Assembly (NCBI GenBank): GCA_017643495.1
Contig: JAEPNK010000002.1
Span: 558,001-622,000 of the forward strand
Length of the DNA: 64,000 nucleotides
DNA from: Rhizobiaceae bacterium
Lineage (GTDB): Bacteria; Pseudomonadota; Alphaproteobacteria; Rhizobiales; Rhizobiaceae
Direction of reading: 5' to 3'
The notes below the pieces were generated by a model. The model saw only the letters and a list, made by a program, of their open reading frames with translations, did no database searches and had not been told where the DNA came from. Position numbers and translations under genes: made by a program. Positions within the stretch are counted from its first letter, which is position 1. Every line of letters starts with the position of its first letter. This document shows positions 1 through 64,000 of this stretch, in pieces.

Positions 1-828
1 TTCGATAGCTTCCCAAGGATCGCTTTCGAGTTGCTTCATGCCCAGTGAAATACGGTGCGTTTCCTGGTTCACGCGAATGATCTGAACCTTGACCGTCTGG
101 CCGATATTCAGGATTTCGCTTGGGTGATTAACACGGCGCCAGGCCATGTCTGTGACGTGCAGGAGACCGTCAATGCCACCAAGGTCGACGAATGCGCCAT
201 AATCGGTAACGTTCTTGACGACACCTTCAACGACCTGACCTTCATCAAGGTTCTGTACGATTTCAGAACGCTGTTCCGCTCTGCTCTCTTCGAGAATGGC
301 ACGGCGGGAAACAACAATGTTGCCACGGCGGCGGTCCATTTTCAGGATCTGGAAAGGCTGTGGTGTGTTCATCAGCGGTGTTACATCGCGCACCGGACGG
401 ATATCCACCTGCGAACGTGGCAGGAATGCCATTGCGCCGTCGAGATCGACGGTGAAACCACCCTTGACCTGGTTGTAGATCTGGCCTTCCACTTTCTCGT
501 TGTCCTCGAATTTTTTCTCGAGGCGGATCCAGCTCTCTTCGCGGCGGGCCTTTTCGCGGGAGAGGACAGCCTCACCCATGGCGTTTTCAATACGGTCGAC
601 ATAGACTTCGACTTCGTCGCCGACTTTCATTGAACCGTCGCGTCCGCTTGCACCAAATTCCTTGAGTGCGACACGGCCTTCGGTTTTCAGACCGACATCA
701 ATGACCGCGAGGTCTTTCTCAAAGCCAGTGACAATACCCTTTACGACAGCGCCTTCAACGACGTCACGGGTTTCAAATGATTGTTCCAGAAGAGCTTCAA
801 ACTCTTCCATGGTTGCGTTTTGTGTCAT
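1..828 (-). CDS. rpsA: 30S ribosomal protein S1, 3' end outside window
   Basis: S1 is the large mRNA-binding protein of the 30S subunit and is made of tandem OB-fold S1 domains. The minus-strand reading starts MTQNATMEEFEALLEQSF at 828, a typical alphaproteobacterial S1 N-terminus, with GGAG six to nine bases upstream (complement of 834-837). The 276 visible codons cover the first three S1 repeats, including GFTVDLDGAMAFLPRSQVD and YGAFVDLGGIDGLLHVTD. The gene runs off the left edge, so roughly half of the protein is missing. It lies downstream of cmk and aroA, the usual order in Rhizobiales. Identity is secure; only the C-terminus is unseen. Confidence 0.97.
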   Translation of the reverse strand, partial: MTQNATMEEFEALLEQSFETRDVVEGAVVKGIVTGFEKDLAVIDVGLKTEGRVALKEFGASGRDGSMKVGDEVEVYVDRIENAMGEAVLSREKARREESWIRLEKKFEDNEKVEGQIYNQVKGGFTVDLDGAMAFLPRSQVDIRPVRDVTPLMNTPQPFQILKMDRRRGNIVVSRRAILEESRAEQRSEIVQNLDEGQVVEGVVKNVTDYGAFVDLGGIDGLLHVTDMAWRRVNHPSEILNIGQTVKVQIIRVNQETHRISLGMKQLESDPWEAIE

Positions 829-1038
829 GAATGCTCCTGACCGACAGCCCTTGCGAACATGGTAACCGCTCTTCCCCGAATGCATATTCAGGGGTTTCAT
901 CAGAACCGGTGCAGATCGCACAAATATGAGGGTAATGCCGGAATGCGCTACGGGTTTGTGTTTCAGTTATCCGGTGTGCTTCTTTTCACCCTGCAGGGTG
1001 CAATAGGGTAGCGCGGGAAGGCACCGGAGATTTCATGT

Positions 1039-3071
<2,033 letters not shown>

Positions 3072-3181
3072 TCACGCGCAATTGGAACCATTCCGGCGAT
3101 TGGTAATTAAGTGCAAAATGCCTTTGACATGCGCGGGATTGGACGCTAAGGAGGCGCAAATTCCATCCAGTGAGGTATGTT

Positions 3182-3637
3182 GTGGCCAAGGCTAATTTGG
3201 GGACCAAACGGGTATGCCCGGAAACGGGTCGTAAGTTTTATGACCTGGAAAAGGATCCTGTCGTTTCCCCGTATACGGGCAAGGAATATCCGCTATCCTT
3301 CTTTGAGGGAGAGCCGGAAGCCGTTGCGCCCAAACCCGAGACAGTCAAGAAACCGAAGCCTGACGCTGAAAAGGAACCCGAAGCGTCAGAAGATGATGAC
3401 GTGGATATCGCCGATGACGATGATGTCGATATCATCAGCCTCGAGGACGCCGAGGAAGACAGCGGCGACGATGATGACGACGAAGGTGATGATATTCCGG
3501 ACATTCCTGATCTTGACGTCGATGACGACGATGATGATGAGGAATCCGATGATGACACCTTCCTGGAAACAGATGACGAAGACGATGATCTGTCAGATGT
3601 TATCGGTGGCGTTGACAAGGATGATGAGGAAAACTGA
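3182..3637 (+). CDS. TIGR02300 family protein, acidic C-terminal tail
   Basis: This is a short, conserved alphaproteobacterial protein of unknown function. The N-terminus LGTKRVCPETGRKFYDLEKD followed by PVVSPYTGKEYPLSFFE is diagnostic of the family; a single Cys lies in this segment, which resembles half of a zinc ribbon. From about residue 75 onward the protein is almost entirely Asp and Glu and probably disordered. I use the GTG at 3182 (GTG-GCC-AAG, giving MAKANLG) because GAGG lies six bases upstream. A GTG at 3170 in the same frame is the alternative, with AAGGAGG at 3148-3154. It is divergent from aroA, as in other Rhizobiales. Confidence 0.88.
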   Translation: MAKANLGTKRVCPETGRKFYDLEKDPVVSPYTGKEYPLSFFEGEPEAVAPKPETVKKPKPDAEKEPEASEDDDVDIADDDDVDIISLEDAEEDSGDDDDDEGDDIPDIPDLDVDDDDDDEESDDDTFLETDDEDDDLSDVIGGVDKDDEEN

Positions 3638-3687
3638 TTTTCCTTGCAAAGCAGCTTGATAATTCAACAACTGCTGTTTAGAAAACC

Positions 3688-3710
3688 ATCGGCCCGTCTA
3701 TCGGGCTGAT
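3688..3710 (+). terminator. Candidate terminator hairpin after the TIGR02300 gene
   Basis: A nine-pair stem (ATCGGCCCG with CGGGCTGAT, one G-T pair) closes a five-base loop TCTAT. There is no strong T run after it, so it may be only a stable hairpin in the 3' UTR. Confidence 0.45.
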
Positions 3711-3739
3711 CCTTTCCGGGACCCTTCCCGGCCGGAAAT

Positions 3740-3808
<69 letters not shown>

Positions 3809-3815
<7 letters not shown>

Positions 3816-3975
3816 ATCCTTCCCAGCGAACTTGCGACCACTTGCGCGCTTTGGAATAGTGCTGTGTTTTCCGTGACTTACGTGGGTAATTTGCATTCAG
3901 TTTTGCGCGTGAGACTGACCTTTCGGCGTTATGTCTCAACTTTTCAAAGAGTGTCTCTTCCGGCGGTTTCAATGA
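3809..3975 (+). repeat. Left copy of a ~165-bp degenerate direct repeat (possible attL)
   Basis: It begins in the tRNA-Ala 3' end (CTCCACCA) and aligns without gaps to 24968-25134. The core TTGCGCGCTTTGGAATAG (3842-3859) is identical in both copies, followed by GTGTTTTCCGTG. Both copies also hold GAGAC and GTCTC with first bases exactly 42 apart, at the same offset (69) from the core start. Similarity outside the core is much weaker. I compared the copies by eye. Confidence 0.6.
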
Positions 3976-4016
3976 CCGCTTGGTTTGGACGGTGGCTTGG
4001 AAATTCTTCAGGTTGA

Positions 4017-5750
4017 TCAGGCCGGATAGCCGAGCAGTTGCCGCTGTTCGGACCAGATGAGCGGGAGACGCGGTGCTAGCTGTTTAAGTTTTGTCACTGT
4101 GAGATCAAATGGCTGGTGGCCTTTAAAAATATCTTCGATAATGGATGGGGCAAGATAGGATAGCGGGATCAGGTTCTTCGCATCCGCATGATCCAGTTGG
4201 TTGTCTTGGGCAAATGCCTTGATTGAGGTTGCTTCGTTGCTTTCAAGTTCAACCCGCAGCTGATGTGCACTGGCTATTAGTTTTAGGAGCGGCGGATTGA
4301 TATTGGTTGCTTTGTGTTCGAGACCTCCAATTACCAGTTTCAATTCCTGACCACGACGACGGATAGTCATTTGTTTCTCAAACTTCAGTTCGTTTTCGGG
4401 ATCGAGTGTCGTTTGTAATTGATTGCTCAGGCCTTTGGGTTCGAACCAGATGGTGATGGTGTCAGAGGCTATGACAATCCGGGCGATGATGCTTTCGTAG
4501 ACTTGCATCCGTTCATAAATTTCCATTGCATCCAGTCTTTGCTTCAGCCCTTTGGCGGCATGACATGAATTGGCGATTGCTTCTGCAGATTGATTTTGAA
4601 GGTTCAAAGTGTGGAGCAGGTTTTTCTCGTTGCTCAGGAAGTCTGCAATCATCGCCTCAATGATTGGGTCGGTCTTTGCTACCGGCATTCTGATTGGCTT
4701 TCCGGTCGGCTTTCCAGTCGTCATTATTATCGAGGCTTTTGGGTCAGTATCTTTGAGTTTGTTTCGTGACGATGTGTAATAATAGTAGTGCTTCCCTTTC
4801 TTGGTGGCCCGTTCACAGATCAACCGGTTGCCATCGGCGTCAAACATCGCCCCCGCAAACAGCGCCGGTCCTGAGCACTTTGGTCTAAATCCCTTGGTTT
4901 TGGTTGCGGCCTGAGTGTTTCTTAGGTGCTGAACCTCTTCCCACATTGTTTCTGCAATGATTGCCTCGTGATTACCCGCATAGACCTTGTCCTTGTGTTT
5001 GATCCGTCCCGCATAAACGGGGTTTGCCAGAATACTTGCGATATTGCCCTTGCTGAATGGAAGACCACCCGTCACTCTACCTGATGATCTGGACGTGCGC
5101 GTTCGGGAAAGAATGCCTTGTCTATCCAGCGCTTCTTTGGTGATTTTGATGCTTCGGTGTTCGTGGTAGAGTTCAAAGATCAATCGGACGACCTGTGCCT
5201 CATCAGGATCTATAAACAGCTCTCGGTTCTGGGCCCTGTAGCCAAACGGCACGCGTCCTCCCATCCACATACCCTTTTGCTTTGATGATGCAATCTTGTC
5301 TCTGATGCGTTCCGCTGTCACCTCACGCTCAAACTGGGCGAAGGATAGAAGCACGTTCAGCGTAAGGCGTCCCATGGAGTTTGTGGTGTTGAAGGCTTGC
5401 GTAACCGATACGAAAGAGACGTCATGGGTATCGAAAGTCTCTACCAGCTTGCCAAAGTCAATGATTGAACGGGTAAGACGGTCCACCTTGTAGACCACAA
5501 CCACATCAACCTTCCCTGCCCTGATATCAGCAAGCAGTGTTTGCAGTCCTTCCCGCTCCATGTGGCCGCCCGAAATACCACCGTCGTCATACTGCTCTTC
5601 GATAAGTTCCCAACCCAATCCCGCTTGCGAGTGTATATACGCTTCACAGGCCTCTCGTTGTGCATCAAGGGAGTTGAAGGTTTGGTCGAGCCCTTCCTCA
5701 TGGGACTTGCGGGTATAGATGGCACATCGGAACCTGCGTCTGTCACTCAT
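4017..5750 (-). CDS. Large serine recombinase family protein
   Basis: It is a predicted site-specific serine recombinase that would join the island to the chromosome. The resolvase domain occupies about residues 7-150: RCAIYTRKS holds the predicted catalytic Ser16, followed by YDDGGISGG, VVVYKVDRLTRS and FAQFEREVTAERIRDKI. The recombinase domain follows (VPFGYRAQNRELFIDPDEA, then NPVYAGRIKHKDKVYAGNHE). I start at ATG 5748-5750, which overlaps the DUF2924 stop by ATGA and has AAGG upstream; an 11-residue upstream extension lacks such support. At 577 residues it is in the range of this family. The zinc-ribbon region around PKCSGPALFAGAMFDADGNR keeps few cysteines, which is usual for the DUF2924-linked branch. 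Confidence 0.93.
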   Translation of the reverse strand: MSDRRRFRCAIYTRKSHEEGLDQTFNSLDAQREACEAYIHSQAGLGWELIEEQYDDGGISGGHMEREGLQTLLADIRAGKVDVVVVYKVDRLTRSIIDFGKLVETFDTHDVSFVSVTQAFNTTNSMGRLTLNVLLSFAQFEREVTAERIRDKIASSKQKGMWMGGRVPFGYRAQNRELFIDPDEAQVVRLIFELYHEHRSIKITKEALDRQGILSRTRTSRSSGRVTGGLPFSKGNIASILANPVYAGRIKHKDKVYAGNHEAIIAETMWEEVQHLRNTQAATKTKGFRPKCSGPALFAGAMFDADGNRLICERATKKGKHYYYYTSSRNKLKDTDPKASIIMTTGKPTGKPIRMPVAKTDPIIEAMIADFLSNEKNLLHTLNLQNQSAEAIANSCHAAKGLKQRLDAMEIYERMQVYESIIARIVIASDTITIWFEPKGLSNQLQTTLDPENELKFEKQMTIRRRGQELKLVIGGLEHKATNINPPLLKLIASAHQLRVELESNEATSIKAFAQDNQLDHADAKNLIPLSYLAPSIIEDIFKGHQPFDLTVTKLKQLAPRLPLIWSEQRQLLGYPA

Positions 5751-6229
5751 GACCTTGCCCCGAAGAACCGTGGACCGGACCAATGCGCTCCGGTGATCGC
5801 CTTGGCGCAGGCGCTTAGTGAGGAATGTTTGATGCCATTGAGAATAAAGCCTGCATCCGAAACGACGACTTCATACGTGCGGCCATTCCATTCCCGTATC
5901 AGCTTGCTACCGACTTGAAGCTTGGGACGACGCGCCAAAGATGCATTCCAATGGGTTTGTGATCCACTTCGCACGTATTGATCTGCACCTTCTCTCTGCT
6001 TGCTGCTGCGGCGTGCAATCTTGAGCAGCTGACGGCTGGTTGCCAGTTTGATGATACCGAAGGCCCTCTCCTGAAGTTTGCAAGCAATCCCGCGCACCAA
6101 TGTTTGGTGCCGCATGCCCTTGAACGGCGGCGCACCGAACAGGTCTATCCAGCGTTCAACGAGTTCATTGCGGGGTAATGTTGGTAACAGAGCTATTTGC
6201 TCTTCAACCATCGCGGCAGACAAGTTCAT
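5747..6229 (-). CDS. DUF2924 domain-containing protein
   Basis: This 160-residue protein belongs to the DUF2924 family, which is commonly encoded immediately upstream of large serine recombinases in alphaproteobacteria. Recognisable parts are LRNELVERWIDLFG-like text (here LPRNELVERWIDLFGAPPF) and GMRHQTLVRGIACKLQERAFG. A C-terminal GSKLIREWNGRTYEVVV segment looks like a small DNA-binding fold. Its start overlaps the DUF3489 stop and its stop overlaps the recombinase start, both as ATGA, so the three genes are one translationally coupled operon. A role as recombination accessory factor is inference from this context. Confidence 0.88.
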   Translation of the reverse strand: MNLSAAMVEEQIALLPTLPRNELVERWIDLFGAPPFKGMRHQTLVRGIACKLQERAFGIIKLATSRQLLKIARRSSKQREGADQYVRSGSQTHWNASLARRPKLQVGSKLIREWNGRTYEVVVSDAGFILNGIKHSSLSACAKAITGAHWSGPRFFGARS

Positions 6230-6510
6230 GCCTGCGCACCCGCATCAGCCTCCTGAGATACGCCCTCGCTACCTTCGACAATTCTATAGCGGCGAACGCC
6301 ATTGTCATCCTTCGAGCTCTCAACATTCAACTGCAACTTGCGCTTGCACGTCCCCGATATGAACCCTCGAATACTGTGTTCTTGCCATGCACTCGCCTTA
6401 GCGATCTCGTTCAAAGAAGCCCCCTTCGGGCGCTTCAGAAGCTTGATGACCTTATCCTGCTTGGACGTGCGGTTCGACTTCCTGGTTTGCTTTACCTGCT
6501 TGTTGTTCAT
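6226..6510 (-). CDS. DUF3489 domain-containing protein
   Basis: A 94-residue basic protein of the DUF3489 family. It has a Lys/Arg-rich N-terminus (residues 1-20), then a winged-helix-like segment LLKRPKGASLNEIAKASAWQ followed by EHSIRGFISGTCKRKL. Partners of this family sit next to DUF2924 proteins and serine recombinases, as here. It is the first gene of the operon. AGGAG precedes the ATG (complement of 6516-6520). DNA binding is inferred from the helix-turn-helix pattern; no function is established. Confidence 0.85.
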   Translation of the reverse strand: MNNKQVKQTRKSNRTSKQDKVIKLLKRPKGASLNEIAKASAWQEHSIRGFISGTCKRKLQLNVESSKDDNGVRRYRIVEGSEGVSQEADAGAQA

Positions 6511-6563
6511 GCCTGCTCTCCTTCATTCACAAGACCAAGCAATGCTTCCTTTCAACAACTAGT

Positions 6564-6578
6564 CCAGTTGAAAACTGG
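6564..6578. repeat. Small perfect hairpin upstream of the DUF3489 operon
   Basis: CCAGTT-GAA-AACTGG forms a six-pair stem and is itself flanked by two ACTAGT hexamers about 30 bases apart. It lies in the divergent region between the recombinase operon and the acetyltransferase gene, so an operator or an element remnant are both possible. Confidence 0.35.
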
Positions 6579-6756
6579 TGCAGAGTGAACTAGTGGGTAG
6601 TCGGCAAGATTTGGGGGAAAGCGGACTTTCGGCTAGGTAGAAAGAATGTCCGGCATGCGGACTTTGCTGCCATTAATCTTCTCGTTCACAATGTCTTCTT
6701 TGGGGTGACCGGATGAGTAGAATATACGCAGACTTGAGCCCTGAAGGACGTAGGGC

Positions 6757-7233
6757 ATGAAACCAAAGAACGATCCCACTAATCTTGCTATCCATCGCCT
6801 GGGGCCCGGAGACGATACTCTTTTTCATGGGATGCTCGGCCTGTTCGCAGCGGCTTTCGATGATACCGAAAACTACAGTACTGCAAGGCCCGGACTGACC
6901 TACCGAAAGGCGCTCCTGTCGAGGGATGATGTCGTCATGCTGGTGGCATTGGATGGCCAAAACGTTGCTGGAGCACTGGTGGCATATGAATTGCGCAAAT
7001 TTGAGCAGGAACGCTCCGAGTTGTACATTTACGATTTGGCCGTCACAGAAGCATGGCGACGTCGTGGCGTCGCGACGGCGATGATCGACAACCTGAAAAC
7101 GATTGCAAAAACGAATGGCCACTGGGTCGTCTATGTTCAGGCAGACTATGGTGATGAACCTGCCATTGCTTTATACACCAAACTTGGTACGTGCGAAAAT
7201 GTCATGCATTTCAATATAGCTCTGGACGAATAA
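6757..7233 (+). CDS. AAC(3)-I family aminoglycoside N-acetyltransferase-like GNAT protein
   Basis: Enzymes of this family acetylate the 3-amino group of gentamicin-type aminoglycosides with acetyl-CoA. The 158-residue product has the AAC(3)-I signature. RLGPGDDTLF lies near the start, ALDGQNVAGALVAYELRKFE and SELYIYDLAVTEAWRRRGVA form the acetyl-CoA site (R-R-x-G-x-A), and VVYVQADYGDEPAIALYTKL with VMHFNI ends the fold. GAAGGA lies about a dozen bases before the ATG. It sits next to the recombinase operon and upstream of chromate genes, which suggests resistance cargo. Substrate activity cannot be read from sequence; chromosomal homologues of the family are not always resistance enzymes. Confidence 0.82.
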   Translation: MKPKNDPTNLAIHRLGPGDDTLFHGMLGLFAAAFDDTENYSTARPGLTYRKALLSRDDVVMLVALDGQNVAGALVAYELRKFEQERSELYIYDLAVTEAWRRRGVATAMIDNLKTIAKTNGHWVVYVQADYGDEPAIALYTKLGTCENVMHFNIALDE

Positions 7234-7698
7234 GCTGCCGTTCAATCCGGTTGCAGCATCCGGTGGTTGGGGCTCGAAGTGGTCATTGGACAACTAAGTA
7301 AGCAATTGGTTTACTTATTGTAGCTTGCGACCCATACCTGCCGTTCAGCAATACTAAAGGAATCGGTATGGATTCTTGAAAGCGGTCATTGGAGCAGTAT
7401 ATTTCATGAAGGACTGGTATGCGGACAAAGCTGCCTAATTTTTGTATCCCCAAGCGATAAATTCTCGAGTTGCCTTATCAAACTTTAGAATGTGCTTTCG
7501 TATAGCGACGCATATTGGTTCGCGTAAATTTATATAAGATTGTTCTGCTTGTCGTTCAGCAAGTTGTCGATTATCTGCGGCTTGACACCTGGTCTTCCAT
7601 TGCGGTATGCGGTTCCCACTGGGGTCGGCAGGAACCCCGTGAGGCGCCAGCCCAATCTTGCATCCTCTCAACCGTTGCCTTGCAAAGGAGGATGCTTC
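7234..7698. other. Intergenic region before chrB
   Basis: No convincing gene is visible in these 465 bases. Short motifs of the type AAAGCGGTCATTGG and GCGGACAAAGCTGCC recur in slightly different form at about 6623 and 6656, so they look like dispersed intergenic repeats. The last 100 bases probably hold the chrB promoter and leader; an in-frame extension of chrB into them lacks conserved sequence. Confidence 0.5.
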
Positions 7699-8517
7699 AT
7701 GGCGTCTTATAACGAAATTACACCTACAACTCTCATGCGACTGATCGGGACACCAACTTGCCCGGCCATTGTCGATGTGCGTATTGATGAAGATTTTTCT
7801 GCCGACCCATCTCTTGTTCCAGGTTCGGTTCGCCACCCTTTCGAGGACGTCGCCGAATTGGCAGACAGGCTGCAAGGGCAAAGCGCTATCGTCTATTGCC
7901 AGAAAGGTTTGAAGATAAGCCAAGGCGCGGCGGCCGTACTACGCACCGAAGGCGTTCAAGCGGAGGTGCTGGAAGGCGGTCAGTTCGCCTGGCGTGACGC
8001 CGGGCTGCCAATGGTCAAGGCAGAAAAACTGCCGCCTCGCGACCAAGCTGGTCGTACGGTCTGGGTGACGCGTCACCGCCCCAAAATAGACCGTCTTGCC
8101 TGCCCCTGGCTCATACGACGGTTCATCGACCCGCGAGCGCGCTTCCTTTTTGTTTCCCCCTCTCAAGTTATGAACGTCGCGGATCGCTTTCAGGCAGCCC
8201 CTTTCGACATCGAAGACATATTCTGGAGCCATCGCGGCGAGACATGCACCTTCGATACGATGATAGAAGAGTTCGGCATCGGACATGACGCCCTCGACAA
8301 GCTGGCATTGATTGTGCGCGCTGCCGACACGAACCGGCATGAGCTTGCCCCCGAAGCGTCTGGCCTTCTGGCAGCGTCTCTCGGTCTGTCACGCATGTTC
8401 AGGGACGATCTAGAACAGTTGGACGCCGGAATGCTTCTTTATGACGCCTACTACCGTTGGGCGCGGGACGCGACTGACGAAGGCCATGACTGGCCTGCCA
8501 GTTCGACCAAAGCGTGA
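7699..8517 (+). CDS. chrB: Chromate resistance protein ChrB (rhodanese + ChrB domain)
   Basis: ChrB proteins accompany the ChrA chromate pump and act as regulator or sensor. The start at 7699 is set by AAAGGAGG at 7684-7691, seven bases upstream. Residues 1-105 form a rhodanese-like domain (PAIVDVRIDEDF, active-site loop AIVYCQKGLKISQG with Cys). From about residue 115 the ChrB domain begins at VWVTRHRPKIDRLACPWLIR and continues through FDIEDIFWSHRGETCTFDTM and DYRWARD-like text near the end. The 272-residue protein is followed three bases later by chrA, so the two form an operon. Confidence 0.92.
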   Translation: MASYNEITPTTLMRLIGTPTCPAIVDVRIDEDFSADPSLVPGSVRHPFEDVAELADRLQGQSAIVYCQKGLKISQGAAAVLRTEGVQAEVLEGGQFAWRDAGLPMVKAEKLPPRDQAGRTVWVTRHRPKIDRLACPWLIRRFIDPRARFLFVSPSQVMNVADRFQAAPFDIEDIFWSHRGETCTFDTMIEEFGIGHDALDKLALIVRAADTNRHELAPEASGLLAASLGLSRMFRDDLEQLDAGMLLYDAYYRWARDATDEGHDWPASSTKA

Positions 8518-8520
8518 TCC

Positions 8521-9813
8521 ATGGCCTACATCGAAGAAACACGAGCCCCCGTCGTTCCAAGCCTCGGGGAGGCAACTCTAGTCTGGCTGAAAATCGGACT
8601 TCTGTCCTTTGGTGGACCTACCGCCCAAATCGCTCTGATGCACAAGGAGATTGTTGAAGAGCGAGCGTGGCTAAGTGAGCAGCAGTACCTCAACGCACTC
8701 AGCTTTTGCATGCTCTTGCCGGGGCCGGAGGCCATGCAACTCGCGACTTACGCAGGGTGGCGTCTTCATGGAACAATAGGCGGCCTGATTGCTGGGCTTT
8801 TGTTCGTTTTACCAGGTGCCTTAGTGATCATGGCGCTTGCAACGATCTACAGTGTGTTCGGCGATGTTCCTCTGGTGGACGCGCTGTTCTACGGGATCAA
8901 GGCAGCAGTTCTGGTGATTGTAGTCGATGCGCTCCTCAGGGTCTCGAAAAAGAGCCTTTCAACGCGGTTGCATTGGACAATCGCTGGTGTGGCTTTCGTT
9001 GGTATCTTCTTTCTCTCGGTGCCCTATCCTTTGATCGTGGCATTCGCGGCTTTGCTGGGCTGGTTCATCGGCGTTGAGAAGGCGATTACGGTCGAGGACA
9101 AACCTGCGTCCGTCTCATTTGGGAGTACGTTGTCGACGGGCGCTATTGGGCTTGCCGTATGGGCAGCCCCGTTCATCCTCCTGGCTGTCTTTGGGGCTAA
9201 CGACATTCTTCTTCAAGTGGGTGTATTTTTCTCCCAACTGGCTGTGGTGACGTTCGGCGGCGCTTACGCGGTGCTGGCCTACATGGCTCAGGATGTTGTG
9301 GTGGACTTTGGATGGCTTACCGCAGGTGAAATGGTCGATGCACTCGGCCTTGCCGAAACCACGCCGGGTCCACTTATCCTTGTGACACAGTTCGTCGGTT
9401 TTCTGGCTGGGTTTCAGGAAGGCGGGTTATTACTTGGATTTTTGGCAGCCACTGTTGCGCTTTGGGTAACCTTTGCGCCCTGCTTTCTTTGGATTTTTGC
9501 CGGAGCTCCGTACATCGATTGGATTTCCGAACAACCTCGATTGCGCAGTACCTTGAAGGCAATCACTGCCGCTGTGGTTGGCGTCATCCTGAATCTGTCG
9601 CTCTGGTTCGCGCTTCACTTTCTGTTCTCTGAAGTTCAACAAGAACGCCTAGGCCTGGTCACTCTGTGGAAACCAAACCTTGCTTCAATCGAATGGTTAG
9701 CTCTGGCGTTGTTCGGCTTGAGCGGGTTCATGGCATTCTGGTTGCATTGGGGCATCATCCGCGTTCTGGCTATTGCGTCAGTAACGGGTTGCGCTCTGCA
9801 TTTGCTACTTTGA
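8521..9813 (+). CDS. chrA: Chromate transporter ChrA
   Basis: It is an inner-membrane chromate efflux protein (CHR family). The 430 residues are the long two-domain form: an N-terminal half with LKIGLLSFGGPTAQIALMH and LPGPEAMQLATYAGW, and a C-terminal half repeating the pattern with FSQLAVVTFGGAYAVLAYM and LAETTPGPLILVTQFVGFL. About a dozen hydrophobic helices are visible. It starts three bases after the chrB stop. A strong bidirectional hairpin terminator follows at 9910. The pair is probably cargo of the island. Confidence 0.95.
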   Translation: MAYIEETRAPVVPSLGEATLVWLKIGLLSFGGPTAQIALMHKEIVEERAWLSEQQYLNALSFCMLLPGPEAMQLATYAGWRLHGTIGGLIAGLLFVLPGALVIMALATIYSVFGDVPLVDALFYGIKAAVLVIVVDALLRVSKKSLSTRLHWTIAGVAFVGIFFLSVPYPLIVAFAALLGWFIGVEKAITVEDKPASVSFGSTLSTGAIGLAVWAAPFILLAVFGANDILLQVGVFFSQLAVVTFGGAYAVLAYMAQDVVVDFGWLTAGEMVDALGLAETTPGPLILVTQFVGFLAGFQEGGLLLGFLAATVALWVTFAPCFLWIFAGAPYIDWISEQPRLRSTLKAITAAVVGVILNLSLWFALHFLFSEVQQERLGLVTLWKPNLASIEWLALALFGLSGFMAFWLHWGIIRVLAIASVTGCALHLLL

Positions 9814-9909
9814 TAGCATCTCATCATCTGGACGTTCGCGCAGCGTGCAGCATCGGTGACTTTGGGCTCATAACAGACCTTGTACCCGAATCTGACGAAC
9901 GTTCGTTCT

Positions 9910-9931
9910 GGGCCGGCAGCACTGCCGGCCC
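9910..9931 (+). terminator. Rho-independent terminator after chrBA
   Basis: A perfect ten-base inverted repeat (GGGCCGGCAG, CA, CTGCCGGCCC) is followed by AATTTTAATT. It can serve chrA on the plus strand and stop readthrough in the other direction. Confidence 0.85.
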
Positions 9932-9941
9932 AATTTTAATT

Positions 9942-10202
9942 CTAAATTTCTACTCGCTCGGATATTTCCAAGGCATCATCAAGCTCGACGCCTAGGTAGC
10001 GGACGGTGCTGTCTATTTTGGTATGACCGAGTAAGAGTTGAACTGCTCTGAGATTACCCGTCTTCTTGTATATCTGAGCAACCTAGGTTCTTCGAAGCGA
10101 GTGTGTTCCATAGCCACTTGGCTCTAAACCAATCGAAGAAACCCAATCCTTCACGATACAATCAGCATCATCGGTAGAGCGTTCGTTCTTTCGTCTCATC
10201 AT
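9942..10202 (-). pseudogene. Tyrosine recombinase (integrase) C-terminal remnant
   Basis: The minus strand encodes the last ~86 codons of a phage/island-type tyrosine integrase. EPSGYGTHSLRRT is the box II H-x-x-R, and KTGNLRAVQLLLGHTKIDST with VRYLG gives the second conserved His and the catalytic Tyr. The frame is interrupted by TAG at 10083-10085 exactly where homologues have a Lys codon (AAG), so a single base change inactivated it. The N-terminal catalytic Arg region is absent. The open frame can begin at an ATG (10200-10202) inside a perfect inverted repeat. It shows that a second recombination system once acted here. Confidence 0.85.
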
Positions 10203-10232
10203 TTGCTCCTTGATAGCAATGATGAGACGAAA
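10189..10232. repeat. Perfect 15-bp inverted repeat, 14-base loop
   Basis: Arms TTTCGTCTCATCATT (10189-10203) and AATGATGAGACGAAA (10218-10232) are exact reverse complements. It overlaps the 5' end of the integrase remnant and there is no T run, so it is not an ordinary terminator. Confidence 0.7.
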
Positions 10233-10293
10233 TCACTCCCTTAAGCAATCAACCCAATATGTACCTTAGGCGCTGACAGGGTACACTTTACAC

Positions 10294-11025
10294 CTAGAAA
10301 TTGGCGTAAGCTCGACAGGGTGACAGTCCTTTCGTAAAGACAAGCCAGTTCTCACATTGCTTCAAAAACTCATAATCTTGGCAATACCATCTTCTTAAGT
10401 TCATTTGGGACAACTCGCTTAGTTCTGGCGTCCCCGAATAATTATTTCGATGCGATGACTTTTCGTCTGAGCGCAGATCTATTCTGGTCTTGGTGCCAAG
10501 TTGGTCGAAGAAATTTTCGAAATCTTCCTCGAAATTTTCGACTCGTAGTATCGCAAAAGGTGGTCTGACTCTAAAAAGGTTACCGCAATTGTAAAACCAC
10601 ATTGACTGACTCATAGCCGTATGTCGAATGGATTGAATCGCAGCATTAGCGAGCATGCCTCTTTCATTTCTCAGGAACAACGCTTCTGCAAGATCGTTAG
10701 CTGATTCGAACTCTTGAAATGCATACTCTTCGTGTTGTGTCCATTCAGCATACCCTTTAGGCATGCCTTTTCTCTTCCGGCTATAAAATCCTGAACGGAA
10801 ACGCGATGCTGGATCCCGGATACTAAAAAAATAGTCTTGGTCATGAGGTATCCTTTTAAGCATAATATCGTGGTTACGGTGAATGATCCTGTATTTTCTC
10901 TCCCTCAACATATTGTAACTACTAGAGAAATGTCTAATTTGCGTACCTGCATTCTTACCAATATGGAGAAAATTCAGTTTTGGACGTGGATCGATTCGGT
11001 TTAAGAGTCTTTCCCAAGATGCCAT
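10294..11025 (-). CDS. Sulfotransferase family protein
   Basis: The protein probably moves a sulfuryl group from PAPS to a carbohydrate. LNFLHIGKNAGTQIRHF (about residues 18-34) resembles the 5'-phosphosulfate loop, and YFFSIRDPASRFRSGFYSR (about 65-83) matches the 3'-phosphate motif with R-x-P-x-x-R-x-x-S. The 243 residues fit cytosolic bacterial sulfotransferases of the heparan 2-O type. No signal peptide or membrane helix is evident. It starts the first of several AT-richer genes that encode sulfotransferases and glycosyltransferases, suggesting modification of a surface polysaccharide. The acceptor is unknown. Confidence 0.75.
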   Translation of the reverse strand: MASWERLLNRIDPRPKLNFLHIGKNAGTQIRHFSSSYNMLRERKYRIIHRNHDIMLKRIPHDQDYFFSIRDPASRFRSGFYSRKRKGMPKGYAEWTQHEEYAFQEFESANDLAEALFLRNERGMLANAAIQSIRHTAMSQSMWFYNCGNLFRVRPPFAILRVENFEEDFENFFDQLGTKTRIDLRSDEKSSHRNNYSGTPELSELSQMNLRRWYCQDYEFLKQCENWLVFTKGLSPCRAYANF

Positions 11026-11103
11026 GATATAATCCGACTAATTGTCACGCTCTACTATACAACTATACAAATCCCTTTTAGTTTTTATCGCAGATTTTAA
11101 ATT

Positions 11104-11787
11104 TCATTTTCGAATCTCCATTGCAGCCTGCCTCCAAGCCTCAGCGAAATCTACGTCCTGATAATTTTCAAACCATGGCCCGCCGCTCGTAAAATGCACT
11201 GCTTTTGGTTCACCATCTTCATCAACAGAATTCCAACCTTCTAACCAATTCCACGCAATAGGGATATCGCCAATTTCATCATCCTTAGCCCAATTCATAC
11301 GGTGCAAATACGCACCGCTCTCTGTATTGACTAATTCCGGCGTCAGTTTTTTGGTGGAAGGATGATCGCAATTAAAAAGCATAAATGATGACCAATTCTT
11401 GCGAGGGTAAATAGATTGGGCTTGGCCATCCATCTTAGTCGTTTCTTTGGGTTTATAATCATGCTGAACGCAACAAACGGCCTTACTCGGATCCATGAAA
11501 GACTTCAGCTCTGCAACATCTCCAAAAAAGAGAAAATCACAATCGAAGAACAGCGCCCACCCGCTGTAGTTGGCCAGATACGGAGTTAAAAAACGAGAAT
11601 AAGTGAACTCCGTTGAAGCAAGAGGGTCGATGTCTCTCGTGTAAACTTGATTGGTAACCAGATCGTCTAACTTTATGGCTACAACATCCAATTCTATTGA
11701 GGCATTTTTCAGCACAGAGTATCTGGCCACATCATAGGCTACTTCTTCGCGGGAGTCCCACCCTATGAAAATTCGCAAATCTGTCAT
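11104..11787 (-). CDS. Glycosyltransferase, GT-A fold (GT8-like)
   Basis: A 227-residue nucleotide-sugar transferase. LRIFIGWDSREEVAYDVARY begins the fold, and WALFFDCDFLFFGDV (about residues 77-91) carries the D-x-D metal and sugar-nucleotide motif. The later VQHDYKP, WSSFMLFNC and VHFTSGGPWFENY segments match GT8-like enzymes. It lies between two sulfotransferase-like genes, so a role in building the sulfated glycan is plausible. Donor and acceptor cannot be read from sequence. Confidence 0.78.
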   Translation of the reverse strand: MTDLRIFIGWDSREEVAYDVARYSVLKNASIELDVVAIKLDDLVTNQVYTRDIDPLASTEFTYSRFLTPYLANYSGWALFFDCDFLFFGDVAELKSFMDPSKAVCCVQHDYKPKETTKMDGQAQSIYPRKNWSSFMLFNCDHPSTKKLTPELVNTESGAYLHRMNWAKDDEIGDIPIAWNWLEGWNSVDEDGEPKAVHFTSGGPWFENYQDVDFAEAWRQAAMEIRK

Positions 11788-11913
11788 TTATGATCCTTTT
11801 CATTAGAAAGCACAATAACTTGATTGTTATATGGTAAAATGTCGATTTACTAGGGCTTGCAAAGCAATAAATTTATCACTATCGAGCTTTGAAAACCCAT
11901 TTAAATTTAATTG

Positions 11914-12855
11914 ATGATATTTGGCACAGACAGAACGCTTGGAGATAGAAATTTGGAAAAATTGCTTTTACATGTCGGAATGCCAAAGACGGCGACAACA
12001 ACACTCCAACGTCACGTGTTTACGAAACATCCTGATCTTTTTGCCATCACGATGTTTGGCTCAGATTTGTCGACCAAACTTTGCATGATTATCGATGAGT
12101 TGAACCGTACGCCATTGGATAAAATTGCAGGCATTCAGACTCGCTTTTTCGACCTGTTCGACAGAGAAAGCATCAAATCACCTGTTTTGATTTCTCGAGA
12201 AGACTTTACGTTCCCTAGGAAAACTGATTTGGAAACTTCACCTGAGAAACTCAAAAGAACGCTGGGTGACGCAAAGATTATCTATGTCGTCCGCCAGCAA
12301 TTTGAATGGTTACAATCTTACTATCTTCATCATCAAAGACGACACGGGTCGAGAAAAATGCTCATGCCCGCTAGCTATTTGAAAGCTGAGTCTGAGAAGA
12401 GAAATGGCGGTGTGTTATCCGTATTGGATTTCGCTGATCAACTTGCAAAGTGGGAGGCTGCGTTTGGAAGAGAGAACATTGTAGTAATTCCGTTCGAAAT
12501 GATGAAATCCGATCCTACCAAGTTCTTCCGACTCTTTTTTTCGCCTGTCAAACTAAAGCCTGATGGTTTTGTTCGCCTCCTAGCAGAAGCACCTTCCGAG
12601 AATCAAAGATTTTCGATGGATGATTTTCATGCTGGCAGAATGCGGACACACATGCGTAAAAGCGCTCCGATTTTGTACCAGCTATCACGGCTCTTTCGTT
12701 TCGATTTCTTTGCTGCTCCTAGTTTTGACGTGTCACCAGCAACGGTAAACTTTCGGGATGCCCTCCCTCAAGGCATTCAAGAACGATGGTCTTCACAAAA
12801 CGCTTCCCTGGCAAAACGCTATCAACTCAATCTGAAAAAATACGGGTACTTGTAG
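11914..12855 (+). CDS. Sulfotransferase-like protein
   Basis: The PAPS-binding loop LLLHVGMPKTATTTLQRH lies near the N-terminus and IIYVVRQQFEWLQSYYLHH carries the 3'-phosphate Arg and nearby residues. The protein ends with a basic, Tyr-rich segment without a membrane anchor. I list the ATG at 11914, but the TTG at 11953 has GGAG seven to ten bases upstream and places the start just before the PAPS loop, so it may be the true start. It is divergent from the two preceding minus-strand genes. Its low-GC codon use resembles theirs and differs from the core genes. Confidence 0.72.
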   Translation: MIFGTDRTLGDRNLEKLLLHVGMPKTATTTLQRHVFTKHPDLFAITMFGSDLSTKLCMIIDELNRTPLDKIAGIQTRFFDLFDRESIKSPVLISREDFTFPRKTDLETSPEKLKRTLGDAKIIYVVRQQFEWLQSYYLHHQRRHGSRKMLMPASYLKAESEKRNGGVLSVLDFADQLAKWEAAFGRENIVVIPFEMMKSDPTKFFRLFFSPVKLKPDGFVRLLAEAPSENQRFSMDDFHAGRMRTHMRKSAPILYQLSRLFRFDFFAAPSFDVSPATVNFRDALPQGIQERWSSQNASLAKRYQLNLKKYGYL

Positions 12856-12905
12856 CTACCCCAACAACACGACTTCGGTGTTAAATTTGATTTCGGGCAC
12901 GGATA

Positions 12906-14645
12906 TTATTGTGCTGAGGTCCAAATATAATTAGTCAACTCACTGTCAGTTAATTCATCATTATAATGGAGATTCCGAAGCATATTAATTGACCTTACTA
13001 AGTCGTCTTCAGCAGAGCAATAGTAGACTGCTGACTTCTGTATAAGACTACCTGCCTCAGAGAGATACACCGAAGGTAGTGATGGCGCTCTAGACTTATG
13101 GGGTGTCAATAAGAGAACTGGCTTTCTATGTTCCAACGCTTCAAAAACAACTGCTGTAATCCCTTCTGTGACCACAAGATCCGAACTCTGAATTTGCCAT
13201 TCATGAGATCCAAAACTAGAATCATGGACTCCTTTTGCAGGGTCGATCCATTTCTTGACGTCATTTGGTAAAAGACCGCGGTCAAGAGACCATATACCAC
13301 GCTTCGCCTCATCCTTCGTGGTCGTCTTCAAACGTAGATAAAGCTCTACTCCCCTCAGCTTTGCTACAGCTTCGGCGAGTTTCTGTATGCAAAAGCTTGT
13401 TTCGTAACAGGAAGAAGACATGCCATGATAACACGCATGCCAGCTTAGGAAATTGGGGGCGTAGAATATCCGAAACTGCCGGGTGGCTGGAGAAAGTTTT
13501 CGCTCGCCAAGTCCTACCACGCGCGGTTTCGAAATAATTTTTTTTCTAGCTTCCTGTTCCGATATTTGAAGTATAGATCGTGGCTCCAAGGAGCTAGCCC
13601 ATGAGGGCTCATTATAAACGCTTCGGGACAAAAGTCTTGCTATTGAACTGCGGGGTTCGGCACCATGAGCAACCATACAGCCATGGCTCTTGAAATGGAT
13701 GGGGATTCTTTGTTCTGCCAAAGCGGAACCAAAACCAGCCAGTTCGGGTGAACCCACATTATTGAAACGGGCTTCTAAAGGCTTCTTTGCAACTCTATTA
13801 ATAAAGCTCTTCATGCTTTCGCGAGCTAGCAAATACTGTAGTTCAAACTCGACTAGGGAATCTATTATCGCATGCACAACACGTGGCTGCACGATTGAAA
13901 TTAATTGCGCCTCCAACGTATGATCCAATACACTCATAATTCCGGTTGGGTGGTGTGTTTCCAAAAAATACCGGATTCGCTGACCGGAGCTAAAGCGCTT
14001 TAGAAACTGCAAACCATTCCTAATTTGCCGTTGCAAATGGCTTCTTTTTTTTGAACCAACTACCGGGCGCACTGAAATACACGACGACGCTCCCTGAGCA
14101 AACTTTCTGCCCGATTGGGAAGAAAAATCGAATATATAATCTTCATGAAAAAGAGCATATCGGCTCTTACTCCGCTTACTTAAATCAGCTATCTCCTCGC
14201 TATTTAGCAATCTTGACAAGCGAGCATCCATCGTTTGTGTTGAGTTTTCAGGTAAAGAACCGCCAGTATTGCCGGAAAGCTCATCTTCCACTTTCTGTCT
14301 TGCTAGCGCTGAGAATCCCGTTTTCACCCCCCAAGCCGCCATACAATCATGTAAGCTGCGATCAACTGCGGTGGTCAAAAGTCGGTCAGAAAGGACAGAA
14401 TAAACTTCACCCACTGTCTCCATGATCACACGCTTTCCAGCATCTCCAAGCAAGTCATCCGGGTTAATAGGATTTAATTTTTTTTCGGTCAGAATATGAT
14501 GGACGTGAGCCGAACCCGCAACCAAGATAGCGTTATTCGAAAGCTTGTCTGACGCTCTGGATACGAACTGAATTTGTGGGTTAGTGTGTTCTTTAGTGTT
14601 CATTGATTGTCGATTCGTATCCACATACTCGTTAGCTCGAAGCAC
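12906..14645 (-). CDS. Putative polysaccharide glycosyltransferase, GT-B-like C-terminus
   Basis: This 579-residue protein is not one I recognise with confidence. The C-terminal third looks like the nucleotide-binding half of a GT-B or CDP-glycerol-transferase-like enzyme: FRIFYAPNFLSWHACYHGMS, LRLKTTTKDEAKRG, then SDLVVTEGITAVVFEALEHR with KPVLLLTP, which is the usual E-x7-E-like donor site. The middle part HFKSHGCMVAHGAEPRS could contact the acceptor. Neighbouring sulfotransferases and a GT8-like enzyme support a surface-polysaccharide role. The gene ends close to the opposite-strand sulfotransferase gene and is flanked upstream by an IS3 element. Confidence 0.55.
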   Translation of the reverse strand: MLRANEYVDTNRQSMNTKEHTNPQIQFVSRASDKLSNNAILVAGSAHVHHILTEKKLNPINPDDLLGDAGKRVIMETVGEVYSVLSDRLLTTAVDRSLHDCMAAWGVKTGFSALARQKVEDELSGNTGGSLPENSTQTMDARLSRLLNSEEIADLSKRSKSRYALFHEDYIFDFSSQSGRKFAQGASSCISVRPVVGSKKRSHLQRQIRNGLQFLKRFSSGQRIRYFLETHHPTGIMSVLDHTLEAQLISIVQPRVVHAIIDSLVEFELQYLLARESMKSFINRVAKKPLEARFNNVGSPELAGFGSALAEQRIPIHFKSHGCMVAHGAEPRSSIARLLSRSVYNEPSWASSLEPRSILQISEQEARKKIISKPRVVGLGERKLSPATRQFRIFYAPNFLSWHACYHGMSSSCYETSFCIQKLAEAVAKLRGVELYLRLKTTTKDEAKRGIWSLDRGLLPNDVKKWIDPAKGVHDSSFGSHEWQIQSSDLVVTEGITAVVFEALEHRKPVLLLTPHKSRAPSLPSVYLSEAGSLIQKSAVYYCSAEDDLVRSINMLRNLHYNDELTDSELTNYIWTSAQ

Positions 14646-14782
14646 CTGAATTGACGCCTTGGCTTACATTAAAAATATAGCAACAGGCCATTGAGCCAAA
14701 CCCGTTTCCCTACTTAATTTTTCAAGTATCAGTTGTAAAGCTCCTTTGTTATGGGCCATTTCTTGATAGAGTTTCTGGGTGC

Positions 14783-14821
14783 TCCTCCCCCACTTAAGTG
14801 GTCCGGCCTTATAGTTAGGAA
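14783..14821 (+). repeat. IS-end-like repeat, copy A
   Basis: TCCTCCCCCACT followed by AAGTGGTCCGGCC and ATAGTTAGGAA recurs at 24135-24172 with one substitution and one inserted base. It contains the perfect palindrome CCACTTAAGTGG. Copy A lies just outside the IS3 element; copy B abuts the point where a resolvase gene is cut off. Confidence 0.6.
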
Positions 14822-14879
14822 ACGGAGGGATTGACGTGCTCCCCTTGTCTGGACCACCCGGCTGGAGATTTTCCGGGGT

Positions 14880-15727
14880 TTAAGCTCCAGGCGATGATAT
14901 GCCATTTGAGCAGTTTATCAGCGTGACCGGCGTTTTGTTGCCAATCGCACTATGGGGTCGAACATTATTGTAGTCCTCTCGCCACGTTTCCATTTTCATC
15001 CGCGCATCGTCAAGGCTCATAAACCAGTGGGTGTTCAAGCATTCTTGCCGGAATTTGCCATTGAAGCTCTCGATGAAGGCGTTGTCCGTTGGCTTTCCCG
15101 GCCTTGAGAAGTCGAGGGTGACACCCTTCTGGTAAGCCCACAAATCCAAATCACGGGATATGAACTCACTGCCATTGTCGACCCGAATGGATTTAGGATA
15201 ACCAAGCTTACGACAACCCTTTTCCAGTATCTGAACCACATCTTCGCCTTTGTAGCTGAACCTCGGATCAATGGCTGGCGAGTAACGTGAGAAAGTGTCT
15301 ACAATCGTCAGGATTCTGATCTTCCCACCCGTCACCAACTGATCATGGACAAAGTCCATCGCCCAAGTCTGATTGCTCTGAGTGGCCTCAACACGATCCT
15401 CACGTAGCTTGGCTTTGACACGCCGTTCGGTGTTCTATTTCTCAACTGAAGCCCCATCTCTCTGTAAAGACGATAGATTCTCTTTGCATTCACCTGCCAG
15501 CCTTCACGGCGCAACAACACATGGATCCGCCTATACCCATAGCGGACACGCGTCTGTGCAATATCCTTGAACCGTTTCTTCAAATCGGCCTGATCATCGC
15601 CATGAGATCGATAATGATGCGTGGATCTGGGGGCACACAACACGCCACAGGCGCGCCGGATGGATACGCCCCAAACCGCCTTCAAGTCATCAACTAGTTC
15701 ACGACGACGAGCAGGCCTTAGAGCTTT
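14880..15727 (-). pseudogene. IS3-family transposase OrfB (DDE), frameshifted
   Basis: The first part reads LRPARRRELVDDLKAVWGVS through RYGYRRIHVLLRREGW and RIYRLYREMGLQLRNRTP. The frame then breaks at about 15425-15428, where CCGAACGGCG appears where CCGAAACGGCG is needed to continue KRRVKAKLRED. After the break the integrase core continues as MDFVHDQLVTGG, VDNGSEF (second catalytic Asp) and AFIESFNGKFRQECLN (catalytic Glu). One A is missing, so the element is dead unless the shift is recoded or a sequencing error. The true start is upstream of the first ATG, in an orfA-orfB overlap. Confidence 0.88.
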
Positions 15728-15984
15728 CGTTTGATCACGTCCTGCAACATAACTTTGTCCAGAGATAGATCAGCGACTAAGCGCTTCAGTTTCCCGTTTT
15801 CTTCCTCAAGTTGCTTCAGACGCTTCATCTCAGAAGGCATCAGACCAGCATACTTCTTGCGCCAGTTGTAAAAGGTAGCCTCCGCAATTCCCGCTTTTCG
15901 ACAAACTTCCGCAACTGACGTGCCTTCATTAGCCTCTTGCAGAACGAATGCAATCTGAGCTTCTGTGAAATTCGATTTCTTCAT
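15718..15984 (-). CDS. IS3-family transposase OrfA
   Basis: This 88-residue helix-turn-helix protein binds the IS ends. I start at MKKSNFTEAQIAFVLQEA (ATG 15982-15984) because GGAGAA lies eight bases upstream. SVAEVCRKAGIAEATFYNW is the HTH, and LKQLEEENGKLKRLVADLSL is the leucine-zipper-like coiled coil used for dimerisation. It is intact, unlike orfB. Confidence 0.92.
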   Translation of the reverse strand: MKKSNFTEAQIAFVLQEANEGTSVAEVCRKAGIAEATFYNWRKKYAGLMPSEMKRLKQLEEENGKLKRLVADLSLDKVMLQDVIKRKL

Positions 15985-16045
15985 AGAATTCTCCTTCTCC
16001 CAAACAGGGATCATAAATGGAAAATTCCAGCTGCACCTGGTCTAG

Positions 16046-16349
16046 TTTTCAGGAAGCAGGTCAATCGGTCCAGTAGTAATGCTGGTCAATGATTGGCATG
16101 AAGTGTTAGCATTGCCGAAGAACTAAATGGCCGAGTAATATCTGTAGAAACTCGCAAACATCCACTCTTCAATTTGTAAAATTGCAAGTGAACACATCCT
16201 CTATGTGAGATTATACTTCAAAACAACCCGACCTCCGCGCGCTCAAAATTGTGACAACCCCGTCCTGAATAAGCCCTGCTCTACCCGGCAAAGTATGCTA
16301 GTATGATTTACTCTGACAGCACTCTATTCATTTTGCTCTGCCCAACGGG
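16046..16349. other. Intergenic region between the IS and the GntR gene
   Basis: No gene or RNA is recognisable in these 304 bases. Sequence is AT-rich and the reading frames are short. Confidence 0.5.
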
Positions 16350-17009
16350 TCAGCGGAACCGGTCCACGGGTGCAATGTTGACATCACGGCCCCACTTCAA
16401 ATGCAGTTCCATTGCAGCTCTCGCATCTTTTTCGTCACCCTTTAAAATTGCCTCCACAATATTCTGATGCTGCTCGACATTTATCGCGAGGCGGTCAGGG
16501 TGGGTTTTGTGGATATGCTTGGATAACCTGTACATTTTATCCTGCATCTGGCCCAGAGCAGTTATCATCTCATGGTTGCCATACGTGTTAGCGAGAAAAC
16601 TGTGAAACTCGAGATCAAGACGATGATACTCCACCGTATCCTTGACCTTTGCAGCGTGTTTCTGCTTCGAAATCAGCTGTGACAAGTCTCTTGACTGAGC
16701 AGGGTTTAATTTTCCGGCGAGACGCTCTGCAATATGGGGCTCAATCAGCATTCGGACTTCAAAAAAATCCATCACTTCCCGGTAAGTGATCTGCGGTACA
16801 CGGACTCCGGACTTTGGAATCATCTCTACCAAATCTTCTGACCTAAGTCTTTCAAGAGCAGACCGGATGGATGCAAGACCAAAATCCAGTTGGGAAGCAA
16901 GAAACCGTTCGGAATAGATCATGCCCGGATCTTCAGTATCTAATACAAGCATTTTGATCGTATCGTATGCCTGATCCTTCTTGAGTGTTTTCTTACCAAA
17001 CTGGTTCAT
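16350..17009 (-). CDS. GntR/FadR-family transcriptional regulator (FCD domain)
   Basis: A 219-residue repressor-type regulator. The winged HTH is DQAYDTIKMLVLDTEDPG through YSERFLASQLDFGLASIRSA. The C-terminal FCD domain has EYHRLDLEFHSFLANTYGN and RLAINVEQHQNIVEAI, carrying the Asp/His residues that bind metal or an acidic ligand. I start at ATG 17007-17009; a TTG ten codons upstream is less likely. It lies next to the SDR gene and the divergent TRAP/RuBisCO-like genes and is the obvious candidate to control them in response to a sugar acid. Confidence 0.88.
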   Translation of the reverse strand: MNQFGKKTLKKDQAYDTIKMLVLDTEDPGMIYSERFLASQLDFGLASIRSALERLRSEDLVEMIPKSGVRVPQITYREVMDFFEVRMLIEPHIAERLAGKLNPAQSRDLSQLISKQKHAAKVKDTVEYHRLDLEFHSFLANTYGNHEMITALGQMQDKMYRLSKHIHKTHPDRLAINVEQHQNIVEAILKGDEKDARAAMELHLKWGRDVNIAPVDRFR

Positions 17010-17310
17010 GTTCAAAGTCCGTTTGTGGACCGACTTCAAAAGTCGTCTGCCCTAGTATTCACCTTGCATACCACATTCAATTGAAATCCGGATACGTGTC
17101 CAAAACTAAAAACTGAAAAAAGTCAGTCCTGAAACACAACCAGAAATCCAGTGAACGCAATAGATTGTCATTCTGCACCATGATTGTTCTCCAGACGAAT
17201 GTCGGGAATATTTGACCGCGCAACAATCAGGCATGTCAGCCGGATACGAAATCGCGCCAAGCATGAAAACGGATCAGTCCAAACCGGGAAATTCAGGTCA
17301 GTTGTGTTTT
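17010..17310. other. Spacer between the SDR and GntR genes
   Basis: No coding sequence is supported. The GntR promoter should lie here, but no clear -10/-35 pair stands out. Confidence 0.4.
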
Positions 17311-18135
17311 TCAGGCATTCTGACTGATTCCCTTCTCGGTTTTGGACTTTGGAGGTGCCATTCCTTCAACGCCCTCTTTTTCAAACATCAAGCCAGCACT
17401 CAAAAACCCGCCATCGACGTTGAAGGTGGCTCCACTCACATGGGAAGCATCCGCTGAGGCCAGGAAAGCAACTACGTTTGCAACTTCTTCCGGGGTACCA
17501 TAGCGACGCTGCGGGATGAGAAAATGATAAGCCTCGCGTGTGTTTGAATCATGCTGCTCAATCGCCATCTGGGTTGCGATGGCTCCCGGCGCAACATTGT
17601 TGACAAGGATGCCCTTGGCGGCCAGTTCGACGGACATCACTTTCGTCAGAAGTTCGAGCCCGGCCTTCGAAACACCATAGGCCGACCTGCCGATGCCGCC
17701 ACGTTGTCCGGACAGGGACGCGATGTTTATGACCCGTCCGTAGGAATTTGGGAGCATTTTCTCAACAGCAGCTTTCGCGCACAGAAATGCACCAATCAAG
17801 TTCACGCCAAGAATGCGTTCCATGTCTTCCTTGGTTGTATCAACAAACAGTTTGGTCGTTGAAATGCCTGCATTGTTGACGTGGATATCCAGCTGGCCGA
17901 ATTCACTGACAGCGAGGTCGGCAAGTGCGTTTGCTTCAGCTTCCCTTGATACATCAACCCGCAAGCCAATGGCTTTTCCACCGTCTTTGCTGATGTCGGC
18001 GGCCACTTTTCTTGCGGCGACTTCATCGACGTCAGAAACGACGACACTTGCCCCCTTCGCCGCCAGCGCCCTGGCAATTGCCTCACCCATGCCACGTCCT
18101 GCACCTGTAACCGTTGCGACCCTTTTTTCCAGCAT
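17311..18135 (-). CDS. Short-chain dehydrogenase/reductase (classical SDR)
   Basis: A 274-residue NAD(P)-dependent oxidoreductase. The cofactor loop is VTGAGRGMGEAIARAL, Asp in VVVSDVDE after beta2 favours NAD, NNAGIS follows, and the catalytic set is Ser in INIASLSGQRGG with YGVSK. The C-terminus has a 25-residue extension (MAPPKSKTEKGISQNA) beyond the usual SDR end. It is divergent from dctP of the TRAP operon. The context with a RuBisCO-like protein and an acid-sugar kinase suggests that it oxidises a sugar-acid hydroxyl to the oxo form used by the kinase. The substrate is inferred only. Confidence 0.9.
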   Translation of the reverse strand: MLEKRVATVTGAGRGMGEAIARALAAKGASVVVSDVDEVAARKVAADISKDGGKAIGLRVDVSREAEANALADLAVSEFGQLDIHVNNAGISTTKLFVDTTKEDMERILGVNLIGAFLCAKAAVEKMLPNSYGRVINIASLSGQRGGIGRSAYGVSKAGLELLTKVMSVELAAKGILVNNVAPGAIATQMAIEQHDSNTREAYHFLIPQRRYGTPEEVANVVAFLASADASHVSGATFNVDGGFLSAGLMFEKEGVEGMAPPKSKTEKGISQNA

Positions 18136-18182
18136 TCAGCATCTCCTGATTTGATTTGGCGAATTGTTTTCAATCCATGTTG

Positions 18183-18222
18183 ATTGACAAAATTCTTGAC
18201 TCTATTTTTGTAAAATGTCAAT
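18183..18222 (+). promoter_or_regulatory. Candidate promoter/operator of the TRAP-RLP operon
   Basis: ATTGACA (18183-18189) and TGTCAAT (18216-18222) are exact inverted heptamers. The first contains a consensus -35 TTGACA, with TTGTAA 18 bases downstream as a weak -10. A GntR-type dimer site over the promoter is possible; this is pattern matching only. Confidence 0.3.
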
Positions 18223-18271
18223 GAAATGTCACGTATCGCAGAAAGGGCCATGCGTTCAACAGGAGGAAATT

Positions 18272-19252
18272 ATGAAAAGACTGATTAGTAAGTTTGCAGT
18301 GGCTACCGTATTTGGTGTGCTGTCGGTATTTTCTGCAAATGCAGAGACAGTATTCAAACTTGGTGCTGTTGGTTCACCTGGCACACCTGAAATTGACGCG
18401 GCATTGCAATTTTCAAAAATTGTTGCTGAAAAAAGCAATGGTGAATACCGGATTGACGTTTTGCACTCCGGCCAGGCTGGCGGCGAACGCGAGATTGCCG
18501 AAGGGTTGCAGTTTGGCACGACGGATTTTGCTATCCTGGGAGGCATCGTCCAGAATTTTGACCCTGCCCTCATGATAGTTGAATGGGACCTGCTGTTCAA
18601 AAACAATGAACATGTCCGCGCTGTCATGAACGGCCCGATTGGGGAAGACATTTCCAAGAGGCTTCAAAAAAACCTTGGCGCAAGAAAAGTTGCCACCTTC
18701 ATGCGGTCACCAAGGTTGCTGACGACAAATACGGAAGTAAAGGACCTCGCTGACATCAAAGGCAAGAAAATCCGCGTTCCGGAAATGCCTGCCCGTATCG
18801 CCTTGTGGAAAGCGCTTGGCGCACAACCCACACCAATGGCATTTCCAGAAGTCGTACCTGCCCTGCAACTCGGCACCATCGACGGACAGGAAAATCCGAT
18901 AGGACTTATCACGTCAACGGGCATTGATGAGGCTGTCGACTACCTGGCCGACACAAAACATCTCTACGGCTTCATGTTCATGCTTGCCTCAGAGGGCGCT
19001 TGGAACCGGATTCCCGAAAAGGATCACGCAATCTTCAATGAAGCTGCTGCAGAAGCCGCCTCGTATAATGACGAGCTGGTCGAGAAATCGGTTGCCGACG
19101 GAATGGGCAAGGCACAGGCTAAAATGACGGTCACCCAGCCTGATCTGGAAGCATGGAGAGCTGCTACCTCGGACGTTCACAAGCAGTTCGAGAACGTCGA
19201 GGGCTTTGCCGACCTTTATTCCCGCATCGTGGAAGAAGGCAAAAACCACTGA
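18272..19252 (+). CDS. dctP: TRAP transporter substrate-binding protein (DctP family)
   Basis: A periplasmic solute receptor for organic acids. The start at 18272 is set by AGGAGG at 18261-18266, five bases upstream. Residues 1-24 are a signal peptide ending FSANA-E. The mature part has DVLHSGQAGGEREIAEGLQF, the Arg-containing KKIRVPEMPARIALWKALGA (carboxylate-binding Arg region) and LQLGTIDGQENPI, all family hallmarks. The 326-residue length is normal. It heads dctPQM-RLP-kinase and should bring in the sugar acid processed by those enzymes. Confidence 0.95.
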   Translation: MKRLISKFAVATVFGVLSVFSANAETVFKLGAVGSPGTPEIDAALQFSKIVAEKSNGEYRIDVLHSGQAGGEREIAEGLQFGTTDFAILGGIVQNFDPALMIVEWDLLFKNNEHVRAVMNGPIGEDISKRLQKNLGARKVATFMRSPRLLTTNTEVKDLADIKGKKIRVPEMPARIALWKALGAQPTPMAFPEVVPALQLGTIDGQENPIGLITSTGIDEAVDYLADTKHLYGFMFMLASEGAWNRIPEKDHAIFNEAAAEAASYNDELVEKSVADGMGKAQAKMTVTQPDLEAWRAATSDVHKQFENVEGFADLYSRIVEEGKNH

Positions 19253-19259
19253 ATGTCCT

Positions 19260-19281
19260 GACGCCGCCTCCGGGCGGCGTC
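19260..19281 (+). terminator. Intercistronic hairpin between dctP and dctQ
   Basis: A perfect nine-pair stem GACGCCGCC/GGCGGCGTC closes loop TCCG, just after the dctP stop. No T run follows. Such hairpins protect the dctP message or attenuate transcription so that the binding protein is made in excess over the permease. Confidence 0.6.
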
Positions 19282-19306
19282 TTGGCTTCTGGTTGGGGCA
19301 GGTTTC

Positions 19307-19813
19307 ATGTCGACTTTTCGAACGCTTGACCATATTTATATTCGCTCGATCGCGCTCGTCTGCATTGCGCTTTTTGTGGTCATGCTTGCTGCCATTCTTT
19401 CGCAAGTGGTCATGCGGTATGTTTTTTCCAACCCGTTGTCATGGTCTGAAGAGCTCGCGCGTTACTCGATGGTATGGCTGGCCATGATGGCGGCAGCGCT
19501 CTGCTCGCGGGCAAGCCAACACCTCACCTTGATCAGTGCGGAAATGTTGCCTCCACCATTGCAAAAGCCATTGCGTTATCTCGGAACCTTGATTGCCTGC
19601 GTTATTCTCGGAGTGTTGTTCTGGCATGCGACTGACCTTGCAGTCCGCACAGCACGCCAGACCACGCCGGGCCTTGGATTGTCAATGAGCTGGATTTACG
19701 CAGCGTTGCCTACGGGGTTCGCACTCATGATCCTGGGGCAGGTGCTGGGTCTGTTTTTCTCTGATGCCAGAGCCATGCCAGAAGAAACCGACACCACAAA
19801 CACGCCTGTCTGA
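19307..19813 (+). CDS. dctQ: TRAP transporter small permease (DctQ family)
   Basis: A 168-residue four-helix membrane subunit. The conserved LSQVVMRYVFSNPLSWSEEL with ARYSMVWLAMMAAA lies in helices 1-2, and LSMSWIYAALPTGFALMILG gives the last pair of helices. It lies between dctP and dctM and completes the transporter. Confidence 0.93.
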   Translation: MSTFRTLDHIYIRSIALVCIALFVVMLAAILSQVVMRYVFSNPLSWSEELARYSMVWLAMMAAALCSRASQHLTLISAEMLPPPLQKPLRYLGTLIACVILGVLFWHATDLAVRTARQTTPGLGLSMSWIYAALPTGFALMILGQVLGLFFSDARAMPEETDTTNTPV

Positions 19814-19821
19814 GAATTTTC

Positions 19822-21105
19822 ATGCCAACCATAGTCTCTTCAATCGCTGCTGTTTTGTTCCTTGTCGCCGGGGTGCCGATTGCATTGGCGTTGCTTGTAA
19901 TCCCTCTGGCCTTTCTGGTTCTCGACCCGTCGCTCACCACGCCAATGCTGGTGATTCCGCAGAAAATGTTTGCAGCAATGGACAGCTTCCCCCTGATGGC
20001 AGTGCCTTTTTTCGTGCTCGTCGGCCAGGTCATGAACAGTGGCGGCATCACCACACGCATTTTCGAGTTCGCCAATTCCCTTGTCGGTCATTTTCGCGGC
20101 GGCCTCGCACAGGTCAACATCATTGCAAGCCTGTTGATGTCCGGCATGTCGGGGTCTGCCGTGGCGGACGCATCCGGACTTGGACAGGTGGAAATAAAAG
20201 TCATGACAGATGAGGGATATGATCCGGGCTTGGCGGCCGCGGTGACAGCCGCCTCCGCAACTGTCGGGCCGATCATTCCGCCCAGCATTCCCCTGGTCAT
20301 CGTTGGAGCGGTTACAAACACCTCCATATCACAGCTTCTGGTGGCGGGGTTGTTGCCCGGTCTTCTGATGACGGTTGCCCTTTGCAGTCTGGTGGCCTGG
20401 ATTGCGCGGCGGAACAACCTGCCAACCCGCCCGCGGGCAACGCTGCACCACCTGTTTATGTCTTTTGCAAGATCCGCACCGGCGCTGTTTGCCCCGGTAT
20501 TGCTTGTTGGCGGCATCCTTGCCGGTGTGTTTACGCCGACCGAGGCTTCTGCCGTCGCGGCCGCATATGCAATCCTGATTGCGATGTTCTGGTATCGCGA
20601 AATGGATATGTTCGGTCTCTTTCGTGTATTGTGGACAAGTGCCATGACGGTGGGAGCCATCTTTTTCATAATTGCGGCCGCGGCCACAGTTTCATGGCTT
20701 CTGACCTGGCTTGGCGTCCCGCAAAGACTAGCTGGCGAATTGGGCAATCTGACCGGGAATCCCGTTATCCTGATGCTCATGATCATCGGTTTCCTGTTGG
20801 TTGTAGGGTGTTTTCTGGAGAGCAACGCGGCCATCATTCTGGTGGCACCCTTGCTCGTTCCCATTGCCGTAAATGCGGGCTTTGATCCTGTACACATCGG
20901 TACGGTCATAGTGCTCACACTGATGCTGGGTCTCGTTACCCCTCCAGTGGGCATGAACATGTTTATTGTCATGTCGATTGCCCGCATCTCCTTGCGCCAC
21001 TACTTGCGTGCGATTTGGCCCTTTTTCATCGTCCTTATGGTAGCAACCCTGACTGTCGCCTTTGTACCGTGGATTTCGCTTGTGGTGCCGAGAACATTAC
21101 TCTGA
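19822..21105 (+). CDS. dctM: TRAP transporter large permease (DctM family)
   Basis: The 427-residue large subunit carries the transport path using a Na+ gradient. Motifs include MSGMSGSAVADASGLG with Asp, ASATVGPIIPPSIPLVIVGA, GVFTPTEASAVAAAYA and LMLGLVTPPVGMNMFIV. It starts eight bases after dctQ and ends eleven bases before the RuBisCO-like gene, so the operon continues directly into the catabolic enzymes. Confidence 0.95.
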   Translation: MPTIVSSIAAVLFLVAGVPIALALLVIPLAFLVLDPSLTTPMLVIPQKMFAAMDSFPLMAVPFFVLVGQVMNSGGITTRIFEFANSLVGHFRGGLAQVNIIASLLMSGMSGSAVADASGLGQVEIKVMTDEGYDPGLAAAVTAASATVGPIIPPSIPLVIVGAVTNTSISQLLVAGLLPGLLMTVALCSLVAWIARRNNLPTRPRATLHHLFMSFARSAPALFAPVLLVGGILAGVFTPTEASAVAAAYAILIAMFWYREMDMFGLFRVLWTSAMTVGAIFFIIAAAATVSWLLTWLGVPQRLAGELGNLTGNPVILMLMIIGFLLVVGCFLESNAAIILVAPLLVPIAVNAGFDPVHIGTVIVLTLMLGLVTPPVGMNMFIVMSIARISLRHYLRAIWPFFIVLMVATLTVAFVPWISLVVPRTLL

Positions 21106-21116
21106 AAGAGATCGCA

Positions 21117-22361
21117 ATGACTTATCGCTTTTCAGCCGACTATATTTTGCGCACTTGTGGGGATGCCGCGAAAACTGCACAGATTGCTGCCGGTGAACAA
21201 TCATCGGGCACATTTGTAGAAATACCGGGTGAGGATGAAGCGCTGAAGCAGCGTTCTGCCGCTCAGGTCGAGCTACTTGAACAGGTTGAAGACCCTGGCA
21301 CCCCGGTTTTGGCGGGCAGCGAGGGAGATGGAACACCTACAAGTTGGAAAATGCGGTTGTCGTGGCCGCTTGAGAATATCGGCCCTTCGCTGCCAAACCT
21401 TGTGGCAACAGTCGCCGGAAATATCGGGGAATTGAAACAGGTTGCCGGGTTGAAAATCACAGACCTGCATCTGCCTGCGCCGTTTTTTGAACGATACCAC
21501 GGTCCCGGATTTGGTGTTGAAGGTACACGCAGGCTGGCTGGCGTTCATGAAGGCCCGCTTATCGGCACAATCATAAAACCCTCCGTTGGCCTCACCGCGG
21601 CAGGCACAGCGGCGCTGGTCGATGAGCTGTGTGAGGGCGGTATAGATTTCATCAAGGATGACGAACTTCAAGCCGACGGGACCCGGTGCCCCTTCGAAAC
21701 CCGTTTTGAGAAGGTGATGGACGTTGTGGACCGGCATGCAGACCGCTCGGGCAGGAAAGTCATGTATGCGGTCAACATTACCGGAGAACTCGATGAAATG
21801 CTCCACCGTCACGAACTGGTACTGAAGCGCGGTGGCACTTGTGTGATGGTAAGCCTCAACTCCGTCGGAATGACCGGTCTCGCTGCCTTGCGAAACGAGA
21901 CACAGCTGCCCATCCACGCACATCGCAATGGCTGGGGAATGCTCGGGCGACCAGACCATACCGGCTGGTCATATCCTGCCTGGTCCACATTATGGCGTGT
22001 AATTGGTGTTGACCACATGCATGTGAACGGTCTTTCAAACAAGTTCTGGGAAACGGACGAAAGTGTGATTGCCTCGGCACGGCACTGCCTTTCACCGCTA
22101 CATTTCGATTTCCCAAACCGGGTGATGCCGGTATTCTCATCCGGGCAAACGGTATTGCAGGCCGCCCCGACATATCAGCAAACGGGATCGAGCGACCTGA
22201 TCTTTTGCGCAGGTGGCGGAGTGGTTGCCCACCCGTCCGGCGTTGGCGCTGGTGTAAAGTCCCTGAGAGAATCCTGGCAAGCCGCATTCGAAGGGATATC
22301 CCTTGAAGCAGCAAGCGCCAAATCTTCCGTACTCAGGGAAGCGGTAGAAAAATTTTCATGA
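21117..22361 (+). CDS. RuBisCO-like protein (form IV)
   Basis: A 414-residue RuBisCO large-chain homologue. I start at ATG 21117 with GAAAGAG upstream; an open frame extends further but overlaps dctM. It keeps GTIIKPSVGL (equivalent of Lys175; Lys177 position is Ser), FIKDDELQ (carbamylated Lys201 with Asp203/Glu204), the HAHRNGWG His, VFSSGQT and CAGGGVVAHPSG phosphate loops. The loop-6 Lys334 region is not recognisable, so CO2 fixation is unlikely. Family members beside DUF1537 kinases act on 3-oxo-isoapionate-4-phosphate (OiaT/OiaX types). Here it lies between a TRAP transporter and such a kinase, with which it overlaps by ATGA. The exact reaction is inference. Confidence 0.88.
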   Translation: MTYRFSADYILRTCGDAAKTAQIAAGEQSSGTFVEIPGEDEALKQRSAAQVELLEQVEDPGTPVLAGSEGDGTPTSWKMRLSWPLENIGPSLPNLVATVAGNIGELKQVAGLKITDLHLPAPFFERYHGPGFGVEGTRRLAGVHEGPLIGTIIKPSVGLTAAGTAALVDELCEGGIDFIKDDELQADGTRCPFETRFEKVMDVVDRHADRSGRKVMYAVNITGELDEMLHRHELVLKRGGTCVMVSLNSVGMTGLAALRNETQLPIHAHRNGWGMLGRPDHTGWSYPAWSTLWRVIGVDHMHVNGLSNKFWETDESVIASARHCLSPLHFDFPNRVMPVFSSGQTVLQAAPTYQQTGSSDLIFCAGGGVVAHPSGVGAGVKSLRESWQAAFEGISLEAASAKSSVLREAVEKFS

Positions 22362-23701
22362 CTATGACAAGCGACAGCATAAGACTTGCCTTTTACGGTG
22401 ATGATTTTACCGGGTCTACGGACGCGATGGAAGTAACCGCATTTGCCGGATTGCGGACCGTCCTGTTCACCAGCATTCCCGGTGATGACTTGCTGGAGAG
22501 GTTCCGAGGATATGACGTCATCGGCATTGCAGGTACTTCGCGTGCGCGCAGTCCGGAATGGATGGAAGAAAATCTTCATGAAGCCTTCCGTGCCTTGCGC
22601 CGGTTGAACCCGCGTATCGTACAATACAAGGTTTGCTCGACATTCGATTCCTCACCTGAAGTCGGGTCAATCGGGCGCGCTGTTGATATCGGCATGTGCG
22701 AAGTCGGAGGAAATTGGTCGCCGCTGGTCGTGGGCGCCCCGCAACTCGGCCGCTGGCAGGCATTTGGCAACCTCTTTGCCCGCGCAAGCGACGGCACATA
22801 CCGTCTGGACAGACACCCAACCATGTCACGCCATCCCGTCACACCGATGAAGGAAAGTGATCTGCGAATTCATCTTGGAATGCAGACAGAAAGACCTGTA
22901 ACTGCGGTTTTCGGCCCTGACCTTCCAGCCTTTGAAACGGTAGCGCAAGGCGATGCGCCGTCAGCAGTTTTCCTGGATGTATTTGATGAAGCGACGCAGG
23001 AACATGCGGGCAGAATTGTCTGGACTGCAGCAATGAAGCAAAGGGTTTTTTCTGCATCTTCCTCTGGGTTGCAATATGCGCTGATATCCCATTGGAGATC
23101 TGCAGGGGAAATTCCGTCAATCGCCGAAGAAATACCAAAAGCACGCCCGGTAGACCATTTGCTTGTCCTTTCGGGTAGTTGCTCACCCGTTACGGCCGAA
23201 CAAATTGATCATGCAGAGAGCGAAGGATTTACGACAATCCGTATCGACGTCATTGCAGCTACCGGAGAAGACATTGAAACCGAACTTTCACGGCTGGAGA
23301 ACCTTGTTTCTATAGGGTTCACGCAATCCCGCGGCGTGCTGGTTTACGCCGCCCGGACGGTTGATGATCCGGCTTACTCGGCTCTTGAGCATGCAGCAGC
23401 AGGGCGAAACCAGAATTTTTCGAAAGCTCAACACATGCTTGGCGACTTCATGGGAAAGTTGGTTCACCGGCTTGTCCCAAAACTCTCCCTGTCAAGAATC
23501 GTTGTGGCTGGAGGCGACACATCGGGCAGGATCATAGGGAGTTTGCCCATACAAGCGCTGGAAGTTGCACATCCGCTTGCGAAAGGCGTTCCCATTTGCC
23601 ATTGCCACTCGTCTGACAAGGCATTCGATGGTCTTCAGGTAGCTCTCAAGGGAGGGCAAATCGGCGATGCTTCATTATTTTCACGGGCGTTTGGCGGATA
23701 G
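22358..23701 (+). CDS. Four-carbon acid sugar kinase family protein (DUF1537)
   Basis: A 447-residue ATP-dependent kinase for acid sugars. The N-terminal acid-sugar site is LAFYGDDFTGSTDAMEVTAF, and the C-terminal nucleotide-binding domain has RIVVAGGDTSGRIIGSLPI. Known members phosphorylate erythronate, threonate, denerate-type substrates or 3-oxo-isoapionate (OiaK). Its ATG overlaps the RuBisCO-like stop codon, so the two products are likely consecutive in a pathway: kinase makes the 4-phosphate, the RuBisCO-like protein cleaves or decarboxylates it. Substrate remains to be assigned. Confidence 0.9.
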   Translation: MTMTSDSIRLAFYGDDFTGSTDAMEVTAFAGLRTVLFTSIPGDDLLERFRGYDVIGIAGTSRARSPEWMEENLHEAFRALRRLNPRIVQYKVCSTFDSSPEVGSIGRAVDIGMCEVGGNWSPLVVGAPQLGRWQAFGNLFARASDGTYRLDRHPTMSRHPVTPMKESDLRIHLGMQTERPVTAVFGPDLPAFETVAQGDAPSAVFLDVFDEATQEHAGRIVWTAAMKQRVFSASSSGLQYALISHWRSAGEIPSIAEEIPKARPVDHLLVLSGSCSPVTAEQIDHAESEGFTTIRIDVIAATGEDIETELSRLENLVSIGFTQSRGVLVYAARTVDDPAYSALEHAAAGRNQNFSKAQHMLGDFMGKLVHRLVPKLSLSRIVVAGGDTSGRIIGSLPIQALEVAHPLAKGVPICHCHSSDKAFDGLQVALKGGQIGDASLFSRAFGG

Positions 23702-23960
23702 TTTTTCCGCTCCTTACGGCATCAAGAATCGGGTTAGTGATTTTGCCGATTTAAAATCGAGTTGGTAAATTCAAATGCTACAATAAGTTAATTTGAATGA
23801 TCATTCCCTCAACGTATTGATTTGCTGTACGTTTATGCCCCCGCCACATCAGGGCATACCCGTTCGTGACAGTGTCACTGTTACACATTCAACGTAACAT
23901 CCGGGTTGACTTCGACTAATTGCGACATGCGAGCCTTGGGCTTAAACCCTGAGGTGACAT

Positions 23961-24134
23961 ATGACAAAAATAGGTTACGCACAAGTAAGTACCAGCGACC
24001 AGGACTATGATGGACAGATCGCAAAACTGGAAGCTGAAGACTGCGAGATCATTCGTTCCGAAAAGGTATCAGGTGTCAGTCTTAAAGACCGGCAGGAACT
24101 CAAAACCATTATTGAATTCTTGCGGCAAGGCTCA
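23961..24134 (+). pseudogene. Serine resolvase, truncated after 58 codons
   Basis: The start of a Tn3-type resolvase/invertase: MTKIGYAQVSTSDQDYDGQ contains the catalytic Ser, and IRSEKVSGVSLKDRQELKT is the following conserved block. The coding match ends at FLRQG, where homologues continue with DELVVTRLDRL; instead the IS-end-like repeat (copy B) begins. GAGG lies seven bases before the ATG. The remaining two thirds, including the HTH, are missing. Confidence 0.85.
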
Positions 24135-24172
24135 TCCTCCCCCACTGAAGTGGTCCGGCCTATAGTTAGGAA
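24135..24172 (+). repeat. IS-end-like repeat, copy B
   Basis: It matches 14783-14821 and truncates the resolvase gene. The following ~260 bases to the AlbA_2 gene hold no recognisable coding sequence; a sequence GTTTGGATCAAGC near 24197 could be another element end, but this is weak. Confidence 0.6.
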
Positions 24173-24435
24173 TTACCCTCTGATCCTTTGGACCAGTTTG
24201 GATCAAGCTGTATTCCGTACGATAACTCATTGATTCGAATTGAGTTTCAATCAGAATCTCTTGGAAGGTGTTGGATAGTTTTCGCCGCTACTTCCTTACG
24301 TATCGCTTACGTTTGGAAAACGCGGGTTCTTTCATCAATTGGTACGATTTGATGTTTGAGATTGGATATTGGTGTTGGCTTTGGTTCTGCTAGCGAATTG
24401 CATGCTGGCAACATGTGATTGTGATTAGTGGGTCT

Positions 24436-24975
24436 TCAGTTAGTGTGTCTTTGCGCGATATAGTCCACCATCTCCGGTCCGGTTAGCACCCGGGACGAGT
24501 TGCCAATGCGCACGAAGAATGTGTCATTGCCTTTGGCTGTTTTGGCGTATACTGGCTTTGACGCTGGTTTTACATCGACAAGACAAATGTCCTTCCCGTC
24601 GTTTGCTTCAAAGCGGATCTTGACCAGTGAAGCCACATTCGATTGACCGACAGCCCCCATGAGCATTGTTGACAACCAGTTTTCGTAGCCATCAATATCC
24701 TGCTTCTTAAAGTCCAGATCAGGTTGGATGCCGAGTAGATCGCCATCGTCGGAGATCCCAATACCCAGTGTGCCACCTTTAGCATTCATGAATGCGGCTA
24801 CCGTCTTTATGATGCCTTCGTTGATGACCTTTTCCGGAATGTTGGGATCAAGTGGCTTGCGCGCAGTGGATTTGAACTCGATTTGGTTCGTTTCCATTTC
24901 TTGCAACAAATCCGCAACTGAAAGCTCTTTGGGTGGCCCCATAGCGATAATCTGGTCATAAACGCGCTTCACCAA
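24436..24975 (-). CDS. Schlafen/AlbA_2 domain protein, probably N-terminally truncated
   Basis: The AlbA_2 (divergent AAA-4/Schlafen) fold is visible: IEFKSTARKPLD, then AAFMNAKGGTLGIGISDDGD with LLGIQPD, and a C-terminal DTFFVRIGNSSRVLTGPEMV. These domains bind nucleic acid or nucleotides and occur in defence and regulatory proteins, usually as part of longer chains. The listed start is a TTG. The frame stays open upstream (…NWLWVQREG) into the right-hand direct repeat until a stop at 25045-25047, and no good ATG with a ribosome site is seen. I infer loss of an N-terminal domain at the island boundary. Confidence 0.65.
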   Translation of the reverse strand: MVKRVYDQIIAMGPPKELSVADLLQEMETNQIEFKSTARKPLDPNIPEKVINEGIIKTVAAFMNAKGGTLGIGISDDGDLLGIQPDLDFKKQDIDGYENWLSTMLMGAVGQSNVASLVKIRFEANDGKDICLVDVKPASKPVYAKTAKGNDTFFVRIGNSSRVLTGPEMVDYIAQRHTN

Positions 24976-25134
24976 ACCTTCCCTTTGAACCCATAACCAA
25001 TTGCGCGCTTTGGAATAGCACCGTGTTTTCCGTGGCTTGTCGGGCTATTTTGAATCAGTTTGTTGGGAAGAGACGCTGGTTCGCAGCCAAATAGCGGGAA
25101 TATGAGAGAACGTCTCTTTAGACGGATGATATCA
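24968..25134 (+). repeat. Right copy of the ~165-bp degenerate direct repeat (possible attR)
   Basis: It begins CTTCACCA, matching the tRNA-Ala end CTCCACCA, and holds the identical core TTGCGCGCTTTGGAATAG at 25001-25018. GAGAC (25070) and GTCTC (25112) keep the same spacing and offset as in the left copy, forming an inverted repeat AAGAGACG/CGTCTCTT. No tRNA body remains upstream. Confidence 0.6.
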
Positions 25135-25523
25135 CGCGGACAACGGTGATGCTTGAAGGGTGATTTGCGCGGCGTGATCAACCTCAAAAGCAATAGCGTG
25201 ACCACAACAATCGATTAATACAACACTTCCATTACGATAGCAGTTCAGAAATCACAGGCCAATGCGGTTCCTTGTCCCCTGACTCGTTTCCTGTTTGATG
25301 TTTTGGTTGTTAATTACCACAGAGGATCATGGTGAGTACTGCGATTGCTCGAAGAGGCGGTTATCGGCTGCACTGGATTTCTCTTTCACCGCTGATTGCC
25401 GTAGTAGCAGGGGAACCAGTCATCCCCCCGCGAGTTGTTGTTGCATAACCATGTAATCTGTCATTGTCTGGAGAATGATAAGAACCGGTTTTTACAGGAA
25501 AACTTCCCGAAGGAGGCAATCGA
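25135..25523. other. Intergenic region upstream of ctaG
   Basis: Nothing beyond the ctaG ribosome-binding site is recognisable in these ~390 bases. The promoter of the oxidase region probably lies here. Confidence 0.4.
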
Positions 25524-26237
25524 TTGTCTGATGGATCATGGAACCGGATTTATTGTGGGCGTCCACCTGAGCCGCCTGAAATCTGGTCAAACTGGAACTT
25601 CGACCCACCTCTCCTGGTTGCCCTGGCAATTCTTGCACTTGTCGTCGGGCGGGACCCGCGAGGACTGGCAGCCGTAACAGTACTGTTCATTGCTTTTGTA
25701 TCCCCACTCTGCGCGCTGTCTTCTGCCCTCTTTTCTGCTCGCGTCGTCCATCATGTCTTGCTTACCGTAGTCGCTGCCCAACTGATTGGCTGGTATCTGC
25801 CATCGCGCAAAGCCCGGTCGGTAATGCTGCCTTTTGCAGTTTCAACACTGGTATTCTGGTTCTGGCACGCACCGGCGCCCTATGATCGCGCACTTTCACA
25901 TATCGGCATTTACTGGTTGATGCAGATTACCCTGCTGGCAAGCGCTGTTTGGTTCTGGCGTGAAGTGTCCGCCCGCAACCGTTCGCCAGTCGAAGCCTTG
26001 ACTTTCATCGTTATGGGGTTTGCGCAAATGGGTATGCTGGGTGCAGTTCTGACCTTTGCGCCGCAACCAATGTATGCGGCCCATGCAATCGCCCCCTTTG
26101 CGTGGCAATTGTCACCACTTGCAGATCAGCAAATCGGCGGATTGATCATGTGGGTACCGGCTGGCGTGCTTTATGCACTGGCCGCCATTTTCTTGTTGCC
26201 CCGTCCGTGGAGCAAAGCAGGGGATGAAATTACGTGA
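25524..26237 (+). CDS. ctaG: Cytochrome oxidase assembly protein, CtaG (caa3 type)
   Basis: A polytopic membrane protein thought to help CuB insertion into caa3-type oxidases. The start is a TTG at 25524, chosen because AGGAGG at 25511-25516 is seven bases upstream. It has about six hydrophobic segments, with HHVLLTVVAAQLIGWYLP, FWFWHAPAPYDRALSH and GMLGAVLTFAPQPMY as family motifs; several His residues could bind copper. It overlaps the next gene (GTGA) and precedes an oxidase operon. Confidence 0.87.
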   Translation: MSDGSWNRIYCGRPPEPPEIWSNWNFDPPLLVALAILALVVGRDPRGLAAVTVLFIAFVSPLCALSSALFSARVVHHVLLTVVAAQLIGWYLPSRKARSVMLPFAVSTLVFWFWHAPAPYDRALSHIGIYWLMQITLLASAVWFWREVSARNRSPVEALTFIVMGFAQMGMLGAVLTFAPQPMYAAHAIAPFAWQLSPLADQQIGGLIMWVPAGVLYALAAIFLLPRPWSKAGDEIT

Positions 26238-26746
26238 CCGATTGGCTTGTTGTTCTGGTTCCGCTCTTCAAGTCGGTCCATATCACCGCATTGTGCGTGT
26301 GGTGCGGGGGGCTGATCGCAATGCCGCTCATGCTGGCTAAACACGATCCGGCAGTGCCACAGGAAGATTACGACCGTATCCGAAAGGCCACCCACCTTAC
26401 CTACACGCTTGGCTTGACACCTTCGGCTGTCATCGCCGTCATTGCAGGTACATGGCTGATCTTTATGCGTGACACCTTTGCACCCTGGTTTTACGCCAAG
26501 CTGTTCTTCGTTATGCTATTGTTAGCTGCCCATGTATGGATCGGGCATGTACTGGTCCTTGTGGCTGAGGCATCGCACAAGGTGCAGCCTCCAAAGCCCT
26601 ATTTGCCGATCAGTGCCGTTCTCGTTTCGGTTATCGGCATTCTCGCCCTGGTGCTGGGAAAACCGGAACTCGACTGGATTCAGTTTCCGTCCTGGTTTCT
26701 TGAGCCCATGGATGGCCGTTTGCCCTTCGAAGTGCCAAGATTGTAA
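26234..26746 (+). CDS. CopD-like four-helix membrane protein
   Basis: A 170-residue integral membrane protein with a GTG start overlapping the ctaG stop. FKSVHITALCVWCGGLIAMP (helix 1, His) and FYAKLFFVMLLLAAHVWIGH (His) resemble the CopD/HemJ-type fold in which His residues bind heme or copper. It is encoded with ctaG, so a role in oxidase maturation is plausible. Its 3' end overlaps the opposite-strand DUF2231 gene by 67 bases. Confidence 0.72.
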   Translation: MTDWLVVLVPLFKSVHITALCVWCGGLIAMPLMLAKHDPAVPQEDYDRIRKATHLTYTLGLTPSAVIAVIAGTWLIFMRDTFAPWFYAKLFFVMLLLAAHVWIGHVLVLVAEASHKVQPPKPYLPISAVLVSVIGILALVLGKPELDWIQFPSWFLEPMDGRLPFEVPRL

Positions 26747-27231
26747 TCGAAGACGAGCTTACCACCATGCCAACCCGTCACAATAACCATGATTACGCAC
26801 AGCCCGGACAACAGGATTCCGTAGGGCAAGACTGCTTCTTCGTATCCGCTGAGACGGTGTCCCCAGTTGGCCGCAAGAAATGCCAGCAATGTGACAGCAA
26901 TGATGAAATGCGTCCAGGCTGGCGCGCGCGCACGGATGCCAGGCACGAACAGCAGCTCAGCGGTGCCGGAAAAACCGGAAAACATCCCGAACAGAAAACC
27001 GGTACCTGCTGCCCAAAGCGCAGCGCGGGCCCAAAAGGCGTCTCCGGTCCACCAGTAGATGAGGTCGGCACCGAATACGCAGAATGTCAGGGCCACCGGA
27101 AAAGCAACACTCATCGCATGAATGGGATGGCCGAGAATAGCAACGCGCGATTCCGTCAGATGATGACCCGGGAGCTCACTAATCGGATCAATCAGATCTT
27201 CTGTTCCGTCTTGGCTCTTCTGATCGGTCAA
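26680..27231 (-). CDS. DUF2231 membrane protein
   Basis: A 183-residue protein with four hydrophobic segments. VAILGHPIHAMSVAFPVALT carries the H-P-x-H motif typical of DUF2231, and WTHFIIAVTLLAFLAANWGH gives another His pair. It starts at TTG with AAGGAGA eight bases upstream; that ribosome site lies inside the start of the divergent oxidase subunit II gene. Function is unknown; heme-like binding has been suggested for related folds by their His pattern. Confidence 0.8.
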   Translation of the reverse strand: MTDQKSQDGTEDLIDPISELPGHHLTESRVAILGHPIHAMSVAFPVALTFCVFGADLIYWWTGDAFWARAALWAAGTGFLFGMFSGFSGTAELLFVPGIRARAPAWTHFIIAVTLLAFLAANWGHRLSGYEEAVLPYGILLSGLCVIMVIVTGWHGGKLVFDYNLGTSKGKRPSMGSRNQDGN

Positions 27232-27915
27232 ATGCGTCTCCTTCGATTGTCGCTGGCTGCCATCCTAGTGGCGATTGTCACCGGTTGCCAAGGCCGACTA
27301 TCAACCCTTGACCCGGCCGGACCGGCAGCAGAAACCATTGCCTTACTCTGGAACGTCATGTTTGTCGGCTCGGCCGGTATCTTCATTCTGGTAACGATTC
27401 TGCTGGCGATGTCGTTCCGCGCGAAGCGGTCGAACAGCAGCGAAACCACTCTGGAGCGTGCCTGGATCATCGGACTGGGTATTTGTTTCACGATGACTGT
27501 TCTTGCAATACTCCTTGCCTACGGCATCATTGCCGGCAACCGGTTGACGGCAAGCCACTCGGAAGATGCGGTGAAGGTTTCCGCCAGAGCCGACCGTTCG
27601 GGCTGGACATTCAGCTATGATGCAAGACCCGGTCACGCAACCCGGGATATCCTGCACATACCAGCCGGCCAGAACGTCACGGTTTCAATCACGACCGGCG
27701 ATGTCATTCACAGTTTCTGGGTGCCACGCCTCGCCGGAAAGCTTGATGCAATTCCCGGCCACGTCAACACATTGAAACTGCGGGCAAACGAGCCCGGAAC
27801 CTATGCAGGCCGCAGTGCGGAATACAGCGGCCCCGGCTATCTGGGGAACCGTTTCGAAGTGCGGTCTCACGGGGCTGATACCTGGCAGGCTTTTTTGCAG
27901 GGAGAACTGGATTGA
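27232..27915 (+). CDS. Heme-copper oxidase subunit II lacking the CuA site
   Basis: A 227-residue subunit II. I start at ATG 27232, giving a lipoprotein-like signal ending LVAIVTG-C. Two membrane helices follow (about 40-60 and 83-105), then a cupredoxin domain with VIHSFWVPRLAGKLDAIPG. The CuA loop, normally C-x-E-x-C-x3-H-x2-M, reads SAEYSGPGYLGN, so both Cys, the His and the Met are absent. This resembles quinol oxidase CyoA (SASYSGPGF) and implies that electrons come from quinol rather than cytochrome c. A longer open frame upstream is antisense to DUF2231 and not coding. It overlaps subunit I by ATTGA. Confidence 0.88.
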   Translation: MRLLRLSLAAILVAIVTGCQGRLSTLDPAGPAAETIALLWNVMFVGSAGIFILVTILLAMSFRAKRSNSSETTLERAWIIGLGICFTMTVLAILLAYGIIAGNRLTASHSEDAVKVSARADRSGWTFSYDARPGHATRDILHIPAGQNVTVSITTGDVIHSFWVPRLAGKLDAIPGHVNTLKLRANEPGTYAGRSAEYSGPGYLGNRFEVRSHGADTWQAFLQGELD

Positions 27916-30395
27916 ACGCGTTGAAACTCCATCGCAAGCTTGATGCAATCTGGTCGTCAGAACCAGGCTGGAGAGGCTGGTTCAGTACGGTCAACCATAG
28001 CGATCTCGGACGGATGTTCCTCGGAACCGCGTTCTTCTATTTTGCGATTGGCGGCATCCTTGCCATGTTGATCCGCGCCCAATTGGCGACCCCGCATTCG
28101 GCCTTTGCGGGAGAAGAGGTCTACGCCCAACTCTTCACGATGCATGGCACGATCATGATGTTCCTGTTTGCCATTCCGGCTATTGAGGGACTGGCTGTCT
28201 ACATGATCCCGAAACTGCTGGGAACACGCGATCTTGCCTATCCGCGCCTCACCGCATATGGCTACTGGTGCTACGTGTTCGGTGGCGCGATGCTGCTTTT
28301 TTCTCTGGCCGCAGGGATCGCCCCGAATGGCGGCTGGTTCATGTATCCGCCGCTAACCGGCCCAATCCATTCACCAGGAATCAATACGGATTTCTGGCTG
28401 ATTGGCATTACCTTCGTTGAAATTTCCGCAATTTGTGCTGCAGTCGAACTTACCGTTTCGATCCTGAAATTCCGCGCACCGGGCATGTCACTCGACAAAA
28501 TGCCAATCTTTGCATGGTACATTCTCGTAACGTCACTGATGATCCTGACCGGTTTCCCGCCGCTCATACTGGGTTCCATCCTGCTTGAACTGGAACGTGC
28601 CTTCGGCTTGCCGTTCTTCCAGGCGGACCTCGGTGGTGACAGCCTGTTGTGGCAACATTTGTTCTGGCTGTTCGGTCACCCGGAGGTTTACATCATCTTC
28701 TTGCCTGCCGCCGGCATCATTTCCACCGTGCTGCCGGTCATGGCGCGTACAACATTGCTTGGTTACGGTTGGGTCGTTGCAGCAGCGGTAGCGTTGGCTT
28801 TCCTGAGTTTTGGCCTTTGGGTCCATCACATGTTCACCACCGGCATCCCGCATATGGGGGTGGCATTCTTTTCAGCCGCCTCGACGCTTGTCGCAGTGCC
28901 AACCGCCGTACAGGTCTTTGCCTGGATCGGCACAATGTGGAAAGGCCGTCCGGAACTGCATCTGCCGATGCTACACATCCTCGGGTTTTTCATCACCTTC
29001 GTCATAGGCGGGCTGACCGGGGTCATGGTCGCTATCGTGCCTTTCGACTGGCAGGTGCATGACACAGCTTTCGTAACCGCACACCTGCATTATGTGCTGT
29101 TCGGAGGCTTCGTCTTTCCTCTACTCGCCGGCCTCTACTACTGGCTGCCACTTTTCACCGGGCGACAGCGGTTCTTCAAATTGGGGGAGATCGCCTTTGC
29201 GCTCGTTTTCATTGGCTTTCACGGGACATTCCTAGCCATGCATTGGGTCGGGTTGCTTGGCCAGCGCCGACGTATCTACACCTATGATGCAGACGCCGGC
29301 TGGACGACAATCAACTTCCTCTCTTCGCTCAGCAGTTTCATCCTCGCCATTGGACTGGCGCTCGTCTTGATAGACATTCTGATGCACATGTTTGCGACAG
29401 TGCGTGGCAAACGTAATCCCTGGGGCGCGGGAACGCTGGAATGGGCAGCGATGTCACCGCCACCATCCTACAATTTCGCCAGCCTGCCGGTAGTAAGGAC
29501 CCGTGATCCGTTCCGGACTGATACCGATCTCGCCGAGCGCATCGCCAAAGGAGAAGGATATCTGGCCAAGCCAAACGGCAATCTTCGCGAAACGCTGACT
29601 GTCGATGTTGCCAGCGGCAAACCGGACTACGTTGTCCGCTATTCCGCCAACACCCGCCTGCCGATCACGCTGTCCGCGGTTACGGGCCTTTTCTTTCTCT
29701 CGCTTCTCCTCAAAATATATTGGTTTACACCTGTTGCAGTCATAGCAATTGCGATTGTGACATGGCGATGGGTATGGAGTTCTGGAAGCCGAAACGACAG
29801 CGGACTGGTCAGTGTCGCTGCCAACACCAAACTTGCACTTGCGGAGACCGTGGAGGCATCACCGGGCTGGTGGGGAAGCACATTTCTGCTGGTCGCCAAC
29901 GCCACCTTTTTCGGTTCACTGATCTTCGGGTATGCCTTTTTGTGGACCATCGCGCCCGGCTGGCCACCGCCACAATGGCTTGAACCGTGGGCACCAGAAC
30001 TGCTGGCCGGAACTGGCAGCGCAATTGCAGCATCCGCCTTCATTCGAATGGCGATGCGGCAAAACCGGAACGGACAATCACCACAATCCGGTTGTCTGCT
30101 GGCTTTTGCAGCCACCATCATGACAGCTGTCTCGCTATGTTCCTTGATGCTGCGCATTCCCGATCCAACCGGTCATGCCTACGGTGCGACACTTCTGTTT
30201 ATCAGTGGCTACGGCCTGTTCCACACCCTTTTGTCTGCACTGATGCTTGCATTTCTCTCAGCCCGTATTTCTGCAGGGTTTGTATCTCCGCAACGCAAAG
30301 CCGCACCCGCGATCGTCCGTCTCTGGACCGATTACGGAGCTGCCACGGCAACGGTTTGTCTTGTCATCTCACATCTCCCCGCGTGGCTGACATGA
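27912..30395 (+). CDS. Heme-copper oxidase subunit I-III fusion
   Basis: An 827-residue fusion. Residues 1 to ~560 are subunit I: FTMHGTIMMFLFAIP (low-spin heme His), WLFGHPEVYIIFLPAAG (CuB His and cross-linked Tyr), VHHMFTTGI (two CuB His) and FVTAHLHYVLFGG (heme ligands). Residues ~640-827 are subunit III-like: SPGWWGSTFLLVANATFFGS and later helices. It starts inside the subunit II stop region and overlaps the next small gene by ATGA. With the CuA-less subunit II, it is best called a quinol oxidase of the A-type family, which might be annotated as cytochrome c oxidase by default. Confidence 0.92.
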   Translation: MNALKLHRKLDAIWSSEPGWRGWFSTVNHSDLGRMFLGTAFFYFAIGGILAMLIRAQLATPHSAFAGEEVYAQLFTMHGTIMMFLFAIPAIEGLAVYMIPKLLGTRDLAYPRLTAYGYWCYVFGGAMLLFSLAAGIAPNGGWFMYPPLTGPIHSPGINTDFWLIGITFVEISAICAAVELTVSILKFRAPGMSLDKMPIFAWYILVTSLMILTGFPPLILGSILLELERAFGLPFFQADLGGDSLLWQHLFWLFGHPEVYIIFLPAAGIISTVLPVMARTTLLGYGWVVAAAVALAFLSFGLWVHHMFTTGIPHMGVAFFSAASTLVAVPTAVQVFAWIGTMWKGRPELHLPMLHILGFFITFVIGGLTGVMVAIVPFDWQVHDTAFVTAHLHYVLFGGFVFPLLAGLYYWLPLFTGRQRFFKLGEIAFALVFIGFHGTFLAMHWVGLLGQRRRIYTYDADAGWTTINFLSSLSSFILAIGLALVLIDILMHMFATVRGKRNPWGAGTLEWAAMSPPPSYNFASLPVVRTRDPFRTDTDLAERIAKGEGYLAKPNGNLRETLTVDVASGKPDYVVRYSANTRLPITLSAVTGLFFLSLLLKIYWFTPVAVIAIAIVTWRWVWSSGSRNDSGLVSVAANTKLALAETVEASPGWWGSTFLLVANATFFGSLIFGYAFLWTIAPGWPPPQWLEPWAPELLAGTGSAIAASAFIRMAMRQNRNGQSPQSGCLLAFAATIMTAVSLCSLMLRIPDPTGHAYGATLLFISGYGLFHTLLSALMLAFLSARISAGFVSPQRKAAPAIVRLWTDYGAATATVCLVISHLPAWLT

Positions 30396-30712
30396 GCGAT
30401 GTGATCCGCATACTCTTCGCGCCACTAATCTGGCTGGCTGCTTTCAGCTTAATCTACGGCCTGCACGGATTGGGGTGCGCAAGTGATATGGCGAAAAGCG
30501 AAACGACGATCGGTGACAATATTTGGCCGGTTGTTCTGATACTGGCATGGCTGATCGCGATTGGAATTCAGATTGTCGTGATAATCGGTTTCAGACAAAC
30601 CAAGCCGCACCTGGCATTTACTGGCCAAGTCAGTGGCATTCTGGCATGGACCGCGCTCGTGGCAACCGTCTGGTCGCTGTTTCCCGTCATGGTCATGACC
30701 GGGTGCACGTGA
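30392..30712 (+). CDS. Small three-helix membrane protein of the oxidase operon
   Basis: This 106-residue protein starts at the ATG that overlaps the subunit I-III stop (ATGA). It has three hydrophobic segments: LFAPLIWLAAFSLIYGLHGL, NIWPVVLILAWLIAIGIQIV and WTALVATVWSLFPVMVMTGC. It has the size of a subunit IV or an oxidase accessory protein, but no conserved motif is recognised. Coupling to the oxidase is seen directly. Confidence 0.75.
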   Translation: MSDVIRILFAPLIWLAAFSLIYGLHGLGCASDMAKSETTIGDNIWPVVLILAWLIAIGIQIVVIIGFRQTKPHLAFTGQVSGILAWTALVATVWSLFPVMVMTGCT

Positions 30713-30764
30713 GCATGATGCCTGACTGTGATCTTACAAATGAAAACACGCCAGTCGTTCAGTC

Positions 30765-31799
30765 ATGACAGATTTCACTGATTTTCCGCTCATGCTCAAC
30801 CTGCTGTTTTTTGCTGTCGCCGCCGCAGCGGTTTGGTGGGCCGGTACCCGTCTTGCGCTCTACGCAGACGCCATCTCGGATATCTCAGGTCTTGGGTCGG
30901 CATTTGTCGGTATGATCCTGCTTGGCGGGATAACTTCGCTGCCGGAAATCGCGGTTTCGGTCAGTGCCGGGTTTTCCGGTGAGGCGGCATTGGCCGTCAA
31001 CAACTTGCTAGGCAGCATCGCATTGCAGATTGTCGTGATCGCAATGGGCGACTACGTGCTTGGCGGACGGGCCTTGTCATTTGTTGTCGGCAAGCCGCGC
31101 GTGCTTCTTCAGGGCGTTTTCGGTGCCATGCTACTGGCCATACTGATCGCAGCCGTAGGTGTGGGTGATTTCGCCATTCTTGGTGCCGGAGTGTGGAGTT
31201 TCGGACTGTTCATGATGGCTGGAGGCCTGCTTTGGTTCGTCTCGCGTGAAAGCAAACGCAAGAGCGGTTGGGAACCGACCGGATTTCCGGATCTGGGTGA
31301 TGCAATTGAACCGCAGGGAAAACCGGAAACGATCAAGCGGGCCCTGTCGCTGACGTTTGGGGTTGCCGTGGTAATTCTGATGGCAGGTTTCATTCTGGCC
31401 CGTACCGGCGATGCAATTGCCCAACAATCCGGTCTTGGTACAAGCTTCATCGGAGTTACGCTGATCGGTTTCGCGACTTCCCTGCCGGAAATATCAACAC
31501 TTTTGGCGGCTGTGCGACTGCGCCGTTACATGATGGCATTCGGCGATATTTTCGGAACCAACATTCTGAACATTGCTCTTATCTTTTTGATAGATTTGGC
31601 CTATCCAGGCCCGCCGGTGATAAACGAGGTCGGCGCATTTTCGCAGGTTGCTGCCGCGCTCGGCATCCTGCTGACGCTGCTTTATGTATCCGGACTGATA
31701 GAAAGACGCGACGAAACCGCAGGCAGGCTCGGCATCGACAGCTGGGCGGTTTTGATTGTCTACTTTACCGGCATCATGATGCTCTACACCTTGCGGTAA
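30765..31799 (+). CDS. Sodium/calcium (CaCA family) antiporter
   Basis: A 344-residue cation exchanger of two homologous halves. The alpha repeats are GLGSAFVGMILLGGITSLPE (first half) and LGTSFIGVTLIGFATSLPEI (second half), followed by NNLLGSIALQ and FGTNILNIALIF. Ten or so helices are visible. It comes about 50 bases after the oxidase operon and probably is transcribed with it; calcium or sodium homeostasis is the family role. Confidence 0.93.
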   Translation: MTDFTDFPLMLNLLFFAVAAAAVWWAGTRLALYADAISDISGLGSAFVGMILLGGITSLPEIAVSVSAGFSGEAALAVNNLLGSIALQIVVIAMGDYVLGGRALSFVVGKPRVLLQGVFGAMLLAILIAAVGVGDFAILGAGVWSFGLFMMAGGLLWFVSRESKRKSGWEPTGFPDLGDAIEPQGKPETIKRALSLTFGVAVVILMAGFILARTGDAIAQQSGLGTSFIGVTLIGFATSLPEISTLLAAVRLRRYMMAFGDIFGTNILNIALIFLIDLAYPGPPVINEVGAFSQVAAALGILLTLLYVSGLIERRDETAGRLGIDSWAVLIVYFTGIMMLYTLR

Positions 31800-31803
31800 A
31801 AAG

Positions 31804-31965
31804 CTACCAGAGTACCACCATCAATATCACGCTGCCTGCCAGGCCTGCTGCGAAGACCCATCTCTGCCAATTCTTGCGTAAAACGATGGTTCCCTGCCTT
31901 GTATCGGCGGAGGAATACGCGGTTTTTGATGAGCCAGACTTTTCTTGTTGCTCGTGTTCCGTCAT
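31804..31965 (-). CDS. Small single-helix membrane protein (53 aa)
   Basis: A short frame starts MTEHEQQEKSGSSKTAYSS and ends with the hydrophobic segment WVFAAGLAGSVILMVVLW and a stop TAG. Its ATG overlaps the PRC-barrel gene's TGA by one base (TGATG), so it would be translated by coupling. The hydrophilic N-terminus followed by a C-terminal anchor is typical of tail-anchored small proteins. No family is recognised. Confidence 0.6.
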   Translation of the reverse strand: MTEHEQQEKSGSSKTAYSSADTRQGTIVLRKNWQRWVFAAGLAGSVILMVVLW

Positions 31966-32699
31966 CAGATCGGATAGCCGTAATGGAGGTAAAGGTCTTC
32001 CCTGTGGCTGCGCTGAAGACTGTCAAGATCAGAAGGCGTGGGGCTTTTCTCGATCTGTTCCTTTGTCATTTCGAACGAAATCAACCGTTCTGACCATGAA
32101 ACATTTTGTGCCCACTCAGGAGCGACAATTACCAGTTTTCCCGGCAACCAGTTGCCCGTGTCAATGTTCAGGAAAGCAACTCGCCAATCTTCAGGGTCAA
32201 TAATAAAATCCACTACCGTGCCGATCTTTCCGTCGGTTGCCTGAACTTCATATCCGGTCACTTCGTTCATGCTGCGAAGGTGTCTGTCTTTTTCGGAACG
32301 TTCTTGCTGCGCTTGCATGTCCGCCTCAGGCATTTCGCTGTAGAACATGGATGGCAAAACAACACCATGGGCACCCGCAAAGTAAACTGACGCATGCGGT
32401 TGCAGATACCATTCACGCTCATTGGCCTCGGAAACCGTTTCACGGCTGGATGCCTTCGGCGCATTCTTGATATTTTCCTGCATCAGCGTAGTGACGAGAC
32501 GGTTGTGATCCAGATCAATCTCGATCGGTTCAACGGTTCTGATCAATACCTTGTTGGATGAGAACCAGCCGCCTGTCTCAATTACGGCAAAACTTGCTGC
32601 CCAATCCCGGTCATCGACATAGAGGTCGGCAAGGCTGCCGATGTTTTCATCCTCACTGAAGAGCGGAAAGTTGTGAATATCGTTATAGGACATATACAT
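31965..32699 (-). CDS. Double PRC-barrel domain protein
   Basis: A 244-residue soluble protein with two PRC-barrel units: residues ~12-70 (IGSLADLYVDDRDWAASFAV, then ETGGWFSSNKVLI) and ~150-215 (GKIGTVVDFIIDPEDWRVAF, NIDTGNWLPGKLVIV). A linker rich in Glu/Gln joins them. AAAGGAGGG lies seven bases before the start. Related proteins occur in stress-response and envelope clusters. It is coupled to the small membrane protein downstream and divergently neighbours nothing; the large fusion gene lies upstream on the same strand. Confidence 0.87.
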   Translation of the reverse strand: MYMSYNDIHNFPLFSEDENIGSLADLYVDDRDWAASFAVIETGGWFSSNKVLIRTVEPIEIDLDHNRLVTTLMQENIKNAPKASSRETVSEANEREWYLQPHASVYFAGAHGVVLPSMFYSEMPEADMQAQQERSEKDRHLRSMNEVTGYEVQATDGKIGTVVDFIIDPEDWRVAFLNIDTGNWLPGKLVIVAPEWAQNVSWSERLISFEMTKEQIEKSPTPSDLDSLQRSHREDLYLHYGYPI

Positions 32700-32737
32700 A
32701 TCGAAACCCTCCTTTTGGTTTGTATGGAGTTAACGCC

Positions 32738-35206
32738 TCAGAAGATGAATCGGTCCCAGGAACCATAACTTTGTGTTACAGGCCCCCGCGGAAGCGCAAA
32801 AACAACAAGCGCCAGTCCGCACAGAATGGAGTTGGCGAAAAGCAGCAAACCGGTATCGTAGAAAAACGGTGTGAAAAGCAGCACCGTTCCAAGAATGACA
32901 TTGAGAAAGCGAAATGCGCGGGCAACGGTCGCAAACGCGGTTACGATCACGGTCAATGCCAATGCTCCCACCATGTGGTTGACCGAGGCAATTCCGCTAT
33001 CGATGTTGAATACCCAAGGTGTCAACATCAGCCAAATCGCAATCACGCCCGACACCCCTAGGCTCCATGTTACCCAGATCCCGCCGGTCAGCATGTCTTT
33101 CACAATGACCAGGGGTGATTGTTCAAAATCATCACCTTTTCTTGAATTACGGCCATCGTCCGTGTCACCGGTCAGGAAAATTCTCAGTACCGGTTGTCCC
33201 GCCTTGTGCCGACGAACGAGAAACTGGCAGGTTGCCACAAGTTCATCGACCGAATAGGGAATCTGCAACAGCATTGCGGCAGCCAAAATCAGGCAAATGG
33301 TACAATAGGTGCCGATCAGGATTGGCTGAATGATGATGAAGAAGATGGAAATCGCACCCAGCGGAACGATCATCAGCCCGAACAGCAGCGTCAACCAGGG
33401 CATTGTCCGCCAGCGCCGTTCCGAACCGATAATGCCGACAATGATCTCAAGCGCATAGGTGACCGCGCCAATCCCTGCATCCGGCACAGGCCAGGCCTTC
33501 GATACGGATGAAGTGACAATCTCTTCGGTTCCGTTTTTGCCATCGTTCGGCACGCCGTTGAAAACCGGCTCCCAAACGCCTGGAATGCTCTCCAGTTGAT
33601 AGGCAGTGAGGTACCGCGAGCCGATCAGTCCGACGACAGCAAGAATGATGACCGGAATGCGCTGGAACCAACTTGAGGGGTTGTAGGTCCATCCTTTCGG
33701 GATGGTCGGGCCTGTCTGTTCTGCTGTTGCCGACACACCGGGTGCCGGCCTGATTGCCAAGGCAAGACTGACAACAAGAATTCCGCAGATTGTTGCGTTG
33801 AGATAGGCAGCCCCGCTTTGTGTCCAGGTAACGAGCGGCGCCATCAGCAACCAGCATCCAATCAGGGCACATGCAAACCGCGCCCAGGGTGCGCGCCATG
33901 ACAGGGAAATAAAGGCGAAGGGTAGCAACAGCAGACCTGTAGCGTAGTCGCTCAATGCCATCCATGTTCCATGATAACCCAGCAAGGGTGGCGAAGTGAC
34001 AAGCCAGCCAGCCAGTCCCATGTTCACCAGGTGTGCCCAGATATTGGCACGATGCTCACGGCGGTATTGGCGCTCATTGCGAACACGTATCGTTTCCACA
34101 TCCGCATCACGTGCAGCCGCTGACGCCAGCCAGGGCGGTTCGAGGATGCCGTTCATCTCATACCAGTCGGCCGGGTTTTCCTTCAATGACCCGACAAGCT
34201 CCTCAATCCCTTCATGAATATTGTGCTTGGGCTCCCAGCCAAGCAATTTCCTGGCACGAGTAATATCAAGCGCATAATGGTCCGAAGCCATGTCAATCAT
34301 GAAGGGGCGGATAAAGGGCTTTTCGCCCTGGTCATATTCGTCCGGAACCAGCGGCTCTGATACTGCTTCAATCCAGGCACCGGCTTTGGCAAACGGCGCC
34401 GGAGTAACCAGTGTCGGCCACTCCTCTTCCCCGTGAATGAGCTCACCAATACGCTCCTGCAGGGCGTGATAGCTCATTGCCTGGCTTTCCCCGACAAGAA
34501 TGGCAGTCCCGCTTTCGATGTCCGCGCGCCGGTCGACCGTGCGGCGGAAGGCATTAATCATGTCTTCGCGGTGAAGGAAAGACTGTCCGGTCTTAAGGTC
34601 GCCTGAATAAAGACGGCTCTTGAAATCCCGTTCATAAATTCGTGCAATTTGGTGGGACAGGGTCGGCACGGCGGTCTGGTCATCATAAAGGCCGGCCAGA
34701 CGCAACAGGACATACGGAATCCCGCCCGCATTTTCCTCAATAATCCGCTCTACCCTGGCTTTTGACTCCGGATAGGCCCAACCCGGCTCAATCGGTTGCG
34801 TCTCGTCGATCCGTTCTCCGGGCGTGCAAGGCTGATGGACGAGCATTGTGCTCGAATAGACGAATTGCTCAACGTCAAAAGCCTGCAAAGCTTTCAGCAG
34901 ATGTTTGGTCCCTCTCTCGTTGACCGCTTCATATAACGGGCTCTCCTTGCCTGAAAAATCAAAATATGCAGCAAGGTGAACTACCGATGCGATCTTGTCT
35001 CCATACTGTTCACGGAACCTGGAGAGGGAGAGTTCGACCGCAGCGCTATCAGTCAGGTCGACCGCGACGATATCGCAAACATCACTGTCCGTATCCGTGT
35101 CGAGACCGACCACACGGTAGTCCGGCTGCAATGCGGTTGCCAGCGCCGTTCCAATATTACCGGCTGCCCCGGTGATCAAAATGATGGGTTTTTCGCGACG
35201 AGTCAT
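32738..35206 (-). CDS. NAD-dependent epimerase - SPW repeat - VKOR-like fusion protein
   Basis: An 822-residue multidomain protein. Residues 1-350 are an extended SDR (ILITGAAGNIGTALATAL; Ser/Thr in YSSTMLVHQP; YPESK). Residues ~390-500 hold four hydrophobic helices with an SPW-repeat-like pattern. Residues ~520-650 look VKOR-like: GSRYLTAYQLESIPGVWEP and GTYCTICLILAAAMLL, where C-T-I-C is the redox pair. A final SPW repeat includes WSLGVSGVIAIWLMLTPWVF. I start at ATG 35204-35206, which leaves the usual short run before the Rossmann loop. The combination suggests a membrane-bound enzyme linked to envelope or quinone redox, but no function is known. Confidence 0.8.
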   Translation of the reverse strand: MTRREKPIILITGAAGNIGTALATALQPDYRVVGLDTDTDSDVCDIVAVDLTDSAAVELSLSRFREQYGDKIASVVHLAAYFDFSGKESPLYEAVNERGTKHLLKALQAFDVEQFVYSSTMLVHQPCTPGERIDETQPIEPGWAYPESKARVERIIEENAGGIPYVLLRLAGLYDDQTAVPTLSHQIARIYERDFKSRLYSGDLKTGQSFLHREDMINAFRRTVDRRADIESGTAILVGESQAMSYHALQERIGELIHGEEEWPTLVTPAPFAKAGAWIEAVSEPLVPDEYDQGEKPFIRPFMIDMASDHYALDITRARKLLGWEPKHNIHEGIEELVGSLKENPADWYEMNGILEPPWLASAAARDADVETIRVRNERQYRREHRANIWAHLVNMGLAGWLVTSPPLLGYHGTWMALSDYATGLLLLPFAFISLSWRAPWARFACALIGCWLLMAPLVTWTQSGAAYLNATICGILVVSLALAIRPAPGVSATAEQTGPTIPKGWTYNPSSWFQRIPVIILAVVGLIGSRYLTAYQLESIPGVWEPVFNGVPNDGKNGTEEIVTSSVSKAWPVPDAGIGAVTYALEIIVGIIGSERRWRTMPWLTLLFGLMIVPLGAISIFFIIIQPILIGTYCTICLILAAAMLLQIPYSVDELVATCQFLVRRHKAGQPVLRIFLTGDTDDGRNSRKGDDFEQSPLVIVKDMLTGGIWVTWSLGVSGVIAIWLMLTPWVFNIDSGIASVNHMVGALALTVIVTAFATVARAFRFLNVILGTVLLFTPFFYDTGLLLFANSILCGLALVVFALPRGPVTQSYGSWDRFIF

Positions 35207-35303
35207 GAAACAAAAAATATTGTACTGACTGATCCAACGCACAACTTCCGGAAAAGATGCATTCTGCCTTCAAGTATTTTCATTCGTGTGGCAAACTGCT
35301 CTT

Positions 35304-35555
35304 ATGGCAGAATATAGCGACCAAAACCTTGAGCACGTGCTGGAGGATCCGGGTGCATATTTCGACCGTCCCGACGAAGTTGCCGCTTCCTCCCTGACGA
35401 CCAAAAACAAGCTGCTTGTTCTGAATGCCTGGCGGCGCTGGTTACTGTCGGACGAGTGGCACGCCGAAAACACCGATGAAAGCCAAGCTAACAAACAGCT
35501 TGCTGAAATCGAAATGACTGAACACAAGATTAGTGCTCAGGGGAAAAGTGATTGA
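35304..35555 (+). CDS. Conserved small hypothetical protein
   Basis: An 83-residue acidic protein, start MAEYSDQNLEHVLEDPGAYF at 35304. The pattern DRPDEVAASSLTTKNKLLVL and NAWRRWLLSDEW matches a family of small proteins in which a helix K-x2-(I/L)L-x2-W begins after the phrase for 'steps to be taken'; I recognise the pattern but not a name. It is divergent from the epimerase fusion gene and could belong to the same stress group. Confidence 0.65.
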   Translation: MAEYSDQNLEHVLEDPGAYFDRPDEVAASSLTTKNKLLVLNAWRRWLLSDEWHAENTDESQANKQLAEIEMTEHKISAQGKSD

Positions 35556-35621
35556 GGTTCCGTGCGCCGGAAAGCATGGTCCAGCCTGCTTCAAAGGGCA
35601 AGTCTCCCGAAACACTTGAAA

Positions 35622-37550
35622 TCAGTGATTATCAGCACTGGCTTGCAACGCTCCCTTCAGCAATAGAGCCAGAGCATGCTCCCTCATTCCGGCAGGAACA
35701 TCCAGTCCCATGCGTTTCAAACATTCCCGGTCACTTTCTGACACCTGCCCTGTCAATCCGGACCAGCCCAGGCCAGCCAGTTTCAACTTCGAATTCTGCG
35801 CAGACTTCAGCATCGACAGTGCCGGGATCAGGCGCTGTTCGATTTTGCTGAAATCGGTTCCAAAAGGATAGCGTGGCAGACTTCCGTCCACGCGGTAGGG
35901 GCGCAACCATTGTTTGAGCTTTTCAGTTGTATTGGTACAACATTCATCAGAAATGCGATAATCTTGACCGATCTTGCCCTGCTCCTGGGCCTTGGCCAGC
36001 AATTCGTTCTGAAAGCGGCTATCGGTGACATCAAGAAGCGAAGACACAGTGTCTGAGTCTGACCTTCCTCGCAGATCGGCAATGCCGTATTCGGTTATCA
36101 CCACATCCTTCAAATGCCTGGGAATTGTCGTATGCGGGTAATTCCAGACAATATTGGACTGGGGGCCACTATTGCCCTCCCTGCTCGCCTTGACGGTTAT
36201 GATCGAACGGGCATCCTTCAATGCAAAAGCCTGGGTGACGAAATTGAACTGCCCACCCACCCCACTCACCACTTGGCCGTCTCCGGTACCATCCGAGACA
36301 ACGCTTCCTGACAACGTCACCATCATCGCATTGTTGACGAAGCGTGCCTTGACCCGCGCAGCACGCTTTTCCGCTTCATTGCCGTAAATCTGGTTGGTGA
36401 AGGACACCGGCTTCATGACGATTTTCGCACGCTGCTCAACCGGCATGTCACGCAGCGTCTTGTAGAAGGCGCGCGATTCGACAAAAAAGCCGGCATGAAC
36501 GGCGGCGCCATCAACTTCACGCGTGAGAATACCACCAGTGTAAAGCTGCAAGAGTCCATCGACCAGCATTTCAGTGACCGAGTAGAGGCCTTGCTCGAAA
36601 CGGATTCCACTCACAGTCAGATCATCTGAATGTTGGGTGATCCGGGATGTGCCGGAATCACGACGTATTTTTTCTCCATCAGTTTCACGTTTGTTGAAGG
36701 GGCACTCGCGAATGATCCGGATCCACGTCTCCGGATCGTTGTGTCGCAACAACAAAGCGTGTGCCACCGCATCTCCGATTGAACCGATTCCGATCTGGAT
36801 CGTGCCGCCATCCTCGATTAATCGGGAGACGTGCAGCCCAATTGCCATCTCGACATCTCCGATGGGCTGCTTGACTGCTGAAAAGAGTTCAAAATCGCTT
36901 TGTGAATTTTCGAGCAGTAAATCAACCTGATCCGACCCGATTTCAGCTGCTTCACCCGACATGAATGGCAGTTCGCTGTTCACCTCCCCAGCCAGCAGGA
37001 AATCCATCTTGCCATTGGCACGGTCTGAAACAAGGTCGGCTGTAATGTCGGTATTGCAGGAAAGACTGAAGCAGTCATCGCCGCGCGCCAGAAGTTGCGC
37101 GACAACATTTGGCTTGCGGGCAACCAGGAAATCATAAGCGTGTGTATAATTCGCAGAGATATAGTTTTGCTGAACCCGCTCCACCCCCTTCCACTTGCCT
37201 GCAAGCAAAAAGAATTCGCTGACTTCGATATTGCCCGGAAGTTCTCCACGATGAAGAAGCTCGGCATAATGCAGCGCTGGGTATCTGCCGAACAGTCTGT
37301 CCTGGGCCGGATCAAGAAAACGCTTTTGCAGGTCGTTTCCGGCCTGATCGCCCGGACGTTCCAGGGTCAACGCTGTGAAAATTTCGAGATGTATCGATGT
37401 ATCCTCGACAGCCGCCTTTGTCAGCGCGTTGACGATTGTGTTGGCCTTGCCAAGCCCGAGAGGCAGTGCGAGACGAATATTGCCCTCGCAATGCTCGATA
37501 ATTTTCCGGACGATAGCGTCTGCATTATCAAAGGTTTGCACGGATTGCAC
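35622..37550 (-). CDS. Acetyl-CoA hydrolase/transferase family protein
   Basis: A 642-residue CoA-transferase-fold enzyme that would hydrolyse or transfer acyl-CoA. GTIQIGIGSIGDAVAHALLL, AVHAGFFVESRAFYKTLRDM, GVGGQFNFVTQAFALKDARS and VITEYGIADLRGRSDSDTVS (catalytic Glu in E-Y-G-I-A) are the hallmarks. The start is a GTG six bases downstream of the fadB-like stop. It is last in the beta-oxidation operon and could balance CoA or release short acids. The N-terminal ~200 residues are longer than in the shortest members. Confidence 0.88.
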   Translation of the reverse strand: MQSVQTFDNADAIVRKIIEHCEGNIRLALPLGLGKANTIVNALTKAAVEDTSIHLEIFTALTLERPGDQAGNDLQKRFLDPAQDRLFGRYPALHYAELLHRGELPGNIEVSEFFLLAGKWKGVERVQQNYISANYTHAYDFLVARKPNVVAQLLARGDDCFSLSCNTDITADLVSDRANGKMDFLLAGEVNSELPFMSGEAAEIGSDQVDLLLENSQSDFELFSAVKQPIGDVEMAIGLHVSRLIEDGGTIQIGIGSIGDAVAHALLLRHNDPETWIRIIRECPFNKRETDGEKIRRDSGTSRITQHSDDLTVSGIRFEQGLYSVTEMLVDGLLQLYTGGILTREVDGAAVHAGFFVESRAFYKTLRDMPVEQRAKIVMKPVSFTNQIYGNEAEKRAARVKARFVNNAMMVTLSGSVVSDGTGDGQVVSGVGGQFNFVTQAFALKDARSIITVKASREGNSGPQSNIVWNYPHTTIPRHLKDVVITEYGIADLRGRSDSDTVSSLLDVTDSRFQNELLAKAQEQGKIGQDYRISDECCTNTTEKLKQWLRPYRVDGSLPRYPFGTDFSKIEQRLIPALSMLKSAQNSKLKLAGLGWSGLTGQVSESDRECLKRMGLDVPAGMREHALALLLKGALQASADNH

Positions 37551-37555
37551 TCCGG

Positions 37556-39655
37556 CTAGCTGTCTTTGCCGTTCAACCCGGACCAGCCCCTGTCCGGTTC
37601 AAAGCGCGGCCCGTGTTTATTCCTCAATTCCGAAATTTTATTACGGATTTCATCCACCCCCCTGTCTCGGGCGTAATTCATCGGTCCCCCACGAAAGGGC
37701 GCAAAACCAGTGGCAAAGATCATGGCGCCATCGATCACATCAGTATCCTCGACAATCCCTTTTCGCAAACATTCGACGCAGGCATCAAGCATTGGCAGGA
37801 TCAGCCGGTCAAGCATGTCATCAGGTGCCTTGGCAAGGTCGGGCACGTCTTCTTTCTGGACCTTGCCATCCGACCACTTGTAGAACCCCTGCCCGGTTTT
37901 GCGGCCCAATTCACCTTTTTCAACCTTTTTGCGCAGCCAGTCCGGAATCTCTGGCATCGGCTTTTCGAGATTGCCCTTCAGGCTTTCGGCAACATGCAGG
38001 CAGATATCAAGCCCTACCTGATCGGCCAGTTCAATCGGCCCCATCGGCATACCGAACTGCTCCGCCGTCCGGTCAATCACTACCTTCTCGTGGCCCTCGT
38101 CAAGCAACATCAAGGCTTCCATCAGATAGGGCATCAAGGCCCGGTTCACAAGAAAACCAGGATAGCTTTTCACAGGCGCAGGCAAGCGTGAAATACTTCC
38201 CGTAAATGCATTCAATCGCTCAAGTACGTTCTTCTCTGTCTTGTCATGATAAACAATCTCGACAAGCTGCATTTTCGAAACCGGGTTGAAAAAATGCACT
38301 CCGGCAAAACGGGCAGGATTTTTCAGTGCTGTTGCCAGCTCCGGAAGTTCCAGGCTCGATGTGTTGGTTGCCAGAATAGCCGTCGCCTTCATTCGCGGCT
38401 CGATCGCCTTGTAAATTTCCCTTTTCAGTTCCGGCTTTTCCGGCACGGCTTCAATAACAAGGTCGGCCTGCGCAATCCCGTGCCCTTGTGGATCAGGGAT
38501 CAACCGGTCAAGTGCATCACGCGTTTCGGTACCTGATAGATGCTGGTCGTTGCACAGCGCTTTCGCTTCTTTCAGAGCTTCTCCAATCGGCGCGTTTTTC
38601 ACGTCACCGAGAGAAACCCGAAAACCCCTGACAGCACACCATGCTGCAATTTCACCGCCCATTGCTCCGGCCCCGATAACATGGACATGCGAAATGCCGT
38701 GCTCGCCATCGCCAATATTCTTGAGCTTCTCCCGCAAGAAGAAGACACGGATCAGGTTTTGGGCAGTTTGGCTGGTCAGCAGTTTGGCAAAGGATTTTAT
38801 TTCACCACGCTGCATTTTCTCCCGGTCACCGTGATGTTCTTCCCAAAGATCAATGAGCGCGTAAGGCGCGGGATAATGGTCTTGCGAAGCACGTTCTGCC
38901 GTTTTCGCGCGCATCTGGCGGGCGGCAAAACTGCGGGCTGGTGACAGGATGAAAGCAGAACTTTTGAGCCCCGGCTCCTGTTTTGCAATTTTACCGTCAA
39001 CAATCGCATTGATGGCATTTTTCAAATGCCGTTCTTCAACAACCAGATCAGCGATTCCAAGCTTTTTCGCCTTTTTGGTATGTGCGTTCGAACCGGTCAG
39101 CATCATCGTCATTGCCTCGACCGGGTCAATAAGTTCCGTCAACCGGAATGTCCCGCCAAGACCCGGATGCAGGCCAAGACGCACTTCGGGAAAACCAAAA
39201 CTCGCACCTTCAATTGCAACACGGTAATCGGTGGCCAGCGCCAGTTCAAAGCCCCCGCCAAGTGCATACCCATGCACAACAGTAATCGTCGGAAAACTGA
39301 ACTTCTCTATACGGTCGAAAATGGCATGACCCAGATTGAGTTGCTCTTCCACCTTGCCACCATCGGCAAGACCGCGAAATTCCGTAATGTCGGCACCCGC
39401 CACAAAAGCCGATGACTTGGCGGAACGGATGACCAGTGCCTTCGGCTTTTCATTGTCGATCAAGTCAAGTCGCTCGTCGAGTTCCTTCAAAACCGATTCC
39501 GAAAGGGTATTCGCACTTGAATCATGCCGGTCAAGCACCAGCCAGGCAATATCGTTCTCATCGCGTGCAAGCCGCCAGTGCCGGTTTTTCTCCGGTCTGG
39601 TTGCCGGACCCAATTCCGGTTTGATGTGTTGCAAATGGTCGAGAACCTTTCCCAT
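37556..39655 (-). CDS. fadB: Fatty acid oxidation multifunctional enzyme (FadB/FadJ-like)
   Basis: It hydrates enoyl-CoA and oxidises 3-hydroxyacyl-CoA. The N-terminal crotonase domain has SSAFVAGADITEFRGLADGG, GYALGGGFELALATDYRVA and SFGFPEVRLGLHPGLGGTF (both catalytic Glu kept). The dehydrogenase domain has VIGAGAMGGEIAAWCA (NAD loop) and FAGVHFFNPVSKMQLVEIV. Three successive ATG codons follow AGGAG; the third (39653-39655) has the best spacing, giving 699 residues. It follows the thiolase by 10 bases and completes the fadE-fadA-fadB order. Confidence 0.95.
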   Translation of the reverse strand: MGKVLDHLQHIKPELGPATRPEKNRHWRLARDENDIAWLVLDRHDSSANTLSESVLKELDERLDLIDNEKPKALVIRSAKSSAFVAGADITEFRGLADGGKVEEQLNLGHAIFDRIEKFSFPTITVVHGYALGGGFELALATDYRVAIEGASFGFPEVRLGLHPGLGGTFRLTELIDPVEAMTMMLTGSNAHTKKAKKLGIADLVVEERHLKNAINAIVDGKIAKQEPGLKSSAFILSPARSFAARQMRAKTAERASQDHYPAPYALIDLWEEHHGDREKMQRGEIKSFAKLLTSQTAQNLIRVFFLREKLKNIGDGEHGISHVHVIGAGAMGGEIAAWCAVRGFRVSLGDVKNAPIGEALKEAKALCNDQHLSGTETRDALDRLIPDPQGHGIAQADLVIEAVPEKPELKREIYKAIEPRMKATAILATNTSSLELPELATALKNPARFAGVHFFNPVSKMQLVEIVYHDKTEKNVLERLNAFTGSISRLPAPVKSYPGFLVNRALMPYLMEALMLLDEGHEKVVIDRTAEQFGMPMGPIELADQVGLDICLHVAESLKGNLEKPMPEIPDWLRKKVEKGELGRKTGQGFYKWSDGKVQKEDVPDLAKAPDDMLDRLILPMLDACVECLRKGIVEDTDVIDGAMIFATGFAPFRGGPMNYARDRGVDEIRNKISELRNKHGPRFEPDRGWSGLNGKDS

Positions 39656-39665
39656 CATCATCTCC

Positions 39666-40994
39666 TCACACCACTTCCAGCAACATGGCACCAGCCAAAC
39701 CGCCACCAATACATTCGGTGGCAATGCCACGTTTCTTTTTCAGTCGCTTCATCGCATTGGCCAGATGCAAGACGATGCGGCTGCCGCTGGTCCCGACAGG
39801 ATGGCCCAACGAGATCGCACCACCATCGACATTCAGCCGGTCACGCCCGATCTTGCCGAAGGTTTTGTCAAGGCCGAGTACATTTTTGCAGAATTCCTTG
39901 TCCTGCCACGCCGCAAGACATGCGAGAACTTGCGCAGCGAAGGCCTCGTTCAATTCCCAAAGATCAATATCCTTTTTCGCCAACCCGTTGCGCTGCATCA
40001 TCGGCGTCGTACACATTACGGGACCAAGGCCCATTATGGATGGATCAAGACCCGCCCACTCGCTATCCCTGATTTCCGCCAATGGTTCCAAGCCGTGTTT
40101 TTGCACAGCGTCTTCCGACGCAAGAATTACCCAGCAGGCACCATCTGTAATCTGCGAGGAGTTACCCGCCGTAACCTTCCCGTACGGCTTCTCAAAGACC
40201 GGGTTCAACTCGGACAGCTTCGCGACAGATGAATCTGGACGCACACCATCGTCTTTTTCATAAACATTTCCGTCACGGTCAAAGGCTGGCTCCACCTCCC
40301 CTTCCAGCCACCCTTGCTCTTGGGCCGTGGCAAGGCGATGCTGGCTTTCGACGGCGTATTGATCCGCATCCTCGCGCGAAATGTCGAAATGATGCGCCAG
40401 CACTTCGGCGGTCTGCCCCATGTTCAGTTCGGTAATCGGGTCAGTAAGGCCACGCTCAAGTCCGATGACCGGCTTGAAGAACTCGGGCCGCAGTCCGCTC
40501 ATCTGTTTGGCGGTATCGAGCGGGCCTTTCGCCCGGGCCAGACCGGCGTACCATTCAACCGCTTCTTCGCGCATGACCAAGGGAGCATGACTGAGCGCTT
40601 CAGCACCACCGGCAAGAATGAGATCGCTCTCGCCCTGGCGGATATATTTGTAAGCCGTATCAATCGATTGCATGCCGGAACCGCAATTGATCTGTACAGT
40701 GAAAGCGACCATTGCATCGCCCATTCCAAGGCGCAGCGCTGCAACGCGTGACGGGTTCATCTCGTCAGCAATGACATTGACGCAGCCAAGAATGACCTGA
40801 TCAAATGCATCACGGGAGAAGGGCTGACGCATCAGCAGCGGCCGACCGCACTGGACAGCCAGATCGACGGGGGTGAAGGGCCCCGGCCCGCCCCTGGCTT
40901 TCAGAAACGGCGTGCGCGCACCATCGACAAGATAAACTTTCCGGTTGTTCGAGTCGCTGCCTTGTCTGTTTGGAAACGTGGAAGCTTTTGTCAT
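39666..40994 (-). CDS. fadA: Acetyl-CoA C-acyltransferase (thiolase)
   Basis: It cleaves 3-ketoacyl-CoA in the last step of beta-oxidation. INCGSGMQSIDTAYKYI holds the nucleophilic Cys, WELNEAFAAQVLACLAAW the NEAF motif, GGAISLGHPVGTSGSR the His and ATECIGGGLAGAMLLEVV the second Cys. At 442 residues it is of FadI-type length. It overlaps fadE upstream by ATGA. The role is clear; the exact chain-length preference is not. Confidence 0.95.
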   Translation of the reverse strand: MTKASTFPNRQGSDSNNRKVYLVDGARTPFLKARGGPGPFTPVDLAVQCGRPLLMRQPFSRDAFDQVILGCVNVIADEMNPSRVAALRLGMGDAMVAFTVQINCGSGMQSIDTAYKYIRQGESDLILAGGAEALSHAPLVMREEAVEWYAGLARAKGPLDTAKQMSGLRPEFFKPVIGLERGLTDPITELNMGQTAEVLAHHFDISREDADQYAVESQHRLATAQEQGWLEGEVEPAFDRDGNVYEKDDGVRPDSSVAKLSELNPVFEKPYGKVTAGNSSQITDGACWVILASEDAVQKHGLEPLAEIRDSEWAGLDPSIMGLGPVMCTTPMMQRNGLAKKDIDLWELNEAFAAQVLACLAAWQDKEFCKNVLGLDKTFGKIGRDRLNVDGGAISLGHPVGTSGSRIVLHLANAMKRLKKKRGIATECIGGGLAGAMLLEVV

Positions 40995-43246
40995 TCCGCA
41001 GCCTTCGGTACTTCCGGGTCAATATTCATGCGCGGACCTTTCCTCCCTGTTATTTCTTCCGGGGCAAAATCATCGACTGCAATCACTTTTGCGACCGCTT
41101 CCCCGGCCTGTTGAAGTTTTTTCACCTCGTCTGCGGACAGAACCCCGGATTTCTCAGCCTCCGCAAGCGGCTTGCCCGAGTCACGCAGTTTCTTGCGTAT
41201 CGGTTCGGTCTTGCAAACCATTTCGAACGCATTGTTCAACTCATGAATGCCATCCGTTCCACAGCCACGATATAAGTTCTGAACCAGACGGTTCCGTGTC
41301 TCAGATGGTTTGTATAGAAGCTCCGCGCATTTTTTTGTCAGCTCATCTGTTGGACCAAGATTGGAGCCACCCGGTATGGTCAGAAACCGTACAAACCAGG
41401 CTGCGATGCGCGACGGCATGTTGGCAAGAACCTCGTCCAGACTGCCCTGGATCCGGGAAAGTCCGTCATCTACAGCATATTGCAATACCGGCAAATCGTC
41501 CTCCTGCCGACCTTCGTCATCCCAGCGCTTCAGCGCCGCAGACAGCAAATAAAGCTCGGACAAGACATCGCCCATACGCGCCGACAACATTTCACGGCGC
41601 TTGAGATCCCCCCCAAGTGTCAGCAATGCCATGTCCGCCGTTAACGCAAAGGCAGCAGCCCATCGGGACAGCTTGCGATAATACCCTGTCGCCTCGCCGG
41701 CGTCAGGAGCTGGCGCAAACATGCCCCCGGTCCAGGCCCGGAACCAGGCTTTGAAAAGGTTCCCTGTCGTATGGCTGACATGCGCCCAAAATGCCTTGTC
41801 AAAATCATCAAGTGCCTTGTCATTGTCTTTCTCCTGCAACGCCAGCATTTCCTCGAGAATATGCGGGTGACAGCGGATGGCACCCTGACCGAAGATGATC
41901 ATGTTTCGCGTCAGGATATTGGCACCCTCTACCGTAATGCCGACCGGAACGGCACGATGCATGTTGCCAAGATAGTTCTTCGGACCATCAATGACTGCTT
42001 TGCCAGCATGAACATCCATCGCGTCGTCCACTGCTTCGCGCATGCGGTATGTTGCGTTTGATTTCATGATGCCGGAAATGACGGCAAGCGCACGGCCCTC
42101 GTCGAGGCCTGCACAGGTAAGCTGGCGACCGGCATCAAGTACATAGGCTTCTGCAGCCAATCGCCCAAGCCGACGCTGAATGCCTCCGAATTTGCTGATC
42201 GGAATACCGAACTGCTCGCGCACGCGCGAATACGCTCCGGCAGTATGTGCAGAAAACGCCGTTGCTGCGGCAGACAACGAAGGCAGGGAAATACCCCGCC
42301 CCACCGCCAAGGCACTCATCAGCATCATCCAGCCTTTTCCGGCATAGTCCGGTCCGCCGATTATGTGATCAAGCGGTATGAAAACATCATGCCCCCTGGT
42401 TGGGCCGTTCTGGAACATCTGGCCGCTCGGAATGTGCCGTCGACCGATTTCCACCCCCTGGAGCGCAGTTGGAACAAGAGCACAGGTAATGCCAAGATCT
42501 TCCGTTTCACCAAGCAGTCCGTCCGGATCATGCATCTTGAAAGCAAGGCCGAGCACCGTCGATACCGGACCGAGTGTGATATAACGCTTGGACCAGTTGA
42601 GCCTGAGGCCAAGCACCTCCTCGCCTTGCCACTTACCTTTGCTGACAACGCCGGAATCAATCATGGCCGACGCATCTGAGCCTGCCTCTTCGCTGGTCAG
42701 TGCAAAAGCCGGAATTTCATCCCCTGCAGCCAGGCGCGGCAACCAGTAATCCTGCTGCTCTTTTGTACCGAACATGTGCAGCAACTCACCCGGCCCGAGC
42801 GAGTTCGGCACCATGACCGTAACACCAAGCGCGATTGATTTGGTCGAGATTTTGCGAATGATTTCCGAATGGCCATAAGCAGAGAAGCCAAGTCCGCCAT
42901 GCTCCTTCTTGATGATCATTCCGAAGAACTTTTCCCTGCGCAGATAGTCCCACACGTCTGCGGGAAGATCGCCATCTTCCCAGTTGATGTCCCAATCCTT
43001 GACCATGGAGCAAAGCTTGTCGCACTGGTTGTCCATAAAGGATTGTTCGTCTTCGGACAGTACAGGTTTTTTCGTGCTTAGCAGTTTGGACCAGTCGGGC
43101 GAGCCGGTAAACAACTCGGCATCCCACCAGACTTCCCCGGCATTGAGCGCCTCTTGTTCAGTGTTTGACAGCGAGGGGAGTGCGCCTTTGGCCCATCTGA
43201 ATATTGGTTTGGTAATCCGGTCGCGACGAAATTGTCTGATATTCAT
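40991..43246 (-). CDS. fadE: Acyl-CoA dehydrogenase, FadE type
   Basis: A 751-residue long-form FAD enzyme that makes trans-2-enoyl-CoA. FFGMIIKKEHGGLGFSAYGH and IPAFALTSEEAGSDASAMID form the FAD/substrate half. Later, GGIQRRLGRLAAEAYVLDAG and NLYRGCGTDGIHELN-like text belong to the FadE C-terminal (DUF1974) half. It is first of the operon, with a long upstream region. Length is shorter than the E. coli enzyme but all main blocks are present. Confidence 0.94.
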   Translation of the reverse strand: MNIRQFRRDRITKPIFRWAKGALPSLSNTEQEALNAGEVWWDAELFTGSPDWSKLLSTKKPVLSEDEQSFMDNQCDKLCSMVKDWDINWEDGDLPADVWDYLRREKFFGMIIKKEHGGLGFSAYGHSEIIRKISTKSIALGVTVMVPNSLGPGELLHMFGTKEQQDYWLPRLAAGDEIPAFALTSEEAGSDASAMIDSGVVSKGKWQGEEVLGLRLNWSKRYITLGPVSTVLGLAFKMHDPDGLLGETEDLGITCALVPTALQGVEIGRRHIPSGQMFQNGPTRGHDVFIPLDHIIGGPDYAGKGWMMLMSALAVGRGISLPSLSAAATAFSAHTAGAYSRVREQFGIPISKFGGIQRRLGRLAAEAYVLDAGRQLTCAGLDEGRALAVISGIMKSNATYRMREAVDDAMDVHAGKAVIDGPKNYLGNMHRAVPVGITVEGANILTRNMIIFGQGAIRCHPHILEEMLALQEKDNDKALDDFDKAFWAHVSHTTGNLFKAWFRAWTGGMFAPAPDAGEATGYYRKLSRWAAAFALTADMALLTLGGDLKRREMLSARMGDVLSELYLLSAALKRWDDEGRQEDDLPVLQYAVDDGLSRIQGSLDEVLANMPSRIAAWFVRFLTIPGGSNLGPTDELTKKCAELLYKPSETRNRLVQNLYRGCGTDGIHELNNAFEMVCKTEPIRKKLRDSGKPLAEAEKSGVLSADEVKKLQQAGEAVAKVIAVDDFAPEEITGRKGPRMNIDPEVPKAAE

Positions 43247-43899
43247 TCAAATTTCCAATGGTTCGTGCAAGTTCAATGCACCGGTCCGCATTTTGTTTCC
43301 CGTCGCATTTCAGATTTTTCAAAATCATTCACACAGCATCATTGAACGAGGCCACGCCTTCAACTCCAATATTGGCTGATACAAAACCGCCTCCTCTCCG
43401 GATGGAAAAGGCCAGTCGGGGCCGAATTCTCTTGATTACAACACAAAAAAAATCTGGATCAGGTAACTGCCGGATGCTGTCAGCAGCAGGATATGGATGC
43501 AAGCGCTTCGATACCGTTTAGCGTAACTGAAAACATTGTATTCGACCGGTCTTGTTCCGGGCTAATTCACATTGCCCGGATTATCCGGCTTTGCTGGCCA
43601 CTTTATAAGGTGAAATTCTCTGTACCTTGCGGCCATTGAAGAATGGGGAACCCGGAGGTTTCTTGTGTGCCCAGCCAATTTGTTGGCAGTTCATCAAGTC
43701 ATGAATTAAGCAAGCTCAAGAGTGCTTACTGCTGTCTTGCCTGAACGGCTATCAACCTCGGTTTAGAAAGGCACTTTTTGACCTTCGTTCAACCCGTTGA
43801 TGCCGCATTTCTGAAGCACAACAGCATGTACGAATACATCACTGCCTGCGTTAGACGGCAATTTATTTTGTGTTACGCCAATTTTTTAGCGCGTGCTGA
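43247..43899. other. Intergenic region between fadE and the helicase gene
   Basis: About 650 bases without a supported gene. The fadE-side part should hold the operon's promoter; no FadR-type palindrome is obvious. Short open frames here have no recognisable sequence. Confidence 0.5.
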
Positions 43900-45207
43900 T
43901 CAGGCCGCCTGTTTGTTCTTTACGCCCAAATGCTTTGATAACCGGCTTCTCTTCCTCCGCCTGTTTCTCTTTGATCGAGTCGGCAAGGTATCACTGCTCC
44001 CATCGCTGTCCTGAACAAGGCGCTGCCTGGTTTGTTCGGAATTTCCTTGATCCTGCCTGGCAAACTGCCCGGTTGAACCTTCAACCGTGACCACCTCACA
44101 TGGCAGCTTGTTTCCAATCAGCTTTTCTATGTCTTTCAGCAAACCTTTTTCTGATGGATCACACAGTGTAATTGCCACACCATCTTTACCTGCTCGTGCG
44201 GTACGCCCGATGCGATGAACATAAGATTCTGGAACGTTTGGAATATCAAAATTCACAACATGCGATATGTCATCAATATCAATGCCGCGTGCTGCAATGT
44301 CTGTAGCGACCAGTATTTGAGTTTTGCCTGAGCGAAATGCATCCAGTGCGCGAACGCGCTGGCCTTGCGATTTGTCACCATGAATGCAAGCAGCGTTTAG
44401 ACTGGATGCTATCAGGCTTTTGCATACACGGTCTGCGCCTCGTTTGGTGCGCGTGAAGACAACAGTACGTTTGACTTCATTTTTCCTGAGAATTTCAGTC
44501 AGTATGCGGAGTTTGTTTGCTTTTTCCACATGCCGAACACTTTGATCTATGCGCTCAATCGGGCGTGAAACCGCAGCAACTTCTATTTCTGCTGGCTCGA
44601 CCAGAAGATCGTTCGCAAGTTTCCTGATCTGGGCAGGCATAGTCGCAGACAAAAAGGCTGTTTGCCGGTTTTCCGGAAGCTTTTCCACAATCCGTCTGAT
44701 ATTGGGAAGAAATCCCAAATCAAGCATCTGGTCAGCTTCATCAATGACCAGATTGTCAGTGTTCACCAACATGATAGCACCAGAGTTGATGTGATCAAGT
44801 AATCGACCCGGTGTTGCAACGACAATGTCTGCGCCCGCTTTAAGCGCATGTATCTGGCCCTTTGGCTTCACGCCACCAACAATCAGTGCGGTTTTAATTT
44901 TTGTAAAAGCGCTGTAGCATTTAATATTATCCACGATCTGCGAAGCCAATTCGCGGGTTGGTGACAAAATAAGAGCACTGCACATCCTCGACTTTGGTCG
45001 GCGCTTTTGCTGGGCAATGTTATGCAGGAGGGGCAAAACAAAGGAAGCGGTTTTACCCGTTCCAGTTTGTGCAATGCCAATAATATCTTGTCCCTGCATA
45101 AGAACAGGAATTGCTTGTTTCTGAATAGGGGTGGGATTTGTGTAACCTTCAGCCGATACGGCTTTAAGGATAGGCTCGGCCAGGCCGAGATCATTGAATG
45201 TTGTCAA
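43900..45207 (-). CDS. DEAD-box RNA helicase (RhlE-like)
   Basis: A 435-residue ATP-dependent RNA helicase. The Q motif is TNPTPIQKQAIPVL, motif I AQTGTGKTASF, Ia PTRELASQI, II VIDEADQMLD, III LSATMP, and the C-terminal half has VVFTRTKRGADRVC, LVATDIAARGIDID and YVHRIGRTARAGKDG. The basic Arg/Lys-rich tail (from about residue 390) resembles RhlE-type RNA-binding tails. It stands alone. Confidence 0.95.
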   Translation of the reverse strand: MTTFNDLGLAEPILKAVSAEGYTNPTPIQKQAIPVLMQGQDIIGIAQTGTGKTASFVLPLLHNIAQQKRRPKSRMCSALILSPTRELASQIVDNIKCYSAFTKIKTALIVGGVKPKGQIHALKAGADIVVATPGRLLDHINSGAIMLVNTDNLVIDEADQMLDLGFLPNIRRIVEKLPENRQTAFLSATMPAQIRKLANDLLVEPAEIEVAAVSRPIERIDQSVRHVEKANKLRILTEILRKNEVKRTVVFTRTKRGADRVCKSLIASSLNAACIHGDKSQGQRVRALDAFRSGKTQILVATDIAARGIDIDDISHVVNFDIPNVPESYVHRIGRTARAGKDGVAITLCDPSEKGLLKDIEKLIGNKLPCEVVTVEGSTGQFARQDQGNSEQTRQRLVQDSDGSSDTLPTRSKRNRRRKRSRLSKHLGVKNKQAA

Positions 45208-45857
45208 AAAGTCTCTTTACAGTCCACTTACTTACCAAGCATCCATGGCAAGCGCAGCGGATCTTTCAAATTGGGGAGCTTGTGTAGATTAGCTGCCTAA
45301 GTTTCTTTGCCATTTTTGGCTATTCAAGGCAGGGATCATAAAATCAAAGTCTTAGAATATGTCGCCGCTGATGCTATCATCCACACGCAGCATGTGCTCA
45401 ACGTCTATCGAAAAGAGACCAACAAAGCAACCACTCATTACAAACCGGGCTTCGTGCATACACATTTGTAGGCCAACCTTGTAACTGACCTTTAATCCTT
45501 GTTCGACAAGTAAATTGCCCTGTTCCTGTAATCAGGAAAATACGTTGGTAACCGCCGTTTCGCTGTTTCAATACATTACCTGAAATCATCCGATTATGAT
45601 CACACCAATTTGGGTCGGTGTTCGCCGCAGACATCAACGTGTCCTCGCCTCACATGACACAAACCGCCATCTCCAGTAGTTCAGATGCTGGTTCGATTTA
45701 GACCGACATCATCTTTGCGACTTGACCAGGACCGGCGTTCAGGAGACCTCGATAGCAGGGTTTACACGCAACATGACAAGTTGGACCTCATGGGCATCCA
45801 TCAGGCAGGGCTGATGGGTTGGTCGTTTTGAAAAGCCACACAGCCTCCCAACCGGCT
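45208..45857. other. Intergenic region between helicase and IclR genes
   Basis: Roughly 650 bases without a convincing gene. On the minus strand around 45400-45520 one frame ends GLFSIDVEHMLRVDDSISGD and could be a decayed coding segment, but no family is recognised. Confidence 0.4.
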
Positions 45858-46631
45858 TTATGAAAATTCGGTCGCTCCAAGTTCTGCTGAAACCTTCTCT
45901 GCCAAGGCTTTCAGAGCTTTCCACGTGGACAGTTCATCCGTACTATCTGAAGAAGAAACTGTAGTCATCACACAAGCGAGGTCATTTTGAGCGTTAAATA
46001 TGGGTGCTGCCTGCCCTGCGACGCCGGACTGAATGTGACCCGTCAGAATGGAGCCACCTCGTGCACGTATGCTTTCTAACTCTTCTTTTCGCGGTGGTTT
46101 GGCATTCTTAAGTTGCAGGTTGACCGGGTGATCCTGTCGGCCCCGTTCCACAACTTCTTCAGGCAGATAGGCTTGAAAAACCAAGCCTGTTGCTGAACCA
46201 TCAAGTGGCAGAATGTCCCCCAGACTGACTGTGGAGATTGCGAACAAGGGCCCCCGGTACCAGCGAACCATAGTCGGGCCACGGTTGGTCCAAATCGCAA
46301 TTCCCCCACTTATACCGTGTGTGATTGTAAGAAGCTTGAGTTCCCTCGCGGCCACCTCTATGACATCGACCCTTCGTAAAGCGGACAAACCCAATGCAAG
46401 TGTGGCAGGCCCCAAGTCATAATAACCACTGACCCTGTCCTGTTGAACAAGCTCTTCTTTAATCAGGCTTTTCAAATAACGGTGCGTGAGAGAAGTGCTG
46501 GCATCTGCGGCAGCTGCAATATCGCGCAGAGCTGCCGGGCCGGCATTGGCACCGATCACTCGAAGAATCCTGGCCGCTACGGACACAGACTGAATGGTGT
46601 GATCGCGTTTGCTTTTGTCCGGTTTGTGCAT
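45858..46631 (-). CDS. IclR-family transcriptional regulator
   Basis: A 257-residue regulator. The winged HTH is SVAARILRVIGANAGPAALR and DIAAAADASTSLTHRYLKSL. The C-terminal effector domain has GGIAIWTNRGPTMVRWYRG, PLDGSATGLVFQAYLP and GSILTGHIQSGVAGQAAPIF, all typical of IclR ligand domains. It follows the TRAP genes by six bases and is probably co-transcribed with them. The nearby tandem repeats at 49629-49660 are a reasonable operator candidate. Confidence 0.93.
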   Translation of the reverse strand: MHKPDKSKRDHTIQSVSVAARILRVIGANAGPAALRDIAAAADASTSLTHRYLKSLIKEELVQQDRVSGYYDLGPATLALGLSALRRVDVIEVAARELKLLTITHGISGGIAIWTNRGPTMVRWYRGPLFAISTVSLGDILPLDGSATGLVFQAYLPEEVVERGRQDHPVNLQLKNAKPPRKEELESIRARGGSILTGHIQSGVAGQAAPIFNAQNDLACVMTTVSSSDSTDELSTWKALKALAEKVSAELGATEFS

Positions 46632-46637
46632 GAATTT

Positions 46638-47966
46638 TTACGTTTGTAGCAGATTGGGAAGCCAGAGCGAAAGCTGCGGGAATACCAACAATATGCTCAT
46701 GACGAAGATTTCGGCCAGAAGAAACCAAAAAACTGCTCTTATCAAGCCGGAAAACGGATATTCAGGCGGCAACAAGCTTTTCGCAGCAAAAAGGTTAAGT
46801 CCGACGGGAGGCGTGATCAAACCAATTTCGATGAACTTGACGACAATCACTGCGAACCAGACAAGTTCATAACCGTGTGCAGTAACTGCGGGCAGGAAAA
46901 TTGGAGTAGCCAACAGCATGACGCCAAGCGGATCAAGTATCATACCCAGCAAGAGAAACGTTGCAGACATTGCAATGATGAACAACAACGTTGAAGCATC
47001 CGAACCCGACAGAAGTTGGCCGACATACGATGGAAAACCAGCAAAAGCGAGGTACGCTGTAAGCACAGACGCCCCCACCGCAATGATCAATATGGCAGCC
47101 GTCGTGACCGCCGTCTCGGAAACAGCCTCGTAGAATTCGCGCATACTCATAGACCTGCGCAGAACAGCAATTGACAACGCCGTGCAGGCACCAAGTCCGC
47201 CAGCTTCTGTCGGTGTAGCAAACCCTCCGTAGAGCCCAGCAATCACAATGATGGCAAGCAATGTAATGGGCCAAAGCCTGAACAACACCGACTTCATGTC
47301 TTCATCATGATGGTCGCCATTATTACTCTCCTCACGGACGTCGCCCGCCAGTGATGGATTGAGCGCACAGCGGAGCATGATCACTCCTGCATAGGCAAAG
47401 GCAGTCAACAAGCCTGGAACAATACCGGCCGTAAACAGGGTTAGAGCGGATTGCTCTGTGAGAATTGCAAATACAATGAAAGGGATGGACGGAGGAATTA
47501 GGGCCGCAAGTGTACCGCCACAACCGCATACCGCGCCAATCAGGCCCCTGTCATAATTGAAGCGCTCCATGTAAGGCACGGCCAAACGCCCGACCCCGAC
47601 AGTCGCTGCGAGACTGGAACCCGACGCGGCGCCAAAGCCGGCACAGGAGAAATTCGTGGCAATTGCCAGCCCCCCCGGCAATCTGCTGAATAGCAACCGG
47701 AAAAAATCGAACAATGCATCTGCTATACCGCTTTTTGCAACAATAGTCCCCATCAATAGAAACATGGGCACAGCCGACAATTCCCAGCTTGCAGCGAATT
47801 CCATCGGGGAGCGGGAAAGCAATGCCAAAGCCGGCATCATTCCGATTAACGATGCAAGGCCAGCGAAACCTGAAATGATGAGCGCAAAAGCAACCGGCAC
47901 CCGGAATATGACGAGCCCCAAAAAAAGGATTATAAAAATTATTGCTTGATGATGTGGTGCCATCAT
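46638..47966 (-). CDS. dctM: TRAP transporter large permease (DctM family)
   Basis: A 442-residue membrane subunit. AGFGAASGSSLAATVGVGRL, CGCGGTLAALIPPSIPFIVF, GFATPTEAGGLGACTALSIA and IEIGLITPPVGLNLFAAK are the DctM hallmarks. Its ATG overlaps the small-permease stop by ATGA. It is the second TRAP system in the window and differs in sequence from the one at 19822. Confidence 0.94.
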   Translation of the reverse strand: MMAPHHQAIIFIILFLGLVIFRVPVAFALIISGFAGLASLIGMMPALALLSRSPMEFAASWELSAVPMFLLMGTIVAKSGIADALFDFFRLLFSRLPGGLAIATNFSCAGFGAASGSSLAATVGVGRLAVPYMERFNYDRGLIGAVCGCGGTLAALIPPSIPFIVFAILTEQSALTLFTAGIVPGLLTAFAYAGVIMLRCALNPSLAGDVREESNNGDHHDEDMKSVLFRLWPITLLAIIVIAGLYGGFATPTEAGGLGACTALSIAVLRRSMSMREFYEAVSETAVTTAAILIIAVGASVLTAYLAFAGFPSYVGQLLSGSDASTLLFIIAMSATFLLLGMILDPLGVMLLATPIFLPAVTAHGYELVWFAVIVVKFIEIGLITPPVGLNLFAAKSLLPPEYPFSGLIRAVFWFLLAEIFVMSILLVFPQLSLWLPNLLQT

Positions 47967-48475
47967 TCATTTCCATTTGCAGGACTGGCGGCAGCGGCCA
48001 GACCAACTAGACAATCCATAAGGGCAACAAGAAAAAGGGCAACGAAACCTGCAAACATCGCCCAGCGTGTTGGCCAAACTGGAATTGAACTGTTCAACAA
48101 ATCTACTCGTTCGCCCAACTGTGTTGCCTCGATCGCGACCCCCCAGCACAACCAGGCCAGCAATGCTGCAGTCGCCCCCGTGACCAGATTGGAAAAAATG
48201 TTCGCAATAGCTGCCAGCCACCCCGGCATTGATTCGACAAAATATGTGACTTCTATCTGCCGCCCTTGGTGTTGCACCAATGCCATTGGCAGGAACACGC
48301 AGGCAACCATGTAAACGCGGGCAACCGTTTCCGGCATTCCTTCAGGCGCAGAGCCTAGCAAAAGACGAAGAACGAGATCCGCGCCTATATGCAGCATCAT
48401 TAAAACTATTGCCAATTTGCCTAATGCGCCTGTCAATCCGGCGACGAGCGAACGAACCTGGACAAGAAATTTCAA
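47963..48475 (-). CDS. dctQ: TRAP transporter small permease (DctQ family)
   Basis: A 170-residue four-helix membrane protein with a TTG start just after the dctP stop. LGKLAIVLMMLHIGADLVLR and HQGRQIEVTYFVESMPGWLA match DctQ. ATG alternatives are internal and would remove helix 1. It is coupled to dctM downstream. Confidence 0.86.
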   Translation of the reverse strand: MKFLVQVRSLVAGLTGALGKLAIVLMMLHIGADLVLRLLLGSAPEGMPETVARVYMVACVFLPMALVQHQGRQIEVTYFVESMPGWLAAIANIFSNLVTGATAALLAWLCWGVAIEATQLGERVDLLNSSIPVWPTRWAMFAGFVALFLVALMDCLVGLAAAASPANGNE

Positions 48476-48477
48476 GT

Positions 48478-49602
48478 TCAGAAATCCACCTTCGAAAAGA
48501 CAGTTTCCATGAGAATTTTCTCCATCATGTCGGGGTTTTCAATGATTTTTGGCAGATGAACTTCGTGCCATTTGCGATAAATGGCGGCTACATTCTCCGC
48601 AAATGCCTCGGCATCCTCCACACCGCGTTCGGCAGAAAGCTTCGCGAATTCTTCAATTTCTGCTTTCTGATAGGCATTCCATTTTTTCTTCATCTCATCG
48701 TCAGGCTGAACAAAGTGTGCCACCTTTTCAAGTTCCGGACGCACGCCGTTATCCGCGTTGACATAAGCGTTTTGTACATAGGGCAGTACCGACCCTGCGA
48801 TTGTTTTGACTATGGCCTGTTTATCTTCGGCTGAGATTTTTTCCCATGCGGCAAGACTGAGTGAAACAGGAACCGCACCACCTGGTATGCCCTGCGGCAT
48901 ATCAACTACGCCTTTTACGACATCAAGTAGCCCATAAGTCTTTGCCCATGAAACGGGCACGAGCGCACAATCGGCCTTACCGAGCTGTAATGAGACAAGC
49001 AAGTCACTGATCTTCGTACGTACCGGGCTCATACCAAGCGCTTCAGCCCACCGCGCCTCGGGCGGGCCGATTACACTGACACGTTTTCCTTCAAGGTCTG
49101 CGGGCGATGTAACCTCTGAAGTGCACTGCATGCGAATGGGTGTTGTCGAGTTGATGAAAAGCGGAATTTGGCCGTTCTTTTTCATATCCTTCAGACATTC
49201 AGGACATGCAACGTAAAAGGCTTCATTCAAAGCGCCCATTGAAGCAACCGGATCTGTGCCGAAAGCTGTGGTTGAAGCCATCAGTGACGCGATCGGCAGC
49301 TCAGCACCATAAAAGACAAAGACCACAAATCCGCTATTAACCACGCCATCCCTAACAGAGCTCAAAACTGTTGGCATTTTGACGATTGTACCGCCAAACA
49401 ACCCCCGAAATTCAACCCGGCCGTCTGTCGCTTCACTGATGCTGTTTAGAAACGGTATTACCCCCTCCCTGTTGAACAAGGCCTGCTCAGGTACTGGAGA
49501 ACCGTAAGTGAGCGTTTCGGCACTCGTTTTGGCAGAGCCATTTGCAAGGATACTTGAAGACAGAGCGCAGACTGCAGCGAAGCGCGTAATAAATTTTCTC
49601 AC
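48478..49602 (-). CDS. dctP: TRAP transporter substrate-binding protein (DctP family)
   Basis: A 374-residue periplasmic receptor with GTG start and GGGAG eight bases upstream. The signal peptide covers about 1-28 (RFAAVCALSSSILANGSAKT). The mature part has EATDGRVEFRGLFGGTIVKM, a TSPADLEGKRVSVIGPPEAR segment with the expected Arg-like ligand region, and LQLGKADCALVPVSWAKTYG. Several Cys residues (PECL, MQCTS) are unusual. Context with amino-acid enzymes suggests an acylated amino acid or related acid as ligand. Confidence 0.9.
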   Translation of the reverse strand: MRKFITRFAAVCALSSSILANGSAKTSAETLTYGSPVPEQALFNREGVIPFLNSISEATDGRVEFRGLFGGTIVKMPTVLSSVRDGVVNSGFVVFVFYGAELPIASLMASTTAFGTDPVASMGALNEAFYVACPECLKDMKKNGQIPLFINSTTPIRMQCTSEVTSPADLEGKRVSVIGPPEARWAEALGMSPVRTKISDLLVSLQLGKADCALVPVSWAKTYGLLDVVKGVVDMPQGIPGGAVPVSLSLAAWEKISAEDKQAIVKTIAGSVLPYVQNAYVNADNGVRPELEKVAHFVQPDDEMKKKWNAYQKAEIEEFAKLSAERGVEDAEAFAENVAAIYRKWHEVHLPKIIENPDMMEKILMETVFSKVDF

Positions 49603-49628
49603 TGTTAATTCTCCCGCTGAATAAATAT

Positions 49629-49660
49629 TGCATTGTGAAATATATTCTGCATTATGAAAT
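49629..49660. promoter_or_regulatory. Tandem operator-like repeats between dctP and the VOC gene
   Basis: TGCATTGTGAAAT (49629-49641) and TGCATTATGAAAT (49648-49660) are direct repeats 19 bases apart, about two helix turns. The core resembles the TTTCATNATGAAA-like sites of IclR regulators. They lie in the divergent promoter region of two catabolic operons, so one bound regulator could serve both. Confidence 0.55.
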
Positions 49661-49679
49661 CAATTGTCAAGGAGAGATT

Positions 49680-50570
49680 ATGCGCCCACAGATAAATGGC
49701 CTGGACCATCTGATGCTGGCTTCGGCCAGCCTCACAGAAGCCAAAAACACATTTCAGCGGCTTGGCTTCACGGTCACGCCGTACCGCACCAATGAACCGA
49801 TGGGAGGAGGAAAAACCGGTGGCCGGGGTGGCAACCATCTCGTAATGATGACCCCGACGAATGACCGGATGGCCAATTATCTTGAACTGGCTTATGCGGA
49901 CCCTGACCATGCAGCGCCTTTTATGAAAGATATTTTGGGTAAAGGCCGCGGTCTCGCGATGCTGGTTCATTCCGGTGAAAATCTGCAGCAATTGAACGAA
50001 GCTTGGCAATCAGAGGGGCTTCCCCCCTGCTCGCTTTATGAATTGAATACCGATTTCACGGATCCCGAAACCGGCGTTACCGACAAAATCCATTTCGAGG
50101 TTCTTGTGCCAACAGAAAACCAAGGGCCATTTGCGGTTAACGCCTGCCAATATCTGGAGCGCGAGCATTACCTGAGGAAAGACTGGCTTGAGCACCCCAA
50201 CGGTGCAAGACACTGGAGTTGCGTACAGACCGTTGTTGACGATCTCGCATCTTGTGAAACATTTCTGAAGCAGGTTTACGGTGCAGAACCATCAAGGTCC
50301 GGCGAGACGCTGATTATTGAACATGGGGCGCAACGGCTTGAGGTGTTTTCAAAGAGTAAATGGAAGGAAACCTATACGGAGCTGTTGACCAAGCTGGATA
50401 CACATCGGTCTGCAGATACGGCCGTGACAATTGCCTGTGAAGACCTGTCTCGGCTGCCAAAATTACTGGATCAGAGTGGCGTACAATGGCTGAAAAACAG
50501 TAGCCAAATTCTTGTTCCCGCTTGTGATGCTGGAGGCGTAGTAATGGCCTTCGAAGGGTCAAACAAGTGA
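49680..50570 (+). CDS. VOC superfamily (glyoxalase-like domain) protein
   Basis: A 296-residue protein with AAGGAGA five bases before ATG 49680. INGLDHLMLASASLTEAKNT, RLGFTVTPYRTNEPMGGGKT and NHLVMMTPTNDRMANYLELA match the glyoxalase-3-like VOC group, with His and Glu able to bind metal. A second, weaker VOC half follows (RHWSCVQTVVDDLASCETFL). VOC proteins include dioxygenases, isomerases and lyases, so the reaction is open. It heads a plus-strand operon with a racemase and an amidohydrolase. Confidence 0.83.
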   Translation: MRPQINGLDHLMLASASLTEAKNTFQRLGFTVTPYRTNEPMGGGKTGGRGGNHLVMMTPTNDRMANYLELAYADPDHAAPFMKDILGKGRGLAMLVHSGENLQQLNEAWQSEGLPPCSLYELNTDFTDPETGVTDKIHFEVLVPTENQGPFAVNACQYLEREHYLRKDWLEHPNGARHWSCVQTVVDDLASCETFLKQVYGAEPSRSGETLIIEHGAQRLEVFSKSKWKETYTELLTKLDTHRSADTAVTIACEDLSRLPKLLDQSGVQWLKNSSQILVPACDAGGVVMAFEGSNK

Positions 50571-51277
50571 ATATTTCAACACCCACAATTGGCCTTCTGG
50601 GTGGCATGGGTTGGCCGTCAACCGCGCATTACTATTCGTGTATGAACCGCATCACTGTCAGCGACAACCAATCGTTCCACATAATTGTAAACTCCCTGCC
50701 CTTCGATCAGGTAAGACAGGTCGCAGAGAAACAGGGCTTTAGCGCAGTCGGCGAACTTTTAAGCGAGGAAGCGATGCGGCTGGAGGATGCGGGTGCAGAT
50801 ATTATATTGCTTTGTGCAGTAACTGCTCATCTGGTGCACAACCAAGTTTCAAGCGCCGTAAAAGTACCCGTCCCGAGTATCTGTGCCGCCGTTAAAGAAA
50901 AACTCTACGAACTTGACCAATGGCCTGCAGGTTTGCTGGGCACAAGGGATTCATTGGTTGGCGATGTATTCAAGCTCTCCGACAATGAGAGTTTCAGCAC
51001 CATAATACCGCCGCGCCACATCCTGGATGAGCTTGACGGTGCGATAAAGAACAACATCGCGTTTGGTAACATCGGAAATCGGGAAAAAGAAGTTCTCGAG
51101 GAGGCAATCAAGAATCTGGAAGCTTCCGGGGCACGAACTATTGTACTCGCTTGTACCGAACTGCCTATCGTCAGCCGGACTGAATCCGCCTCAGTGCCGG
51201 TAATTGATGCGGTCGAAGCCCATTGTCAAAGCGCGATAAACCACATTTTGAAGAACCCGCACGGAAAGACGAACTGA
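50567..51277 (+). CDS. Aspartate/glutamate racemase family protein
   Basis: A 236-residue two-Cys racemase with a GTG start overlapping the VOC stop. IGLLGGMGWPSTAHYYSCMN is the N-terminal signature, LLCAVTAHLVHNQV carries the first catalytic Cys, and TIVLACTELPIVSRT the second. Members interconvert D and L forms of acidic amino acids or act as hydantoin or related racemases. It lies with a TRAP importer and an M20 amidohydrolase. Confidence 0.88.
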   Translation: MNISTPTIGLLGGMGWPSTAHYYSCMNRITVSDNQSFHIIVNSLPFDQVRQVAEKQGFSAVGELLSEEAMRLEDAGADIILLCAVTAHLVHNQVSSAVKVPVPSICAAVKEKLYELDQWPAGLLGTRDSLVGDVFKLSDNESFSTIIPPRHILDELDGAIKNNIAFGNIGNREKEVLEEAIKNLEASGARTIVLACTELPIVSRTESASVPVIDAVEAHCQSAINHILKNPHGKTN

Positions 51278-51282
51278 ACGCA

Positions 51283-52470
51283 ATGAATGGACTTGTCTCT
51301 GAAATCACTTCAAAACTGGATACTTACTCTGCGTGGCGGAGGGATTTACACGCGCATCCCGAATTGGGCTTCGAAGAACACAGGACAAGGGCTTTTATAG
51401 CGGAAGTCCTGGACAAGGCCGGCCTGAAAATTTCGGCGCCCATTGGAGTCACAGGTCTGGTCGCCACGCTGGAGGCCTGTGACGGACCGACCATAGGATT
51501 AAGAGCCGATATGGACGCCCTGCCAATGGATGAAGGGAACACGTTTGCATGGCGGTCAAAAAAGCAAGGTGTCTTTCATGGATGCGGGCATGATGGCCAT
51601 ACCGTAAGCTTGGTGGCGGCAGCCTTGGCGCTTTGTGAGCGCAAGCAACGCGATGCGACAATCCACTTCATATTCCAACCTGCGGAAGAGGGACTTGGCG
51701 GCGGTCAAAGGATGATTGATGAGGGGTTGTTTGAACAATATCCTTGTGACGCAATATTCGGCTTTCACAATATGCCACTCCTGCCATTGGGTATCGGCAC
51801 CGTTCGTTGCGGTGCGGGCATGGCTTCGTTCGACGAGTTTCATATCGAATTCACAGGTAAAGGCGGGCACGCGGGCATGCCACATCAAACCCGCGATTGC
51901 GCACCCGCAATCGCTGAAGCAATCCTGTCCCTGCAATCACTTGTCAGCAGGGAATTGAACCCCCAGTCCTCAGCGGTTGTGAGTGTTACTCAAATCCACA
52001 TGGGAAAGACACACAATGTTATCGAAAAATCCGGATGGTTGGCTGGCACTGTCCGGGCGCTTGATGCACAAGCACGACGCCAACTTGAAGACGGCGTGAA
52101 ACGTGTTTGCTCCGGCGTCGCCATGGCCAGAGATGTTGAAGCCGAGGTCCGCTACGAACGCCGTTTCCCTGTTTTGGTAAATGAGGAAAAAGCCAGTTTG
52201 ACCGCCAAGAATGCATTATTGGGAACTTTGGGCGAAAACAATTTCGACGCCAGTTTCCCTGCATTGATGGCTTCAGAAGATTTTGCTTTCATGCTCGAAC
52301 ATTGCCCCGGTGCCTACATTCTTCTCGGGCAAAGCGAGGGGCCGGATCAGCCAATGGTTCATCACCCGGAATACGATTTCAATGACAAGTTGATCCCTTA
52401 TGCAGCCGCCAGCCTGATCGGCTGCGTTGATCAGTTCTGCAAAGAGCACCACGCGGCCAAAACTGCTTGA
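51283..52470 (+). CDS. M20 family amidohydrolase (hippurate hydrolase-like)
   Basis: A 395-residue metal-dependent hydrolase of N-acyl amino acids. DLHAHPELGFEEHRTRAFIA, LRADMDALPMDEG, FHGCGHDGHTVSLVAAAL and FQPAEEGLGGGQRMIDEG are the zinc-site motifs, and GKGGHAGMPHQTRDCAP is the lid-domain signature. The ATG at 51283 lies five bases after the racemase stop; an upstream frame overlaps that gene. The neighbouring racemase and transporter suggest use of an N-acylated acidic amino acid. Confidence 0.92.
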   Translation: MNGLVSEITSKLDTYSAWRRDLHAHPELGFEEHRTRAFIAEVLDKAGLKISAPIGVTGLVATLEACDGPTIGLRADMDALPMDEGNTFAWRSKKQGVFHGCGHDGHTVSLVAAALALCERKQRDATIHFIFQPAEEGLGGGQRMIDEGLFEQYPCDAIFGFHNMPLLPLGIGTVRCGAGMASFDEFHIEFTGKGGHAGMPHQTRDCAPAIAEAILSLQSLVSRELNPQSSAVVSVTQIHMGKTHNVIEKSGWLAGTVRALDAQARRQLEDGVKRVCSGVAMARDVEAEVRYERRFPVLVNEEKASLTAKNALLGTLGENNFDASFPALMASEDFAFMLEHCPGAYILLGQSEGPDQPMVHHPEYDFNDKLIPYAAASLIGCVDQFCKEHHAAKTA

Positions 52471-53072
52471 TAGCAAGAACGCATACCGGCATTTGCCATG
52501 GAAACTCTTGGACATTGAAACTGACCAGCCCCATTTGCATGTTAATTCATGAAACCACCCCAAAAAAACGTGGATCTGACCAATGGGCATCGCTGATGCC
52601 TTAGACACGGGCAGAAAAAGATCGATGGAAACGCCATTCAGAAAGTACTCTTGTCTGCTAGCACGCCTTCCTAGGAACGTCCGTTCCATTCTGGAACGAA
52701 ACGAATGTCCGGTTGGCTTCTGAGCCTGCCCCCGGGAGTGACAGATCCTTTCAACACCGAAAAACCACCGCCAGCCGTAAGTTTGAGTAAATTTCGCTAA
52801 GTAACTGGCCTAAGGTCGCGCAACGCTTTCGACTGCCCCTCCCCCGTGTGATTGGTAATATAATTTGGCATTCGCCAGTAAGGATTGGGAGTATTTGTAT
52901 GGCTCGGAAGCATCATTCAGACTGTAAAACCCCATTGTCATGGTTCAGGGTTTATCGCTGTGGCACTACAGGAATATTTCACAAGGGTACAGACTACGAG
53001 TATCAACAACGCAATCTGAGCCTGCAATTAACTCCGGGGGCTTTGGCACTTCAGGATAAACGCTTATTGCCT
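52471..53072. other. Intergenic region between the M20 and metH genes
   Basis: No supported gene in about 600 bases. GGAACGTCCGTTCC near 52674 is a short inverted repeat with no T run. Open frames here are short and without recognisable sequence. Confidence 0.45.
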
Positions 53073-55808
53073 TCATTCTGCAGCAGCAGCAGCCAACTGC
53101 GAAGGCTCATAATTCAAAACAGGTCCCAACCACCGCTCGACCTCCTGAATATTCATTGACTTGCGCTTCGCATAGTCTTCCACCTGGTCGCGTTCCACTT
53201 TGGCAACACCAAAATAATAGCTTTCGGGATTTGCAAGATAGATGCCGGAAACCGATGAGCCCGGCCACATGGCCATGCTTTCGGTCAAGCTGACACCGGT
53301 GGCTTTTTCTGCATCCAGCAAACGGAAAAGCGTCACTTTTTCCGTATGGTCCGGTTGGGCCGGATAGCCGGGCGCCGGGCGGATACCCTGATAAGGTTCA
53401 CCGATCAATTCATCCGGTTCATAGGCTTCTTCGGGCGCATAACCCCAGTATTCTTTCCGCACTTTCTCGTGAAGGCGCTCAGCGAATGCCTCGGCAATGC
53501 GGTCCGCCAGCGCTTTTACCAGAATGGCATTGTAGTCATCATTGGCGCGCTCAAAGCGTTTGGCAATAGCCACTTCCTCAATACCTGCGGTTACAACAAA
53601 CCCGCCAATATAATCCGCCTTGCCACTGTCGTGAGGCGCCACAAAATCCGACAGGGCCAGGTTGGGTTTGCCTCCACGCTTCAGGAGTTGCTGGCGTAGT
53701 GTGTAGAATGTGGCGCATTCTTCTCTACGGTCTTCTCCGGTGAACAGCCGAATGTCGTCACCAACCGAATTGGCCGGCCAGAAACCAACAACCGCTTTTG
53801 GTGCGAACCATTTTTCGGCGATGATCTTGTCCAGCATGGCTTGCGCATCATCGAATAACTGGCGTGCAGCAGCACCCTGTTTTTCGTCGTCAAGGATTTT
53901 GGGATAGCGGCCTTTCATCTCCCATGTCTGGAAGAACGGTGTCCAGTCTATGTAGCGGGCAAGTTCTTCAACACTCCAGGTATCGAATACCCGTGTCCCG
54001 AAAAAGGATGGTTTTGGCGGGGTATAGGCGGACCAGTCTGTACGATGCGCATTCGAACGTGCCCGTGCGAGCGGCAATCGCTGTTTCTCGCGCTCGGAAC
54101 GTTCATGCGCTTGCGTCACCTTGTGATACTCGGCTTGGAGTGTTTCGATATAGTCAGGCTTTGCATCCGCTGAAAGGAGATTCCCGACAACACCGACGGC
54201 CCGGCTGGCATCAGTGACATAAACAGACTGGCCACGCTCATATTTCGGGTGGATCTTGACAGCAGTATGCACCCGGCTTGTTGTCGCGCCACCAATGAGC
54301 AGCGGAATGTCAAAACCCTCGCGTTCCATTTCGGCGGCCACGTGAACCATCTCGTCAAGCGAGGGGGTAATCAGGCCCGACAGCCCGATGATGTCGACAT
54401 TCTCCTCTTGTGCTGTTTCGAGGATTTTTGTCGCTGGAACCATGACACCAAGATCGATGATTTCATAATTGTTGCAGGCAAGAACGACACCGACAATGTT
54501 CTTGCCGATATCATGCACATCGCCTTTGACGGTCGCCATGAGAACCTTGCCCGCAGACTGGCGCTCCCCACCGCCATTCTGGCGTTTTTCCTCTTCCATG
54601 TAAGGCAGCAGAACTGCAACGGCCTGTTTCATTACCCGGGCGGATTTGACCACCTGCGGCAGAAACATCTTGCCATCGCCAAACAGGTCGCCAACAACAT
54701 TCATGCCCGCCATTAACGGGCCTTCAATAACATGGAGAGGCCGCTCGGCGGCAACACGCGCCTCTTCCGTATCGGCTTCGATGAACTCTGTTATGCCATT
54801 GACCAGCGCATGCTCAAGCCGCTTTTCAACCGTCCAGTCCCGCCAAGCCAGATCGCGCACCTTTTCTTCACGCTTGTCTCCGCGAAAGCGCTCGGCGATC
54901 TCCAGCATGCGTTCGGTTGCTGTTCCGCCTGCCTTCGGCACGCGGTTGAGAACAACGTCTTCACAGGCCTCGCGCAGGTCCGGGTCAATCTGGTCATAGA
55001 CCGCCAACTGCCCTGCATTGACAATGCCCATGTCCATGCCCGCCTTGATGGCGTGATAAAGGAATACGGCATGCATCGCCTCACGAACCGGCTCATTGCC
55101 GCGAAAACTGAACGACAGGTTCGAAACCCCGCCGGAAACATGTGCATGCGGCAGGTTCTGGCGTATCCAGCGCGTCGCCTCGATGAAATCAACGCCGTAA
55201 TTGTCGTGTTCCTCAATACCGGTGGCAACGGCAAAGACATTCGGGTCAAAGATAATGTCCTGTGGCGGGAAGCCCATTTCGTCAACCAGCACGCGATAGG
55301 CACGGGCACAGATTTCGATTTTGCGCTCATAGGTATCGGCCTGGCCTTGCTCGTCGAAAGCCATCACGACCACGGCAGCACCGTAAGCCATGACAAGCCC
55401 TGCATGGTGGCGAAACGCCTCTTCGCCTTCTTTCAGGCTGATTGAATTGACAACCGCCTTGCCCTGCACGCATTTCAGTCCGGCCTCGATCACCTCCCAT
55501 TTGGACGAATCGATCATGATCGGCACCCGGGCAATATCAGGTTCCGAAGCAACCAGGTTGAGGAATTCGACCATCGCCTGCTGCGAGTCGATCAAACCCT
55601 CATCCATGTTCACGTCAATCACCTGTGCGCCGTTCTCCACCTGGTCACGCGCAACTTCCAGCGCCGCAGCATAGTCGCGGTTTACAATCAGTTTTCTGAA
55701 CCGCGCCGAACCGGTCACGTTGGTGCGCTCTCCAATGTTCACGAAAGGAATATCGGGGGTGAGTACAAACGGCTCAAGGCCAGACAGTCGCAGGTATTTC
55801 TGCGTCAT
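53073..55808 (-). CDS. metH: Methionine synthase, pterin/B12/activation part (split MetH)
   Basis: A 911-residue protein corresponding to MetH without the homocysteine domain. The pterin-binding part begins [20 protein letters not shown], the B12 domain has [20 protein letters not shown] (D-x-H-x2-G) with [16 protein letters not shown], and the activation domain has [12 protein letters not shown] and [14 protein letters not shown]. It uses methyl-tetrahydrofolate and cobalamin with the separate homocysteine protein. Its ATG overlaps the upstream stop by ATGA. In most bacteria these parts are one chain. Confidence 0.95.
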
Positions 55809-56884
55809 GAGGAGATCTTCCGGGGTTCAAACGGTGCAACGGCATCAGCAATGGCGCGGATGTGATCCGGTGTGGTACCACAGCATCCACCAACCACATT
55901 GACAATCCCGTCACGGGCAAAATCGGCAACTTGCGCAGCTGTCTGGTCAGGTGTTTCATCATATTCGCCGAAGGCATTTGGCAGTCCGGCATTGGGGTAA
56001 GCACAGGTCAGCGAACTTGCAACGCTTGCGATCTCTGTCATGTGCGGGCGCATTGCAGAGGCACCCAGCGCACAGTTCAGCCCGACTGTAAACGGTCGCG
56101 CATGGGCGACGGAATGCCAAAAAGCAGTAGGTGTCTGGCCGGAGAGCGTGCGACCTGATGCATCGGTGATAGTGCCGGAAATCATGATCGGAAGGGTACG
56201 ACCCGCTTTTGCAAAGCTTTCAAAAGCAGCAAATATGGCAGCCTTTGCGTTGAGTGTGTCGAAGATTGTTTCAATCAGGATGAGATCGGAGCCACCTTCA
56301 ATCAGCCCGTCGATTTGCTGACTGTAGGCAATGCGCAATTCATCAAAACTGACGGCTCGAAACCCCGGGTCATTGACATCCGGACTGATGGAGGCGGTAC
56401 GGTTGGTCGGGCCCACGGCACCTGCGACAAAGCGGGGACGACCGTCCTCTGCCTGCGCCCGGTCGGCTGCGCGCCGCGCAACTTGCGCGCCTGCAACATT
56501 CAGGTCATGCACCGCCGCTTCCAGCCCGTAATCGGCTTGCGCAATCGTGGTCGAAGAAAACGTATTGGTTTCCAGAATGTCTGCACCGGCAAGTGCAAAC
56601 TGTAATTGTATGTCCTCAACCGCTTTGGGTTGGGTTAGAACAAGAAGGTCATTATTGCCTTGTTGGGGGTGTTCCGGATGGTAGTGATGACGACACCCGG
56701 GGCCGTGAATATGCCCGCCGGAGGTAAAATCCTCCTCGCTCATATTGAGCGTCTGGATCATCGTGCCCATGGCCCCGTCCAGTATGAGAATACGTTCGGC
56801 CGCCAGCCCATGCAGCAGCTCCAGTGTTGGCGACTGTCGCTGGCCAGAAGCGACCAGATCGAGAATATCGGCTCTCTCGTTCAC
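55805..56884 (-). CDS. metH: Homocysteine S-methyltransferase part of split MetH
   Basis: A 359-residue protein equal to the N-terminal domain of Met[21 protein letters not shown] begins the barrel, [11 protein letters not shown] and [19 protein letters not shown] hold the zinc-binding Cys residues (first Cys in LNCALGAS). It starts at a GTG at 56884 with AAGG nearby. The gene overlaps the larger metH part, so the two are co-translated and likely form a complex. A SahR-like palindrome lies upstream. Confidence 0.93.
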
Positions 56885-56923
56885 AACCTTATACTCAAAT
56901 TAGCTTGAAGGAATTAGAAAATC

Positions 56924-56943
56924 ACATAAAGATATCTTTATGT
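56924..56943. promoter_or_regulatory. SahR-like operator palindrome upstream of metH
   Basis: ACATAAAGATATCTTTATGT is a perfect 20-base palindrome located 40 bases before the metH start. It resembles the site of SahR, the ArsR-family regulator of the methionine cycle in Proteobacteria. No sahR gene is in the window. Confidence 0.65.
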
Positions 56944-57142
56944 CAACATACCCTTATATGAGATTGACTGGGCTTGTAACTGCTCAATAATCTCGACCTG
57001 TGAAGAAATTTAATCACCTGAAAGTGCACTCAGAGAGCTTAACAAATCAATTAATAGCCAGACCTAAAACGGTTATGACTGCCCGTGCAAAGAGACCAAT
57101 ACAACCTGTTGACACAAACGCGCTGGATACCCCATATGTTGT

Positions 57143-57316
57143 GCGTGGTTCTGGCGACTCACCTCGCCAGCTAAGATGGGAATCCGGTGCGCTTCAAGCA
57201 ATCCCGGAGCTGCCCCCGCAACTGTAAGCGGCGAGCCCGTGTCCAACAATGCCACTGGGAAATATCCCGGGAAGGCTGGACAATGGCTTCGACCCGTGAG
57301 CCAGGAGACCTGCCAC
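57143..57316 (+). ncRNA. Cobalamin riboswitch
   Basis: The class consensus is read in order: GGGAATCCGGTG (57178-57189), CCCGGAGCTGCCCCCGCAAC with TGTAAGCGG, CCACTGGG (57252-57259), GGGAAGGC and GACCCGTGAGCCAGGAGACC followed by TGCCA. The aptamer is on the plus strand, pointing toward the small gene at 57434 and away from metH. Repression on adenosylcobalamin binding is the expected behaviour. Confidence 0.93.
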
Positions 57317-57433
57317 TCTGTATCAACTCGAACCCGGCGGGGTGCCGTGGAAAGGACGAGAGCATGGCGTTGTGGCTTGAAAACCTGACATCGCTGCCGA
57401 TCCCGTTGCCCCGCTTGCCACGCGGAGGGCGTT

Positions 57434-57742
57434 ATGGACTTCGGTATCAATCTTACCTTGCACCAGCTTCAATCGGACGCCGCCTCTCCTGAGCGCGCCA
57501 AGGAACTGGGGCAACTTGCCTATATGCAATGGCTTGGCAGCCTGCCGGCAAATGGATGTTTTCGAATGGCAGCGCTACGCGCCCATGCCACTGCGAAACC
57601 GTTTATCGATAGCAACCCTGCTGTTGCTGTATTTTGTCAATTGCTGACAGAATCACTCAAAAACCCGCTCAAACCGCTTGACCTTGCCCTGCCAAAACCA
57701 CGGCGACGCGGCGGAGCACGCGCAAGGCGAATGCTACTTTGA
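57434..57742 (+). CDS. Small basic protein behind a cobalamin riboswitch, unknown function
   Basis: A 102-residue protein starting at ATG 57434 with GGAGG five bases upstream. The first two thirds are mildly helical (LTLHQLQSDAASPERAKELG, YMQWLGSLPANGCFRMAALR), and the end is strongly basic (KPRRRGGARARRMLL). There is no signal peptide or membrane helix. I do not recognise a family. It is the only open frame after the riboswitch, so it should be made when B12 is scarce. A coding artefact cannot be excluded because no homologue was checked. Confidence 0.6.
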   Translation: MDFGINLTLHQLQSDAASPERAKELGQLAYMQWLGSLPANGCFRMAALRAHATAKPFIDSNPAVAVFCQLLTESLKNPLKPLDLALPKPRRRGGARARRMLL

Positions 57743-58354
57743 GATTTTGAAAAGGCGAAAAAGCAACATTGAGTTATCAGCGACCTTGTAAGCTGAACCT
57801 GGATTTCGATTAAACCACTGAAATAATCATTAGGGGAATATGAACTTTGAAATTCCTCTTTAAATTTTGTGGGCGGCACTCGTTTGTTTAATTGAAAACA
57901 AGAACTGAAGTGATGACATCCTCATGGTTTCGCCTACCACCCAAGCAAGCGCTGGATTGGTTGGTATTCCTCGATTAACGCTCCATGCCAAGCATGACAA
58001 ATATCGGACTGGCGGTGTAGATGCTCTTGAATGCAAAAGCCCATGCCCGCTCGTGTCAAGTAAGCCAAGGCGTTGATGAAATCTGGCCCGATCATCCCGA
58101 CAAGACAACCCAGAAAGACGCCAATGCAAGATGAACGGTCAAATTCAAAGGTTAAACAGATAGCCATGGCGCCTCTCACAAGACAGACACCAGCATCGAC
58201 AACGAATTCGCGCCACGGGCATCGCGCAGACACGACTAAAATCGGCACGTCCAAATACTGCCATATTTAGTTATTTCTATGAATTAATTTCACATAACAA
58301 CCCAATAAATTAATATTAATTCAAAAATTTAATATTCAAATAGGAAATATATAA
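57743..58354. other. Intergenic region after the riboswitch gene
   Basis: About 610 bases with no supported gene. Minus-strand frames between 57860 and 58254 contain hydrophobic text (IGVFLGCLVGMIGPDFINAL) but lack a ribosome site and a recognised family; a decayed gene is possible. The last 100 bases are very AT-rich. Confidence 0.4.
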
Positions 58355-59140
58355 ATGGATGAATATCCAATACTATTAAGCCTCAGTGACTTTAATAATT
58401 ACAAGAAAAGAGGTCAAAAAATCACCCTTCTAGAAGCAACGGGACACAAGCACTGGAATGGCAGTCGGTTTGAAGTCCTCACCAAACATATAGACGCCGA
58501 CCCACAAAATTCTTTTCGTTTTGATGTAACTCAATACGGGAAGACACATGACGATGCTCTCTACCCAATACCTGACAAGCGCGATCTCACAAAATACATG
58601 AAGGATAGAGAAATAACCCTCGATTCATGGCTAGTAATCTCATCCACAGACTCGATTGCCTGGGCAACGAGAGCTTGGTGGCTATTCAGTTATAACGGCT
58701 TCAAACGTGTTTCTATCCTTGATCCCGAGAGAACATTGCACGGCAATAAGCAGCCGCCACAAACTATTAAAACCAAAGAATTAACAGATGCTATCCCAAA
58801 CAAGTTATATGAAATAATCGACTTAAGACACCCAGACGAATTTTCCGGAAAGAAATTCAAAGGACAAGGGTACCCTGGGCACATACCAAGCTCAAAAAAC
58901 CTTTTTGTAAGGGAGCTACTTAATGAGCACGGTGACTTGAAGACATTAACTGAGTTAAAGCAGGTAATTTCAAGTCATTTGTGTAAAGGTTCGCCTATTG
59001 TCGCAACGTGTGGAGGCGGGACAGCTGCAACTGTATTTGATGTAACTCTGCGCATTTTAGGGATAAACCCGCCTCTGATCTATGACGGCTCAATGCATGC
59101 ATGGACTGCCTCATCCAATAGAGAGGTCCATATTTGTTAA
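58355..59140 (+). CDS. Sulfurtransferase with two rhodanese-like domains
   Basis: A 261-residue protein. The N-terminal half (DSWLVISSTDSIAWATRAWW) is an inactive rhodanese repeat; the C-terminal half has YEIIDLRHPDEFSGKKFKGQ, GHIPSSKNLFV and the active loop IVATCGGGTAATVF with Cys. It resembles thiosulfate or mercaptopyruvate sulfurtransferases, though the loop GGGTAA is not the classic C-R-x-G-x-T. Its AT-rich codon use differs from metH next door and suggests recent transfer. AGGAA lies eight bases before the start. Confidence 0.8.
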   Translation: MDEYPILLSLSDFNNYKKRGQKITLLEATGHKHWNGSRFEVLTKHIDADPQNSFRFDVTQYGKTHDDALYPIPDKRDLTKYMKDREITLDSWLVISSTDSIAWATRAWWLFSYNGFKRVSILDPERTLHGNKQPPQTIKTKELTDAIPNKLYEIIDLRHPDEFSGKKFKGQGYPGHIPSSKNLFVRELLNEHGDLKTLTELKQVISSHLCKGSPIVATCGGGTAATVFDVTLRILGINPPLIYDGSMHAWTASSNREVHIC

Positions 59141-59320
59141 CGCGCATCACCTTTGTTGCATTTCGCCTAGTTTGCTTGGCAACAGCTGCCCTCCACCAAT
59201 GATCAATAATACTACACTAACCCTAGGGCTTCCCCCTCTCTTGCACTGGGAAAACACCTCAAATTGACCAGACGTATATGAGCATCAAGCCCACATTTCA
59301 AAAGCAAGAGAAACAAAAAT

Positions 59321-60046
59321 ATGGCATCAGTTGCAGAACATTATGATCAAACACTGGCAGAAATTTACTCATGGATGCATGGTGGATTTAATGCCGGCAT
59401 TCAAAAAAACATCGCCTTTTTTAAGCCGGAACTTTTCGCACCCAAGAGTAGTGGCATCGCCCTTGATCTCGGGGCCGGATGTGGCTTTCAGTCCATACCA
59501 TTAGCAAAGCTGGGATATTCCATTATCGCAATCGACCTGAATTCAAAGCTGTTGGCAGAACTGCAAAAACAGGCAGGAAACCTGCCCATCCAGCTTGTTC
59601 AGGATGATCTTCTAAATTTTAGCCAAACTGTTAATGACAATCTTGAACTAGTCGTTTGCATGACAGATACATTGTTACACTTGGAAACAAAAGAACAGGT
59701 AGCTTTACTCTTTTCGAAAGTATTCTCCGCGCTCGAGCCAGGGGGGCAGTTTGTTATGAGCTTTAGGGACCTCAGCAAAACCCTGGAAGGAACTGATAGA
59801 TTTTTACCCATAAGAAGCGAGAAAAATTGTATTTTATCATGTTTTTTAGAGTATGAGCTCGAAACCGTTAAAGTATATGATATTATATACAGATATCAAA
59901 ATGCCAACTGGAAGCTGTATAAAAGCTTTTATCATAAACTGCGAGTATCGCAGGACTGGATGGTTGAGCAGTTGACACAAAGCGGCTTCAAAAAACTGAA
60001 TCCTACAACAGAAGCAGGGTTTGTAACCATCACGGCAAGTAAGTGA
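59321..60046 (+). CDS. Class I SAM-dependent methyltransferase
   Basis: A 241-residue methyltransferase. Motif I is IALDLGAGCGFQSIPLAKLG, acidic motif II IIAIDLNSKLLAEL, motif III/IV QDDLLNF and LVVCMTDTLLHLE, and then ALEPGGQFVMSFRD. Substrate is unknown. It is AT-rich like the rhodanese gene before it and is separated from it by about 180 bases with no other gene, so the two may have arrived together. Confidence 0.85.
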   Translation: MASVAEHYDQTLAEIYSWMHGGFNAGIQKNIAFFKPELFAPKSSGIALDLGAGCGFQSIPLAKLGYSIIAIDLNSKLLAELQKQAGNLPIQLVQDDLLNFSQTVNDNLELVVCMTDTLLHLETKEQVALLFSKVFSALEPGGQFVMSFRDLSKTLEGTDRFLPIRSEKNCILSCFLEYELETVKVYDIIYRYQNANWKLYKSFYHKLRVSQDWMVEQLTQSGFKKLNPTTEAGFVTITASK

Positions 60047-60423
60047 GTAGCAGTCATCAAGAATTTCTCGACAGATAGGCGTTTGATTTATGAGAGAGTA
60101 TCTTCCTCCATCGATTTGTTGAGTTAAGGTGGTTTGCTTACGGTATTGCAAGCGCCATTGGATGATAGTGTTTTACTTGACCCTTTCTTGGTGTTGAGCT
60201 CAGTTCTTCATTCTTCGACCGCGTTGCATATTGCTGGTGAACTGAAGAAGAGCTGCCCGTTCAATCCTCGTCTCCAAGCTGCCATCGGAACTGTCGGTAA
60301 AGCCATTTTGCATGGATTGGGAGAAATTGAGGCCCAACAGATAGCCTGTAAACACGGATTTTCATTACGTGTTTCAGAAAATGACTTGGCTTACCCCGTT
60401 ACCCTTATGTATAGACTTTATAT
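60047..60423. other. Region before the HutC-like gene; weak open frame
   Basis: An open frame from TTG 60134 to 60427 (97 codons) has AAGG five bases upstream and runs into the next start (ATGA overlap). Its sequence (SSTALHIAGELKKSCPFNPR) matches nothing I know. It may be a small gene coupled to the regulator or chance; evidence is not enough to call it a gene. Confidence 0.35.
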
Positions 60424-61170
60424 ATGACAACCAACGCAAGCAAGAGACAGAGCAAGGCGTCGGGTCGTGTTTCTTTACACGACACTATACTTAAGGATGT
60501 TCAGCAGAAAATCGTCTCCGGTGAATGGCCACCCGGGCATCGTATTCCCTTTGAAACCGATATGGCCAAACTCTACGGCTGCTCACGAATGACCGTGAAC
60601 AAGGCGTTGACACAATTGTCTCTTGCCGGACTGCTCGATCGCAATAAAAAATGGGGAACCTTTGTCAGGGCACCTCATACGATTTCGGCGGCTCTTGAAA
60701 TTACAAATATCAGAAAAGAAGTCGAAGATTCTGGCAAAGACTATTCCTATGAACTGTTGCTTGATCGTCACCGGCAGGTCAGAAAGCGAGAGGCACAGCT
60801 TCTGGATTTGGAGGAAGATGCAACCATCAGGCAATTGCGATGCCTTCATTATTCAGACAGTCAACCATTCTGTTTTGAGGATCGCATAGTCAATCCCCTT
60901 GCTGCGCCCGAAATTGAACATGTAAAGTTTGACGCTGACTCGCCGAGCGCATGGATGGCAGCAAACGTGCCTTGGAATTCTGCGGAACATCAGATCGTGG
61001 CAACAGCAGCAGATGATCGAATTTCAAAGACCCTTGAAATTCCGGCCGGGTCTGTCTGCCTTGTCATTGAACGGAAGACGCAAAACGACAAGGGCTATGT
61101 GACATGGGCCCGCCTTGCCTACCCAGGCGACAAACACAGATTGATCGCAAACTTCACTCCAACGAGCTAA
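60424..61170 (+). CDS. GntR-family regulator of the HutC type (UTRA domain)
   Basis: A 248-residue repressor. The winged HTH is IVSGEWPPGHRIPFETDMAK and YGCSRMTVNKALTQLSLAGL; the UTRA domain has LRCLHYSDSQPFCFEDRIVN and VPWNSAEHQIVATAADDRIS. These are close to HutC, the repressor of histidine use, whose ligand is urocanate. However, no hut genes are present in the window; the adjacent opposite-strand operon encodes an FMN oxidase, a kinase-like protein and an alcohol dehydrogenase. I therefore leave the symbol blank. Confidence 0.85.
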   Translation: MTTNASKRQSKASGRVSLHDTILKDVQQKIVSGEWPPGHRIPFETDMAKLYGCSRMTVNKALTQLSLAGLLDRNKKWGTFVRAPHTISAALEITNIRKEVEDSGKDYSYELLLDRHRQVRKREAQLLDLEEDATIRQLRCLHYSDSQPFCFEDRIVNPLAAPEIEHVKFDADSPSAWMAANVPWNSAEHQIVATAADDRISKTLEIPAGSVCLVIERKTQNDKGYVTWARLAYPGDKHRLIANFTPTS

Positions 61171-61178
61171 TCCGGGCT

Positions 61179-62327
61179 TCAGCGGTTTGCTAAGCAGTCT
61201 AAGCCCAGGGTCTGCAGCTCGTTTACGGAAGCAACACCCATTAACTTGAGTGTGATTTGAAGCTCATTCGACAATATGTCGATCACCTTCTCGACACCTG
61301 CTTGTCCGCCAGCTGCAAGGCCAAAGGCATACGCCCTGCCCAGCAAAATACCGCTTGCACCAAGCGCCAATGCGATTGCGATATCACTTCCACGGCGAAA
61401 GCCGCTATCAATCAGCACATCAAACTCTGGACCAACAGCATCCCGGATTGCCGGCAATACGCTGATAGTGGATGACGCATAATCCAGTTGCCGCCCGCCG
61501 TGATTGGAAACCACAATGGCATCAGCACCTTTTTCCTGAGCAATTACTGCATCTTCGGGGCTCAATATCCCCTTGATGATCAAACGTCCCTTCCAGTTCA
61601 TGCGAAGCCATTCCACATCATCCCAGGTCAGGGACGAGTCCAGCCGTCCTGAAAGGTTCGACGCTTGTTCCAGCGCGCCTTTGCCAAACTCAGGATATTG
61701 TTCAACGGCTTCCACACTTGGCGCACCGGACCGGAACATGTCCAGGCACCATGCAGGCCTTTGCATCATTGAAAACATCAACGGGGCGTTCAGCCGTTTA
61801 ACGGCCCGAAAGCCGTTACGAACGTCTTTTTCCCGAACAGATGTGATGGATGTATCGACAGTCAAATACAGTTCATCAATATTGGCATCAATTGCCGACT
61901 GCAGCAGTTTTTCAACAAACGACTTGTCCCGGTCCATATAGAGTTGGAAATGCAAGTCCCCACCGACTTCCTTTTGCAATCGCCCGATCGAACTGATTGA
62001 AAAAGTGGAAAGGCACATCGGTATTCTTTTTGACTTGGCCGCCTGTGCAGTCAGTATCTCTCCATTCCCCCTGTAAAGACCCAAAAAACCCACTGGACCC
62101 AACATGAACGGCAAAGGCTTTTCACTACCCAAATACGTCGTTCGCAATTCAGGTAGTTCTGCAACCCTCAACACCCGCTGGACAAGTTCCCATTTTGCGA
62201 AGTCATCTGTATTGCGATTGGCGGTGGTTTCTGAAAATGCCGCACCGTCAATGTAATCAAAGAAAATCTTCGGCAGGCGCCTTTTGGCTGCACTTCGCAA
62301 GTCAGATATGTTTACCAATTCAGCCAT
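61179..62327 (-). CDS. FMN-dependent alpha-hydroxy-acid oxidase/dehydrogenase
   Basis: A 382-residue enzyme of the lactate/mandelate/glycolate family that oxidises a 2-hydroxy acid to a 2-oxo acid. FDYIDGAAFSETTANRNTDD begins it, FQLYMDRD, LTVDTSITSVREKDVRNGF, KGILSPEDA (FMN-contact Lys), VVSNHGGRQLD (catalytic His, Arg) and DSGFRRGSDIAIALALGASG follow. It starts one base after the kinase-like gene's stop, in one operon. Substrate is not assignable. Confidence 0.92.
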   Translation of the reverse strand: MAELVNISDLRSAAKRRLPKIFFDYIDGAAFSETTANRNTDDFAKWELVQRVLRVAELPELRTTYLGSEKPLPFMLGPVGFLGLYRGNGEILTAQAAKSKRIPMCLSTFSISSIGRLQKEVGGDLHFQLYMDRDKSFVEKLLQSAIDANIDELYLTVDTSITSVREKDVRNGFRAVKRLNAPLMFSMMQRPAWCLDMFRSGAPSVEAVEQYPEFGKGALEQASNLSGRLDSSLTWDDVEWLRMNWKGRLIIKGILSPEDAVIAQEKGADAIVVSNHGGRQLDYASSTISVLPAIRDAVGPEFDVLIDSGFRRGSDIAIALALGASGILLGRAYAFGLAAGGQAGVEKVIDILSNELQITLKLMGVASVNELQTLGLDCLANR

Positions 62328-62328
62328 G

Positions 62329-63660
62329 CTACCTGTTCGGCACCGGATCTATGAAATCAAAAAAACCGGTAAAGACATTTTCACCTGATTCCGGTTTGGA
62401 GCCAGCCAGCCCTGCTACCAGGAATCCAATCGCTGATGACGACTCGTTATGCCGGTCAGCACCCGCCCTCAAATTCATGACCAGCGTTGGGCACATGGCG
62501 AACGCACATCGGATTGTTTCTTCCCAATCGTGAGGCAGCAAATCCTGTTCAGAGAGATGAGAAAGAAAAGGCTTCCAGAACGTGTCCATTTTCGCTTCCA
62601 GCAACTCGCGACGTACATCACTCAAATGCCAGTCGGAACTGATCGACAATTCACCATTGGAAAAGGCCACATCAACATCAAATTGTGAGCGTGTAACTTC
62701 CGGATCATACAGCCAGAACGGATGGGCGAAAACATTGTGAAACGTCGCCTTGACCTCCGCCATGAGGGAAGGAATGTGATTTCCGGCAAACGCCGGGTCA
62801 AAGTAGGACAATGATGCATCACACCCCTTGTCAACGAACCAGACATTCGCGTTGTGTGCATCGCCATGCGCTGTAATGCCCCCTGCACCCGTGAGATTCT
62901 GCGGGTTTAACCGGACCACGGCATTTGAGAATATTTGTCTAAATGTGTGCAGCATTTTTTGGCCATTCAGAATTAGGGCGGCCTGGGAGAATTCTTCCCA
63001 CGAGAGAGAGCAACCGGGAAAATCAAACTGTTTTCCAACATAAAAATCCTGGTATCGCCCACCTGGGCTTTGACCAGTCTTCAGGTCAATCATGCGCTCA
63101 TAAAACAGATGGTGAAAAGGCTCCTTTTTTACCTGAGATGCTGACACCTCATGAAGTGTGGATTTTGCGACCGATAAAATCTTGTCGTTCAGTTCCCGCT
63201 CCGCCATGCCTGCTTTTGATATTGCAGATGCATCCGGAGTGACATCCAGTTCCCTCAACATGTCAGAAAAACGCTTGTCCTCCCGACGGCGGTACACGAG
63301 AATTTGTTCGCCCGGAAGCGAGGATTTCCAAACAGGCAAATCAACCGGGAGGTCAGCTTTTGCAAGCAAATCCGCCCGGTAATACTCCCCTTGCATGTCT
63401 TCCTCTCCATCTTCCTGATGGAATTTGAAGAAGTAGGAATCATTGCCAGCGTCAAAAAATCCGTTCAGGGAATTCAGGGAATACTGATCGTAATTGATCT
63501 CAACATTGCTGGCGTCCAACTGGAAAGTATCATCAATAAAACGCTTCAACTCCAAAACCGCTTGTTGCGGATCAGATTTGGCCAGCAATCTTATCTGAGC
63601 AGTTCGCGACGCCACCGGGGTTTCAGTTTTAGTATTCAATTGGGCAACACCTTTTGGCAA
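62329..63660 (-). CDS. APH/choline-kinase-fold phosphotransferase-like protein
   Basis: A 443-residue protein with a kinase-like catalytic loop: AHGDAHNANVWFVDKG (about 265-280; H-x-D and N) and YFDPAFAGNHIP, where Asp stands for the metal-binding D-x-G. The N-terminal part SYFFKFHQEDGEEDMQGEYY may give the ATP-binding Lys and Glu. It resembles aminoglycoside phosphotransferase-like small-molecule kinases, but I recognise no named member. The first codon could be TTG at 63660 or the TTG at 63639 that overlaps the alcohol dehydrogenase stop. Co-operon genes suggest a hydroxy-acid or polyol substrate. Confidence 0.7.
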   Translation of the reverse strand: MPKGVAQLNTKTETPVASRTAQIRLLAKSDPQQAVLELKRFIDDTFQLDASNVEINYDQYSLNSLNGFFDAGNDSYFFKFHQEDGEEDMQGEYYRADLLAKADLPVDLPVWKSSLPGEQILVYRRREDKRFSDMLRELDVTPDASAISKAGMAERELNDKILSVAKSTLHEVSASQVKKEPFHHLFYERMIDLKTGQSPGGRYQDFYVGKQFDFPGCSLSWEEFSQAALILNGQKMLHTFRQIFSNAVVRLNPQNLTGAGGITAHGDAHNANVWFVDKGCDASLSYFDPAFAGNHIPSLMAEVKATFHNVFAHPFWLYDPEVTRSQFDVDVAFSNGELSISSDWHLSDVRRELLEAKMDTFWKPFLSHLSEQDLLPHDWEETIRCAFAMCPTLVMNLRAGADRHNESSSAIGFLVAGLAGSKPESGENVFTGFFDFIDPVPNR

Positions 63661-64000
63661 CTTGTTAACTTTCCAATTTCGATCAGGGTTTTGATACCAA
63701 CTGCATCCCCCTTGCAGATTCTGTCGTATTCAGAAGGCGTGTTCTCGAGTGAGATACGATGCTCGATAAGCGGGCGAAAACGATCAGGGCATGTTTGCAA
63801 CAGTTCGATTGCTTTGGGTAATTCGTCAGCAAAAGCATGGCACCCAACCACGGACACTTCTCTTTCAACCAGCTGAACGGGATCAACGTCAATGCTGCCT
63901 GAACCGATACCAACCAGTCCAAGCGTAACCCCACGAACCCGTTTCAGCAGGCTGCCAATCACGGCAACATTACCCGTGGTATCTATGATGTGACCAGGTC
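63636..64000 (-). CDS. Zinc-type (medium-chain) alcohol dehydrogenase, 5' end outside window
   Basis: About 120 C-terminal codons are visible and the frame remains open to the edge. HIIDTTGNVAVIGSLLKRVR belongs to the end of the NAD domain; VGIGSGSIDVDPVQLVEREV and GCHAFADELPKAIELL with FRPLIEHRISLENTPSEYDR are typical of the MDR C-terminus. It ends overlapping the kinase-like gene. Sugar-alcohol dehydrogenases of this class often feed acid-sugar pathways. Confidence 0.8.
   Translation of the reverse strand, partial: PGHIIDTTGNVAVIGSLLKRVRGVTLGLVGIGSGSIDVDPVQLVEREVSVVGCHAFADELPKAIELLQTCPDRFRPLIEHRISLENTPSEYDRICKGDAVGIKTLIEIGKLTSCQKVLPN

Follow-up and report, generated by a model that had tools for sequence, protein, structure and literature searches.

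Gene Organization and Synteny

Seven genes occupy nt 16350–23701 of the window, which is the whole 64,000-nt stretch of Rhizobiaceae DNA analysed here; all are intact frames with Pfam matches above the gathering score. Two are on the minus strand and encode a GntR-family regulator with an FCD domain (nt 16350–17039; PF07729, 92 bits; PF00392, 37 bits) and a classical SDR (nt 17311–18135; PF13561, 214 bits). Divergent from these, on the plus strand, are the genes for the TRAP solute-binding protein DctP (nt 18272–19252; PF03480, 217 bits), the small TRAP permease DctQ (nt 19307–19813; PF04290, 112 bits), the large TRAP permease DctM (nt 19822–21105; PF06808, 390 bits; TIGR00786, 417 bits, above cut-off), a form IV RuBisCO-like protein (RLP; nt 21117–22361; PF00016, 210 bits) and a DUF1537 kinase of the SBD_N/NBD_C kind (nt 22358–23701; PF07005, 158 bits; PF17042, 105 bits). 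A gap of 11 bases separates dctM from the RLP gene, and the kinase gene overlaps the end of the RLP gene by ATGA. The contiguity of the genes, the ATGA overlap and the coupling of TRAP uptake to the RLP and kinase genes in one unit had been described in the initial annotation and are borne out, the three TRAP proteins being assigned by scores over the gathering thresholds. The span given there, nt 17311–23701, encloses the other six genes but leaves the GntR gene outside.

The dctP frame opens at nt 18215, and an AGGAGG precedes nt 18272, which is the more likely start. For the RLP, the ATG at nt 21117 is more likely than the first in-frame TTG at nt 21015. The divergent promoter region between the SDR gene and dctP (nt 18136–18271, assigned to neither strand) contains TTGACA/TGTCAA half sites that are possibly an operator, though a weak candidate. 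The search for a GntR operator in the window gave weak inverted repeats only, and in a second genome (L002) the corresponding position holds a perfect TATTGACA-TGTCAATA palindrome. The GntR protein is probably the regulator of the unit.

The gene grouping is more than chance adjacency, since L002 carries all seven genes inside 8 kb. The identities between window and L002 are 72% for the SDR, 80% for DctP, 46% for DctQ, 76% for DctM, 74% for the RLP, 61% for the kinase and 53% for GntR. The flank at nt 25500–30400 was used to look for an unoccupied insertion site in related strains; across 11 further genomes of the genus it gave only three matches, of 41–93 bases, which do not allow the comparison.

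The RLP and the Kinase

The RLP has the catalytic residues of the RuBisCO superfamily, among them the carbamate lysine K180 and the metal ligands D182 and E183 (K201, D203 and E204 in plant RuBisCO numbering). Together with N102, K154, H269, R270, H302 and G366–368, these residues align with two solved RuBisCOs. K309 is invariant across 38 aligned rows and falls at a gap in the pairwise alignments with the solved RuBisCOs; its distance of 7 residues from H302 matches that in plant RuBisCO and makes it a candidate for the loop-6 lysine (K334). The phosphate-site serine S379 of RuBisCO pairs with S341 of the RLP in one alignment and with S342 in the other.

The conservation of these catalytic residues might suggest that the RLP is an enolase of methionine salvage or that it fixes CO2 as a RuBisCO. 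Such an identity is nevertheless scarcely credible, as the MtnW-type models TIGR03332 and PRK09549 give 124 and 158 bits (cut-offs 514 and 409) against 403.5 bits for OiaX, the form III model TIGR03326 gives 227 bits (cut-off 497), and the genes around it encode transport proteins, a dehydrogenase and a kinase. MtnW and form III RuBisCO are rejected on these scores, and the RLP does not show the methionine-salvage membership that had been named in advance as evidence against an acid-sugar role. OiaX is rejected as well, since the score on its model (NF042437) stays under the curated cut-off of 700, whereas the positive controls L115 (record name OiaX) and L156 score 760 and 761 bits. No model named OiaT was present among the RLP profile matches. 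Of the two RuBisCO-like enzymes named at the outset, OiaT and OiaX, the second is set aside, and we infer that the family is OiaT-like.

In the RLP tree the protein is akin to RLPs of Xanthobacteraceae linked to ApnO and ApnL, two of which (L026 and L028) are 57% identical to it. Its own clade has 15 rows (SH-aLRT 98), none of which is ApnO-linked in the DNA examined. It shares 55–59% identity with all but one of the 13 aligned ApnO-linked RLPs; the exception (L118) is 50% identical to it, and OiaX 41%. On the OiaK model (NF042436) the kinase scores 515 bits, below the curated cut-off of 700; eight other kinases score 241–569 bits on this model, none over 700, and a positive control was absent. 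Two ApnO-type kinases (417 and 569 bits) enclose the score of the window kinase, two from OiaX loci (241 and 278 bits) lie beneath it, and the OtnK model gives the window kinase 176 bits. By these comparisons it appears to be an OiaK-like DUF1537 acid-sugar kinase.

Both the RLP identities and the kinase scores would suit isoapionate (2-C-hydroxymethyl tetronate, five-carbon) as the substrate, with the SDR forming 3-oxo-isoapionate and the kinase and RLP acting as OiaK and OiaT. However, equally close RLPs (57–68%, with the OiaX, Cupriavidus and Caballeronia rows set aside) occur in dehydrogenase-type loci other than the pair to which the window belongs. In ApnO loci, apionate would be turned into the 3-oxo acid with no SDR involved, and we know of no natural source of isoapionate. 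We regard this substrate as unlikely.

Two Types of RLP Loci

The D-apiose/D-apionate pathway uses OiaK together with OiaT or OiaX, according to a passage in PMC6302742 citing Carter 2018. It resembles the window in its adjacent DUF1537 kinase and RLP genes and in an RLP with RuBisCO residues. The window differs in lacking ApnO-like and ApnL genes, in having an SDR instead and TRAP uptake, and in leaving the OiaX and OiaK cut-offs unmet. The absence of apionate oxidoisomerase and lactonase genes, noted before for the local DNA, extends to the whole genome. The best hit to the ApnO-like family (PF16896) is a partial match that scores 20 bits and covers 84 of 280 residues, and the ApnL model (NF049900) has no match in the genome; 14 built-in controls were silent, and all three ApnL control genomes were matched, two over the cut-off. 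Because both genes are lacking, the apiose pathway is rejected here and the substrate is probably not apiose, as had been suspected. We take the ApnO-like family to be ApnO, which agrees with linkage to ApnL in 25 of 42 loci and with PF16896 in one member.

RLP loci were typed in 96 cases, 21 of which were dropped for short flanks. The remaining 75 comprise 42 ApnO-type, 23 dehydrogenase-type, one with both and nine with neither. Counting related loci as independent, ApnL occurs in 25/42 ApnO-type and 0/23 dehydrogenase-type loci (Fisher p 5e-7), Gfo/Idh genes in 19/42 and 0/23 (p 4e-5), TRAP genes in 10/42 and 14/23 (p 0.006), and ABC genes in 13/42 and 3/23 (p 0.14), the last not separating the types. 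The transporter is thus no marker of locus type, as TRAP genes are present in 10 of the 42 ApnO-type loci and ABC genes do not discriminate. By gene content the window locus is classed as dehydrogenase type. The family to which the window RLP belongs thus already divides into ApnO-type and dehydrogenase-type loci.

SDR, RLP and DUF1537 kinase genes also occur together in Rhizobium etli (L112), Agrobacterium (L114), Azospirillum (L120), Methylobacterium (L032/L048) and beta-proteobacteria (L007/L009/L027/L080). Like the window, these loci hold the three genes within about 1–8 kb, and no ApnO-like or ApnL match was found in their examined DNA. Unlike the window, they have an ABC transporter, KdgT, a long DctM-type permease or no transporter seen; in three beta-proteobacterial loci with long flanks the three genes are adjacent with no TRAP or ABC match.

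The window SDR lies in a tree clade of 12 rows, 11 of which adjoin RLP genes; the twelfth adjoins a TRAP transporter like that of the window (DctP 55%, DctM 60% identity). All but one of 25 SDRs with no RLP nearby are placed elsewhere in the tree, and one genome (G244) has SDR, TRAP and GntR genes without an adjoining RLP. A second RLP-linked SDR lineage is found in the R. etli, Azospirillum and beta-proteobacterial loci. The linkage is not a general one: in 385 genomes of the class, the 11 best non-own SDR matches (E 1e-60; 42–49% identity) had an RLP match in none of the surrounding stretches of 9 to 19.5 kb that were examined. SDR–RLP linkage therefore holds only for the two clades, both identified by way of RLP loci. 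Of 27 RLP-linked SDRs, four (L117, L005, L006 and L010) belong to neither clade, and the wider SDR set contains further such rows. The identity limits for the SDRs were chosen after the data were seen. Matches of the SDR to solved structures are mostly FabG-like or generic dehydrogenases.

A Probable Pathway for a Branched Sugar Acid

The unit probably serves to break down a 2-C-branched sugar acid that enters the cell as the acid itself. This reading is based on the protein families, the retained RuBisCO residues, the lack of ApnO-like and ApnL genes and the recurrent SDR–RLP–kinase set, and it upholds the acid-sugar pathway with TRAP uptake, SDR, kinase and RLP first proposed. DctPQM would take up a 2-C-branched aldonate, and one of the solved relatives of DctP, 4PBQ, is described in a passage of PMC5788505 as a binder of L-gulonate. 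The SDR would oxidize the aldonate at its C3 hydroxyl, and the resulting 3-oxo acid would be a beta-keto acid whose C2 carries a tertiary alcohol; ApnO makes the same type of compound from apionate. The SDR could also act on a hydroxyl other than C3. The DUF1537 kinase would phosphorylate the terminal hydroxyl of the 3-oxo acid, and the RLP would carry out RuBisCO-type chemistry on the 2-carboxy-3-keto sugar phosphate, removing the carboxylate to leave an enediol. The enediol might then be protonated, as by the decarboxylase OiaX, re-carboxylated and hydrolysed, as by OiaT, the transcarboxylase/hydrolase of 3-oxo-isoapionate 4-phosphate, or oxygenated, which is the reaction reported for the hamamelose enzyme. 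The end products would probably be 3-phosphoglycerate and glycolate, or a ketose phosphate. Every step and the substrate itself are inferred; hamamelonate (2-carboxyarabinitol) and isoapionate are the leading candidates for the substrate.

A linear tetronate or another linear aldonate, with the RLP in place of the OtnC decarboxylase, is a rather improbable substrate. The L-threonate/D-erythronate pathway resembles the window in its logic of dehydrogenase, DUF1537 kinase and decarboxylase and differs in that the decarboxylase is OtnC, a class II aldolase relative. An OtnC-like gene adjoins the RLP gene in one locus (L128), and otnK-otnC lie near the RLP in Cupriavidus (L116). The best solved relatives of DctP are 4pc9, 4pdh, 4p9k, 4nq8 and 4pbq, and its AlphaFold2 model (pLDDT 79) matches 4pdh, 4mmp and 4pcd in Foldseek. 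The ligands of 4pc9, 4pdh and 4p9k are reportedly mannonate and erythronate; erythronate would be a point for a linear aldonate, but we give these ligands no weight. Against a linear aldonate stands the kinase, which favours the OiaK over the OtnK model. Moreover, the genome has a threonate dehydrogenase, OtnK and OtnC set on another contig, each above its cut-off, and threonate and erythronate, both proposed as assay substrates in the initial annotation, are therefore less likely.

D-Hamamelonate (2-carboxy-D-arabinitol, six-carbon) is put forward tentatively as the substrate, which would make the unit an acid-fed hamamelose pathway. By an equally tentative route, the SDR would yield 3-oxo-hamamelonate, the kinase its 5-phosphate and the RLP 3-phosphoglycerate and glycolate. 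On this route an SDR would be needed and an oxidoisomerase would not. An acid dehydrogenase step is presumably also part of the pathway in Ochrobactrum anthropi. There, an rlp gene is among the hamamelose genes and serves the last step (Kim 2018, cited in a passage of PMC8914248), and the same passage names 3-phosphoglycerate and glycolate. Oxygenations are among the RLP reactions listed, with Kim 2018 cited, in part of PMC10176493. Carboxyarabinitol 1-phosphate is hamamelonic acid 2'-phosphate by the title of Beck 1989 (cited in PMC9833046), so that free hamamelonate in plant matter is plausible. The hamamelose pathway, likened here by description, shares with the window an RLP at the end of a short route for a branched sugar. 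The window differs in having a TRAP transporter and in that no sugar dehydrogenase or lactonase is seen in the unit, which is consistent with uptake of the acid but no proof of it. The hamamelose pathway is the nearest precedent, and the chemistry here may not be new. Of the new variant suggested at first, the dehydrogenase in place of ApnO and ApnL stands, while an RLP pathway for D-hamamelose has already been reported.

Plants inhibit RuBisCO at night with a phosphorylated compound whose dephosphorylated form is 2-carboxy-D-arabinitol. That the unit lets a heterotroph grow on this acid, and that the RLP family has switched repeatedly between substrates supplied by ApnO and substrates supplied by an SDR, is a speculative proposal that we do not expect to hold. 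If it were true, the product of oxidation and phosphorylation, 2-carboxy-3-keto-arabinitol 5-phosphate, would be the six-carbon intermediate of RuBisCO minus the C1 phosphate, and the RLP would join the RuBisCO catalytic cycle half-way. A 2-carboxyarabinitol substrate would show the return of a plant RuBisCO regulator to the carbon cycle. RLPs inform the origin of RuBisCO, and only a handful are characterized, as stated in part of PMC10176493. The substrates of many RLPs named only 'ribulose-bisphosphate carboxylase large subunit family protein' become testable with few compounds. Two main kinds of RLP–kinase loci are separated here, one with an oxidoisomerase-like gene and one with a dehydrogenase, the second having two SDR lineages.

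The gene unit and its relatives

All seven genes of the unit are intact frames, and the names given to them in the initial annotation proved correct. The genes for GntR (16350–17039) and the SDR (17311–18135) lie on the reverse strand, divergent from dctP (18272–19252), dctQ (19307–19813), dctM (19822–21105), the RuBisCO-like protein (RLP) gene (21117–22361) and the DUF1537 kinase gene (22358–23701) on the forward strand. Since dctP/dctQ, dctQ/dctM and dctM/RLP are separated by 54, 8 and 11 bases, and the RLP and kinase genes share an ATGA overlap, dctPQM-RLP-kinase looks like one operon. The host genome (3.74 Mb, 99.99% complete; the window is C11:558001–622000) has one OiaX-family match, while none of five same-genus genomes searched (81–99% complete) gave an RLP match.

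The whole unit recurs within 8 kb of L002, a locus in an uncultured Rhodobacteraceae genome, where SDR, dctP, dctQ, dctM, RLP, kinase and GntR are 72, 80, 46, 76, 74, 61 and 53% identical to those of the window. Between SDR and dctP, L002 has a perfect palindrome, TATTGACATGTCAATA (L002:2867–2882), and the window has TTGACA/TGTCAA half sites in the same place (18184–18222); these are possible GntR operators. In another genome, G244, TRAP genes (DctP 55%, DctM 60%), a GntR gene and an SDR gene (62%) are clustered with no RLP in the surrounding 19 kb, the RLP match of that genome lying on another contig. This links the SDR with both the transporter and the RLP.

Identity of the RLP

OiaX, an RLP of the apiose/apionate pathway, is the best named model for the window RLP, yet the score of 403.5 bits is under the cut-off of 700, whereas the L115 protein (OiaX by its record, 41% identical to the window RLP) and a relative in L156 reach 760 and 761 bits. 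Membership in OiaX is rejected, as are MtnW and form III RuBisCO, whose model scores are far under their cut-offs. Among solved structures, 3nwr ("a rubisco-like protein") is nearest in sequence. In pairwise alignments with 8dht and 6hun, N102, K154, K180, D182, E183, H269, R270, H302 and G366–368 align with catalytic residues of RuBisCO, and S341 or S342 aligns as the counterpart of the phosphate-site serine. K309 is invariant in 38 rows and its spacing from H302 fits the loop-6 lysine, but both alignments have a gap there. By motif alone, E27, T32 and F33 presumably correspond to RuBisCO E60, T65 and W66. Because RuBisCO residues are kept, the RLP should use a carbamylated lysine to bind Mg2+ and should work on an enediol.

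RLP-kinase loci are of two main kinds

Loci were classified by the genes up to 9.5 kb away. The sample comprised the best 80 of 554 relatives (named genomes), 12 annotated plasmid loci and 4 additional genome stretches, 96 in all; 21 had flanks too short to use, and 75 were counted, the window not among them. An apionate oxidoisomerase-like (ApnO-like) gene without a dehydrogenase occurs in 42 of the 75; the probe carries PF16896, and we apply the name ApnO to this family. An SDR of the window's kind is present in 9 loci, a second-kind SDR in 9, a GalE-like extended SDR in 5, ApnO-like gene and SDR together in 1, and none of the typed partners in 9. The two kinds differ in other genes, with Fisher p-values that are too small since the loci are akin to one another: apionate lactonase-like genes accompany 25/42 ApnO-type versus 0/23 dehydrogenase-type loci (p 5e-7), Gfo/Idh genes 19/42 versus 0/23 (p 4e-5), TRAP genes 10/42 versus 14/23 (p 0.006) and ABC sugar ATPases 13/42 versus 3/23 (p 0.14). 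On NF049900 (cut-off 750) the lactonase probe, from L018, reaches 413 bits, and matches over the cut-off occur in the genomes of L028 and L067. The window locus is of the dehydrogenase type.

In a 122-row RLP tree, the window groups first with L002 (97) and then with L127 and L128 (97), inside a 15-row clade (98) containing no ApnO-linked row. Eight of its rows have a classical SDR; the seven with neither partner by that test are loci with an extended SDR or a similar frame. Flanks are short in some rows of the clade (L003, L007, L013, L051). ApnO linkage changes state 14 times on the tree versus 41 in shuffles, at least 8 changes being forced by well-supported branches; the number is rough, as a flank of 1.5 kb may leave a row wrongly labelled as having neither. 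The GalE-like extended SDR is a third kind of partner dehydrogenase, found beside RLPs closely related to that of the window. It has 320 aa and lies between dctM and RLP (L004:9018–9980 and L129:10342–11301, both domain-scanned); L003:9005–9973 is a resembling frame.

The SDR tree has 52 rows, including the best matches from 294 family and 385 class genomes. The window SDR falls in a 12-row clade (97/89), of which 11 adjoin RLPs and the twelfth is G244; the partners include true OiaX-kind RLPs (L115, L156) and Methylobacterium-Azorhizobium-kind RLPs. All rows of another 12-row clade (100/99) are RLP-linked. Two SDR lineages therefore look dedicated to RLP pathways. Finding the linked rows via RLP loci biases the sample towards this picture; the family and class matches were chosen without regard to RLPs. 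The 11 best class matches (42–49% identity) have no RLP in the surrounding stretches examined and lie outside both clades. RLP-linked SDRs outside both clades also exist (L117, L005, L006, L010, and more in an earlier tree with weaker SDR matches).

Substrate and proposed pathway

The initial annotation saw no oxidoisomerase or lactonase gene and suggested an entry substrate other than apiose. This extends to the whole genome: the ApnO-like family gives nothing beyond a 20-bit partial match, and apionate lactonase (ApnL) gives no match in a search positive in all three genomes expected to have it. Apiose is excluded as substrate in this genome. Linear tetronates are probably served by a separate locus, L125, which encodes L-threonate dehydrogenase, 3-oxo-tetronate kinase and 3-oxo-tetronate-4-phosphate decarboxylase, each scoring above its cut-off.

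ApnO converts apionate to 3-oxo-isoapionate, and organic acids are the cargo of TRAP systems. A C2-branched acid would need oxidation at C3 alone, which the SDR could perform; kinase and RLP would follow with the reactions they carry out in apionate breakdown, giving 3-phosphoglycerate and glycolate, or a ketose phosphate. Solved relatives of the window DctP include 4PBQ with L-gulonate. PMC6302742 gives 3-oxo-isoapionate-4-phosphate as RLP substrate and reports that the Agrobacterium radiobacter and Xanthobacter autotrophicus RLPs catalyse decarboxylation and transcarboxylation/hydrolysis. In Ochrobactrum anthropi, according to PMC8914248, rlp sits among hamamelose genes and performs the last step, 3-phosphoglycerate and glycolate being named; PMC10176493, citing the same work, speaks of oxygenation by an RLP. 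By its title, Beck 1989 (cited in PMC9833046) equates 2-carboxyarabinitol 1-phosphate with hamamelonic acid 2'-phosphate. Hamamelonate is the best single guess for the substrate; isoapionate or another branched acid is a possible alternative.

The RLP-SDR-kinase combination recurs across alpha- and beta-proteobacteria. In the literature searched, a library with few subscription papers, no description of RLP with TRAP transporter and kinase and no named description of RLP-SDR-kinase were found; PMC6302742 and PMC10176493 were the text matches for bacterial catabolism of carboxyarabinitol. The earlier idea of an acid-sugar route mostly stands, running via RLP, SDR and kinase; the hamamelose pathway is the probable published precedent for the combination.

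Other loci and the surroundings of the unit

In L128, a 3-oxo-tetronate 4-phosphate decarboxylase gene (L128:8275–8922, forward strand; 268 bits, over the cut-off) adjoins an RLP gene from the same clade as the window RLP, placing two candidate decarboxylases in one locus; TRAP, kinase and extended-SDR matches occur there too. In the R. etli and A. tumefaciens plasmid loci L112 and L114, SDR-RLP-kinase is accompanied by ABC sugar genes and by a hydrolase of the cyclase family (PF04199 in L112); these loci may be fed by a sugar, the hydrolase acting as lactonase. Directly upstream of SDR-RLP-kinase in L009 (scanned), a TadA tRNA deaminase is fused to a haloalkane-dehalogenase-like domain (L009:5889–7283), and similar upstream frames occur in L007, L027 and L080; all four loci are beta-proteobacterial.

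A mobile island may make up the left part of the window. At 3740–5783 a tRNA-Ala precedes a gene for a large serine recombinase; the chromate genes chrB-chrA and a piece of an integrase-core transposase come next, ahead of the unit. A 579-aa frame at 12906–14645 has no Pfam match at 1e-5, and near the GntR gene lies an insertion-sequence transposase in two overlapping frames (14880–15685; integrase core in 14880–15359). A Schlafen AlbA_2 domain protein (24436–24975; 68 bits) is encoded on the opposite strand, a short way downstream of the kinase gene. Further on, an 834-aa frame (32738–35242) unusually fuses an NAD-dependent epimerase domain, SPW repeats and a VKOR domain.
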